Shown in pieces: positions 1 to 41,750 of a stretch of 41,750 bases of DNA; positions within the stretch are counted from its first letter, which is position 1, and each line of letters starts with the position of its first letter. The stretch covers positions 1-41,750 of IMG/VR virus record IMGVR_UViG_3300034374_009450; one strand, 5' to 3'. The position numbers and the translations under genes are program-made. Below the pieces are notes generated by a model. The model had not been told where the DNA came from. It saw only the letters and a list, made by a program, of their open reading frames with translations, and did no database searches. The stretch comes from a virus.

Positions 1-168
1 TCTTAATTCCCTTGCTCGTTGGATTGAAAGTTTTCTACTATAACTCACATTTCTCACCACATCTCCTTATAACTCAGTGTTATTGGGGGTTGAGAGAGAT
101 TATATGTTTTGGTAGCAGGAACTATCCATACCTTTTTCTACTTATTCTCACAAATACAAATTCACCAA

Positions 169-758
169 GCTATTAATATATAGCCTAAACTACATAATTA
201 ATTGGTTTATCCATATAACCTTCGTGTCAGCGTAAAATAATGGTTGAGATGCTGTCTCTTTCAGCACATGCCCTGCTTTTATACTCAAGTTCAAGGGATT
301 AAACATGGTTGTAAACTGAGTACTGGTGGTTCCGGACAAAACCACAGGGTGATGCTATTTTTAGTATCACTGACATGGTAGATTAATGGTGTTGCCTTGC
401 AATACGCTTAGTTTGTGGAATGAATGCTGGCCGTAAGGCAGATCGGCGTTCATGATGAAACTTACTGAGAATGTTAATGACTTATTTATGTAAGCATTGA
501 TGTATTAAGTACCATATTGTCTAAACAAAAGCCTTTATCTCGGAGCGTGAGCAGACGTGAAGGTCACTAGCATAAGGTGAACAACAATGCGGCCCTAGAT
601 GCGGGGTATAGGGCGGAAATAGCACACTATGTAGGAAACCGTCCATTTTTAACAAAAAACTCTCATCCAATTGCAGGAGAATCTAAGATGCTTCGGCACA
701 CAATAGTGGCAAATAAAAATAGATTGCCATAGTCAAGGATTGCAACCTTGTGAGAGTT
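169..758 (+). ncRNA. Candidate large structured non-coding RNA
   Basis: The first 786 bases have no convincing ORF but contain many hairpins unusual for AT-rich DNA. Stems seen by eye: 169-173/180-184, 250-254/262-266, 326-331/340-345, 350-357/362-369 (8 bp, one G-U), 422-429/444-451 (8 bp with G-U pairs) enclosing GCC-GUAA-GGC at 430-439 (a GNRA tetraloop), 592-597/609-614, an alternative 611-616/639-644 enclosing 619-622/627-630, cUUCGg at 691-696, 707-712/724-729, 734-738/746-750, and a closing 8-bp stem 658-665/751-758. The 3' part (658-758) looks like a multi-branched domain. The size and phage setting resemble the giant ornate phage RNAs GOLLD and ROOL, but I cannot assign a family. The 5' end is uncertain and may lie nearer base 1. 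Strand is inferred from flanking genes. Confidence 0.6.
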
Positions 759-786
759 CATCTTTAAACCCTTTAAATATTATATT

Positions 787-990
787 ATGAAAGCCTTACA
801 AGCATTTGCTTTTTTTGGAGTTTTAATTTTAGGATGTGTTGTACATCTATTATCTTTCTTTTTTGTTGGAGGTGATGGAAGAGAATTATACAATCTACAA
901 GATTATTCAATTCCTGGGATTGTATTTTTCATTTTATATTACACTATAATTATCTGTCTAGCATATATTGCTGCAGATGATGTTGAATAA
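787..990 (+). CDS. Small two-helix membrane protein
   Basis: A 67-residue protein of unknown function. Two hydrophobic segments (about residues 5-27 and 43-62) flank a short polar loop, so it is probably an inner-membrane protein with two helices. An AT-rich leader precedes its ATG. It lies between two hairpin-rich non-coding stretches, directly downstream of the candidate large RNA. No family is recognised. Confidence 0.6.
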   Translation: MKALQAFAFFGVLILGCVVHLLSFFFVGGDGRELYNLQDYSIPGIVFFILYYTIIICLAYIAADDVE

Positions 991-1000
991 TTAGAATGGT

Positions 1001-1247
1001 GGCGACTAGCCTAGTACAGTTAAAGTAAGAATAGCTGTATGAAACCCAAATCTTATATGTCAATAAGATTATGGACTAAATGTTCTTGCAACAGGTTGAT
1101 TCTGTTATCCAATCATCTTTAGAAGAATGTACAATCTTGTAGAGCTCTGAGAGTTACAAAAAGTAAAAAGGGTATATTATAGCTGACAACTATAATGAAT
1201 TATTCCCAAGTGCCAATGAAACAAGTAAACAACTGCTTGTGAAAGGG
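1001..1247 (+). ncRNA. Second hairpin-rich non-coding stretch
   Basis: The roughly 300 bases between the small membrane gene and the next CDS are non-coding and contain regular stem-loops: 1015-1021/1033-1039 (7 bp with one G-U), 1049-1056/1063-1070 (perfect 8 bp, 6-nt loop), 1090-1094/1102-1106, 1176-1182/1190-1196 (perfect 7 bp, 7-nt loop) and 1221-1225/1236-1240 inside a CCC/GGG clamp (1205-1207/1245-1247). No tRNA, rRNA or riboswitch signature is recognised. It could be an independent small RNA, a structured 5' UTR of the gene at 1290, or a distal domain of the larger upstream RNA. Confidence 0.4.
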
Positions 1248-1289
1248 TTTTATAATGACAGAGGATTTTTAAATTTTAAATTAAACACT

Positions 1290-1994
1290 ATGAAACAACC
1301 AATAAACATAATAGCATTACCTTATGGGTATTTTTATACTTATGAAGAAGGTAAACTAATAGCTCATCAAAAAGTAGATCCTTCTGAAACAGCTTACATT
1401 TATGTAACTTCAGATGTAGAGCCTATTAAGGAAGGTGATTGGTTTTATGTAGAAATGGAACAACAAGGTCACTTAATTATGCAGTTGGTGAAAAATATGG
1501 AGGTTTCCGATAGTATTCATTCTCATAAAACAGATTGGGTTATACCTGCTGGAGCTAAAAAAATCATAGCAGCTAATAACCCTAAACTAACTAAATGTAG
1601 TATGTGTGGGATGGAAGATGGTGAACATAAAATGAGTTGTAAAACACCTTCGTTAAGAACATGTATACCACAAGTTTCACAGACATTTTTAGAAGAGTTT
1701 GTTAAAAATCCTAATGAAGAGTGGGAAGTTGAGTATGGTCTAATTAAAGATAGAATATGTATGCCTAATTGTAAATGTGAAGAAGAATGTTTAATGATGG
1801 ATAAAATATTCCTTAAACTAAACAAAAACAATACTGTCAATATTACTTCTATGAATAAGAAATCAAATATTATTTCAAGATTAGATAATCTAATAGAAGA
1901 TTTTGAAATGTTACGAGATGGTAAATGGCAACCTGATAAACACAGCATTACAGCATCTATAGATAATATTAATTGGATTAAAGAAAACTTATAA
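1290..1994 (+). CDS. Hypothetical protein with Cys-rich middle
   Basis: A 234-residue protein of unknown function. The ATG at 1290 is preferred over an in-frame GTG at 1239, because the upstream stretch is part of a hairpin and the 1290 ATG has the usual A/T-rich leader. The N-terminal half reads as a beta-rich fold with many aromatic residues. A Cys-rich middle (CSMCG, later RICMPNCKCEEEC) could bind metal. The C-terminal end is Lys/Asn-rich with a predicted amphipathic helix. I do not recognise a family with confidence. Confidence 0.75.
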   Translation: MKQPINIIALPYGYFYTYEEGKLIAHQKVDPSETAYIYVTSDVEPIKEGDWFYVEMEQQGHLIMQLVKNMEVSDSIHSHKTDWVIPAGAKKIIAANNPKLTKCSMCGMEDGEHKMSCKTPSLRTCIPQVSQTFLEEFVKNPNEEWEVEYGLIKDRICMPNCKCEEECLMMDKIFLKLNKNNTVNITSMNKKSNIISRLDNLIEDFEMLRDGKWQPDKHSITASIDNINWIKENL

Positions 1995-2052
1995 ATAATT
2001 AACATGGAAAAAAGAAATACCCACATTGGAATGGACATATAGTTTTTATATA

Positions 2053-2135
2053 ATCCTAAAATCATTAGTATCAGAAGGCTAAATCCTGTACAACGTGTGA
2101 CTGTTTGGCGTGTCACAGCTAATGATTCTTAGGAT
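2053..2135 (+). other. Long imperfect stem-loop over a start codon
   Basis: Bases 2053-2068 and 2119-2135 pair over 16 bp with one bulged base. The enclosed segment has its own 6-bp hairpin (2096-2101/2112-2117). The 3' arm contains the ATG at 2122 of the next ORF, so the fold would bury that start codon. It could be a translational switch, a small RNA, or an RNA-processing or protein-binding site. Confidence 0.5.
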
Positions 2136-2388
2136 TTTAATTAAAAAACAAGAAGCTGTAGTAGTATCTTTTAAGCCAACAACAATTAAAAAGAGGCTAC
2201 TTAGACTTAGCACAAGTAGCATTGATTGGAACCGAAGATCAGACAGTCACATTGGTAGTTCCATAAATTATGATATTGGTTTTTCTGTTGTAATAGATTA
2301 CTCTTACACAGTAATTAATTGTAAACATCCTGAACTAGGTCAACTTACCTTAGAAAGTAAAGATATTATTTCTAACTCTAAATTATAA
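2122..2388 (+). CDS. Small hypothetical protein
   Basis: An 88-residue ORF of unknown function. The ATG at 2122 lies inside the 3' arm of the stem-loop at 2053-2135; an in-frame GTG at 2110 is also inside the structure, and there is no later in-frame Met. The protein has a basic N-terminal third and a beta-like C-terminal half. The covered start makes either regulated translation or a wrong start call possible. Confidence 0.5.
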   Translation: MILRILIKKQEAVVVSFKPTTIKKRLLRLSTSSIDWNRRSDSHIGSSINYDIGFSVVIDYSYTVINCKHPELGQLTLESKDIISNSKL

Positions 2389-2415
2389 CCTTTTATTAAC
2401 CTTAAAACATTTATT

Positions 2416-2643
2416 ATGTATTTAATCGCTAATTTTTTAATCATTTTTACTCCAGTACTGCTTTATTTAAGGACAGGAAATAAAGAACTTTTTATACTGG
2501 CTTCAGGTATAGCCTTCATCTTAACTATCAGATTAGCATGGAGGGTATATAAACAAACAGTACTTATGTATCGCTTTAGAGAACATATGTTAATGATAAT
2601 GTTATTCGGAATGTCAGCATTATTAGTATTACTTTACTTTTAA
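2416..2643 (+). CDS. Small membrane protein
   Basis: A 75-residue hydrophobic protein with about three membrane segments (residues 2-18, 26-42 and 58-74) and short basic loops. Function unknown. It is the first of several tiny ORFs in tandem, each with a TTTA/AAAC-rich leader. Such sets of small membrane proteins are common in phage early accessory regions. Confidence 0.65.
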   Translation: MYLIANFLIIFTPVLLYLRTGNKELFILASGIAFILTIRLAWRVYKQTVLMYRFREHMLMIMLFGMSALLVLLYF

Positions 2644-2653
2644 ACTTTAACTT

Positions 2654-2830
2654 ATGATAACATTATCAACAATTGTTACTCACTATTTACTGCAAAGTAA
2701 AACTAGCGGAGCAACATTTATTTCATTAAAAAACTTAAGCAAAACTCATCCTAATTATCAAGTAATTGGTATTAAAAAAACAGAAATTATTATTTCAGAA
2801 GGAGAGAATTTACCAGAATCAGATAATTAA
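2654..2830 (+). CDS. Small hypothetical protein (58 aa)
   Basis: A 58-residue soluble ORF from ATG 2654 to TAA 2828-2830. Function unknown. It is the same size as, and similarly polar to, the ORF at 7942 (both have a TxNF/YQVIGIKKTEIIIS-like beta pattern around an 'I-K-I' core), which may reflect a shared small fold. It starts 11 bases after the upstream membrane gene ends. Confidence 0.5.
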   Translation: MITLSTIVTHYLLQSKTSGATFISLKNLSKTHPNYQVIGIKKTEIIISEGENLPESDN

Positions 2831-2849
2831 TGTATAAAATCCTAACACT

Positions 2850-2954
2850 ATGGCAATTTTTGAAATCGTAGGACTAAGTGTCCTTATAGCTGGTTGTATT
2901 ACCGGTATTTTATTTTTCATTTTATTGTATAAAAGTTCTTCAGACACTCTTTAA
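2850..2954 (+). CDS. Tiny single-helix membrane protein (34 aa)
   Basis: A 34-residue ORF with one strong hydrophobic helix (about residues 5-27) followed by a short polar tail ending SSSDTL. It has the standard leader spacing and lies in line with its neighbours. It may be a small membrane peptide that affects the host envelope; function unknown. Confidence 0.45.
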   Translation: MAIFEIVGLSVLIAGCITGILFFILLYKSSSDTL

Positions 2955-2969
2955 ACCTTTAAAATTATT

Positions 2970-3113
2970 ATGGAAATCAATAATACAACAGAATTAATTG
3001 CAGTCATATGCTCAGGCGTAGTTTGTGGCACTGTAATTATTTTCTTTATATGGATTGGCTACAATTTAATAAAGCCTCACGATCCTGATGACGATTTTTT
3101 AACGGAAGATTAA
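2970..3113 (+). CDS. Tiny single-helix membrane protein (47 aa)
   Basis: A 47-residue ORF with a short polar N-terminus, one membrane helix (about residues 8-29) and an acidic tail (PDDDFLTED). It follows the 34-residue ORF by 15 bases, and the two could be partner membrane peptides. Function unknown. Confidence 0.45.
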   Translation: MEINNTTELIAVICSGVVCGTVIIFFIWIGYNLIKPHDPDDDFLTED

Positions 3114-3129
3114 AAACCTAAAATAATAC

Positions 3130-3381
3130 ATGTTGAATCAACAGTTTTATGTTACTCATGACAATTCTTATTTAACTGTAAATAGCCGCATCTATTCTTT
3201 AAAAACAAATAAAGAAGAAGCTACTAAGTTTAGCTCTGTACAAGAAGCAATACTTGCCGCGTTACAGTTAAATAGGTTCATGGGAGATTCTTATGCTCAA
3301 GTACATGATACCTTAACTAATTATTGTGTCTGGACTAGAAATAATTTACAAACTCTTAAAAGTATTAACAATGAAACTTAA
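3130..3381 (+). CDS. Small hypothetical protein
   Basis: An 83-residue soluble protein with no recognised domain. The first 30 residues are beta-like and the rest is predicted helical. Its last 11 bases overlap the start of the next gene, suggesting translational coupling. Confidence 0.6.
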   Translation: MLNQQFYVTHDNSYLTVNSRIYSLKTNKEEATKFSSVQEAILAALQLNRFMGDSYAQVHDTLTNYCVWTRNNLQTLKSINNET

Positions 3382-3634
3382 ATCATTAACTAACTCATTC
3401 TTAAACTTTTTCAACTTTGCTAAGTTTTTTAAAAGATTAAGGCTTAAAAAGACAACTAGTAAGACTATTGATGTCAATGACTTACCTGAAAACTCAGTAT
3501 TTATGACGCCGGATGGTATGCGTTGGGGTAAAAGGAATTCAAATGTAATTAGAGCTAAAGATAGCAAATCTTACAAAAAAAAGAAGCGTAGACAAGCTAA
3601 TTTCAACAGGCAATATAATTACAATCATGCCTAA
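3371..3634 (+). CDS. Small very basic protein
   Basis: An 87-residue protein. ATG 3371 is preferred over the in-frame GTG at 3326 because it gives a short 11-base overlap with the upstream gene. It is very rich in Lys and Arg, with basic clusters near residues 20-32 and 70-78, which suggests nucleic-acid binding. No family recognised. Confidence 0.6.
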   Translation: MKLKSLTNSFLNFFNFAKFFKRLRLKKTTSKTIDVNDLPENSVFMTPDGMRWGKRNSNVIRAKDSKSYKKKKRRQANFNRQYNYNHA

Positions 3635-3676
3635 TTTAAAAATATTTATGGTTGAGTACAATCATAAAAATACAAT

Positions 3677-6379
3677 TTGTTAAAAAGACATTTTACAAAA
3701 GAAGGTATTTCACCTTATGATATGTTTGAATATGACATTAGAACATCTATTATTAAAGATATAGACGGCTCTATCGTATTCGAAATGAATAATGTAGAAG
3801 TACCAAAAGGGTGGAGTCAGGTTGCTACTGATATTCTAGCCCAAAAATATTTTAGAAAAGCTGGTGTACCAGAACTTGAATTTGAATCAAGTATTAAACA
3901 AGTAGTACATCGCTTAACAGAGACTTGGACTCATTGGGGACTTAAGGAAGGTTATTTTAAGAAGAAAGAGGCTGAAATCTTTAAAGATGAATTAGCTTAT
4001 ATGCTTCTTAATCAAATGGCTGCTCCAAATAGTCCTCAATGGTTCAATACCGGACTATATCATGTATATGGTATTAAAGGAAAAGCTCAAGGTCATTATT
4101 ATTACAACACTGACTCAAATGCTGTAGTGAAGTCTAAATCAGCTTATGAAAGACCTCAACCACATGCATGCTTTATTCTTAGTGTTGATGATGATCTTGT
4201 CAATTCTGGAGGAATTATGGATTTATGGACTCGTGAAGCACGTATTTTTAAATATGGCTCAGGGGTAGGAAGTAATTTCTCTAATTTAAGAGGGAAAGGT
4301 GAAAAATTATCTGGAGGTGGAACTTCTTCAGGCTTAATGTCTTTCCTCAAAATTGGTGATGCTGCTGCAGGTGCCATCAAAAGTGGAGGTACAACTAGAA
4401 GAGCAGCCAAAATGGTTTGTCTTGATGTAGACCACCCAGAAATTAAAGATTTCATTACTTGGAAAATGAATGAAGAAACAAAAGTTCAAGCACTTATCGA
4501 TTATGGTTATGATTCACATTATGAAGGAGAAGCTTACAGAACAGTATCAGGACAAAACTCTAACAATTCAATAAGAGTTTCTGATGAGTTTTTAAAAGCT
4601 GTACAAAATAATAGTACTTTTAATCTTATAAATCGTTCAGATGGAGGAGTTTATAGTACTGAAAGTGCTAAAGAAATTTGGGATTTAATATGTGAAGCTG
4701 CTTGGAAATCAGCAGATCCTGGTCTTCAATATGATGACACTATTAATAAATGGCACACATCACCAGAAGGAGGACGTATCAATGCATCTAATCCATGTAG
4801 CGAGTACATGTTCTTAGATAATACTGCTTGTAATCTTGCGTCATTAAATCTTAAAAAGTTTTTAAAACCGAATTTAGAATTTGATGTGGAAGGTTTTATA
4901 CATGCTACAGAATTGTGGACTACTGTATTAGAAATATCAGTAGCTATGGCACAATTTCCAAGTAAAGAAGTAGCAGAACTATCATATAAATATCGTACAC
5001 TAGGTTTAGGATATGCAAACTTAGGCGCATTGTTAATGACAAAAGGTATTGCATATGATAGTAAAGAAGCTAGAGATTTTGCAGCTAAAATTTCAGCTTT
5101 AATGCAGGCAACTGCATACAAACAATCAGCTTTAATGGCTGAAAAACTTGGCATGGCTCCTGGTCATGTAGATTCAGAAGATAGGGCAACAATGCTCTCT
5201 ATTGTTCAAGATCATTATGAAGAATGGGGTAGATTAGAATACCCTCTAGATACTCCACTTCATAATATGATCGAGCACCAATTTGATTTGGCAATACAGC
5301 ATGGAACCAAATCTGGATTTCGTAATGCCCAAGTTACAGTTATTGCTCCAACGGGTACTATTGGATTGTTAATGGATTGCGATACAACAGGTATTGAGCC
5401 TGACTTCGCCTTAATGAAATATAAAAAACTTTCAGGTGGAGGATATATCCAATTAGCTAACAATAGTGTTAAAACTGCTTTACAAACTTTAGGATATAAT
5501 GAAATGGAAATTGATATTCTATTAGATTATCTTAAAGAACATCAACATTTTGAAGGTAGTATTTTAAACCCTAAACATTTATCAGTATTTGATTGCGCTA
5601 ATAAATGTGGTAATGGAGAACGTTATATACATGCAAATGCGCATGTTGATATGATGGCTGCTGTACAACCATTTATTTCTGGAGCTATTTCTAAAACTGT
5701 AAATCTTCCTAACGAAGCTACAGTAAAAGATATTTCTGATATATATATCAGGGCTTGGGAAAGTGGTGTAAAAGCAATCGCAATTTATCGAGATGGTAGT
5801 AAATTATCTCAACCATTAAATTCTAAAAAAGAGGAAGAAACCGATTCTACATTCATTCCTCCTAAAGAAAAGAAGCTTCCAAATAAACGTAAAGGATATA
5901 CATGGAAAGCTAAAATTAATGGACAAACCATATTCATTAGGACCGGAGAATACGATGACGGTACATTAGGTGAACTATTTATTGATATGTACAAAGAAGG
6001 AGCTACAGTTAAGTCATTACTTAATACAGTTGCTATTTCTATATCACTAGGTTTACAACACGGTGTACCGCTGAAAGATTACGTAGACAAGTTCTCTTTC
6101 TCTAAATTCGATCCTTCCGGTATAGTGCAAGGTCATTCACAAATTAAATTTGCAACCAGTGTTGTAGATTTTGTTATGAGATTATTGGCTAATGAATATT
6201 TAAACGATCAAACTATGGTTCATATCCCTAATGAATCTATAGTAGTAGAAGAAACAAACAAATTTGAGCTAGTTCAAAACTCCGATTCGCCCGCGTGTCC
6301 AAAATGCGGTCACATAACTGTAAGGAATGGTACTTGTTATAAGTGTCTTAACTGCGGTGAGAGTTTGGGCTGTAGCTAA
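3677..6379 (+). CDS. nrdJ: Class II (B12-dependent) ribonucleotide reductase
   Basis: This enzyme reduces ribonucleotides to deoxyribonucleotides using adenosylcobalamin to make the thiyl radical, so it needs no separate radical-generating subunit. The 900-residue protein has the expected landmarks: a Cys in PHACFIL (C165), NPCSE at 372-376 followed by C385, and the APTGTIG loop at about 557-563. A C-terminal Zn-ribbon-like tail has Cys pairs at about 874/877 and 890/893 and a final redox Cys at 899. The start is a TTG at 3677: the frame is closed by TAA at 3665, and the next Met (3722) would remove conserved N-terminal sequence. It stands alone in a small-gene region, far from the other nucleotide genes, and is followed by a terminator. 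Activity would depend on host or environmental cobalamin. Confidence 0.96.
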   Translation: MLKRHFTKEGISPYDMFEYDIRTSIIKDIDGSIVFEMNNVEVPKGWSQVATDILAQKYFRKAGVPELEFESSIKQVVHRLTETWTHWGLKEGYFKKKEAEIFKDELAYMLLNQMAAPNSPQWFNTGLYHVYGIKGKAQGHYYYNTDSNAVVKSKSAYERPQPHACFILSVDDDLVNSGGIMDLWTREARIFKYGSGVGSNFSNLRGKGEKLSGGGTSSGLMSFLKIGDAAAGAIKSGGTTRRAAKMVCLDVDHPEIKDFITWKMNEETKVQALIDYGYDSHYEGEAYRTVSGQNSNNSIRVSDEFLKAVQNNSTFNLINRSDGGVYSTESAKEIWDLICEAAWKSADPGLQYDDTINKWHTSPEGGRINASNPCSEYMFLDNTACNLASLNLKKFLKPNLEFDVEGFIHATELWTTVLEISVAMAQFPSKEVAELSYKYRTLGLGYANLGALLMTKGIAYDSKEARDFAAKISALMQATAYKQSALMAEKLGMAPGHVDSEDRATMLSIVQDHYEEWGRLEYPLDTPLHNMIEHQFDLAIQHGTKSGFRNAQVTVIAPTGTIGLLMDCDTTGIEPDFALMKYKKLSGGGYIQLANNSVKTALQTLGYNEMEIDILLDYLKEHQHFEGSILNPKHLSVFDCANKCGNGERYIHANAHVDMMAAVQPFISGAISKTVNLPNEATVKDISDIYIRAWESGVKAIAIYRDGSKLSQPLNSKKEEETDSTFIPPKEKKLPNKRKGYTWKAKINGQTIFIRTGEYDDGTLGELFIDMYKEGATVKSLLNTVAISISLGLQHGVPLKDYVDKFSFSKFDPSGIVQGHSQIKFATSVVDFVMRLLANEYLNDQTMVHIPNESIVVEETNKFELVQNSDSPACPKCGHITVRNGTCYKCLNCGESLGCS

Positions 6380-6410
6380 AAATACCTAAAAAGGGTTTAG
6401 GGTTAATAGT

Positions 6411-6444
6411 AAGGAGAGGTGAATTAAGTAGCCTTTCCTTTTTT
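6411..6444 (+). terminator. Intrinsic terminator after nrdJ
   Basis: A 9-bp stem (6411-6419/6432-6440, one G-U) with a 12-nt loop is followed by a run of T that continues from the stem (6439-6444). It lies 32 bases after the nrdJ stop. Confidence 0.75.
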
Positions 6445-6468
6445 AAACAAGTATAAATAAGCCAAAAT

Positions 6469-6621
6469 ATGACAAAATTATTATTTTTTTACATTGTTAT
6501 TAGTTATCCACTAATGGCAGGATATTTAAGAAATAGATATCCAAATAAATCTTTAATTACTTCAATAGATTTTATCGCATCTCCAGTAACTTTTTTATTT
6601 TTACTGGGGGAAAAATTATAA
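6469..6621 (+). CDS. Small membrane protein (50 aa)
   Basis: A 50-residue ORF with two hydrophobic stretches (about residues 3-19 and 31-47) separated by a basic loop. It starts just after the nrdJ terminator. Function unknown. Confidence 0.5.
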   Translation: MTKLLFFYIVISYPLMAGYLRNRYPNKSLITSIDFIASPVTFLFLLGEKL

Positions 6622-6624
6622 GTT

Positions 6625-6729
6625 ATGAGAATTTACGAAGTAAGAGAATACTATGATGACGGGCCTAATGATATTGGAGAATCAAATCATATAAACCTGC
6701 CTATCAGTACTATATCGTCATTCATTTAG
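6625..6729 (+). CDS. Tiny acidic protein (34 aa)
   Basis: A 34-residue ORF starting four bases after the previous stop. It is polar and acidic, with no recognised motif. Position and leader support translation, but its length makes it uncertain. Confidence 0.35.
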   Translation: MRIYEVREYYDDGPNDIGESNHINLPISTISSFI

Positions 6730-6769
6730 TTAAATACGAATAAAAAAATTATCATTTAAATATAAAATT

Positions 6770-6967
6770 ATGGAACTATTTGCCTTAAATCAAGAAGATT
6801 TTTCAATCTTTGAGAAAATGAAAGATCGCAGACCTAATCTAAGTTTACAAGGATTAAGTAATAAAATTGTTGAACCTTTTCAAAAGAAAAAAACTACTAA
6901 AAAAACTATTCCAGTAAAGGTTGTTTTTATGGGAAAACATAAAATACAAGTTTATACACCAGAATAA
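6770..6967 (+). CDS. Small basic hypothetical protein
   Basis: A 65-residue protein with an acidic start and a Lys-rich second half (KKKTTKKT, then a short beta-like tail). Function unknown. A terminator-like region follows. Confidence 0.55.
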   Translation: MELFALNQEDFSIFEKMKDRRPNLSLQGLSNKIVEPFQKKKTTKKTIPVKVVFMGKHKIQVYTPE

Positions 6968-6980
6968 CACAGATAGTTTT

Positions 6981-7058
6981 AGGGCACTATGTAAAAAAAG
7001 CCCTGCTTTGGTCAAGATAAAGACTCCCAGAAGGGGATAGGGTTACCCCTTCATTTTT
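6981..7058 (+). terminator. Tandem hairpins, probable terminator
   Basis: Two hairpins lie between genes. The first is AGGGC/GCCCT (6981-6985/7000-7004) with an A-rich loop. The second is AAGGGG/CCCCTT (7031-7036/7046-7051), followed by C and five T. The second looks like an intrinsic terminator; the first may be part of a leader or a small RNA. Confidence 0.55.
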
Positions 7059-7075
7059 ATTTAAAATCAAACATT

Positions 7076-7438
7076 ATGTTTATTTTTATTGTAAATTTAT
7101 TTTTAGCATTATTCTCTATTGAGAGTAATTCAGTAATTATTACTGTATATAATGCTACAAAACAACAATGTGATGATACTCCATTTATCACAGCTAGTGG
7201 TTTTAATATTAATCATAACGATCAATATCATCACCGAATATTAGCACTTTCAAGAGATTTAGAACATAACTATAATCTTGAATTTGGAGACAGTGTTTAT
7301 GTAACAGGAACACTTTATGATGGGTGGTGGTATTTTGAAGATAGAATGCACCATCGTTGGACTAATAAGGTAGACTTATTAATAAACCAAAATATGCCTA
7401 TTGGAAAATGGCATGGAACTATTTTAATAACTAATTAA
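7076..7438 (+). CDS. Exported 3D-domain protein
   Basis: A 120-residue protein with a short N-terminal hydrophobic segment (about residues 2-14) that could be a signal peptide or anchor. The rest matches the 3D-domain double-psi beta-barrel pattern: a TVYNA...QCDDTPFITASG stretch (residues 23-42), ILALSRDL (55-62), FGDSVYVTG (70-78) and a DRM..R....DLL block (89-102). These folds occur in peptidoglycan-acting proteins such as lytic transglycosylase or resuscitation-factor-like enzymes, so a role in cell-wall cleavage is likely. It lies in the early-type region rather than a lysis cassette. Confidence 0.75.
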   Translation: MFIFIVNLFLALFSIESNSVIITVYNATKQQCDDTPFITASGFNINHNDQYHHRILALSRDLEHNYNLEFGDSVYVTGTLYDGWWYFEDRMHHRWTNKVDLLINQNMPIGKWHGTILITN

Positions 7439-7448
7439 TCTTTTCATT

Positions 7449-7889
7449 ATGAAGACTTTTGTTCAATCTATTTTACCAGGAAAATCACGGATTACTTTTT
7501 GTGCAATATTAAATCAAAATACAAACATTATTGATGTTGGGATTTCTGTATGCGCTAAAAAATATATTTATAAGAAAAAGTTCGGTAACGCTATAGCTTA
7601 TGATAGAGCAGTGATAAATCCTGTATTTAGTTTTAGGAGAGATTCTAATATTAAATTTCATAGAAATGTGAATAATGTTATACAAGAACTACTTGCACGG
7701 ATAAACCCTTCAATCTTACTTGAAGCAATTGCTCATAAAGATAGTGAAGGCACTATTGTAGAAAAAGTAATTCGAGATACAAGACGATTAACTTTAAACC
7801 GTTTTGTAGAAGATATTACACAAGAACAGTTAGTACAACCGGAACAACCAAGACAACTAATTAAATTAGAAGCAGAAGAAGCTGCGTAA
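7449..7889 (+). CDS. Hypothetical protein
   Basis: A 146-residue protein with a beta-rich, basic N-terminal half and a helical, acidic C-terminal end (LEAEEAA). No motif recognised. It begins 10 bases after the 3D-domain gene, so the two are probably cotranscribed. Confidence 0.7.
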   Translation: MKTFVQSILPGKSRITFCAILNQNTNIIDVGISVCAKKYIYKKKFGNAIAYDRAVINPVFSFRRDSNIKFHRNVNNVIQELLARINPSILLEAIAHKDSEGTIVEKVIRDTRRLTLNRFVEDITQEQLVQPEQPRQLIKLEAEEAA

Positions 7890-7941
7890 CTTAAATAAAG
7901 TGCCGTAATGATTCGTAATAATCGATCACCTTAATACAAAA

Positions 7942-8127
7942 ATGGAAACTTTAATAAATAACCAAAAAAATAACAAACTATTAGATGAAATAAGAAAACT
8001 AAACCCTAGATATACTATTAACTTTTTAAATGATAAAAACTTGATAGTTATTAAAAATTCACGAAATATTCAAATTGTGTCTATTGAAGACACTATTAAA
8101 AAATTAAAAGCTAATGAATATTTATAA
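7942..8127 (+). CDS. Small hypothetical protein (61 aa)
   Basis: A 61-residue polar protein. Its end overlaps the next gene by 14 bases, suggesting translational coupling. Its size and beta pattern (a YTINFLNDKNLIVIK segment) are similar to the 58-residue ORF at 2654. Function unknown. Confidence 0.55.
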   Translation: METLINNQKNNKLLDEIRKLNPRYTINFLNDKNLIVIKNSRNIQIVSIEDTIKKLKANEYL

Positions 8128-8683
8128 TATACCAGAATATTTTGCGATTAGTAAAGAAACTTTAAACAAAATATCTGATTTGTGTATTTTAATGTTCCCA
8201 GGTAAATTAATTTTATTTGGAGAACCGCCTGATAGTGATACATCGGGTCATTTAGTATTTATTTACGATGACCCATCATCAACTAAAAAGGTAACTATAG
8301 AATTAATTTCTTTTTTAACTTTTATCCTATGGCCTAAAGTTATTGAGGAATTACAAACAAATTTTAATTTAAAGAATAATACAGAAGAATTAATACCTTC
8401 TTTATTCAATAAATTACTAATAAAAAAAAATTTATTAACCGGAGAAGCTTTAGCAAAACACATTTTAAGTTTTGGGCTTTCAGCCACTTCTGCGTTAACT
8501 ATTAAACCAGTAACGCATTCTGAAAAAGAAAGTACTCTACCTGTTAAGGTGAGTGATACCAAATTTAAAATTACATACGAAGGTTCTCAATTAAAAATAA
8601 TAAAAAACGATATAAATACAGCGCCCAGAAAAGTACAGATAGAAAAGAAGATAGAAAATGCAGCGGTTTATGGTAAGAAATAA
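8114..8683 (+). CDS. Hypothetical protein
   Basis: A 189-residue protein with no recognised domain. It has a hydrophobic helix-forming middle (about residues 60-120) and a Lys-rich tail. It overlaps the upstream ORF by 14 bases and is followed after two bases by the next gene, so it lies in a tight operon. Confidence 0.7.
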   Translation: MNIYNIPEYFAISKETLNKISDLCILMFPGKLILFGEPPDSDTSGHLVFIYDDPSSTKKVTIELISFLTFILWPKVIEELQTNFNLKNNTEELIPSLFNKLLIKKNLLTGEALAKHILSFGLSATSALTIKPVTHSEKESTLPVKVSDTKFKITYEGSQLKIIKNDINTAPRKVQIEKKIENAAVYGKK

Positions 8684-8685
8684 TT

Positions 8686-9033
8686 ATGTACGTATTACGC
8701 GACAAAAAAGATCACAGAATTATGGGAATGTCTTATACAAAAGACGGACTCAGATGGGTAACCAATAAAGCAGGTAAATTAATCTATTATAAAAATGCTA
8801 GATTAGTCTATGATGTAGAAACTCAACAACAAAAATTAAAAGGGGATGTAAATCCCACTACTAGATTTTATATTGAACAATATTGGCCCAATAATTCAAA
8901 ACAATTTAAAAATCCTACTCTAAATAAATATGAAGAGAGGTGGAAAAAAAGATTTTATCAAATGTATTATACCTCATCCTTTCCGGAAGAAATTGCAGAA
9001 GTAGATAGATGGTTAAATACGAAAAGACATTAA
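8686..9033 (+). CDS. Hypothetical protein
   Basis: A 115-residue basic, aromatic-rich protein (many Tyr and Trp). No family recognised. It sits in a tight operon with both neighbours. Confidence 0.7.
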   Translation: MYVLRDKKDHRIMGMSYTKDGLRWVTNKAGKLIYYKNARLVYDVETQQQKLKGDVNPTTRFYIEQYWPNNSKQFKNPTLNKYEERWKKRFYQMYYTSSFPEEIAEVDRWLNTKRH

Positions 9034-9036
9034 TTT

Positions 9037-9480
9037 ATGATAGAATTATCAGACGAACTTTGGCTAGAAATCGAAATAACTGAAGTAGATTCTCATAATG
9101 AGATTACTACTTTCAAAAATCTAGTATCAATTAGTGAAGAGTTTTTAGACTTTTACAATAGTATATTAGATTCGATAGATTTAGAAAATGTTACTGATCT
9201 AAATGATTTATTTAAATCTGTAGTAGATTATAGAAAACAGGTTTTAGATAAAGAAGATGAGTATATTTTTGATACTTTTTCCGGAACTGAAACATACACT
9301 GCAGATCAAATATTTTTTACAGGTAAATTTTATAGAGTTTTTGATGTAGTTACTTCACCATTAATTTTAAGTAATGGATTACATTTATATCCTAATGTAG
9401 ATAGTATAGTACCTATATTAAACGACTCTAAATATGTTACTTTAGAATTAGAATCTTTTTTTGAGGAGCAGAAGACTTGA
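9037..9480 (+). CDS. Acidic hypothetical protein
   Basis: A 147-residue strongly acidic protein. It ends in TGA (9478-9480), which overlaps the TTG start of the next ORF (9477). No motif recognised. An acidic phage protein of this size could be a host-protein inhibitor or DNA mimic, but nothing specific supports that. Confidence 0.7.
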   Translation: MIELSDELWLEIEITEVDSHNEITTFKNLVSISEEFLDFYNSILDSIDLENVTDLNDLFKSVVDYRKQVLDKEDEYIFDTFSGTETYTADQIFFTGKFYRVFDVVTSPLILSNGLHLYPNVDSIVPILNDSKYVTLELESFFEEQKT

Positions 9481-9869
9481 GATATAAAGAAAATGAAATA
9501 GTAGATGCATTTATTTTTCCTCAAACAAAGGAGAAATATATAGGTAAAGTTAAACTTTTACAGTTTAAAGAATTAGGATTACCTTACACATTAAATGACA
9601 CTATTTCTATAAAAATTAGACCTGTTTTTATTAATGAGATATGGAAAGCAGAAATAGTCGAAAGTTCTTTATATTCTAAAGGTTTTAAGCTTTTAGTAAA
9701 ATTAAGAACTATTCAATCTATCGGATCTAAATCTAAACAAAAAACTAATGATGCAAGAATCAATAATAATCCCGTTATTTTGGATAGGTTTGATATACTT
9801 CCTAATTATAATACTGATTACTGGGACAAACAGGTTGATGGCAGCGAAACCTCCGGACACCAATTCTAA
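9477..9869 (+). CDS. Hypothetical protein, TTG start
   Basis: A 130-residue protein starting at TTG 9477 in a TTGA overlap with the previous stop. The first 95 residues look like an all-beta domain; the tail is polar. Function unknown. Confidence 0.65.
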   Translation: MRYKENEIVDAFIFPQTKEKYIGKVKLLQFKELGLPYTLNDTISIKIRPVFINEIWKAEIVESSLYSKGFKLLVKLRTIQSIGSKSKQKTNDARINNNPVILDRFDILPNYNTDYWDKQVDGSETSGHQF

Positions 9870-9882
9870 AAACTTTAAAAAT

Positions 9883-10149
9883 ATGGCTAAGAAAAAAGTA
9901 ACAGTACAGATAACGGCAGTAGTTGTAGAAGGAGATTCAATAGCTTTATATGGTAAAGCTTATTATAGTCATAATATCTTTATAAAATTTAAGTTTTTTA
10001 AAACAAAAGCTACAAGAAAAATCTTGAAAGTAACTGTGCCAAAAGATTATGAAGTACATTATAATTCATTATCTAATAACCGTAAAAAAAAGATTGCAAA
10101 TGTTATTACTAACAGATGTGATGGAGTTTTACAAATTTATAAATTTTAA
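9883..10149 (+). CDS. Small basic hypothetical protein
   Basis: An 88-residue protein beginning MAKKKVTVQ. The frame is open back to 9748, but that extension lies over the upstream gene, so ATG 9883 is preferred. It is basic and beta-rich at the N-terminus. Function unknown. Confidence 0.65.
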   Translation: MAKKKVTVQITAVVVEGDSIALYGKAYYSHNIFIKFKFFKTKATRKILKVTVPKDYEVHYNSLSNNRKKKIANVITNRCDGVLQIYKF

Positions 10150-10154
10150 ATATT

Positions 10155-10622
10155 ATGACTATAACTCAGCCGGATATTAAAACAACATTTCATGATGAAA
10201 AACTAGTAGGAGGAGGCATAGTATTTTTAGTTGAAATGTTTAATACTTCAAAAGGTAATTATGACGTATTAATAGTAAAAAAGAGAGGTCTAGATAACAT
10301 TTTTGAACTTCCTTCATTATTATGTCCTGACTCTTTACCTCCTAAACTTAGTTTAGGAAAGGAGTTAATACCTTATGCAGCAGATAAATTAAACATAGAT
10401 GTACGTAGTTTAAAAATTAAATCACGTAGTATCGTTGTTTCGCCGTACACTTTACTTGGAAATCCAATAAAGATTATGTGGGCAACTGTATGCGCAACAA
10501 TTCCATATATAAAGTTAACGAAAGATCAAAAACTGGTTAATGGAAAAGAGTTAGGCAAATATTTAACTTCGGAAGATTTCAAACTATTTGAAAAAATAAC
10601 TGAGGAAGAAATACCTTTTTAA
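10155..10622 (+). CDS. Nudix-like protein with degenerate catalytic box
   Basis: A 155-residue protein whose first half resembles a Nudix fold: GGGIVFLVE (residues 19-27), VLIVKKRG (38-45), then FELPS and a helix around KELIPYAADKLNIDV where the family has RExxEExG. The catalytic glutamates are largely replaced, so hydrolase activity is doubtful. The C-terminus ends in an acidic EEEIPF peptide like the SSB tip, which could dock it to replication partners. Assignment is tentative. Confidence 0.45.
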   Translation: MTITQPDIKTTFHDEKLVGGGIVFLVEMFNTSKGNYDVLIVKKRGLDNIFELPSLLCPDSLPPKLSLGKELIPYAADKLNIDVRSLKIKSRSIVVSPYTLLGNPIKIMWATVCATIPYIKLTKDQKLVNGKELGKYLTSEDFKLFEKITEEEIPF

Positions 10623-10644
10623 AAACTTATAAAAATGACTTAAA

Positions 10645-11100
10645 ATGCCATCAAAAATATTAAAACGTAAAAAACCTACTTTTAAAAATTTATTATGTTT
10701 ATCGAAGGAAGCTCCTCCTAGAAAAGCTATCGGTAGCGTAAAATCTTTTATTTATAATTATTTTGAAAGAGGCGCGCCAGCAACTTATTATCTAAGTGGA
10801 ATAAAACAATGTGTAAATGGAAAGCGAAGAAGTATCGCAGATTTGTACAATTTATGTTTATATTACTATCCTACTCTTACTGAAAAGACTTTTTTTAAAG
10901 CTATACAGTCATTAGGAGAAGAAGAATATCTACGTATCAATCATTGTGCTATTGTACACAAATTGGTTATTAGAAAAATAAGTGCTAATAGTAGGTATAA
11001 AGGCTTTCCTTTAGCAGAACGTTATTCGAAAGTTATGCATAATGACTCTATTCAAGATAAGTATACTCTAGATTATATGATAAAGGTAGTTAATGAATAA
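10645..11100 (+). CDS. Hypothetical basic protein
   Basis: A 151-residue basic protein with a Lys/Arg-rich N-terminus and helical middle, which would suit DNA binding. No family recognised. Its stop overlaps the ATG of the next ORF (11093). Confidence 0.65.
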   Translation: MPSKILKRKKPTFKNLLCLSKEAPPRKAIGSVKSFIYNYFERGAPATYYLSGIKQCVNGKRRSIADLYNLCLYYYPTLTEKTFFKAIQSLGEEEYLRINHCAIVHKLVIRKISANSRYKGFPLAERYSKVMHNDSIQDKYTLDYMIKVVNE

Positions 11101-11395
11101 AAATATTAACATTTTTCCTAATATAGATTTAGATATTTTAGATGAAGAAGGATATAAAAAAGAAAAATATTCTCTTGAATTAGAAAAAATTGAAAATAAA
11201 TTTTACAGAGATAGAGAAATACCGCATCGATATAAAGAGTTTATATCTGCTTTACCTTCTTTATCTAAAAAACGAGAAAGAAAAGGTTTTATACGAAAAA
11301 ATAGAGCCATTTCTACAAACAGACTATCAATTTCTATTAAGAAAAAATTGGATAGCGCTAAAAGAGAAGAATCTTACGGATCCTTACCTTTTTAA
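11093..11395 (+). CDS. ORF overlapping the next gene, possibly frameshifted
   Basis: A 100-residue ORF that starts in an ATGAATAA overlap with the previous stop, as real genes here do. Its first ~30 codons look normal, but from about 11190 it overlaps a longer ORF in another frame, and there its composition is shadow-like (Arg, Lys and Ser rich). Either it is a true overlapping gene, or its N-terminal part belongs to the 11190-11810 protein and a one-base indel lies near 11181-11230. Confidence 0.35.
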   Translation: MNKNINIFPNIDLDILDEEGYKKEKYSLELEKIENKFYRDREIPHRYKEFISALPSLSKKRERKGFIRKNRAISTNRLSISIKKKLDSAKREESYGSLPF

Positions 11396-11810
11396 AAACC
11401 TTTATGTAACGGCCTCAGGGACAACTTTATTAGAAGAATGTACTGATGCCCCAAAATTTGATTTATTTAGCTTAGAACAGCCTAAAATCCCTCCTAAGGA
11501 GACATGGATTACTGATTGGAGAAATCTATGGCCTAAAGGAGTAAAATCTGGTGGATATCCTGTAAGATCAAATACAATAGATATTCATAATAAGATGATT
11601 AAGGTTATGAAAAAATATAAAATCGATAAAGATTTAATATTTAAAGCTACTGAATTGTATCTTTCTGAACGTCAGAGAGAAGGATATAGTTATATACAAA
11701 CTGCTTCTAATTTTATCTCTAAAGATCAAAAAAGCACTTTAGCAGATTTTTGTGATAGAGTTTCAAGCGGAGATTCTGACAATTTAATAACAAACTATAA
11801 ACAAGTTTAA
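11190..11810 (+). CDS. Phage hypothetical protein with helical DNA-binding-like regions
   Basis: A 206-residue ORF starting at TTG 11190 (TAG at 11181 closes the frame upstream). The N-terminal part resembles a winged-helix pattern ending with a LYVTASGTTLLEE-type strand and helix. The middle has a WITDWRNLWPKGVKSGG segment, and a helical C-terminal part follows. I recall this layout in phage replication regions but cannot name a function. The true N-terminus may lie in the 11093 frame. Confidence 0.6.
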   Translation: MKINFTEIEKYRIDIKSLYLLYLLYLKNEKEKVLYEKIEPFLQTDYQFLLRKNWIALKEKNLTDPYLFKNLYVTASGTTLLEECTDAPKFDLFSLEQPKIPPKETWITDWRNLWPKGVKSGGYPVRSNTIDIHNKMIKVMKKYKIDKDLIFKATELYLSERQREGYSYIQTASNFISKDQKSTLADFCDRVSSGDSDNLITNYKQV

Positions 11811-11811
11811 A

Positions 11812-12495
11812 ATGCCAACATTTATTTGTAGAAATCCTAAAAATTATGCTTTAACAACTGATAGAGCTTATGAAGGTACTCAAGAAGGTAATTATATTAC
11901 CTTAACAAATGACAATTTAAAAGTTCAAAGATATCATAAAGATCTATTTAGACGCCAACCGGCTGCAAGGCCTGCTCCTCCTCCTCCTCCTCCAGTACCG
12001 GATAATGTACAATTTATGCAAACATTTACATTTTCACACACAGTTGGTGCAGAAGAGGTGGCGGCAAGACCAGTTAATATGACGCTAAATGCTGTAATTA
12101 ATAGGGTACTAATAACACAAACATTTGATTTTACCCAAGCTCATCTTCATATAAGTTGCGGAGTTAGTTCAATTTCAGGTATTAATAATTGTGTAAATAA
12201 TCTACTTCGTATTGGTGATAACTATGGATTAGATTTAGAAGCAAAGATAATTCTTGTTACAAGGTTCTTACAATATATTTTACAGAATGTCTATACAGGA
12301 CAGGACGATTTCGCATTTGTTCTATGTAGTACAACTGTAGATGCCTTTATTCCGGAAATTATGGAAGTTTTTACAGAAGGATCAATTACTTGCGTAGAAG
12401 CTAGAAATCCTAATTCTGGAAATCAAATTTATTTATGGACATTTGAATGTGATCCGCGTAATAATGATGGTGATGAAGATTATGAGGAAGAATAA
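11812..12495 (+). CDS. Hypothetical protein with polyproline linker
   Basis: A 227-residue protein. A small beta-like N-terminal domain (about residues 1-45) is joined by a proline-rich linker (about residues 49-63, six consecutive Pro) to a globular domain, with an acidic tail (DGDEDYEEE). The linker and acidic tail suggest a scaffold or docking role. No family recognised. It directly precedes the replicative helicase. Confidence 0.7.
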   Translation: MPTFICRNPKNYALTTDRAYEGTQEGNYITLTNDNLKVQRYHKDLFRRQPAARPAPPPPPPVPDNVQFMQTFTFSHTVGAEEVAARPVNMTLNAVINRVLITQTFDFTQAHLHISCGVSSISGINNCVNNLLRIGDNYGLDLEAKIILVTRFLQYILQNVYTGQDDFAFVLCSTTVDAFIPEIMEVFTEGSITCVEARNPNSGNQIYLWTFECDPRNNDGDEDYEEE

Positions 12496-12565
12496 AATGC
12501 CGGCAAGTAATAGTTTATTTATTTATAGATAGAGATTAGTCACAAAATCTTTATTTTAAAGATGT

Positions 12566-13606
12566 GTGATATTTAAAAAAGTTAGAAGCCAAATCGAAGC
12601 TAATAAAAGGAGAAGTGACGCTGGTGAAACAGTTACTATACCTTTTCCTTTTGCTCGATTTGGCAAGCATATACCAGGTATAGACAGAAAGATGTATATA
12701 GGCTTAACAGCAAATCAAAAAGTTGGTAAAAGCCAACTTACTGATGAAATGTTTGTCTTTCATCCTTTTGAATACTGGTTAAAACATAGAAACTTTACTT
12801 TAAAAATTTTCTATTTTAGTTTAGAACTTAGTGTAGAAAGTAAGATTAAAAAACTTATTTCAAGATTATTATATAAAAAATATGGTAGACGTATTTCTCC
12901 TTTAGAACTAGATTCTAAATTTGAAGGACGTAGTATTGATGAAGAAGATCTTGGATTAATAAATAAGTTAGAGTCTTATTTTGTTTTATTTGAACAGTGT
13001 GTTAAATATATAACACATCTAAGAAGTCCTAAAGAAATTTTTAATTATCTTAAAAGATATGCTGAAAATAATGGAGAGGTAATAACTCAAGCTGATGGTA
13101 GTATAAAATATAACTATCCAGAAGATGAGTTTAGAATTGTAATAGTAGACCATATTTCTTTACTTAGAAATCTACCTGAACATACACAAAGGGAAACTTT
13201 AGGTGTGTTCTCATCAGATTATATGTTAGAGTTACGAGACACTTATGGTTATACTATCGTATCTGTTCAACAACAAGCACAAGCTCAAGAAGGTATTAAA
13301 AACTTTGAACTAGATAGACTACAACCGTCTGTTGATGGTTTAGGTAATAATAAAGAAGTTTCAAGAGATTACGATTTACTTTTAGGTCTATTTAATCCTT
13401 CACGTTTTAGGATTAATAGATACAATGGTTACGACATAGATATTCTAGGTGATCATTACAGAGAACTGAATGTTATAAATAATAGGGATGGAGAACCTAT
13501 AGCAACCAGTTTGTATTTTGATGGCGCGGTTAATTATTTTAAAGAATTGCCCCCATCATTTCATACAGAAGATTTAAAACGTATTTACGATACTATCCCA
13601 AAATAA
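12566..13606 (+). CDS. DnaB-like replicative helicase
   Basis: A 346-residue RecA-fold ATPase predicted to unwind DNA at the phage fork. It has a P-loop ending VGKS (residues 53-56, an Ala where the first Gly is usual), a SLEL segment at 85-88 as in DnaB motif H1a, a Walker B strand ending in D195 (IVIVD) and a glutamine-rich SVQQQAQAQ segment (233-241) at the motif H3 position. The DnaB N-terminal domain is absent or very short. The start is GTG at 12566; an ATG at 12562 is out of frame. It is followed directly by another RecA-fold ATPase. Confidence 0.8.
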   Translation: MIFKKVRSQIEANKRRSDAGETVTIPFPFARFGKHIPGIDRKMYIGLTANQKVGKSQLTDEMFVFHPFEYWLKHRNFTLKIFYFSLELSVESKIKKLISRLLYKKYGRRISPLELDSKFEGRSIDEEDLGLINKLESYFVLFEQCVKYITHLRSPKEIFNYLKRYAENNGEVITQADGSIKYNYPEDEFRIVIVDHISLLRNLPEHTQRETLGVFSSDYMLELRDTYGYTIVSVQQQAQAQEGIKNFELDRLQPSVDGLGNNKEVSRDYDLLLGLFNPSRFRINRYNGYDIDILGDHYRELNVINNRDGEPIATSLYFDGAVNYFKELPPSFHTEDLKRIYDTIPK

Positions 13607-13607
13607 T

Positions 13608-14309
13608 GTGAGCGAGATTACATTACCAAAAAAAATTATCAAAGCGACAAGAAAATCGCCTGGTAAGTTAGTTATTTATTCGTCTCCCAAAACAGGTAAA
13701 ACTACACAACTAGCTGCTCTTGAAAATAATCTAATTCTAGATTTAGAAAAGGGTACGCACTTTGTAGATGCTTTAAAAATAGAGGTAAATAGTTTGAAAG
13801 AATTATACGAAGTAGGTAACACAATTAAAAAAGAAGGCAAGCCTTATAAATATATTTCATTAGATACTGCTACAAAATTAGAAGAATGGTGTGAAGAGTA
13901 CGCTACTAATTTATATAAGCAGACTCCTATTGGAAAGAATTTTAAAGGTAAAAGTGTCTTAGAACTGCCTAATGGAGGTGGTTATCATTATTTACGACAA
14001 GCATTTGTATTTTGGTTAAATTTTGTTACAGAATTAGCAGATAATGTTATTTTTGTATGTCATCTAAAGGACAAATTCATCTCTAATAAACGAGGTGAAG
14101 AAGTGGCCGCAAAAGATTTAGATTTAACCGGTAAAATACGTAATATTATTGCTGCTGGTGCTGATGCTATAGGCTATATGTACCGAGGTGAAAATTCAAA
14201 TTTACGTATATCATTTACCACAAGTGATGAAGTTGTATGTGGTTCCAGAACAAAACATCTTGCAGGTCAAGATTTTGAATTCAGTTGGGACAAGATTTAT
14301 ATAGATTAA
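13608..14309 (+). CDS. Sak4-like RecA-fold ATPase
   Basis: A 233-residue ATPase with Walker A SSPKTGKTT (residues 25-33), an acidic LDLEKG segment (44-49) and Walker B YISLD (82-86), followed by a CHLKDK segment. This matches the single-domain RecA-like Sak4/AAA_24 proteins that support phage recombination together with an SSB and an exonuclease. The start is GTG at 13608, two bases after the helicase stop. The next gene overlaps the possible upstream extension, not this ORF's core. Confidence 0.8.
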   Translation: MSEITLPKKIIKATRKSPGKLVIYSSPKTGKTTQLAALENNLILDLEKGTHFVDALKIEVNSLKELYEVGNTIKKEGKPYKYISLDTATKLEEWCEEYATNLYKQTPIGKNFKGKSVLELPNGGGYHYLRQAFVFWLNFVTELADNVIFVCHLKDKFISNKRGEEVAAKDLDLTGKIRNIIAAGADAIGYMYRGENSNLRISFTTSDEVVCGSRTKHLAGQDFEFSWDKIYID

Positions 14310-14326
14310 TTCAGAGGTATAATATT

Positions 14327-14911
14327 ATGTTTAGTACAAAAGATATAAACAGCGCTGAAGGTGGATCAAAGTATATCCGCCCTGGCATTTCAGAGGTAAC
14401 AATTGTTGATGTAGAAGGTAATTCAGAAAATCCTGATAAACCGTACATTAACATGACATTTAAATTAAAAGGTGAAGATGATGAGTTTAAAAATTCGTAT
14501 AGACTTTATATGAATGAGCGAGCTCAAAAATATTCCCTTGAACAGATTGCGCATTTAGCTACTAAATGTGTGACAAAAGAAGAACTTGACGCCACTACAG
14601 GAAAAGATGTAGAATCCTATGCAGATGCGTTAGCTAAATTATTGAGAAATAAAAGCTTACGTATGAAGTTTTCTGGACAAGAATACTTAAAAAGCGATGG
14701 GACATCTATAGGAGTCCGCACGAGAATACCGCTAAAGTATTTCGCGGAATCTATTTCTGAGGGTAGCGAGTATCCAGTAGTTGAAAACACTAGACTACGT
14801 TATGATAAAAATAACGTGTATGATTTTCAACCTTTACCGGCTTCTGAAACAGGTGAAGATCTTCCTACAAATCCAGGTAATACTGAGGTTAGTGAAGACT
14901 TACCATTTTAA
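14327..14911 (+). CDS. SSB-like protein with acidic DLPF tail
   Basis: A 194-residue protein. ATG 14327 is preferred over the open upstream extension. It has a beta-rich core, a low-complexity acidic/proline linker (about residues 165-190) and a C-terminal SEDLPF, the hallmark tip of single-stranded-DNA-binding proteins that recruits partners. It directly follows the Sak4-like ATPase, which is the usual SSB partner. The core sequence does not clearly show an OB fold to my eye. Confidence 0.6.
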   Translation: MFSTKDINSAEGGSKYIRPGISEVTIVDVEGNSENPDKPYINMTFKLKGEDDEFKNSYRLYMNERAQKYSLEQIAHLATKCVTKEELDATTGKDVESYADALAKLLRNKSLRMKFSGQEYLKSDGTSIGVRTRIPLKYFAESISEGSEYPVVENTRLRYDKNNVYDFQPLPASETGEDLPTNPGNTEVSEDLPF

Positions 14912-14931
14912 GTAGTAAAAAGTATGAAAAC

Positions 14932-14958
14932 GGAGGGTGAAATTCCCTCCATTTATTT
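14932..14958 (+). terminator. Intrinsic terminator
   Basis: GGAGGG (14932-14937) pairs with CCCTCC (14945-14950) over a 7-nt loop, followed by A and a T-rich run. It ends the helicase-ATPase-SSB operon and argues against starting the next gene at 14924. Confidence 0.7.
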
Positions 14959-14980
14959 TAAAACAAAAAAACAACAAAAG

Positions 14981-15760
14981 ATGTCAAAAGTAAAGATAGG
15001 AATTCCAGGATGGTCAACAGGACCACAAAGTTATGGAGTATCTAAAACTTATTTAGAATATATTTCTACATTCGGTATACCGGTAATTTTAACTCCTGAA
15101 ATTGAAGTAGGAGATGTAGAAATCGATATGCTGTTCTTGTCTGGAGGGCCTGATTTAAATCCTGGTCTTTATGGACAAAAGCCGAGCTATTTTAATGGGA
15201 CTGGAGATCTATTTAGACAATGGTTCTATATTAGCAGATTACAACAGTATATTGAGTCTGGTATACCTATTATGGGTATATGCCTAGGTATGCAAATGTT
15301 AGCTGCTCATTTTGGTTCCAGGATAACTCAACATTTGGGAAATCATCCTGATTCAAAAAATAGATGGGAAAAAGGCCATCAAGTGTATGTACCTGTATAT
15401 ACATATGGAGAGGAATTAGTGTATCCGCAGAATTTTGGTATGGATGTTAATTCACATCATCATCAAGGAGTTATGCTTAACGATTTATCTACAGATTTAT
15501 TGGCTACGCAAATATTTATTCACAACAGACAAAACCGTGAAATACCTCAATCAGAGGCTGTAGTAGAAGCATTTATACACAATAATTTACCTATCTTTGG
15601 AGTACAGTGGCATCCAGAAGAATTTTATGATGAATATACAACCAGTATGGTAGAGTTATTTATCGATAATATTCAAAATGAAAATGGAAATTTCAACAAA
15701 GCAAACGCATCCCCCAGAGAACCTTTCCAAAGAATTGTTCAAGAGGCACAGCTTGTATGA
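14981..15760 (+). CDS. Class I glutamine amidotransferase / C26 peptidase
   Basis: A 259-residue protein of the gamma-glutamyl hydrolase/PuuD-like C26 group. It has LSGGPDLNP (residues 53-61), a nucleophile elbow with C101 in GICLG, a NSHHHQG segment (157-163) and GVQWHPEE with H211 and E213 completing the Cys-His-Glu triad. The group cleaves gamma-glutamyl amides or releases ammonia from glutamine for a ligase. ATG 14981 is chosen because an upstream ATG (14924) lies before the terminator hairpin. The C-terminal tail overlaps the primase fragment by 83 bases. Confidence 0.85.
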   Translation: MSKVKIGIPGWSTGPQSYGVSKTYLEYISTFGIPVILTPEIEVGDVEIDMLFLSGGPDLNPGLYGQKPSYFNGTGDLFRQWFYISRLQQYIESGIPIMGICLGMQMLAAHFGSRITQHLGNHPDSKNRWEKGHQVYVPVYTYGEELVYPQNFGMDVNSHHHQGVMLNDLSTDLLATQIFIHNRQNREIPQSEAVVEAFIHNNLPIFGVQWHPEEFYDEYTTSMVELFIDNIQNENGNFNKANASPREPFQRIVQEAQLV

Positions 15761-16022
15761 TGTAGACATTTTTAATTTTTATTACGGTTCATTTCAACCG
15801 CGAAAGATGTATAAAAGTCCTTTTAGAAAGGATAAAATACCTTCTTTCAATATATATCCTTCAGAGAACGGCTATGATCTTTTTTATAAAGATTTTGGCC
15901 ACTCCTCTGGAGATAGTATAGTTTTTGTTTCTAATCTGTATAGTATTTCTTATACAGAAGCGTTACAAAAAATATATAATGATTTAATTTTAACACATCC
16001 GTTAACTAAACTAGCGGCATAA
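15678..16022 (+). CDS. Primase N-terminal (zinc-binding-fold) half
   Basis: A 114-residue protein matching only the N-terminal domain of phage DnaG-type primases: YYGSF, KSPFRKDKIPSFNIY and a DLFYKDFG...GDSIVFV segment. The zinc-ligand cysteines of bacterial DnaG are absent, as in several phage relatives. The RNA-polymerase/Toprim part is missing here but appears 2.4 kb downstream (18388-19041). ATG 15684 is an alternative start. It overlaps the upstream amidotransferase gene by 83 bases. It would contribute to template recognition or initiation if the two halves associate. Confidence 0.8.
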   Translation: MKMEISTKQTHPPENLSKELFKRHSLYDVDIFNFYYGSFQPRKMYKSPFRKDKIPSFNIYPSENGYDLFYKDFGHSSGDSIVFVSNLYSISYTEALQKIYNDLILTHPLTKLAA

Positions 16023-16062
16023 TATAGTAATATATTATGAAAAAACTCAGAATAATTTAATT

Positions 16063-16596
16063 ATGTTTACTATTATTAAAACAAGAGAAACGAGTAATTG
16101 TAAAATGACCCTTATCGATAATGCGATTGGGGCTTTTGGTAACGGTGGTCGTAATATCTTAAACGAAATTGAGCATATCTACGAAGACATCAGAATAACT
16201 GGTTTTTTTCATGTAAGTTCTGCTTATGTAAAAGATGTTATTTTTAAGTATTTTCCAGTTATCTATTGTAATGAAGTGCATATAGGTTATGGCCCTGTTC
16301 CACAATATCATATTTTGGTAGCTAATATAAATAGATTAGATTCAATATATATTAAAAAACATTTAAGGCGTCAGGAATTTTTAAATGATGTAAATAAAGT
16401 AAAGCGAGATTTAAATGCTTTAAAGAGAAAAAATCTTAAAAAGCCTGTTAATATGATATGTACATTTGGTACAAATACTTTAACTTTAGGAAGAACTTAT
16501 AAAGTTACAAAAATTGTAGACACAGGAAAATTAAAAGTTAGAAACGATAATGGCAGAACTATATACGTATCACCTTTCAGATTTAAACTTAAATAA
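16063..16596 (+). CDS. Hypothetical protein with SH3-like tail
   Basis: A 177-residue basic protein. The first 120 residues form a mixed alpha/beta region. The last 45 residues (MICTFGTNTLTLGRTYKV... through YVSPFRF) resemble a small SH3-like beta barrel. It is the first of four genes lying between the two primase halves. Function unknown. Confidence 0.7.
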   Translation: MFTIIKTRETSNCKMTLIDNAIGAFGNGGRNILNEIEHIYEDIRITGFFHVSSAYVKDVIFKYFPVIYCNEVHIGYGPVPQYHILVANINRLDSIYIKKHLRRQEFLNDVNKVKRDLNALKRKNLKKPVNMICTFGTNTLTLGRTYKVTKIVDTGKLKVRNDNGRTIYVSPFRFKLK

Positions 16597-16598
16597 CT

Positions 16599-17288
16599 AT
16601 GGCAAGTACATGTAATTATAAATTAGGAAAGCTTAAATTTGTAAAAGGCTCAATCTGTTTTGCAGCAATACGTAATTTTAAGGGTACTGTGAAAATAATT
16701 GTATATTTTCAAAAGTCTCCTTTTACACCAACACAAATTAGAAAATATTTAGTCTTATTAAAAAATGTAGGATTTAATTTTACTTTCAAAACTATAGAAG
16801 ACTCTCCAGAATATAAAGATCTTTGTATAGAAATTGATTTGAAAGAAGATACTAGTGTTATGAGAACTTTATTTTGTATGTATGTAAGATGTCTTTGGGA
16901 AGGTTATGTTAAAAACCAACCTAGCACTAGAACTCCTAACTATGATGAATTTATCAAAGTAGTTGAGTTTTTATTTAAATTGAAAGAAGCTTTTCCAAAT
17001 AAGCGAAATTATATACTTCTAAATATAGCTTGTAACTTATTTATTATACAGCAGAATCCTTATAACTCTAACCATTTTCCAGCAAGGCAATTAGGATGTT
17101 ATTTATTTGACACTTTACCTAGACAACAGTTAACAGATTTAGGTAATGTTAATGATGTAATGACTATTATAGACACGGTTAAAATTAGTACTAAGGCTAA
17201 ACAGGTTATTGCAGAAGACTTTAAAAATCCTAAAACAAATAAAGACTTCTATGCTGAAATGCTGCACCTTTATAAAAAACATAATTAA
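16599..17288 (+). CDS. Hypothetical protein
   Basis: A 229-residue protein with a beta-rich first half and a helical second half. No recognised motif. It begins two bases after the previous stop, so cotranscription is likely. Confidence 0.7.
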   Translation: MASTCNYKLGKLKFVKGSICFAAIRNFKGTVKIIVYFQKSPFTPTQIRKYLVLLKNVGFNFTFKTIEDSPEYKDLCIEIDLKEDTSVMRTLFCMYVRCLWEGYVKNQPSTRTPNYDEFIKVVEFLFKLKEAFPNKRNYILLNIACNLFIIQQNPYNSNHFPARQLGCYLFDTLPRQQLTDLGNVNDVMTIIDTVKISTKAKQVIAEDFKNPKTNKDFYAEMLHLYKKHN

Positions 17289-17317
17289 TAACGGGGAAAC
17301 TCTTTAAAAATATAAAT

Positions 17318-17767
17318 ATGACTCCTTTAAAACAACAAATAATAAAAGAGCTTCATGCTTTTAATCAATTAGATAATAAAATAGTTGAGGCATTTGGAGC
17401 TAAAGAATATTGTGCTAAAAATGGTATTACATATAATATTATTGAAGACAATCCCGTGCCGTCACTTGAATCAAAAAAATTAGCTTGGAAATTTGGAAAA
17501 TTACTTTGGGATAATGAATATGCTCAAGATGTAGGAACTTTTGAAAATCCAAAACAAACAAATATGAAAGAAATATTTGATAATTTTTTGAAACAAAACG
17601 GTGTAGAGACTAACAATGGGCAACCTAAAATTTCAACTGATTTAAAAATAGCTATAATGAAACTTATGGAAAAACATGTTGATTTGAGAAATTCAGATGA
17701 ACTTAAAGATGTAGATTTATATCATAAATTTTTAGATTGGGAAAAAGAAATGTGGAAATTACTTTAG
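17318..17767 (+). CDS. Helical hypothetical protein
   Basis: A 149-residue mostly helical, soluble protein. No family recognised. It lies in the four-gene insert between the primase halves. Confidence 0.65.
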   Translation: MTPLKQQIIKELHAFNQLDNKIVEAFGAKEYCAKNGITYNIIEDNPVPSLESKKLAWKFGKLLWDNEYAQDVGTFENPKQTNMKEIFDNFLKQNGVETNNGQPKISTDLKIAIMKLMEKHVDLRNSDELKDVDLYHKFLDWEKEMWKLL

Positions 17768-17822
17768 GTTGATGAGATAGTCCGAACTGCAAATATAAAT
17801 AATAATTCAAAAATTTACAAAA

Positions 17823-18383
17823 TTGATTAATAATTTTAAACGAAAACTTACTAAACATTCAATTAAAAATGTTTGTAATGAAGCTCTGATTTCGTATTTT
17901 TATGGCCTTGGTTACCAATCTAAGCATATAGAAGCTTTCGATAAGGGTAATGGTACATATTATACTGGAGTTAGATTGTCTTATATAAAAGAATACGTAT
18001 TACCGCAATTTGATAAAGAATTTATTTTAGAAAGGTTAGATGACCTAATAAATAAAGGTGTTTTAAATACACTATATTGTGGTGATGTTAACGATGTCAT
18101 CTTTGAAAATAAGAATACCGAACATAGACAATTCTCTTTAACAAATGTTTTAGATTATAGCCGTAATCGAGAAACAGATGATATAAAATTTATAAAAGAA
18201 TACTTAACAAAGTTAGAGCAGAAAAAACTTAATAAATTGCAGAGTAAGGCAGAAATGACCTTACCTAAAAAGGAAGCCATTCAGGCAGAAAAACAAGAAG
18301 ACGTGGAAAATGTAGAAAATACAGAAAATACTCCAGGAACTGAGAGTAATATTTTTTCATTTAGTTCTCTCGATCCTTTTTAA
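17823..18383 (+). CDS. Hypothetical protein, TTG start, LDPF tail
   Basis: A 186-residue protein starting at TTG 17823 (a TAA at 17796 closes the frame). A basic N-terminal domain is followed by a charged, Glu-rich low-complexity region and a C-terminal SSLDPF. The acidic linker plus Phe-ending tip recalls SSB-type tails, but the DPF end is not canonical. It lies just before the Toprim fragment. Confidence 0.6.
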   Translation: MINNFKRKLTKHSIKNVCNEALISYFYGLGYQSKHIEAFDKGNGTYYTGVRLSYIKEYVLPQFDKEFILERLDDLINKGVLNTLYCGDVNDVIFENKNTEHRQFSLTNVLDYSRNRETDDIKFIKEYLTKLEQKKLNKLQSKAEMTLPKKEAIQAEKQEDVENVENTENTPGTESNIFSFSSLDPF

Positions 18384-18387
18384 GTAA

Positions 18388-19041
18388 CAAAATGTAAAAC
18401 GTGTTGAAGTTAAATATATTGAACCTGAAAAAAAGGAAATCAGTGTCAAAACAAACAAGACTTTTAGACCCGAAGAATTAGACTATTTTATTAGTAATGG
18501 GATAGATCCTAAAATATTAAAAAAATATAATGTATACTCATTAAATTCAGTTAAGGTAAATTACCGAACTGTATGGGTAAGGAATCCAGAACATTTTATT
18601 ATAGGTTACTATATTCCAAGGTTACAACGAATTAAATGTTATAAACCAAATACTAAAGAGTATATTTCTAATTTTAATTCGTCAATTTTATATGGCTATG
18701 AACAACTACATGAAAAAGGTAACATAGTTATTTTTACAAAATCTCCTAAAGAGGTTTTATTTTACGCGTCTAATAATATACCGGCTGTATGTCCAAATAC
18801 AGAAAACACATTATTAGAAGACTTACCTAAAGAATTTTTAATAGATTTACAAGAGAGATTTTCTCAAGTGATTGTTAATTTTGATAATGATTCTTTAGGA
18901 AAACGTTATGGTAAAATGTATGCAGAATATTTTGGAACAGAGCCGTTTTTTTTACCAGATGGCGATAAAGATATTACTGACTTTTTTAAAAATCATGGTA
19001 AAGCAGAAACAAAAACAATAATAAAAATGTTTTTAGAATGA
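18388..19041 (+). CDS. Primase Toprim half, start codon missing
   Basis: An uninterrupted frame encodes the catalytic half of a DnaG-like primase. It has an ELDYFISNGID helix, GYEQL, VIFTKSPKEVL, an acidic IVNFDNDSLG (the Toprim DxD) and DGDKDITDFF. No in-frame ATG, GTG or TTG exists until very late, inside the Toprim domain. The frame opens after TAA 18385-18387. An ATG at 18392 has the right leader but is followed directly by TAA; one extra T after that ATG would give M-L-K-R-V-E-V and join the Toprim frame. The stop overlaps the next gene's ATG. Its partner is the N-terminal half at 15678. Confidence 0.75.
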   Translation, partial: QNVKRVEVKYIEPEKKEISVKTNKTFRPEELDYFISNGIDPKILKKYNVYSLNSVKVNYRTVWVRNPEHFIIGYYIPRLQRIKCYKPNTKEYISNFNSSILYGYEQLHEKGNIVIFTKSPKEVLFYASNNIPAVCPNTENTLLEDLPKEFLIDLQERFSQVIVNFDNDSLGKRYGKMYAEYFGTEPFFLPDGDKDITDFFKNHGKAETKTIIKMFLE

Positions 19042-19493
19042 CAAAATTAATTCATACAAATAGTAGTGATATATTATATCATGTCACAAGCGCAGATTTA
19101 GAAAAGCTAGATTTTATGTTAGATTATTATGTTGATCTACATAATGACAATAACGTACCAACTATGGGAAATTATGCATTTCATTGGTGTAATACTACAG
19201 TGAAAACGCAAGAATCGAGGAGGGAACATTACATTCCATTTTCTTCTTTTTATGAAATTTCGCCTGGGTATGATACTCCCGAATATGCAGGTCACTATTC
19301 TTTTCCGGATTTAATATTTAGAGTTTTGCCAAATTTGATTTTTGGTAAGACAGAAAAAGCTAATCAACTTGCTTTAATACTTTTTCAAAAATATTACACA
19401 AATGAAAAAGATGTAAATTTAGTTGATATCTTGTATCAGCAATTTGTAAAAACGACAAATAGTAAAATAAATGAAAATATTAACCTCTACTGA
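19038..19493 (+). CDS. Hypothetical protein
   Basis: A 151-residue protein of unknown function. The ATG overlaps the Toprim stop (ATGA). It is rich in aromatic residues and His, with no motif I can name. Its end overlaps the next gene by 23 bases. Confidence 0.7.
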   Translation: MTKLIHTNSSDILYHVTSADLEKLDFMLDYYVDLHNDNNVPTMGNYAFHWCNTTVKTQESRREHYIPFSSFYEISPGYDTPEYAGHYSFPDLIFRVLPNLIFGKTEKANQLALILFQKYYTNEKDVNLVDILYQQFVKTTNSKINENINLY

Positions 19494-19812
19494 AAAAGTA
19501 AACTTTGCAAATACTTTACTTAAAACTTTGAGAACAAAATATCCTCAATATGTTTTAATAATGCAAGATAATTCTTTACTTATTAAAATTACTAAAGAGA
19601 CTGCTGAAAAAAATGGTCGTTATGTTTTTTATATAAGTGAAGAGACTTTAGTAAAAGATTTTTTAGAAAATACTTTATCAACTAAAGAATTAAAATTTTA
19701 TTACTTAACTAGTTTACATTACGCGTTAATATTTAACTCTGTTAATCCATTAAATTGGCTTAATGGAGTATTAGCGTCAGATAAACTGCTAATAGACTTA
19801 AAAATGTTATGA
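19471..19812 (+). CDS. Hypothetical protein
   Basis: A 113-residue alpha/beta protein with no recognised motif. It overlaps both its neighbours (23 and 4 bases), so it sits in a coupled operon. Confidence 0.65.
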   Translation: MKILTSTEKVNFANTLLKTLRTKYPQYVLIMQDNSLLIKITKETAEKNGRYVFYISEETLVKDFLENTLSTKELKFYYLTSLHYALIFNSVNPLNWLNGVLASDKLLIDLKML

Positions 19813-20300
19813 CAGTATCACCCAAAACAACGAATTTATTAATTTATGATTCTTTTTGTTCTACAGGATCTGACCACTTAAAGTTTTTACAAACTTTACA
19901 TGGATTTGATAACTTTAGAGATATAAGGGTTAATATTAATCCAAGATATGAGGTATTACTGTCTCCATTTTCTATGTATGTACACCAGAATATAACAGTA
20001 CCTTCTATATGTTTTAATCCTAGAGATACTAGACAAAAACCTATTAAATGTGAATGGTATGCTGTAAGTGATAGGGTGTTACACAATTTAGAAAAATTTT
20101 ACAAAGACTTTCAATTAAGTTTAGTAGAAATAGATATTAATAAATTCACTTACCTTAATTCTAGATTTAGTTTAGCTGGAGAACCGTCTAAATTTGCAAT
20201 ATTCTTAAATCTTGAAGATTTAGATGATGCAGAATTAGAATATTATGGGTTTTTACAATTAATATCTGGAGATTTTAATAACTTACAAAATAAACTTTAA
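19809..20300 (+). CDS. Hypothetical protein
   Basis: A 163-residue soluble protein with no recognised domain. It overlaps the previous stop by four bases and is followed one base later by the ATP-grasp gene, which hints at a link to the amide-bond pathway, though nothing in the sequence shows it. Confidence 0.65.
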   Translation: MTVSPKTTNLLIYDSFCSTGSDHLKFLQTLHGFDNFRDIRVNINPRYEVLLSPFSMYVHQNITVPSICFNPRDTRQKPIKCEWYAVSDRVLHNLEKFYKDFQLSLVEIDINKFTYLNSRFSLAGEPSKFAIFLNLEDLDDAELEYYGFLQLISGDFNNLQNKL

Positions 20301-20301
20301 T

Positions 20302-21183
20302 ATGGCAACTATAATCAAAAATTCTCAACCTAGAAATATTAGAAGGGCAAGGCCGGTAAGACCTGCACGTCCTGTTCTAGTAAATCGAAATAATAGGGGT
20401 AGATATTTTTTAAGCCTTAGGTCTAGACATCCTTCACATAGACCCTTACGTAGATCTGTTAGGGTCCCTGTAAGAACAGTTCTAAATCTAGGCTCTACTA
20501 CACGTCCTAGAGAAGGTTATCTAGTTTTAAATAGCGAAGAAGCAGTAAGAAATAGTGCTAGTAAAGTACGTATGAAAAATTGCTTTGCTAGAAACAATGT
20601 TAGTACAGCTAACTATATACATTCTGCAGACATTAACGAAGTTCGTGATTGGGTAAGGAATAACCTTCCTGTAGTATCTAAATCTGAATTTGGTAGTCGT
20701 GGTAGAGGAAATAAAAAGCATAATACTATTGAAGAGTTTAATGCTTGGGTACAGAATAAAAATTTACGAAACTATATTTTTGAAAACTATAAAAACTTTA
20801 ATAGAGAATATAGACTTCATGTAACTCCTTTGGGATGTTTTTATTCTTGTAGAAAGATGATTAGGCGAGAAACTCCTGAAAACCAACGTTGGTTTAGGAA
20901 TGATAATAATTGTGTTTGGATACTACCAGAAAATCCACAATTTGAAAGGCCTGTAAATTGGCACGAAATTGAGCAAGGATGTGTTCAAGCATTATTAGCT
21001 GTAGGATTAGATGTAGGAGCCTGCGATGTCAGAGTTCAATCTGCAGTAGATGCTGACGGTAACAGACGTCGAAGATGTGACTTTGCCATTATTGAAATCA
21101 ATTCAGCACCATCTTTCGGTCAAATCACTTTAGAGAAATACAGGGAAATGCTTCCTGAATTAGTAAATCATAAATTACAATAA
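20302..21183 (+). CDS. ATP-grasp ligase with basic N-terminal tail
   Basis: A 293-residue protein with an ATP-grasp fold from about residue 70: a Gly-rich nucleotide loop (SEFGSRGRGN, 128-137), EYRLHV (169-174), CRKMIR (183-188), DVGACDVRV (237-245) and the Mg-binding IIEINSAPSFG (263-273). ATP-grasp enzymes activate a carboxylate as acyl-phosphate and join it to an amine. The first ~60 residues are an Arg/Pro-rich low-complexity tail (RRARPVRPARPV and similar) not usual for the fold; it could bind nucleic acid or act as a peptide substrate. It is followed immediately by the class II amidotransferase and then an amidoligase. Confidence 0.85.
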   Translation: MATIIKNSQPRNIRRARPVRPARPVLVNRNNRGRYFLSLRSRHPSHRPLRRSVRVPVRTVLNLGSTTRPREGYLVLNSEEAVRNSASKVRMKNCFARNNVSTANYIHSADINEVRDWVRNNLPVVSKSEFGSRGRGNKKHNTIEEFNAWVQNKNLRNYIFENYKNFNREYRLHVTPLGCFYSCRKMIRRETPENQRWFRNDNNCVWILPENPQFERPVNWHEIEQGCVQALLAVGLDVGACDVRVQSAVDADGNRRRRCDFAIIEINSAPSFGQITLEKYREMLPELVNHKLQ

Positions 21184-21185
21184 AA

Positions 21186-22934
21186 ATGTGTGGAATCTTT
21201 GGATCAATAGGGCCTAATGACCCTAATATTTATAAATTGCATATCTTAGGCATGGATAACGAAGTTAGAGGGAGAGATAGTTGTGGGTTGTATTGGAACG
21301 GCGTTGTATTACGAAGTTCTGCTATAAGAGAACGTGAATATACTGATTATATCAGTACTTACCGGCTTAAAGATTGGAATGGTAAAAACAAAATAAATTT
21401 TGGACACGTAAGAAACTCCAGCGTAGGAATTATAAGCGATGAAAATGCTCATCCGGTTACAATTTACAGTGAAGCTAAAAAGGTTAGACCTACTTTAATA
21501 GGTGCGCATAATGGAACTATTTATAACATAGACGAATTAGCTAAAAAATACAAAGTTAATGTAGAAGACTATGAAACAGATAGCCAAAAAATATTTGCTA
21601 TTTTAGCAGAAAAACATTTTGATGTTTTAAAAGAATATCAAGGTAGTGCTACTTTAGTATTTATGTATCCGCAAAAAGATCCTAATCTGTTATATATATG
21701 GAAGGGTAAAAGTAAAAAATCAGCCTCTTCTGTACAATCTTTAGAAGAAAGACCTTTGTATATGTATATAGAAGGTAGTACAGGCCAGCATTATTTCTCG
21801 TCTAGAGAAGAGGGATTAAATATTATTAATCACGATATTGACGGTAAGATTATTGATCTGCCTTGTAATCAACTTTTAATATATTCTACAGATAAAGGGC
21901 TTATAGACCAGAAAGAATATGATAGAACTGAACAAAGTCAAAGTAAGACTTATGACTATCATACTAGAGGAGCTAATAGCTATTTTAGAAATGGAAATGA
22001 AAATTTTACTAATGGGGTAGGTACTAGAAAAACTACCACTACTTACTCCAGAAATACGTCTTCTTCTAATACGTTTATTAATTCCAGTAATCTTAAGTTT
22101 GAAAATCTTATAGATACTTTAAAAGAAATGTTAGATAATAAAGATTTCCTTAAAAAGGAGAAAAATATTTCATTTGATATTTCTAAAGAACCTAAACGAA
22201 TAGGATTACCTTATACTCAAATTGTATTTTATAAGGGTAAATATTACGTTGGAGAAAGACTGATAGGTGATAATAATTTGATTGCTAATCCGGAACGTAT
22301 ACATATTGATATGGAAACTAATGACCGTGTTTATGCTAAAGATTTATTAGATGGAGAATCAGTAAAACAATTTGTCGTTTATGAAGGTATTATATTTAAA
22401 GACGAATCAAGTTATGCTGCATGTATACAAGCTCTAAGAAAAAGCTTGACTGGAATTACAATGTCTCCTACGACTAATCTTCTAGAAGAGTTCTCTTTAA
22501 GTTTTGTTAAATCTACGCATACAAATATTTATATGCAAGGAGGTACAATTTGTCATGGATTCTATTCTCCTTTATTTAGCGATAGGACTTATGTTATGCA
22601 TAGTGGTTATCTTATTGCTGTATTAGATAAAGCTAAAACTTTAGATGAAGATGATAGCGCGTTAATTTGCTGTAGTCAAGAGATGTATAACATATTAGAT
22701 CCAGAAGATTCTAATACTTATGCTGATGTAGAACTAGGTAATCAATTACCATTACTATCTGATGAATATTTAAATACTTTATCTGAACAGAATAAAAAAA
22801 CTAAAATTGACATGTCTACCTCATTAAAAGAGGCAAAAGGTCAAATTAGTAAATTAGTACAAGATGATGAAGAAACTTTTCAAGAGCATAAGACAGCTAT
22901 AGATCAAATTATAACTGTTTTAGAACAAGTTTAG
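21186..22934 (+). CDS. Class II (Ntn) glutamine amidotransferase, long form
   Basis: A 582-residue protein. After Met removal, Cys2 (MCGIFG) would be the N-terminal nucleophile. RGRDSCG (28-34), GHVRNSS (73-79), HP (89-90), HNGT (108-111) and the ETDSQ segment (130-134) fit the GATase II domain, which releases ammonia from glutamine. The synthetase or isomerase domain usual in GlmS or AsnB is absent; instead about 350 residues of unknown sequence follow, with a Ser/Thr/Asn-rich linker around 245-300. It lies between the ATP-grasp ligase and the amidoligase, either of which could accept its ammonia. Confidence 0.85.
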   Translation: MCGIFGSIGPNDPNIYKLHILGMDNEVRGRDSCGLYWNGVVLRSSAIREREYTDYISTYRLKDWNGKNKINFGHVRNSSVGIISDENAHPVTIYSEAKKVRPTLIGAHNGTIYNIDELAKKYKVNVEDYETDSQKIFAILAEKHFDVLKEYQGSATLVFMYPQKDPNLLYIWKGKSKKSASSVQSLEERPLYMYIEGSTGQHYFSSREEGLNIINHDIDGKIIDLPCNQLLIYSTDKGLIDQKEYDRTEQSQSKTYDYHTRGANSYFRNGNENFTNGVGTRKTTTTYSRNTSSSNTFINSSNLKFENLIDTLKEMLDNKDFLKKEKNISFDISKEPKRIGLPYTQIVFYKGKYYVGERLIGDNNLIANPERIHIDMETNDRVYAKDLLDGESVKQFVVYEGIIFKDESSYAACIQALRKSLTGITMSPTTNLLEEFSLSFVKSTHTNIYMQGGTICHGFYSPLFSDRTYVMHSGYLIAVLDKAKTLDEDDSALICCSQEMYNILDPEDSNTYADVELGNQLPLLSDEYLNTLSEQNKKTKIDMSTSLKEAKGQISKLVQDDEETFQEHKTAIDQIITVLEQV

Positions 22935-22943
22935 TAATTAAAA

Positions 22944-25187
22944 ATGAAGTTAATACAAAAAATGAAAAAAGTATTTATAAAAACTTTTGACGGGATGGAG
23001 ATATTAAAAAGTAAAGCTAGGAAAATTGGCGAATCTTTTTACATTCCTAATAGAAGTTGTTTTAAAATAGGAAATCGTTGGTATCCTATAAATTCTCCCA
23101 GCATTGCATTAAATGTGGAGACTAATCAATATGATTTAAAATCCAATTTGCAAGGAGCTGTAATAGACTTTGATAAAGATATGTACCCAATTTTCGGGTA
23201 CATATCTAAACGAGTCTTTGCTGATGAATATATTCAATTTTACGGAAAAATCAAGAAAAAGAAAGGAGATGATAAGGTTGACGCTATAGCACAAGTTTAT
23301 TTAGCTAGTATGGACTTAGTTAAAAAATATAATCTTTATTTAGATAAAGATAATTTAGTGTATATGTTTGACAAATGTTCTACAGCTAAATCTAACAAAA
23401 AGTATAATTACAGATTTTTACAAGGCGAAAGGATTAGAAATTATACTTGGGATGGTTCTAAGATTACTAGGCGTGTTATAGAACGTTATGAAGAGGCTAA
23501 TTTTCCTATTCAACCAGGATATTATAAATTAGCTAAAGTTTTAGGAAACCTGTCTTTTGGATTAGAGTTTGAAACTATTTATGGAACTATACCTTCTTGG
23601 GAATTGTTTGATTTAGGATTAATACCGGTTAGAGACGGTTCTATATCTGGTTATGAATATACTACAATTCCTTTAAAAGGAGCTAAAGGATTACAAACTA
23701 TTGAAAATATTTGTTTAGCTTTAAATAAATATTGCGAATTTGATTTTTCCTGTTCTTTACATATTCATTTTGGAAATACTTTTAAAGATAAGATTTTTAT
23801 CACTGCTTTTTATGCTGCTGCATGTCAGTTGCAACAAGAAGTATTTGATTTAGTACCTTTCTTTAAAAGAAATCAAAGAGAATTCTTAGGATCATCTAAA
23901 GAATATTGTAAAATGCTTCCTTTACTAAATATCGGTAACTATTCTAAAGAAGATATTACTGATATCGAAAACTTTAAAGGTAAAGTACTTACTGATATGA
24001 ATATTCTTTATAAATTTTTATCAGGAGGATATGATTTAGGTAGGTATAATAATAGAGATCATCACCCAGAAGATATAGATGATAGACGTAAATGGCAAAG
24101 AGAAGCCAGGTATCATTGGGTAAATTTAATACCTTTAGTGTTTAAGAAAGATGGTACTATTGAGTTTAGGATACATCACTCTACATATAACCCAGAATTA
24201 ATTATAAACTGGTTATTTATTTGCGCAAGTATTATTAAATATGTAGAAAAGCATCCACATGATATTTTATCTAAAAGTTCTTTAATTACTTTAGAGGATA
24301 CTATAAACGTATTTGCAGCAGGAAATGCTAAAAAATCTGGATTTAGAACTGATTTAGTAAATACTTTATTGAAGCATAAAGATTTTACTATTGAAAAATT
24401 TAGACAATATTTTTTGGACAAAAAGTTTGTTCCTCATAGTGAAATAAATGCTGATTGCGAGCCTATTAAATATCCTATTTTAAAATTGGAAAATTTTTAT
24501 AAGGAGTTAGGACCAGTTAATTCTGAAAATAGCTCTCCTGCTTTTAACATTAAGCCTTCAAGAAGAAATCTTAGTTCAAATACTTCCCATTATGGAGGTT
24601 TAGATAATTATAAGTCGCTTGATCTAAAAAAAGTTGAGTGGGGCTCTGATACTTTTAGAGAGCCTACGACGTTTGAACAGTGGCTAACTTTAAAAGAAGA
24701 AAATGAAACAATTAATAGACACCCAGAATCTGCAAACGGTTCTGCCGTGTTTGGGCAGGCTGAGATTGTTAAGTCTATTACAAAAGCTTTGGGCAATGAT
24801 ATATTTTTCGAAGCTGTTGCTAATTTTCGCAACTCTAAGATACAGAATGAGTTTTTCCCTCATACCGTTTCTGCAGCGATTAAAGGAATACTTCTTGAGC
24901 ATCAGGAAGGGTCTCCGGCACGATTAGGATTTCTAGCCAAACTTATAATTGTAGAACTTATAAATCCTACGCAGTCCCAAGCTGTAATGAATCAATTAAT
25001 TGACATAGCGTTAAATGAACCTGAGTTTCAGGATACTTTTAATGGTGTGATAAAACAACTTGAAGAATTATACAAAGAAAACGTATCAAAAAAACAATCG
25101 CCGGAAGGGTCACTCCTTAGAGAGGAGTACAGTGACAGATCTGAAGAATCTACCACAATTGCAAAAGATCCTTACCCAGACTTTTAA
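22944..25187 (+). CDS. Amidoligase-family enzyme (Amidoligase_2-like)
   Basis: A 747-residue protein of the glutamine-synthetase-like COOH-NH2 ligase superfamily. Core motifs: FGLEFET (205-211), DGSISGYEYTT (231-241), SLHIHFG (271-277) and GTIEFRIHHSTYN (404-416). The conserved Glu and His residues coordinate the metals and ATP. Residues 1-190 and 420-747 are extra; the N-terminal part is beta-rich and the C-terminal part is helical, possibly for substrate or partner binding. It lies just downstream of ATP-grasp and GATase II genes, a phage arrangement predicted to make peptide or amide modifications. The 3' end overlaps the resolvase gene by 128 bases. Confidence 0.85.
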   Translation: MKLIQKMKKVFIKTFDGMEILKSKARKIGESFYIPNRSCFKIGNRWYPINSPSIALNVETNQYDLKSNLQGAVIDFDKDMYPIFGYISKRVFADEYIQFYGKIKKKKGDDKVDAIAQVYLASMDLVKKYNLYLDKDNLVYMFDKCSTAKSNKKYNYRFLQGERIRNYTWDGSKITRRVIERYEEANFPIQPGYYKLAKVLGNLSFGLEFETIYGTIPSWELFDLGLIPVRDGSISGYEYTTIPLKGAKGLQTIENICLALNKYCEFDFSCSLHIHFGNTFKDKIFITAFYAAACQLQQEVFDLVPFFKRNQREFLGSSKEYCKMLPLLNIGNYSKEDITDIENFKGKVLTDMNILYKFLSGGYDLGRYNNRDHHPEDIDDRRKWQREARYHWVNLIPLVFKKDGTIEFRIHHSTYNPELIINWLFICASIIKYVEKHPHDILSKSSLITLEDTINVFAAGNAKKSGFRTDLVNTLLKHKDFTIEKFRQYFLDKKFVPHSEINADCEPIKYPILKLENFYKELGPVNSENSSPAFNIKPSRRNLSSNTSHYGGLDNYKSLDLKKVEWGSDTFREPTTFEQWLTLKEENETINRHPESANGSAVFGQAEIVKSITKALGNDIFFEAVANFRNSKIQNEFFPHTVSAAIKGILLEHQEGSPARLGFLAKLIIVELINPTQSQAVMNQLIDIALNEPEFQDTFNGVIKQLEELYKENVSKKQSPEGSLLREEYSDRSEESTTIAKDPYPDF

Positions 25188-25506
25188 TATTGATACAAAG
25201 TTTATCAAAACTTCTAGACAAGCTAGTAGATTATACGATGATTCTAAAATAGATATTTGGGGTGTACCTTTACTTATACAAGTAAAAAATGTTAAAAGTT
25301 CTTTGAACTACACTACTATATTTAATGAGATGGATGAATGTTTGAAACAAAACTTTCCTCCAAATCAATTAGAGCATAGTTACCCAAAAATAATTAGACA
25401 TCAAAGGCGTAGAGCCACGAGACTACAAGCTTATGAAGATTTAATCATCATGCCTTATGACGATTGGTTAAAACTAATTGCTAAGGCATACAAAATAAAT
25501 GACTAA
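25060..25506 (+). CDS. PD-(D/E)XK nuclease, Holliday-resolvase-like
   Basis: A 148-residue protein with the Hjc-type pattern: KGHSLER (E21), TSRQASRLYDDSKIDI (D65) and LIQVKN (Q74, K76), then helices. It would cleave branched DNA during replication or packaging. The proposed start is TTG 25060, inside the amidoligase 3' end; the conserved KGHSLER block lies within the overlap, so an extended overlap is probable rather than a late start. It ends next to the RecE-like exonuclease. Confidence 0.75.
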   Translation: MKNYTKKTYQKNNRRKGHSLERSTVTDLKNLPQLQKILTQTFNIDTKFIKTSRQASRLYDDSKIDIWGVPLLIQVKNVKSSLNYTTIFNEMDECLKQNFPPNQLEHSYPKIIRHQRRRATRLQAYEDLIIMPYDDWLKLIAKAYKIND

Positions 25507-26449
25507 CGAAGAATATAGAGCATTAGATTGTGTAAATCAATCTAGTCTAAAACTTCTAAGAAGGTCTCCAAAAGCGTTTAAATTTAATGTATATAATAAC
25601 GATAGTATTGCCTTTGTTGAAGGTGATGCTGTCGATACATTACTAACTAATGGCGAAGATGCTTTTCATTCTAAATTTTATGTAGGTGCTGCTGAAAAAC
25701 CAACTGGTAAAATGGCAGTATTTGTTAAAAAGCTTTTAGAATTAAATGATCTTGGCGACACCCCTAATAGTATGTTTTATCAAGAAGCATATGATGCAGG
25801 AGAGTGGAGTCCCAGGGCAGCTAGTCTTGGCGCCATTATTAAACGTTTTGAAGACAACTTTTTAGATTATTACAAAGAGCAAAAAGAAAACGAAAATAAA
25901 ATAGCACTAAGCGAAAGTGTATACAAAAATACATTTGAAATTGTGCATACAATATTATCTGATCCACATTGTTCTGTATATTTTACAGAAAATACAAAAT
26001 ATCAAGTTCCTATAGTAGGTAATCTTGAAGACGTTCCTTGTAAAGGATTGTTAGATATGGTTATTGAAACAGATAAAACTATATTACCTATAGACATCAA
26101 AACTACAGGTAAAGATATTTATGATTTTAAACGATCTTATTTACAATATGGTTATGATTTTCAAGGTAGTTTCTATACAGCATTGTTACAACAACAATAT
26201 CCTGATAAAGAAATTTTACCTTTTAAATTTATAGTGTGTGAAAAGTCCTTATTTAATCCTCCTTTAGTATTTGAAATGACTAAAGAGGAATTAGAATTTG
26301 GAAAAAATGGAAGGATACTTAACAGTTATAAGTACCGAGGTTGGAAAAACTTACTGGATGAATATAAATATAGAAATGCTACTAACAATTGGGAATATCC
26401 TATTGATTATGAAGGGTGTGAATACATATCCATTCCAGGTAGTAAATGA
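25499..26449 (+). CDS. RecE-like PD-(D/E)XK exonuclease
   Basis: A 316-residue protein with an N-terminal NQSSLKLLRRSPKAF block (residues 13-27), GDAVDTLL (42-49), KGLLDM (D186), DIKTTG (D199, K201) and QGSFYTALL (222-230). These fit the DUF3799/RecE-like family of phage recombination exonucleases, which resect one strand of double-stranded DNA. In this region it can work with the Sak4-like ATPase and the SSB-like protein in strand annealing. It overlaps the resolvase end by 8 bases and the next gene by 4. Confidence 0.8.
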   Translation: MTNEEYRALDCVNQSSLKLLRRSPKAFKFNVYNNDSIAFVEGDAVDTLLTNGEDAFHSKFYVGAAEKPTGKMAVFVKKLLELNDLGDTPNSMFYQEAYDAGEWSPRAASLGAIIKRFEDNFLDYYKEQKENENKIALSESVYKNTFEIVHTILSDPHCSVYFTENTKYQVPIVGNLEDVPCKGLLDMVIETDKTILPIDIKTTGKDIYDFKRSYLQYGYDFQGSFYTALLQQQYPDKEILPFKFIVCEKSLFNPPLVFEMTKEELEFGKNGRILNSYKYRGWKNLLDEYKYRNATNNWEYPIDYEGCEYISIPGSK

Positions 26450-26976
26450 TATTATATGATACAGTAAAAACTAGAAGTACAATGTACTTACTATATATGC
26501 TTAATATTAATCTTACAGAATTATTCAAACACGATAACTTTTTAAACTGTTATTTTGGAGATGATGGGCATCATACAGATTATCCTGATTCTCTATATGT
26601 AAGATTCTCTTACGAGCATACAGATCAATTCAGTCGATTTTTAGAAAAACAAGAGGCTAACTCTACTTTTATAACTTCCTATGATTTGCCTGAGGGTGAA
26701 ATCATGTTAGTATTTAAAATACCTCCTGAAAAATTAGATGACTACAATCATTTTAAAGCAGGACGTTATTCTAAAATAGACAAAAGATTTATTACTAGAT
26801 TTTTTCAACCTACTGATCCGAGATTTTTAATATGTTTTAAAAGAGAAACTGTTAAAAAGGATTTAGAGAAAGCTTTAGGTGTTACATTATCTGACGATGC
26901 AGAATTAGATAGTATTCCAGATTTAGAAACAGAAATTTTTAGATATAATAACGAAAAACATGAAAAAAGCATTTAG
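26446..26976 (+). CDS. Hypothetical protein
   Basis: A 176-residue protein of unknown function, rich in Asp and aromatic residues. It sits in an ATGA overlap after the exonuclease and overlaps the second class I amidotransferase by 17 bases, so all three are coupled. Confidence 0.65.
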   Translation: MILYDTVKTRSTMYLLYMLNINLTELFKHDNFLNCYFGDDGHHTDYPDSLYVRFSYEHTDQFSRFLEKQEANSTFITSYDLPEGEIMLVFKIPPEKLDDYNHFKAGRYSKIDKRFITRFFQPTDPRFLICFKRETVKKDLEKALGVTLSDDAELDSIPDLETEIFRYNNEKHEKSI

Positions 26977-27589
26977 CTTTAAACATAATTTAAGCAGTTT
27001 TATTGATGGTTTTGAAGAAGTTCAAAATCCGGAAGAGGCTGATTTAATTATTTTTCCTGGAGGAGCTGACGTTTCTCCATCTCTATACAAAGAAGATCCT
27101 CATCCATTTACTGGCTTTAGTGATAGTACTGATAAATTACATCAGTCTGTTTTTAAAGAATACGTAGGTAAAGTACCTATGTTAGGTATTTGTAGAGGTT
27201 CTCAATTTTTAAGTGTGATGAATGGTGCTAGTTTAGTACAACATATGAAACATCCTTATTGGCATTTAATGGCTACATATGATGGTAAAATATTGACAGT
27301 AAATTCTACCCACCATCAACAGATTTATTTAAGAAATTTAAATAAACAGACTTATAAATTATTAGGATTCACTCCTAATAAGATTTCTCCTATCCATGAA
27401 AATGGTAATAGTGAAGATTATCATTTTGCAGCTACTTACAGAGAACCTGAAGTAGTCTATTTTGGACAAACTAATTGTTTATGCATGCAGTATCATCCAG
27501 AATTAATGGATATTTCACAAAATAGGGAGGCTATAGAATGGAGTAATAACGTAATAAACCAATATTTATTTGAGAATGTCACAGTATAA
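26960..27589 (+). CDS. Second class I glutamine amidotransferase / C26 peptidase
   Basis: A 209-residue C26-type protein: IIFPGGADVSP (30-40), GICRGSQF with C78, VNSTHHQQ (114-121) and MQYHPEL with H179 and E181. It belongs to the same superfamily as the protein at 14981 but differs greatly in sequence and is shorter, so it is not a recent duplicate. It would hydrolyse gamma-glutamyl amides or feed ammonia to the ligase gene next to it, whose ATG (27576) overlaps its 3' end. Confidence 0.85.
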   Translation: MKKAFSFKHNLSSFIDGFEEVQNPEEADLIIFPGGADVSPSLYKEDPHPFTGFSDSTDKLHQSVFKEYVGKVPMLGICRGSQFLSVMNGASLVQHMKHPYWHLMATYDGKILTVNSTHHQQIYLRNLNKQTYKLLGFTPNKISPIHENGNSEDYHFAATYREPEVVYFGQTNCLCMQYHPELMDISQNREAIEWSNNVINQYLFENVTV

Positions 27590-28397
27590 AGTAGGAGCTG
27601 ATATAGAAGTATTTTTATGTCAGCCAAATAATGAAGAAAAGTATGTTTCAGTAGTAGGATTACTGGGAGGTACTAAAGATGAGCCTAAAAAGCTTAATAG
27701 AAAAGGATGTTTTGTGCAAGAAGATAATGTAGCAGCCGAATTTAATGTTTCTCCAACAACTGATCCTGAACATATGTGGCAGGATATTCAATATACTATT
27801 GATTATATTCAAGAGAAAACACAATATCCGGTTAAGGTTATCGCGTCAGCACAATTTCCTGAAGAAGAATTACTAACAGAACAAGCTAAAGTATTTGGGT
27901 GCGAGCCTGATATAAATGCATGGGATGAAGCTCTTATTATAGTTTCTGATGAAGTTAAAGAGAAGTATCCATTATTACGCACAACTGGAGGTCATATACA
28001 TATAGGCTATGACTTATTTGCGAAAGATAATGATGCTTGTTTTGAAGCTGTCAAACTGTTAGATTTTTATTTAGGTATACCTTCTTTATTATTAGATACT
28101 GATACTGATAGACGAATTTTATATGGTGTTGCAGGAGCTTGTAGGTTAAAACCTTATGGGTTAGAATACAGGTCTTTATCATCATTTTGGTGTTCTTCTA
28201 AAGAACTTGTTGAATGGGTATTTGAAGGAGTTGAACGTGTTATGAATGACGTTAGGGAAGGTAGGACTATTAATGATTTATTAAGAGGTACTGACATTAA
28301 TGTTGAAAATATAATTAACTCTTATGATAAAGAAACTGCACAAGCTATTGTTGAAGAGTTTGCACTAATTCCAGAAACTGTTAAAATTAACGCATGA
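27576..28397 (+). CDS. Phage COOH-NH2 ligase (phiEco32 type 2-like)
   Basis: A 273-residue amidoligase. Motifs: VGADIEVF (6-13), QEDNVAAEFN (48-57), TGGHIHIGY (138-146) and a GLEYRSLSSFW block (195-205). These match the glutamine-synthetase-like ligases seen in phiEco32-like phages. It should form an amide between a carboxylate and an amine with ATP. ATG 27576 is preferred over TTG 27570. It overlaps the class I amidotransferase upstream and is followed, with overlap, by a small hypothetical gene. Confidence 0.85.
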   Translation: MSQYKVGADIEVFLCQPNNEEKYVSVVGLLGGTKDEPKKLNRKGCFVQEDNVAAEFNVSPTTDPEHMWQDIQYTIDYIQEKTQYPVKVIASAQFPEEELLTEQAKVFGCEPDINAWDEALIIVSDEVKEKYPLLRTTGGHIHIGYDLFAKDNDACFEAVKLLDFYLGIPSLLLDTDTDRRILYGVAGACRLKPYGLEYRSLSSFWCSSKELVEWVFEGVERVMNDVREGRTINDLLRGTDINVENIINSYDKETAQAIVEEFALIPETVKINA

Positions 28398-28660
28398 AAT
28401 GTATATTAGAGAAAATAGGAGAACGTAAGTCTAATTCAAAACACATACGCTACAATAAAGTAGGTACTAAAATAGAGGGAGAATTAATTTATACCCCTCG
28501 TATAGCTACCTGTGTGGTAATCCAAAAAGAAATTAGCGAATATTTTTCTACAGATAATGTTATTAAAATTATCAAAGAAGATGACAATGTAACCACTTTT
28601 TGGACAATCCATAGTGTATGGAGACTAACATTAATTAACGTACCAAATTTGGTAAATTAA
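28394..28660 (+). CDS. Small hypothetical protein
   Basis: An 88-residue protein starting in an ATGA overlap with the ligase stop. It appears to be a small beta-rich fold. No family recognised. Its tight coupling to the ligase makes it a candidate accessory or substrate protein. Confidence 0.6.
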   Translation: MKCILEKIGERKSNSKHIRYNKVGTKIEGELIYTPRIATCVVIQKEISEYFSTDNVIKIIKEDDNVTTFWTIHSVWRLTLINVPNLVN

Positions 28661-28689
28661 ATAAATTTTTTTAACTTTAAAAATAAATA

Positions 28690-29073
28690 ATGACGAGAAA
28701 TATTGCAGTATACGGATCCTTACGTCAAAAGGAATATAATTTACAACGCTTTCAAGCAATGTTTGGAGCAGAAAATATGGTATATAAAACAACAGTTGAA
28801 GTACCTAATTTTAAATTGTATTCATTACATGGTGGAGCATATCCAGGTATTAAGAAAAGTATAGACGATTCGGACACAATTCAAGTAGATTTATTTGAAG
28901 TAGCTGAAGAAGTATATGATGCTATTAATGCTATGGAAATAGGAGCTAACTATATTCCAGAAAGGATTACAGTTGGTAACGAAACTTATACTATTTGGGT
29001 ATATAGAGGAATGATAGAACCTCAAAATTATATTAAATCCGGAGATTGGTCTACTAGAGATGAAATGGTATAG
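28690..29073 (+). CDS. Gamma-glutamylcyclotransferase-like protein
   Basis: A 127-residue AIG2/GGCT-fold protein. YGSLR (residues 8-12) is the substrate-binding loop, and the Glu in INAMEIGANY (about residue 82) sits where the family has its catalytic acid. The fold cyclises gamma-glutamyl amines to 5-oxoproline, or cleaves gamma-glutamyl-lysine isopeptides. It ends the run of amide-bond genes and overlaps the dCMP deaminase start by 14 bases. Confidence 0.8.
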   Translation: MTRNIAVYGSLRQKEYNLQRFQAMFGAENMVYKTTVEVPNFKLYSLHGGAYPGIKKSIDDSDTIQVDLFEVAEEVYDAINAMEIGANYIPERITVGNETYTIWVYRGMIEPQNYIKSGDWSTRDEMV

Positions 29074-29491
29074 TAGATTTCTAGATTTAGCAAATCTAGT
29101 TGCTTCTTGGAGTAAAGATGATCCTACGAAAGTAGGGTGTGTAATAGCTGATACAGACAACAAAATATTAAGTGTTGGATATAACGGCTTTCCTAAAGGT
29201 ATTAATGATGACGTGAAATCAAGAAAAGAACGCCCTCAAAAATATCTTTGGACAGAACACGCAGAAAGAAATGCCATCTTTACTGCAAGTAGTAAAGGCA
29301 CAAAGTTAGAAGGTAGTACAATGATAACTACTATGTTTCCTTGTGCAGATTGTGCGCGAGCAATAATAGCTTGCGGCATAAAAAATGTATATTCTCCAGC
29401 TCCTAAAGAGTTGGGGTGGGAAGAGTCACATAAAGTCTCATTAGAAATGTTCAATGAGGCTGAAGTAGCTGTGATTTTTAGTAATGATTAA
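29060..29491 (+). CDS. dCMP deaminase
   Basis: A 143-residue zinc-dependent deaminase with HAE (67-69) and PCADC (94-98), the metal site and catalytic Glu. It converts dCMP to dUMP, feeding ThyX for dTMP synthesis. It is the first gene of a nucleotide block and overlaps both neighbours. Confidence 0.92.
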   Translation: MKWYSRFLDLANLVASWSKDDPTKVGCVIADTDNKILSVGYNGFPKGINDDVKSRKERPQKYLWTEHAERNAIFTASSKGTKLEGSTMITTMFPCADCARAIIACGIKNVYSPAPKELGWEESHKVSLEMFNEAEVAVIFSND

Positions 29492-29832
29492 TGGAACAAG
29501 CATTAAGATATAACGATTCTAAATCACAATTAAGTTTGTTAGATTTAGATAGCTTCTCTGACGTTGCTGATGTGTTGCAATTTGGCGCTAATAAATATAG
29601 TAGAGATAACTGGCGAAAAGGTTTACCTGTAACTAGTATTCTTGATAGTTTACTACGCCATGTTGCAGCGCTCCAACGTGGAGAATTTTTAGATCCAGAA
29701 AGTGGATTACCTCATACAGGTCATATAGGATGTAACGTAATGTTTTTAAACTACGTTATGAGAAATAAACCTAAATTTATAGATATTCCTGGTATAATTG
29801 ATAGTAGGAACGAATATTATGAATCTAACTAA
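29491..29832 (+). CDS. DUF5664 dATP/dGTP diphosphohydrolase-like protein
   Basis: A 113-residue protein with the DUF5664 pattern: RYNDSKSQLSLL (6-17), a Glu-free DVADVLQFGANKYSRDNWR helix pair and SLLRHVAALQRGE followed by GLPHTGHIGCNVMFL. NCBI-style annotation links this family to dATP/dGTP diphosphohydrolase activity. In the pathway it could trim purine dNTPs to balance the pool. Confidence 0.75.
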   Translation: MEQALRYNDSKSQLSLLDLDSFSDVADVLQFGANKYSRDNWRKGLPVTSILDSLLRHVAALQRGEFLDPESGLPHTGHIGCNVMFLNYVMRNKPKFIDIPGIIDSRNEYYESN

Positions 29833-30187
29833 GATTTATTTAGCTATTCCTTATACAGGAATGGAAGATGAATCATACGAATTAGTAAATAAAGCGTGTG
29901 TAGAGATTTTACGAAATAAAGAATTTAACGTATTTTCTCCAATTACACACTCTCATCCATTAGCTAAAAACCATGGCCTAGAGGGCGATTGGAATTTTTG
30001 GCAAAATATGGATAAACAATTTATTGATTGGTGTGATGAGCTTTGGGTAGTAATTCCTCCCACTGAAGATGGAATGAGTTTAGTACGTAATTCAGTAGGA
30101 GTTCAAGCTGAGTGTGAATACGCCGCCTCGTTGATGAAGCCTATTCATTACTTTTCTTTTGAGGAGGCTGTATATAAAATAACATGA
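29819..30187 (+). CDS. DUF1937-like, deoxyribosyltransferase-fold protein
   Basis: A 122-residue protein. The ATG at 29819 is used rather than an upstream in-frame TTG. KIYLAIPYTG, FNVFSPITHSHPLA, a WNFWQNMDKQFIDWCDELWV segment and SVGVQAECEYA fit the Rossmann-like DUF1937/nucleoside 2-deoxyribosyltransferase group. It overlaps the upstream gene by 14 bases. It may salvage or exchange nucleobases, or hydrolyse a nucleotide N-glycosidic bond. Confidence 0.7.
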   Translation: MNLTKIYLAIPYTGMEDESYELVNKACVEILRNKEFNVFSPITHSHPLAKNHGLEGDWNFWQNMDKQFIDWCDELWVVIPPTEDGMSLVRNSVGVQAECEYAASLMKPIHYFSFEEAVYKIT

Positions 30188-32076
30188 TTTATTTTGTAGG
30201 ACAAAACAATTTTTTTGATGGTAATAAAAACATTATACAAAATGCTTCAGTAGAAGATTGTTTAAATTATTTTAAAAATCATTATAGTATACAAGTAGAT
30301 ACCGAAACTCAAGGTAGAGATCCTCATACAAAAAAGATAATTTCTCTACAGATTGGCGATACTAATAATCAATACGTTATTGATTGTAGACATATTGACA
30401 TTTTGTTATTTAAGAATTTATTAGAATCTAAACTATGTATATTACATAATGCTAAATTTGATTACAGCTTTTTAAAAATAGCTGGAATTATATTAGAACG
30501 TATTTACGATACTATGTTAGCAGAATGTATAATTTATTGCGGATATGAAAAGTGGGGATATGGATTAGATAAGCTTGTCAAACGCTACTGTAATGTAACG
30601 TTAAGTAAAGATACTAGAGGAGAATTTTATTTAGTTAAAGACAAACCTTTAACATTTAAACAAATAGAATATGGCTCTTTAGATGTTAAATACTTACATG
30701 ATATTAAAAAACAGCAAGAAGCAAAATTATCGAAGTATAAATTACAATATTGCGCTAATTTAGAATTTGAGGTAGTTAAGGCGTTAGCAGACATTGAATT
30801 GAATGGTATGTACCTAAATACTGAAAAGTGGCTTAAACTGGCTGAAAAGTATGAAGACGACCTTATTAAGTATGAAGACGCTTTAGATGAATTACTATTA
30901 ACAGACCCTATATTAAAAAACTATTATAAGTCTAATGGCGTTATAAATTTATTTGGAGAACAAGAAAGACAATTAAATATTAATTACTCTTCTCCTAGCC
31001 AGGTTCAAAAATTAATTAATTACACAGGTATAGAATTAGAAAATACTTCTAATCAAGCTTTAATAGCCAATGTTAATAAACATCCTCTATTTGGTAAATT
31101 AATAGATTATAGAACTTCTGCTAAAAGAGTTTCTACTTACGGTAAATCTTTCTTAAAATACATTAATAATAATACCGGTAGAGTACATACTAATTTCTGG
31201 CAAATATTAGCCACAGGAAGAATAAGTTCAGGAAGTGAGCAAATGAATGCTCCTAATTTACAAAATATTCCTAATGATAATACAACACGAAATTGTTTTG
31301 AAGCTAGAGAAGGATATAGTTGGGTTTCCATTGATTATTCCGGACAAGAATTAAGACTAATGGCTGATGCTTCTAACGAATCAGGTTTTATTGATTGTTT
31401 AAATTCTGGAGACGACTTACATTGTTTTGTGGGTTCTATGATGTTTAAACGTAAAATAACTAAAGCTGATAAAGATTTAAGGCAAAAAGCTAAAACGATT
31501 AATTTTGGTAAGCCTTATGGAATGGGGCCTCTTAAATTAGCCTCTACCCTAAAGATTTCTATGGATGAAGCCGAATCATTATTTTTAGAATATGCTAAGG
31601 CATTTCCTAGATTAAATAAGTGGCTAGACAAGCAGGGTAATAAGGCTAAAAGAAATATGTATTCTTCTACATATGCTCCTTGTTTAAGAAGAAGATGGTA
31701 TCCAGATATGAGACGTGCTAAGTATTTAAGAGCTTTAAATCCTACTGACACAGAAAGTTGGCGAGAGATTTATAAAATCGAAGGTAGTACTGAACGTAAT
31801 GGTATGAATGCTCCAATACAAGGAACTGGTGCTGATATTACTAAAGAAGCTTTAGTAGGTGTTAGAAAGTTAGTATCTAGATATAATAAAGAATACGGCA
31901 CATGTGCCTATTTAATATGTACAGTACATGATCAAATTGATGTAGAAGTGCGTGAAGATTTCGCAGAAAGATTTGCTAAAGAAATGGAAACAATAATGAT
32001 AGATTGTGGTAATAAGTATGTAAGCCAAGTAAATATGGATGTAGATACTACTATCACAAAGATGTGGGTAAAATAA
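30184..32076 (+). CDS. Family A DNA polymerase with 3'-5' exonuclease
   Basis: A 630-residue replicative polymerase without a 5' nuclease domain. Exonuclease motifs: DTE (D39, E41), NAKFDY (D93) and YGSLD (Y163, D167). Polymerase motif A is SIDYSGQEL with D384; motif B has R433, K437, F441 and Y445 around KTINFGKPYG; motif C is VHDQ (581-584), where most family members have VHDE. F441 is the residue linked to discrimination against dideoxynucleotides. It overlaps the DUF1937 gene by four bases and the ThyX gene by one. Confidence 0.93.
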   Translation: MIYFVGQNNFFDGNKNIIQNASVEDCLNYFKNHYSIQVDTETQGRDPHTKKIISLQIGDTNNQYVIDCRHIDILLFKNLLESKLCILHNAKFDYSFLKIAGIILERIYDTMLAECIIYCGYEKWGYGLDKLVKRYCNVTLSKDTRGEFYLVKDKPLTFKQIEYGSLDVKYLHDIKKQQEAKLSKYKLQYCANLEFEVVKALADIELNGMYLNTEKWLKLAEKYEDDLIKYEDALDELLLTDPILKNYYKSNGVINLFGEQERQLNINYSSPSQVQKLINYTGIELENTSNQALIANVNKHPLFGKLIDYRTSAKRVSTYGKSFLKYINNNTGRVHTNFWQILATGRISSGSEQMNAPNLQNIPNDNTTRNCFEAREGYSWVSIDYSGQELRLMADASNESGFIDCLNSGDDLHCFVGSMMFKRKITKADKDLRQKAKTINFGKPYGMGPLKLASTLKISMDEAESLFLEYAKAFPRLNKWLDKQGNKAKRNMYSSTYAPCLRRRWYPDMRRAKYLRALNPTDTESWREIYKIEGSTERNGMNAPIQGTGADITKEALVGVRKLVSRYNKEYGTCAYLICTVHDQIDVEVREDFAERFAKEMETIMIDCGNKYVSQVNMDVDTTITKMWVK

Positions 32077-33125
32077 TGTATAATTGTGAAATACTAGCTG
32101 ATTCTCTATCTCCTACAGGGGATAGAATCACAACAATGAAAATAACTTTTCCTAGAATAATGTTAGCTGAGTTTAATACTCACAGAATGTTTTCAAGGAA
32201 TAGTGCTAGCTCAAGAGCTATACCATTTAAAAAAATGGTAAAAATGGTAGAAGAAAATCCTTTTATTCCTATTGCTTGGCAAAAAGATCATAAAGGTATG
32301 CAGGGAACTGAATATTTTACAGAAAAAGAAGATATTGATGAATCAATAGATAATTGGCTGCAAGCAAGGGATAGAGCAGTAAGTCAAGCTAACGAGCTTA
32401 CTGATATAGGTATAACTAAACAACTTTGTAATAGACTTCTCGAACCTTTCATGTGGCATACAGTAATTGTAACTGCTACGGAGTGGGAGAACTTCTTTAA
32501 GTTGAGATGTCCTCAATATTGGTTTAGTAATTTTCCTAATGAATATCATCGTAGTAAAAAAGATGCTAAGAAGAAACAACCTGTTGTATTAGATAAATAC
32601 ACAGACTTGATGTGGCTAAAAGCAAATAAAAGTCAAGCAGATATCCATATTCAAGCAATAGCTGAATTAATGTGGGATGCTATCAGTGAATCTACTCCTA
32701 AAGAACTTGAAGAAGGCGAATGGCATATACCTTTTGGAGATAATTTAGAAGAATCACGTCTTTACGATATTGTAAGTCGCCAAGGAAGTTGGAGCTTTAT
32801 GGATGTTCCTATTAAAGAAATGGAAGACTTATCTGTAAAAATAGCAACAGCTAGATGCGCTAGAATAAGCTATGAAACACTAGGTGATAATCCTAAGATT
32901 GATTATGAAGCTGATGTTAAGTTACATGATAGGCTATTAAAAGAAGGCCACATGTCTCCATTTGAGCATTGTGCTAGAGTTATGACTGAAGATGAGCATT
33001 TTCATTATACACAAACTAGGCCTACAAAAGGTAAAGAGGTAGAAGCGGGAAATGAACATAGTGATTTTGGTTGGTGTAGAAATTTTAGAGGATTTATTCA
33101 GTATAGACATTTAGTAGATACCTAA
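32076..33125 (+). CDS. thyX: Flavin-dependent thymidylate synthase
   Basis: A 349-residue ThyX. The signature RHRxxSxxxxSxR appears as THRMFSRNSASSR (residues 35-47). The enzyme makes dTMP from dUMP using FAD and methylene-tetrahydrofolate. The protein is longer than typical bacterial ThyX (about 220-250 residues), with an insertion in the region 60-200. ATG 32076 overlaps the polymerase stop as TAATG. It pairs with the dCMP deaminase upstream. Confidence 0.92.
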   Translation: MYNCEILADSLSPTGDRITTMKITFPRIMLAEFNTHRMFSRNSASSRAIPFKKMVKMVEENPFIPIAWQKDHKGMQGTEYFTEKEDIDESIDNWLQARDRAVSQANELTDIGITKQLCNRLLEPFMWHTVIVTATEWENFFKLRCPQYWFSNFPNEYHRSKKDAKKKQPVVLDKYTDLMWLKANKSQADIHIQAIAELMWDAISESTPKELEEGEWHIPFGDNLEESRLYDIVSRQGSWSFMDVPIKEMEDLSVKIATARCARISYETLGDNPKIDYEADVKLHDRLLKEGHMSPFEHCARVMTEDEHFHYTQTRPTKGKEVEAGNEHSDFGWCRNFRGFIQYRHLVDT

Positions 33126-33137
33126 AAAAAACAAATT

Positions 33138-33824
33138 ATGACAACAAGATTTATAGGCTGTTTACATTTTGGACATAAATGGATGGCTGCTCATAGAGGA
33201 TTTAATGATACTTTTGATCATGATGAGACACTCATTGAAGTATGGAATTCTCATGTAAATAAAAGAGATTTAATATATGTTTTAGGTGATATTACTATGG
33301 AAACTAACTTATTTTATGGTCATTTAGATAGACTAAAAGGTAATAAAATTTTTGTGTTAGGTAACCATGATTTACCTAAACATGTACCTGAACTTATGCA
33401 GTATGGACAAACTTGTGCAGGTATGATTGATTATAAAGGTTATGCTATTACACATTGCCCAATTCATCCGCAGGAAGTACAATATTACAAAGCGAATATT
33501 CATGCTCATGTACATGAAAACAGTATTGATGATCCACGTTATATAAATGTGGATGCAAAACTTAGAAATTTTATACCATTATCTTTAGACGAATTAAAAG
33601 AATTAAGTGATGAGTCCATAACTCTTCAAAAAAGAGCTAACTTTGAAAAGTGGATAACCTTAAGAGAAGAAACTAAAAATGAAGAGGGTAAACTTTGTTA
33701 TTGCGGTCATACAAATAGATGTGACTGCGCTAACCCAAATCAAACACTGTTTGAAGAATCTGTAAAAAGAGGAGTTTTATCTCCTGATGACCCAAAAAAT
33801 GGTTGGAAGTCATTTAACGAATAA
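33138..33824 (+). CDS. Calcineurin-like metallophosphoesterase, variant metal site
   Basis: A 228-residue protein with GD (50-51), GNHD (75-78), ITHCPIHP (about 108-115) and HAHVH (about 128-132). The first metal motif, usually DxH, reads CLH (8-10) before FGH, so one metal-ligand Asp is absent. The C-terminal ~45 residues hold a CYCGHTNRCDC cluster that may bind zinc. It is likely a phosphodiesterase or phosphatase, or an inactive derivative. Confidence 0.75.
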   Translation: MTTRFIGCLHFGHKWMAAHRGFNDTFDHDETLIEVWNSHVNKRDLIYVLGDITMETNLFYGHLDRLKGNKIFVLGNHDLPKHVPELMQYGQTCAGMIDYKGYAITHCPIHPQEVQYYKANIHAHVHENSIDDPRYINVDAKLRNFIPLSLDELKELSDESITLQKRANFEKWITLREETKNEEGKLCYCGHTNRCDCANPNQTLFEESVKRGVLSPDDPKNGWKSFNE

Positions 33825-33850
33825 TTTTAATAATATAACACTGTTTTTAT

Positions 33851-33875
33851 GGGGAGTGTGGCAGCTCCCCTTTTT
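33851..33875 (+). terminator. Intrinsic terminator
   Basis: GGGGAG (33851-33856) pairs with CTCCCC (33865-33870) and is followed by five T. It ends the DNA-metabolism operon. An ATG at 33849 reads through the hairpin and is not the likely start of the next gene. Confidence 0.8.
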
Positions 33876-33878
33876 AAT

Positions 33879-34109
33879 ATGCCTAAGAAGAAAAAGGTAT
33901 TTATACAAGACAAAAACCTTTACAAACCTACTAAAGAGCAAGAACAAACAGCTTATAGGTTAAGTAAAGCAGATTATCACTACTATAAAATAATAGATAG
34001 TGGAGATAATACAGGAAACTTATTAATAAAAAAACAATTAAATAATCATATACTGATTATTTTTAAAGACGGTAGTTGTAATGATTACATAAGTTCTTTA
34101 AATCAATAA
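33879..34109 (+). CDS. Small basic hypothetical protein
   Basis: A 76-residue protein beginning MPKKKK. The ATG at 33879 is chosen because the upstream in-frame ATG (33849) lies in the terminator. Function unknown. Confidence 0.55.
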   Translation: MPKKKKVFIQDKNLYKPTKEQEQTAYRLSKADYHYYKIIDSGDNTGNLLIKKQLNNHILIIFKDGSCNDYISSLNQ

Positions 34110-34125
34110 TTAGTGATTTATAAAC

Positions 34126-34314
34126 ATGAAAGACATAACAATTAATATATTTTATAATGAAGCAGCAAGTGAATTTACAGCCGTATCCCCTGAAATTGAT
34201 TCGATAGAAGGATTTGGCTCAGATATACCTGACGTATTAAGAAATTTTGCAGATCAGCTAGAATCAAGTACAGACTTTATAGACGAATTTTCGATAGATT
34301 ATGAAGATAATTAA
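34126..34314 (+). CDS. HicB-like small acidic protein
   Basis: A 62-residue acidic protein. The pattern ITINIFYNEAASEFTAVSP, then SIEGFGSDIPDVLRNFADQLE, resembles the partial RNase-H-like fold of HicB antitoxins. No HicA-type toxin is visible beside it. It could be an orphan antitoxin or a toxin mimic; the likeness is by eye only. Confidence 0.5.
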   Translation: MKDITINIFYNEAASEFTAVSPEIDSIEGFGSDIPDVLRNFADQLESSTDFIDEFSIDYEDN

Positions 34315-34337
34315 TTCTTTAGAAGGATATAATAAAA

Positions 34338-34360
34338 AAGGGGAGTATTTAACTCCCCTT
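34338..34360 (-). terminator. Convergent-region terminator
   Basis: A 9-bp stem (34338-34346/34352-34360) with a 5-nt loop. Read on the minus strand it ends in a run of six T, so it best terminates the virion-gene operon that stops at 34389. On the plus strand the T run is short, so termination there would be weaker. Confidence 0.75.
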
Positions 34361-34388
34361 AATCTATTGTTTATAATAACAGTATCAA

Positions 34389-37300
34389 TTAATAGCTTTT
34401 CCTACCCTCAATATTCATTCCATTTAATTCATATAAACGTTGAATTTGTGCTAACATAGGTATGGCTTGATTAGTTTGTCTAATAAAGTTACTTCTACCT
34501 GCATTAGGTCCAGACTCTATTATATCATCTCCTGATATTAATCTTACTGTAGCATCTCCTATCTCAATTATATCTCCAATAGTTCCTGCTAACGGTACAA
34601 AATCATTTAAGATTATTTGTTGAGCATTGGGATTTAAGTAAAAAGTTAAATCCGTTTCAACTCTATATATACTCATTAGTAAGAATTTGGCTAATGATTG
34701 TTCATTATCATCATCATCATCTATAGTTAAACCTTTTATAATAACTCCTACAGCCATTAACATTAAAGTAAATCGTAAAGCAGCTATGTTCTTTTTCATA
34801 TTAGCTTTATCAACTTCAGTTAGATTTTCAAAAGCCTTAAAGTCTACAGTTTCTTTTCCAAATGTGATAGAATTAATAATTTGTTTAGATAGTTCTAATG
34901 TCATATCTTTTAACAGATTAACAATACCTAAACGCTTACCTTCAGGAGACTTATTAAAATAAGCACCATAACTTAATAACCTACCTTTCTTAACAAAATC
35001 TTCTCCAAATCTAGACTCTACTCTTTCTGAAGCAAATCTAGTATGTAAACCTTGAGGTAACCAGTTACGGAATACCATTAGAATTCTACCTAAAACGGTT
35101 TTATTAATAAGCTTAGGATTGAGACTATTATAATCTCCATGAAGATCTTCAGTTATACGTTCTATTTTTTGTCGTAATTGGTATTTTTGTTCACTCTTTT
35201 CTTTGAATTCTTCCGCTCCAAATTCTTCAGTATCCCATACTAATTCTCCATCCACTAGTTTATACGCTTCATATAAATTCCTTTCTTTATTGTATTTATC
35301 AGTTATTTTCTGATTAAATAAGATAGATAAAAAAGTATGTCCATATATAAAATTCTCAGTAACTCCTTGTAAAGCAAATAAAAGCTTATCAATCTTTTTA
35401 GTATTAATTAAACTACCTTCTGAACTGACATCCATGTAATCTTTCATTACATCAAACTTGTCCATCAATAATAGTATTTTTTTACCTTCAGCATTTAATT
35501 TACCACCTAATGCTACATTTAACATCTTCATTAACGCTTGGTTAGATTGATGTTGATTAAAATGCTGTTCTGCATTACTTTCTATATGCGTAGAAAGAAT
35601 ACCAAAGAATAAGTTAGCAGTTGCTGCAAATGAGTTGAAGCCCATTCCTTTTCTTCTAGTCCAGTGTATTAAAAATTCAGCTAGTCTAGTAAATGAAAAA
35701 CCTTGTATCTTTTCTTTACCAGTAATAGGATCTTTAATAGTTTTAGTTAATGTTTTAGAAGCGTCAGGATCGTTAGTCTTAGTATCATATAAAGATGCAT
35801 CTAGGAAATAATCTAAAGCAGCCATGGTATTTCTACTCTGACCTTTACGTTTCTCATAGAACCTAGAGGTATTTATATTTCCTTGAGGAGTATTAGATAG
35901 TTGTTCCGCAACTTCCCCAAATAAGTTTCTTAGTACTAGCAAATCTGGCTCAACTTGTGAACGTTGTTCATATAAATAAGACATTCCAGAAAATGCTTTT
36001 AAAATATTCTCTAAATTATTGTCTTTATTTTCAGGCTTAATTTGCCCAGAAAGCATGTATACAGGAATAGTTTTTTCAGGCATACCTGTAGTAGGATCTT
36101 CACTTTTAGACGATTCAGAGGCAGGTAAAGGGGCAGAAAAGGTCTTCCAGACAGCATTACCAGCAGATTGCATAATATTTCCTACACTCAGTCCTTCTTT
36201 TATACCTTTTTTATACAATTCAGGTAGATAATTTGGAACCCTTAGTCTAGGATTATAAGGTAATGCATTCTTACGTTCTGTAAGTAACTCCGTAAAGAAA
36301 TTATAGTATTGTAATAATTGAGGAGTATTTTGAATACGTGCAAATCTAGAATCCGGCCATAAATCGACTTTAGGTTCTCTAATTATATAATGATCACTAT
36401 TATCACCAGCACCATCAGGTTCATATCCTCTATACCATTTATCGTATGCAGCTTTATCTAAGACACCGTTGACATCAGTATATCTAAGTTTAATAGCTTC
36501 TTTAGCGGCTTCCCAACGTTCTTTATCAACGCGTTTAGTAGTATTCTTATTTAACCATCTTCTATAGGCATTTTTCTTTTGCGTAGCTAAACTTTTATTA
36601 CCAGCATCGATAGCTTTTCTCCATTCTTTATATAACTTAGCTTTAGTCTCATAAAATTCCTGAGAAACCTCGTGTATATAGTTTCCTGTAGCTTTCCCTT
36701 CACTATCTAACTGTTGGAAAATTTTCCATAACTCATTGTCAGATATTCCATTATCTTTAGCCCATTTCTTTAATTGCTTAGTTTCAAATTCTATTTTTTT
36801 ATTTGTCTCTATTGTATTTTCATGAGCTAGATAATTAGCTTTTTGTACTATATCATAAATCTTTTGAACTAATGGTATCTTACTAACTGAAATATTTAAA
36901 AATTGTGATTCAAAGAAATTAGTATCTACAAATTCTACAAAAAAGTCTTCTACACCTTTAGTACCGGATAACCTACGATTATATTCTTCTTTATAAATCT
37001 CAATCAATCTATTTTGTAATAGCTCAGCTCTACCACTAACTTTTTGATATTGAGCCTGTAAGGTATTTTCAACCTCTTCTCCTAATACTCCACCACTAAA
37101 GTCTACAGACCTATTCAATATTTTCCAACCTTCTAAGTACTGATTAGCCATTAAATAAAATCTAGCAGCTTCTCTAGCATCGAACTGATTAAATTTAGCT
37201 AACATAGACTCAATCTCATTTAAATCCGTATTTGCATACTGTACTAAATGGTCTAATCTATTTCCTGAATTAGCAGTACCAAATCCTCTAATTCTTTCAT

Positions 37301-38870
37301 TTAGTTTTGAAATTTCACCTTGTATAAAAATATTATCAGCTTCTCTATTAGGAGTTAATTGTTTTTGTAACCTATCGATTTGATTTTTCCATTCACTTAC
37401 AATCTTTTCTTCTAGCGGCTGTTCACTTCTAAACTTATAATCTCTAGCACGTTCTTGCTCATGGTATTCAGCTCCAGTTTTTTGAGCGAATAATCCTGCC
37501 TTAGCATTATCTTTAGATAATCCTGTAATGTCTTTATTTAAAATCTGAGTAGCAGCTGTTTCAAAAACACGGTCTAGTCTTTGCGTAAAAGTATCATGAT
37601 TAACTGTCTTAAATAATTTTAAAATCATATCTACCAACTCTTTTAATTTAGAGAAAATGGTAGGAGAGCTTTTAGTTTTAACAGTTTCAAATTGCTTCAA
37701 CAAATAACTAGCTAATAGTTTACCTACAGCTTCAGATTTAAGTTTATAAGGATTATCTTTATAGTTTATATCTGAGCCATACTCTGCTAAAACTTCTTGA
37801 TAAATTTCAGTTTCTGTAATTAACTCAAACATTTCTTGCAGCATAGGATGATTTTCTCCTAGTAATTCTACAAAAACGTGAGCTGTTTCTTCAGCTAAAG
37901 TATCATTAAATTCTTTCCCTTGGGCTATTCGAATTATGATATCCACAATCTTACCAGCCTTTTTTAAGAATTCAGTCTCAGCATTACTATCACCGCTTTT
38001 TAAAACAACTTGTTGGTCTTTTACTGTTACCCCTAACTTATCTAAAAATTCTAATAAAATACTTCTTAATTCTTGATTTACTTCAGCGTTACTTTTAGAA
38101 GTTTTTTGGGCTGTAGTTGATTTAAAAGGATTATATTTTTTACCATCTCTTTTAATATACATACTACCAGTACTAGTTACATGAGCTGTAACTCCTACTA
38201 GATTTAATTTAGCGATATCTTGCTTTAGATAGTCTAAATTACTAGCAGGACTATTAATAAATCCTTTAGTAGACATATTCCAAGCAGCTGCTAACTTTAA
38301 TGCTTTTTCTTGGAAAGTTCCAGCAGTAACAGGTTTATTATTTTCTGAATATTTAGTAAATACAAAATGATCTCCAGCTTCTTCTGCCCATCCGGCATCC
38401 ATAAACCTTTCCCACATTTTAATTGCAGGAGTAGTCATTCTCTTTTCTATAGAATCGCTACGAAGCTGTAAACCTAATTTAGCCATTTCTGCAGAGGCTA
38501 GCATATAGGCAGCATGCCCAGTACCAGGTTTACCGTTTATTTTAGTATTAATAGCTGTAGCGTATACACCGTCATTCTCTAAATTTAATTCTCCTACAAC
38601 TTTACCTTTTTGTACAACTCTATATTTAAATAACTCTGCAGAACTTGATGTTAGTTGTATGGTAGTTTCTTTAGCTGCTTCTTCTATAAGGGCATTTTTA
38701 CTTTTAGAAAGCATAAAACTAGACTCAGTCTTTTCTTTAGTTAAGTCTACTTCATTCCAGGTATTACCTGCTAACTCACGCTTATTCCATTCAACATAAG
38801 CTACATTTTCTCCTACCTCTTTTACTAAATCTTTCCACTCTTGGGAATTTATATTAGGACAACTTATCAT
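34389..38870 (-). CDS. Giant probable virion-associated multidomain protein
   Basis: A 1493-residue protein. Residues 80-172 resemble a GNAT acyltransferase fold (VVGELNLENDGVYATAI, then GTGHAAYMLASAEMAKLG and AGWAEEAGDHFVFTK). Residues 322-348 have LAEETAHVFVELL, a zincin-like helix with Glu in place of the first His of HExxH. The rest is long helical sequence, with a hydrophobic helix near residues 1365-1385 followed by an acidic stretch. It looks like a large polyvalent or internal virion protein that may be ejected with the DNA. It lies four bases downstream of the other giant gene, probably in one late operon. Confidence 0.65.
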   Translation of the reverse strand: MISCPNINSQEWKDLVKEVGENVAYVEWNKRELAGNTWNEVDLTKEKTESSFMLSKSKNALIEEAAKETTIQLTSSSAELFKYRVVQKGKVVGELNLENDGVYATAINTKINGKPGTGHAAYMLASAEMAKLGLQLRSDSIEKRMTTPAIKMWERFMDAGWAEEAGDHFVFTKYSENNKPVTAGTFQEKALKLAAAWNMSTKGFINSPASNLDYLKQDIAKLNLVGVTAHVTSTGSMYIKRDGKKYNPFKSTTAQKTSKSNAEVNQELRSILLEFLDKLGVTVKDQQVVLKSGDSNAETEFLKKAGKIVDIIIRIAQGKEFNDTLAEETAHVFVELLGENHPMLQEMFELITETEIYQEVLAEYGSDINYKDNPYKLKSEAVGKLLASYLLKQFETVKTKSSPTIFSKLKELVDMILKLFKTVNHDTFTQRLDRVFETAATQILNKDITGLSKDNAKAGLFAQKTGAEYHEQERARDYKFRSEQPLEEKIVSEWKNQIDRLQKQLTPNREADNIFIQGEISKLNERIRGFGTANSGNRLDHLVQYANTDLNEIESMLAKFNQFDAREAARFYLMANQYLEGWKILNRSVDFSGGVLGEEVENTLQAQYQKVSGRAELLQNRLIEIYKEEYNRRLSGTKGVEDFFVEFVDTNFFESQFLNISVSKIPLVQKIYDIVQKANYLAHENTIETNKKIEFETKQLKKWAKDNGISDNELWKIFQQLDSEGKATGNYIHEVSQEFYETKAKLYKEWRKAIDAGNKSLATQKKNAYRRWLNKNTTKRVDKERWEAAKEAIKLRYTDVNGVLDKAAYDKWYRGYEPDGAGDNSDHYIIREPKVDLWPDSRFARIQNTPQLLQYYNFFTELLTERKNALPYNPRLRVPNYLPELYKKGIKEGLSVGNIMQSAGNAVWKTFSAPLPASESSKSEDPTTGMPEKTIPVYMLSGQIKPENKDNNLENILKAFSGMSYLYEQRSQVEPDLLVLRNLFGEVAEQLSNTPQGNINTSRFYEKRKGQSRNTMAALDYFLDASLYDTKTNDPDASKTLTKTIKDPITGKEKIQGFSFTRLAEFLIHWTRRKGMGFNSFAATANLFFGILSTHIESNAEQHFNQHQSNQALMKMLNVALGGKLNAEGKKILLLMDKFDVMKDYMDVSSEGSLINTKKIDKLLFALQGVTENFIYGHTFLSILFNQKITDKYNKERNLYEAYKLVDGELVWDTEEFGAEEFKEKSEQKYQLRQKIERITEDLHGDYNSLNPKLINKTVLGRILMVFRNWLPQGLHTRFASERVESRFGEDFVKKGRLLSYGAYFNKSPEGKRLGIVNLLKDMTLELSKQIINSITFGKETVDFKAFENLTEVDKANMKKNIAALRFTLMLMAVGVIIKGLTIDDDDDNEQSLAKFLLMSIYRVETDLTFYLNPNAQQIILNDFVPLAGTIGDIIEIGDATVRLISGDDIIESGPNAGRSNFIRQTNQAIPMLAQIQRLYELNGMNIEGRKSY

Positions 38871-38874
38871 ATTA

Positions 38875-41750
38875 CTATAATTTACAGATTTTTTTAATTA
38901 GATTATTCAAATCCTCATCTGTTTTTGCTTTATTAATTTTATTCGTCCAGATAGTTATTTGTCTATCTGATAATTTATCAGTTCTACTTTTAAGAGTATC
39001 TAAGGCATTTGATTTAATCTCTTCAAAAGATACTTCTACTCCAGCAAATAAATCTCCTTGTTTATTTTCTGCTTTTTGTGTAGTCTCCCCAGTATCTCTA
39101 GCATCTTCTTTACTAAAGAATAGATTTTCCATAGATTCATCAAATGCTAACATAGGAGCAGCGTTGTCTGACGTTTCTAAAGTAGTTGCCTCATCATTAA
39201 CAGCTTCCGCCGCTTTTTTATTATTGGTAACAGACTGTTTAGTAGAACGTATTTCAATCTTTCCTTTGTACGCAGAATGCTTTAATTTATTCGGTACTTT
39301 ATTTCTTTTTAATTCACTTAAAGGTTCGTCTAATTTAAAGTCATATTCAGGTAATTTTTCATGTCCTAATTCAGGCATGTATTTATAAATATGACTTGTT
39401 ACGCCATCAACAGTTTCAGATTTAAAAAATTTATGAATCCTATCTTTTCCTCCACGTCTTATTAATCCATATTTAGGTACACCTAATTCAGATAGAACAA
39501 CTTGAGTATAAGGGCCATCTGTCGCAGCATTTCCTGTAAATTTTATCCTAGGTAACTTATCTTTATTATGCCTCACAAATTGGTCATGGAATCTTTCAAT
39601 TACTTCAGGACTTAATAGATTAGATATTTGAGAAACTTGTTGGGCAACAGCAGCATCCAATATAACTTGGATAGGTATATACGAAGCCACAGAACTAGAA
39701 GAAGATACTAAACCTTCTACTAAATAAGAGTATTCAATTAAGCCTTCTGCAAAAGTTTTTGCTTGCTCATCTTGACTATTTAGTAATTCTAAAAATGCAG
39801 ACACTACATAAATAACTTCATTAGGTTCCATATTCAAATGCATAAAATCTACTTTAGAAATTTTAGCTTTTTTAAGAGTTCTATTATCTGAAGTATTTAA
39901 TCTTTGTAGAAATACATTTAAAGCAAACTCATCTCTATTTTTTAATTCTGCTAATTGTTTAGCTATATTATTTTTTGAGCGTACGTATTTACTTCTTAAT
40001 TTTTTAGCTGTTAAATCCTTATTTTTATAAATATTTAAATCTGTATTACTCATTAAGAATAATAGTATTGATCTTTTAATATCTCTAAATAATTGGTCAT
40101 TTACCTTTCTATTTAAATGGTCTTCTATTTTAAAAGCTTCTTTAAAGAATGGTTTTGAGTATGGGAATAAGTCATCTTGATTAAATACTGTCATACCCAA
40201 ACCTATAGCATCTTCTAATATCCTACCGTTTAATGTACTTAGTAATGAATCCTGTCCTACAAATAACTTCTTAGCAGCTGTCATTTGTTCTGAAGGTAAT
40301 ATACCTGAACTAATACCTGCTTCATTCTTTTTCTTTACAGTAAACCAGTTTTTACCTATAGATTGTGTATCAGTATTGTAAGCATTCATCATTTGAGCAA
40401 GGATATCACCTTCCTTCTTATACATCATAAAAGCTTTTAATACTTCTAATTGGCCGGTATAATATTTAATAAGAGTTTCTCTAGGTACTTCAACATCTTC
40501 TTTTAGAGATTTTGATACCTTCATCAAAGCTTGTAAATTCTTAATACTGAAAGCCTGAATTAAATCATCTTCATAAACAGCATCATGAACATCTGCTTTT
40601 AATTCTTGTAAAAGATTTTTATACTTTTCTACCAATTCAGCAGCAGCTAACACATCCATACTTCCATAATTAGTTTGAGTACTAGATTTTGTCTTTTTGA
40701 AATTTACCTGCTTAACCCACTCTTTCAAAATAGGCTGGCGCATAAATCCTACAATCATATTAAAATCATCAATACCCATAGCCGCTAAGTAAAGAGCTGT
40801 GTTAAAAGTTTCTAAATTTAAATTAGCTCTATTCAACTCTTGTTCTTTTGCGTTATCCACAGCTGCAGACTGTACAACCTGGATAATATAGGAAATAAAG
40901 TTACCATTTTCCCCTCTAACCTTTCCTAGCTTATGTAAGCCTGTAGAAGTTTTATATTTAGCTGGTATTTTTTTACCAGTTCTTGCAAAAAACTGTTCTT
41001 CAATATGTTGCCATGCTATTAATTCTAATTTATGTTCATCTTGAGTTTTCTCTTCTTGAGTTTCTACCTCTCTACCGTCTTTCTCGATTATAAATTTAGG
41101 CCCCATAGCTTTAATATAATGCATGTGACTCTCTTTACTAAATCCAATTTTAGATAAGATTATATCATGATACTGGATTGTAGAGTGGAATGTATTCCAT
41201 AGAGAAGCAATACCAATACCTGTCTTACCTGAAGCATTATCATCAAATAAATTATCTTGCGTGATAATAGATAAAGGACTAATCTCATCAGGAGCAGGGT
41301 CAAACTCATCAAAAGCCTCATTTGCAGAACGTAAATCTTCTACTGAGTTAGGCATTAATAGCTTAGTTAAAATTTCAGGTCTTGAGAATATACTTTGATA
41401 CAAGTCTAACACCCTATTATTTCTAGCAGCTGTAGTATTACGCTGCATTGGAGATAACTCAATAAACTGTTCATATGAAGGTACTATACCTTCTTTAATC
41501 ATCATATCACGTAAAACTCTGCTATGTACAAATATTTTAGCAAACGCCTCATCTATTAACTCTTGATATTCTTTCTTTTCTCTTACAGTTTTTGCCTGGT
41601 ATTGCTCAGCTTTTAATTTAGATATCTCTTCATTTTGGTCTTCTAAAGCTTCTATGTACTCAGGAAAACTATTTTTATAGTATCTGATAGCCTCTTGAAC
41701 TTTAGCTTCATAAAGCCTTTTTAAATCTGCTTCTGTTTCAGATATACTAT
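38875..41750 (-). CDS. Partial giant probable virion protein (5' end off window)
   Basis: At least 957 residues are visible. The frame stays open from 41505 to the window edge with no stop, so the ATG at 41505 is internal and the true start is beyond 41750. The sequence is mainly helical, with charged coiled-coil-like stretches and a polar, low-complexity C-terminal region containing GDLFAG. No enzymatic motif seen. It is directly upstream of the 1493-residue gene and probably cotranscribed. Likely structural or ejected. Confidence 0.7.
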   Translation of the reverse strand, partial: SISETEADLKRLYEAKVQEAIRYYKNSFPEYIEALEDQNEEISKLKAEQYQAKTVREKKEYQELIDEAFAKIFVHSRVLRDMMIKEGIVPSYEQFIELSPMQRNTTAARNNRVLDLYQSIFSRPEILTKLLMPNSVEDLRSANEAFDEFDPAPDEISPLSIITQDNLFDDNASGKTGIGIASLWNTFHSTIQYHDIILSKIGFSKESHMHYIKAMGPKFIIEKDGREVETQEEKTQDEHKLELIAWQHIEEQFFARTGKKIPAKYKTSTGLHKLGKVRGENGNFISYIIQVVQSAAVDNAKEQELNRANLNLETFNTALYLAAMGIDDFNMIVGFMRQPILKEWVKQVNFKKTKSSTQTNYGSMDVLAAAELVEKYKNLLQELKADVHDAVYEDDLIQAFSIKNLQALMKVSKSLKEDVEVPRETLIKYYTGQLEVLKAFMMYKKEGDILAQMMNAYNTDTQSIGKNWFTVKKKNEAGISSGILPSEQMTAAKKLFVGQDSLLSTLNGRILEDAIGLGMTVFNQDDLFPYSKPFFKEAFKIEDHLNRKVNDQLFRDIKRSILLFLMSNTDLNIYKNKDLTAKKLRSKYVRSKNNIAKQLAELKNRDEFALNVFLQRLNTSDNRTLKKAKISKVDFMHLNMEPNEVIYVVSAFLELLNSQDEQAKTFAEGLIEYSYLVEGLVSSSSSVASYIPIQVILDAAVAQQVSQISNLLSPEVIERFHDQFVRHNKDKLPRIKFTGNAATDGPYTQVVLSELGVPKYGLIRRGGKDRIHKFFKSETVDGVTSHIYKYMPELGHEKLPEYDFKLDEPLSELKRNKVPNKLKHSAYKGKIEIRSTKQSVTNNKKAAEAVNDEATTLETSDNAAPMLAFDESMENLFFSKEDARDTGETTQKAENKQGDLFAGVEVSFEEIKSNALDTLKSRTDKLSDRQITIWTNKINKAKTDEDLNNLIKKICKL

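What the first reader, a model, noticed from the sequence alone, without database searches (positions are those of the whole stretch)
14981..29073. Seven-enzyme amide-bond pathway of unknown substrate
Within 14 kb lie two class I amidotransferase/C26 proteins, an ATP-grasp ligase, a class II amidotransferase, two distinct amidoligases and a GGCT-like protein. Iyer, Aravind and colleagues described phage amidoligase clusters as likely peptide or amide modification systems. A set this extensive points to a full write-and-erase cycle of gamma-glutamyl or similar amides on an unknown target (envelope, protein or nucleobase).
Basis: partly seen in the sequence, partly recalled or inferred. Interest (0 to 1): 0.85.

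Follow-up and report, generated by a model that had tools for sequence, protein, structure and literature searches.

The report
Known phage amide-ligase gene cassette
A crAss-like virus carries its own copy of a widespread, almost virus-only set of enzymes that join and trim glutamate-type amide bonds; the set was described before, what it modifies is still unknown, and the phage's own DNA now looks an unlikely target.

Summary
In detail: all seven enzymes are present, on one strand, with family-invariant residues intact. They are a new member of the amidoligase cassette known from phiEco32, LUZ24, tf and RIO-1, already in print as a 'peptidoglycan modification' cassette (PMC5498523, PMC11945000).

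Added here: (1) It travels as a unit. All four core genes (ATP-grasp, class II amidotransferase, two GS-fold ligases) are in 73 of 79 ligase-anchored loci; of 79 polymerase-anchored control loci, 2 have all four and 77 none. (2) It is almost absent from cellular genomes: 10 loci in a pattern-based scan of 84,980 species. (3) Of 87 complete loci, 84 have a gamma-glutamyl-removing gene, C26 or GGCT; the two often, not always, replace each other. (4) Phage Rembedalsseter carries the cassette, yet nanopore reads showed nicks and no base modification.

I read it as an amide-building pathway with removable gamma-glutamyl groups and a non-DNA target. Reactions and target are unproven. Local peculiarities: cassette in blocks, two old C26 subfamilies, split primase.

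The parts
14924..15760 (+). C26/class I GATase-fold protein no. 1, presumed gamma-glutamyl hydrolase; possible start at 14981
   Evidence: Pfam PF07722 E 1.1e-24; GICLG and HPE motifs; in a supported clade of 20 rows apart from no. 2
20302..21183 (+). RimK-like ATP-grasp ligase (core gene A)
   Evidence: PHROG 2599 2.9e-33; family profile vs RimK-type ligases 8.7e-15; K88, E169, R171, K185, D242, E265, N267 present
21186..22934 (+). Class II glutamine amidotransferase (glutaminase domain; no synthase domain recognised) with an uncharacterised C-terminal part (core gene G)
   Evidence: PF13522 1.6e-9; Cys2, R76, N109, G110, D132; family profile vs PurF 5.5e-25
22944..25187 (+). Amidoligase_2, GS-superfamily ligase (core gene D); GS-like fold at residues about 183-505
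   Evidence: PF12224 8.6e-7; AlphaFold model, 1-naphthylamine GS 8x6z Z 12.0, 234 aligned, 3.8 A
26960..27589 (+). C26 protein no. 2, presumed gamma-glutamyl hydrolase; overlaps the start of the ligase ORF
   Evidence: PF07722 4.5e-14; C78, H179, E181; family profile vs Lin1909 3fij 2.5e-27 and PuuD 6vtv 7.7e-16
27570..28397 (+). COOH-NH2 ligase type 2, GS-superfamily ligase (core gene C)
   Evidence: PF14395 2.8e-11; PHROG 3815 7.5e-67; AlphaFold pLDDT 95.8, YbdK 1r8g Z 14.3, 230 aligned, 3.9 A
28690..29073 (+). GGCT/GGACT-like cyclotransferase (gene Y)
   Evidence: PF06094 1.6e-13; Y8, G9, E83, G118; family profile vs YtfP 1xhs 1.2e-23

Best explanation
This is a copy, in a Crassvirales-like virus, of the virus-borne amidoligase cassette known from phiEco32, LUZ24, tf and RIO-1 (near certain, about 0.97). 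Inferred working: the class II amidotransferase splits glutamine and passes ammonia to its usual neighbour, the Amidoligase_2 ligase, which amidates a carboxylate; the RimK-like ATP-grasp enzyme adds glutamate to an acceptor; the COOH-NH2 ligase makes a second, gamma-glutamyl-type amide; C26 and/or GGCT then take a gamma-glutamyl group off again, as deprotection or turnover. I infer action in the cytoplasm, early in lytic infection. The target is probably not phage DNA and most likely a peptide-like host molecule (envelope or murein precursor first, protein second). Shown: gene identity, intact conserved residues, co-inheritance, GS fold of both ligases in predicted models, near absence from cellular genomes. 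Inferred: every reaction, the place, the timing and the target.
For: Co-inheritance: all four core genes in 73 of 79 C-anchored and 57 of 78 A-anchored loci (several cut short) against 2 of 79 control loci, 77 of 79 having none; no locus has core genes on mixed strands. G and D are neighbours among the core genes in 121 of 132 complete loci, as expected of an ammonia donor and its ligase. Both ligase models match the GS/GCS superfamily; the ATP-grasp gene lies nearest RimK-type alpha-glutamate ligases. Eraser rule: 84 of 87 complete loci with enough flank have C26 or GGCT; dereplicated 70 of 72, Fisher p 0.005; in CDGA-order loci 16 C26 only, 6 GGCT only, 3 both, 0 neither; neither eraser occurs in the 79 control loci. 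DNA target weakened by PMC11780129 Table 3 with the full cassette in that phage. Bacterial hosts named in the rows I saw are Gram-negative, which fits an envelope target but no more. The SU10 paper's proteomics table lists ATP-grasp ('ATP-graze'), glutamine amidotransferase and YtfP-like proteins under early gene products (PMC4281155, passage).
Against: No activity has been measured here, and none was seen in the searches run. Fold matches do not fix substrates; the top rows are tied within Z 1. The C26/GGCT exchange fails in ACGD-order loci (15 both, 3 C26 only, 1 GGCT only, 2 neither of 21) and is not significant in CAGD-order loci (7 both, 2 C26 only, 8 GGCT only, 0 neither of 17); related phages are not independent samples. 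[quoted passage not shown] Amidoligase genes are also reported in phages of Gram-positive hosts (mycobacteriophage Marvin, Clostridium prophages, a Bacillus phage; passages), untested here. No cassette protein was tested for membrane association or export.
Confidence: 0.5

Rival explanations
1. Protein tagging: the RimK-like ligase adds glutamates to a host or phage protein, the other ligases cap or extend the tag, and C26/GGCT trim it.
For: Nearest solved and curated relatives of the ATP-grasp gene include RimK-type glutamate ligases; COOH-NH2 ligase fold matches include the Pup ligase PafA (Z 12.6) and depupylase Dop (Z 12.2-13.1).
Against: RimK curated cut-off not met (30.6 vs 143.4 bits); two GS ligases and an ammonia source are more than a tag seems to need (inference); no conserved carrier peptide was found, but small ORFs were not searched exhaustively.
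Confidence: 0.25
2. Phage DNA hypermodification: amide groups are built on a nucleobase to block restriction.
For: Cassette sits among replication and nucleotide genes; Gordonclarkvirinae resist RM systems without known cause and their authors suspect a DNA modification.
Against: Rembedalsseter with the full cassette showed nicks only when native and amplified DNA were compared by nanopore, though rare or motif-free modification could escape; U17 DNA was cut by 11 of 16 enzymes; no first-step base-modifying enzyme among the window ORFs scanned (not every small ORF was scanned).
Confidence: 0.08
3. Nitrogen or amino-acid metabolism: auxiliary genes that move nitrogen through glutamate, glutamine and small gamma-glutamyl peptides to feed replication.
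For: Proposed for Phage-ZRK32, reported to promote growth of Pseudomonas stutzeri 273 with nitrate or ammonium (PMC10945688, passages).
Against: The COOH-NH2 ligase is nearly absent from cellular genomes (10 loci in 84,980 species genomes by pattern scan), so the cassette is not a copy of host nitrogen metabolism.
Confidence: 0.1
4. Chance neighbourhood of unrelated host-like genes.
For: In the window the genes are broken into blocks by RusA-like and exonuclease-like genes, and C26 no. 1 lies apart.
Against: All-or-none distribution: 2 of 79 control loci have all four, 77 none, none has one to three.
Confidence: 0.02

Closest known systems
Amidoligase ('peptidoglycan modification') cassette of Pseudoalteromonas phages PSA-HP1 and RIO-1, phiEco32, LUZ24, tf (PMC5498523, which cites Hardies 2013 and an Iyer 2002 paper; PMC10580990 and PMC11318856 cite Iyer 2009)
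   Same: Same enzyme families in the members I read: COOH-NH2 ligase type 2, Amidoligase_2, GATase II, ATP-grasp, GGCT; one strand; beside replication genes.
   Different: Window has two C26 genes, lacks the unknown f6 protein between C and D, and its core order A-G-D-C is the only one among 132 complete loci.
Crassvirales cassettes: Cellulophaga phage phi14:2 and cr108_1 (Steigviridae)
   Same: Closest named relatives of the ATP-grasp gene: 50.7% identity over 74% and 41.3% over 79% of the protein; Amidoligase_2 relatives with the same N-terminal extension that tf lacks.
   Different: There the genes are close together (Y-A-C-G-D in phi14:2; A, two unknown ORFs, P-C-G-D in cr108_1); in the window RusA- and exonuclease-like genes lie between blocks A-G-D and P-C-Y.
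Leptolyngbya phage Lbo-JY46 cassette
   Same: All six families, with three C26-like genes by profile.
   Different: Infects a cyanobacterium; follows PncB and PrsA (NAD/PRPP) genes.
Cellular gamma-glutamyl ligase/hydrolase pairs (PuuA/PuuD; gamma-glutamylanilide type; pathways recalled)
   Same: GS-fold ligase plus C26 hydrolase logic; PuuD and 1-naphthylamine GS are among the relatives found.
   Different: As recalled, those pathways lack the ATP-grasp, class II amidotransferase and second GS ligase; the window C26 genes score far below the PuuD and gamma-glutamyl-CDP-amidate hydrolase cut-offs.

Membership tests
Phage amidoligase cassette (phiEco32/RIO-1 type) | COOH-NH2 ligase type 2 gene (PF14395) | tested here: met
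   43.6 bits vs cut-off 25
Phage amidoligase cassette (phiEco32/RIO-1 type) | Amidoligase_2 gene (PF12224) | tested here: met
   29.5 vs 22 bits; GS fold
Phage amidoligase cassette (phiEco32/RIO-1 type) | Class II glutamine amidotransferase gene | tested here: met
   38.3 vs 27 bits; Cys2
Phage amidoligase cassette (phiEco32/RIO-1 type) | RimK-like ATP-grasp gene | tested here: met
   PHROG 2599 2.9e-33; 50.7% identical to phi14:2 g038 over 74% of the protein
Phage amidoligase cassette (phiEco32/RIO-1 type) | At least one gamma-glutamyl-removing gene (C26 or GGCT) | tested here: met
   two C26 and one GGACT gene
Phage amidoligase cassette (phiEco32/RIO-1 type) | Same strand, contiguous cluster | tested here: inconclusive
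   same strand; A-G-D contiguous, C about 2.4 kb further on behind RusA-like, exonuclease-like, unknown and C26 genes
Phage amidoligase cassette (phiEco32/RIO-1 type) | Unknown f6 protein between C and D (seen in CDGA and GCDA orders; not defining) | tested here: not met
   no f6 in the window; none in the ACGD/CAGD loci displayed
Phage amidoligase cassette (phiEco32/RIO-1 type) | Biochemical product (peptidoglycan or other) | not testable with these tools
   no assay; literature proposals only
RimK family alpha-L-glutamate ligase (TIGR00768) | NCBI curated cut-off 143.4 bits | tested here: not met
   30.6 bits: RimK-like, not filed as RimK
GS/GCS superfamily (COOH-NH2 ligase) | GS-type catalytic fold | tested here: met
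   predicted model; YbdK Z 14.3, 230 aligned, 3.9 A; GS, GCL, Dop and PafA in the list
PuuD / gamma-glutamyl-GABA hydrolase (NF008471) | curated cut-off 266 bits | tested here: not met
   34.9 bits for C26 no. 1; not listed for C26 no. 2
DNA hypermodification pathway | first-step base-modifying enzyme | tested here: inconclusive
   none recognised among window ORFs scanned with Pfam; not every small ORF scanned
Known anti-phage defence systems (PADLOC) | match to a PADLOC model | tested here: not met
   only ZorA at E 0.008 on residues 58-113 of D, taken as chance

The most novel reading that the evidence does not exclude
A virus-exclusive biosynthetic pathway that makes a molecule unknown in cells, built as a gamma-glutamyl-protected amide by four core enzymes and released by whichever of two unrelated deprotecting enzymes (C26 hydrolase or GGCT cyclotransferase) the phage carries; the product is a soluble or envelope-bound effector (superinfection block or counter-defence), not a DNA modification.
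Probability: 0.3. Interest if true: 0.8.

Novelty: new member of a known kind. Interest (0 to 1): 0.42.

Why it matters
The cassette is found in podoviruses of enterobacteria, Pseudomonas and Pseudoalteromonas, in crAss-like viruses and in a cyanophage, and at least its COOH-NH2 ligase occurs in a 349-kb Vibrio phage; yet, as far as the searched papers show, its chemistry is still a prediction. The all-or-none inheritance, near absence from cellular genomes and partial interchange of two gamma-glutamyl erasers give testable predictions, and the DNA-target hypothesis becomes unlikely. Cultured phages with the set on laboratory hosts (tf on P. putida, LUZ24 on P. aeruginosa, Bas88 on E. coli K-12 with restored O-antigen) make the question directly testable.

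Tried and rejected
Chance clustering was rejected by the polymerase-anchored control. The control has limits: loci reach about 10 kb either side of PolA, several are shorter, and a few come from the same contig. An RNR-anchored control failed because the single-protein query found only one near-identical contig; a Sak4 alignment was too mixed to use.

An archaeal virus with the cassette would have argued against a murein target. The candidate contig L171, in an 'archaeon' bin, looks like a bacterial jumbo phage from its ORF N-termini (PhoH-, IMPDH- and PurA-like, lipoprotein-like signal peptides; my reading, no search run). The other contig binned as archaeal, L174, is a 9-kb fragment with crAss-type gene order and was not examined further. 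Neither settles the question.

I first aligned tf_20 and KBNP1711 gp088 as C26; the alignment shows they are not. They belong to the unknown family f6 (tf_20; gp088 by profile comparison).

Fold rankings cannot tell a gamma-glutamyl ligase from an ammonia-using one. COOH-NH2 and Amidoligase_2 profiles have no credible sequence match in the PDB. No Rfam match in the window at gathering scores. The C-terminal part of the class II amidotransferase was not resolved.

Literature: Iyer 2009 and Hardies 2013 are not held; I know them only from citing papers. Papers were seen as passages (PMC4431377, PMC7824862, PMC3890496, PMC6209634, PMC5498523, PMC10580990, PMC4281155, PMC3517423, PMC10945688, PMC11318856, PMC11945000, PMC11990801) or as passages plus one named section (PMC11780129, section 3.8). 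That no activity is in print rests only on searches, of which most hits were seen as listings.
Full report
What is there. The window is a 41,750-base virus record. Invariant or nearly invariant residues of each family are intact. Around them are DnaB-like, Sak4 and SSB-like genes, primase pieces, RusA-like and exonuclease genes, dCMP deaminase, dATP/dGTP pyrophosphohydrolase, PolA, ThyX and class II RNR.

What virus. The best full-length PolA matches among phage records are crAss-like phages (cr111_1, cr108_1, crAss001; about 29-30% identity). A 99.8% identical contig that runs 6.3 kb further upstream (L178) carries a terminase (PHROG 6681, 4.3e-116); its best matches are Flavobacterium phages, and Bacteroides, Cellulophaga and crAss records are prominent in the tally. 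So it is a Crassvirales-like virus, presumably of a Bacteroidota host (inference).

It is a known cassette. Cellulophaga phage phi14:2, cr108_1, Leptolyngbya phage Lbo-JY46, Pseudomonas phages tf and Rembedalsseter and Escherichia phages KBNP1711 and Bas88 carry the four core genes plus one or both eraser families. [quoted passage not shown]

Co-inheritance. A profile search of ORFs in 166 sources gave 148 loci with at least three core hits: class II amidotransferase in 146, ATP-grasp in 145, Amidoligase_2 in 141, COOH-NH2 ligase in 139, C26 in 86, GGCT in 86, unknown family f6 in 68. By anchor: all four core genes in 73 of 79 loci found through the COOH-NH2 ligase and in 57 of 78 found through the ATP-grasp gene, several of them short fragments. 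The control, 79 loci found through PolA, has all four in 2 (L180 and L181, which look like one sequence), none in 77, and no C26 or GGCT at all; the result is the same at E 1e-4, 1e-6 and 1e-10. Even among the closest PolA relatives the cassette comes and goes: L180/L181 (60% identity) have it, L182 (58%) and L183 (60%) do not within the stretch seen. Core genes lie on one strand in every locus; the median span is 5.4 kb in 132 complete loci, and the window's order A-G-D-C occurs once. Core proteins form 114 to 127 clusters at 70% identity.

Nearly virus-exclusive. A pattern-based scan of 84,980 bacterial and archaeal species genomes with the COOH-NH2 ligase profile gave 10 loci, all titled MAG; 9 of the 10 carry at least one other core gene, the exception being the short L170. 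Diverged copies could escape the patterns, and contigs under 3 kb are not held. Bacterial hosts named in the phage rows I saw are Gram-negative: Pseudomonas, Escherichia, Vibrio, Aeromonas, Salmonella, Proteus, Cronobacter, Klebsiella, Shigella, Pseudoalteromonas, Rhizobium, Salinivibrio, Citrobacter, Pantoea, Cellulophaga, Leptolyngbya (rows seen 40 of 308, 5 of 5, 12 of 12, 60 of 315, 60 of 324). Against a strict rule, papers report amidoligase genes in mycobacteriophage Marvin, in Clostridium prophages and a similar set in a Bacillus phage (passages); I did not test those.

Enzymes. The COOH-NH2 ligase model (pLDDT 95.8) matches only the GS/GCS superfamily in the rows shown: YbdK Z 14.3, plant glutamate-cysteine ligase 13.6, GS, Dop and PafA. 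The Amidoligase_2 model is good over about residues 183-505 and poor after 510; that part matches 1-naphthylamine GS Z 12.0, a GS homologue (4hpp) 11.8 and YbdK 11.6. Ties within Z 1 forbid a substrate call. The ATP-grasp family is nearest RimK-type ligases, below the RimK cut-off. The amidotransferase has the PurF/GlmS glutaminase domain and no recognised synthase domain, and is next to Amidoligase_2 among core genes in 121 of 132 loci, which suggests an ammonia-donor pair.

Erasers. Of 87 complete loci with enough flank, 30 have C26 and GGCT, 29 C26 only, 25 GGCT only, 3 neither (Fisher p 0.0007). Dereplicated by the COOH-NH2 ligase at 70% identity: 27, 28, 15 and 2 of 72 (p 0.005). The exchange is clear in CDGA-order loci (3, 16, 6, 0 of 25; p 0.0005), not significant in CAGD-order loci (7, 2, 8, 0 of 17) and absent in ACGD-order loci (15, 3, 1, 2 of 21), so it is a tendency and not a law. 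I take it as a hint that removal of a gamma-glutamyl group is a needed step. The two C26 genes of the window fall in different parts of the C26 tree (no. 1 in a 20-row clade with support 100/99); 15 of 99 loci have two or more C26 genes. All C26 rows come from cassette-anchored loci, so the tree itself does not prove that no. 1 belongs to the pathway.

Target. DNA: Rembedalsseter has the full cassette, and comparison of native with amplified DNA by nanopore gave nicks but no base modification (PMC11780129 section 3.8); the method looks for motif-linked signal shifts, so rare modification could escape. U17 DNA was cut by 11 of 16 enzymes (PMC11945000). Against this, Gordonclarkvirinae resist RM systems for unknown reasons and their authors suspect a DNA modification; a Gamaleyavirus in the same study is also resistant without a known mechanism (PMC11990801, passages). 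Envelope: fits the hosts seen and the published proposal, with no direct evidence. Protein: fits RimK, PafA and Dop kinship. I commit to a non-DNA, peptide-like target, envelope precursor first, at about 0.5 overall.

Verdict. A correct observation of an already described cassette: a new member, in a crAss-like virus, with a rearranged order and two C26 subfamilies. The open question of its chemistry is real, and the comparative results here sharpen it.

Noticed in passing
15678-16022 and 18388-19041: The DNA primase is split: a Zn-finger half (profile positions 18-99, E 6e-25) and a TOPRIM half (127-328, E 1e-40) lie 2.4 kb and four ORFs apart; no ATG/GTG/TTG near the start of the second half. 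In 42 related loci the primase family is one ORF, median 341 aa. A contig 99.95% identical over this stretch (L087) shows the same ORFs.
   Followed up: partly
L008:10820-11452 and 67 other loci: Family f6 (about 211 aa, PHROG 4877/11055, unknown function) sits between the two GS-fold ligases in CDGA-type cassettes and may be an unrecognised cassette component.
   Followed up: partly
L005:5776-7589, L006:7858-9993, L176:6208-7970, L177:5832-8008: Two unknown proteins of about 290-405 aa lie directly upstream of the COOH-NH2 ligase in LUZ24-like and phiEco32-like phages; those tested match only PHROGs of unknown function and no credible Pfam family.
   Followed up: partly
L171:9995-13539: A jumbo-phage-like contig binned as an archaeon has the COOH-NH2 ligase next to IMPDH-like and adenylosuccinate-synthetase-like genes, reminiscent of 2-aminoadenine (Z) DNA pathways (my reading of N-termini).
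   Followed up: no
L004:1464-5673: In Leptolyngbya phage Lbo-JY46 the cassette follows PncB and PrsA genes, as in NAD salvage.
   Followed up: no
34389-41748 (minus strand): Two very large minus-strand proteins (1493 and at least 957 aa) have no PHROG match at E 0.01.
   Followed up: no
29060-30187: A nucleoside 2-deoxyribosyltransferase-like gene lies beside dATP/dGTP pyrophosphohydrolase and dCMP deaminase genes.
   Followed up: no
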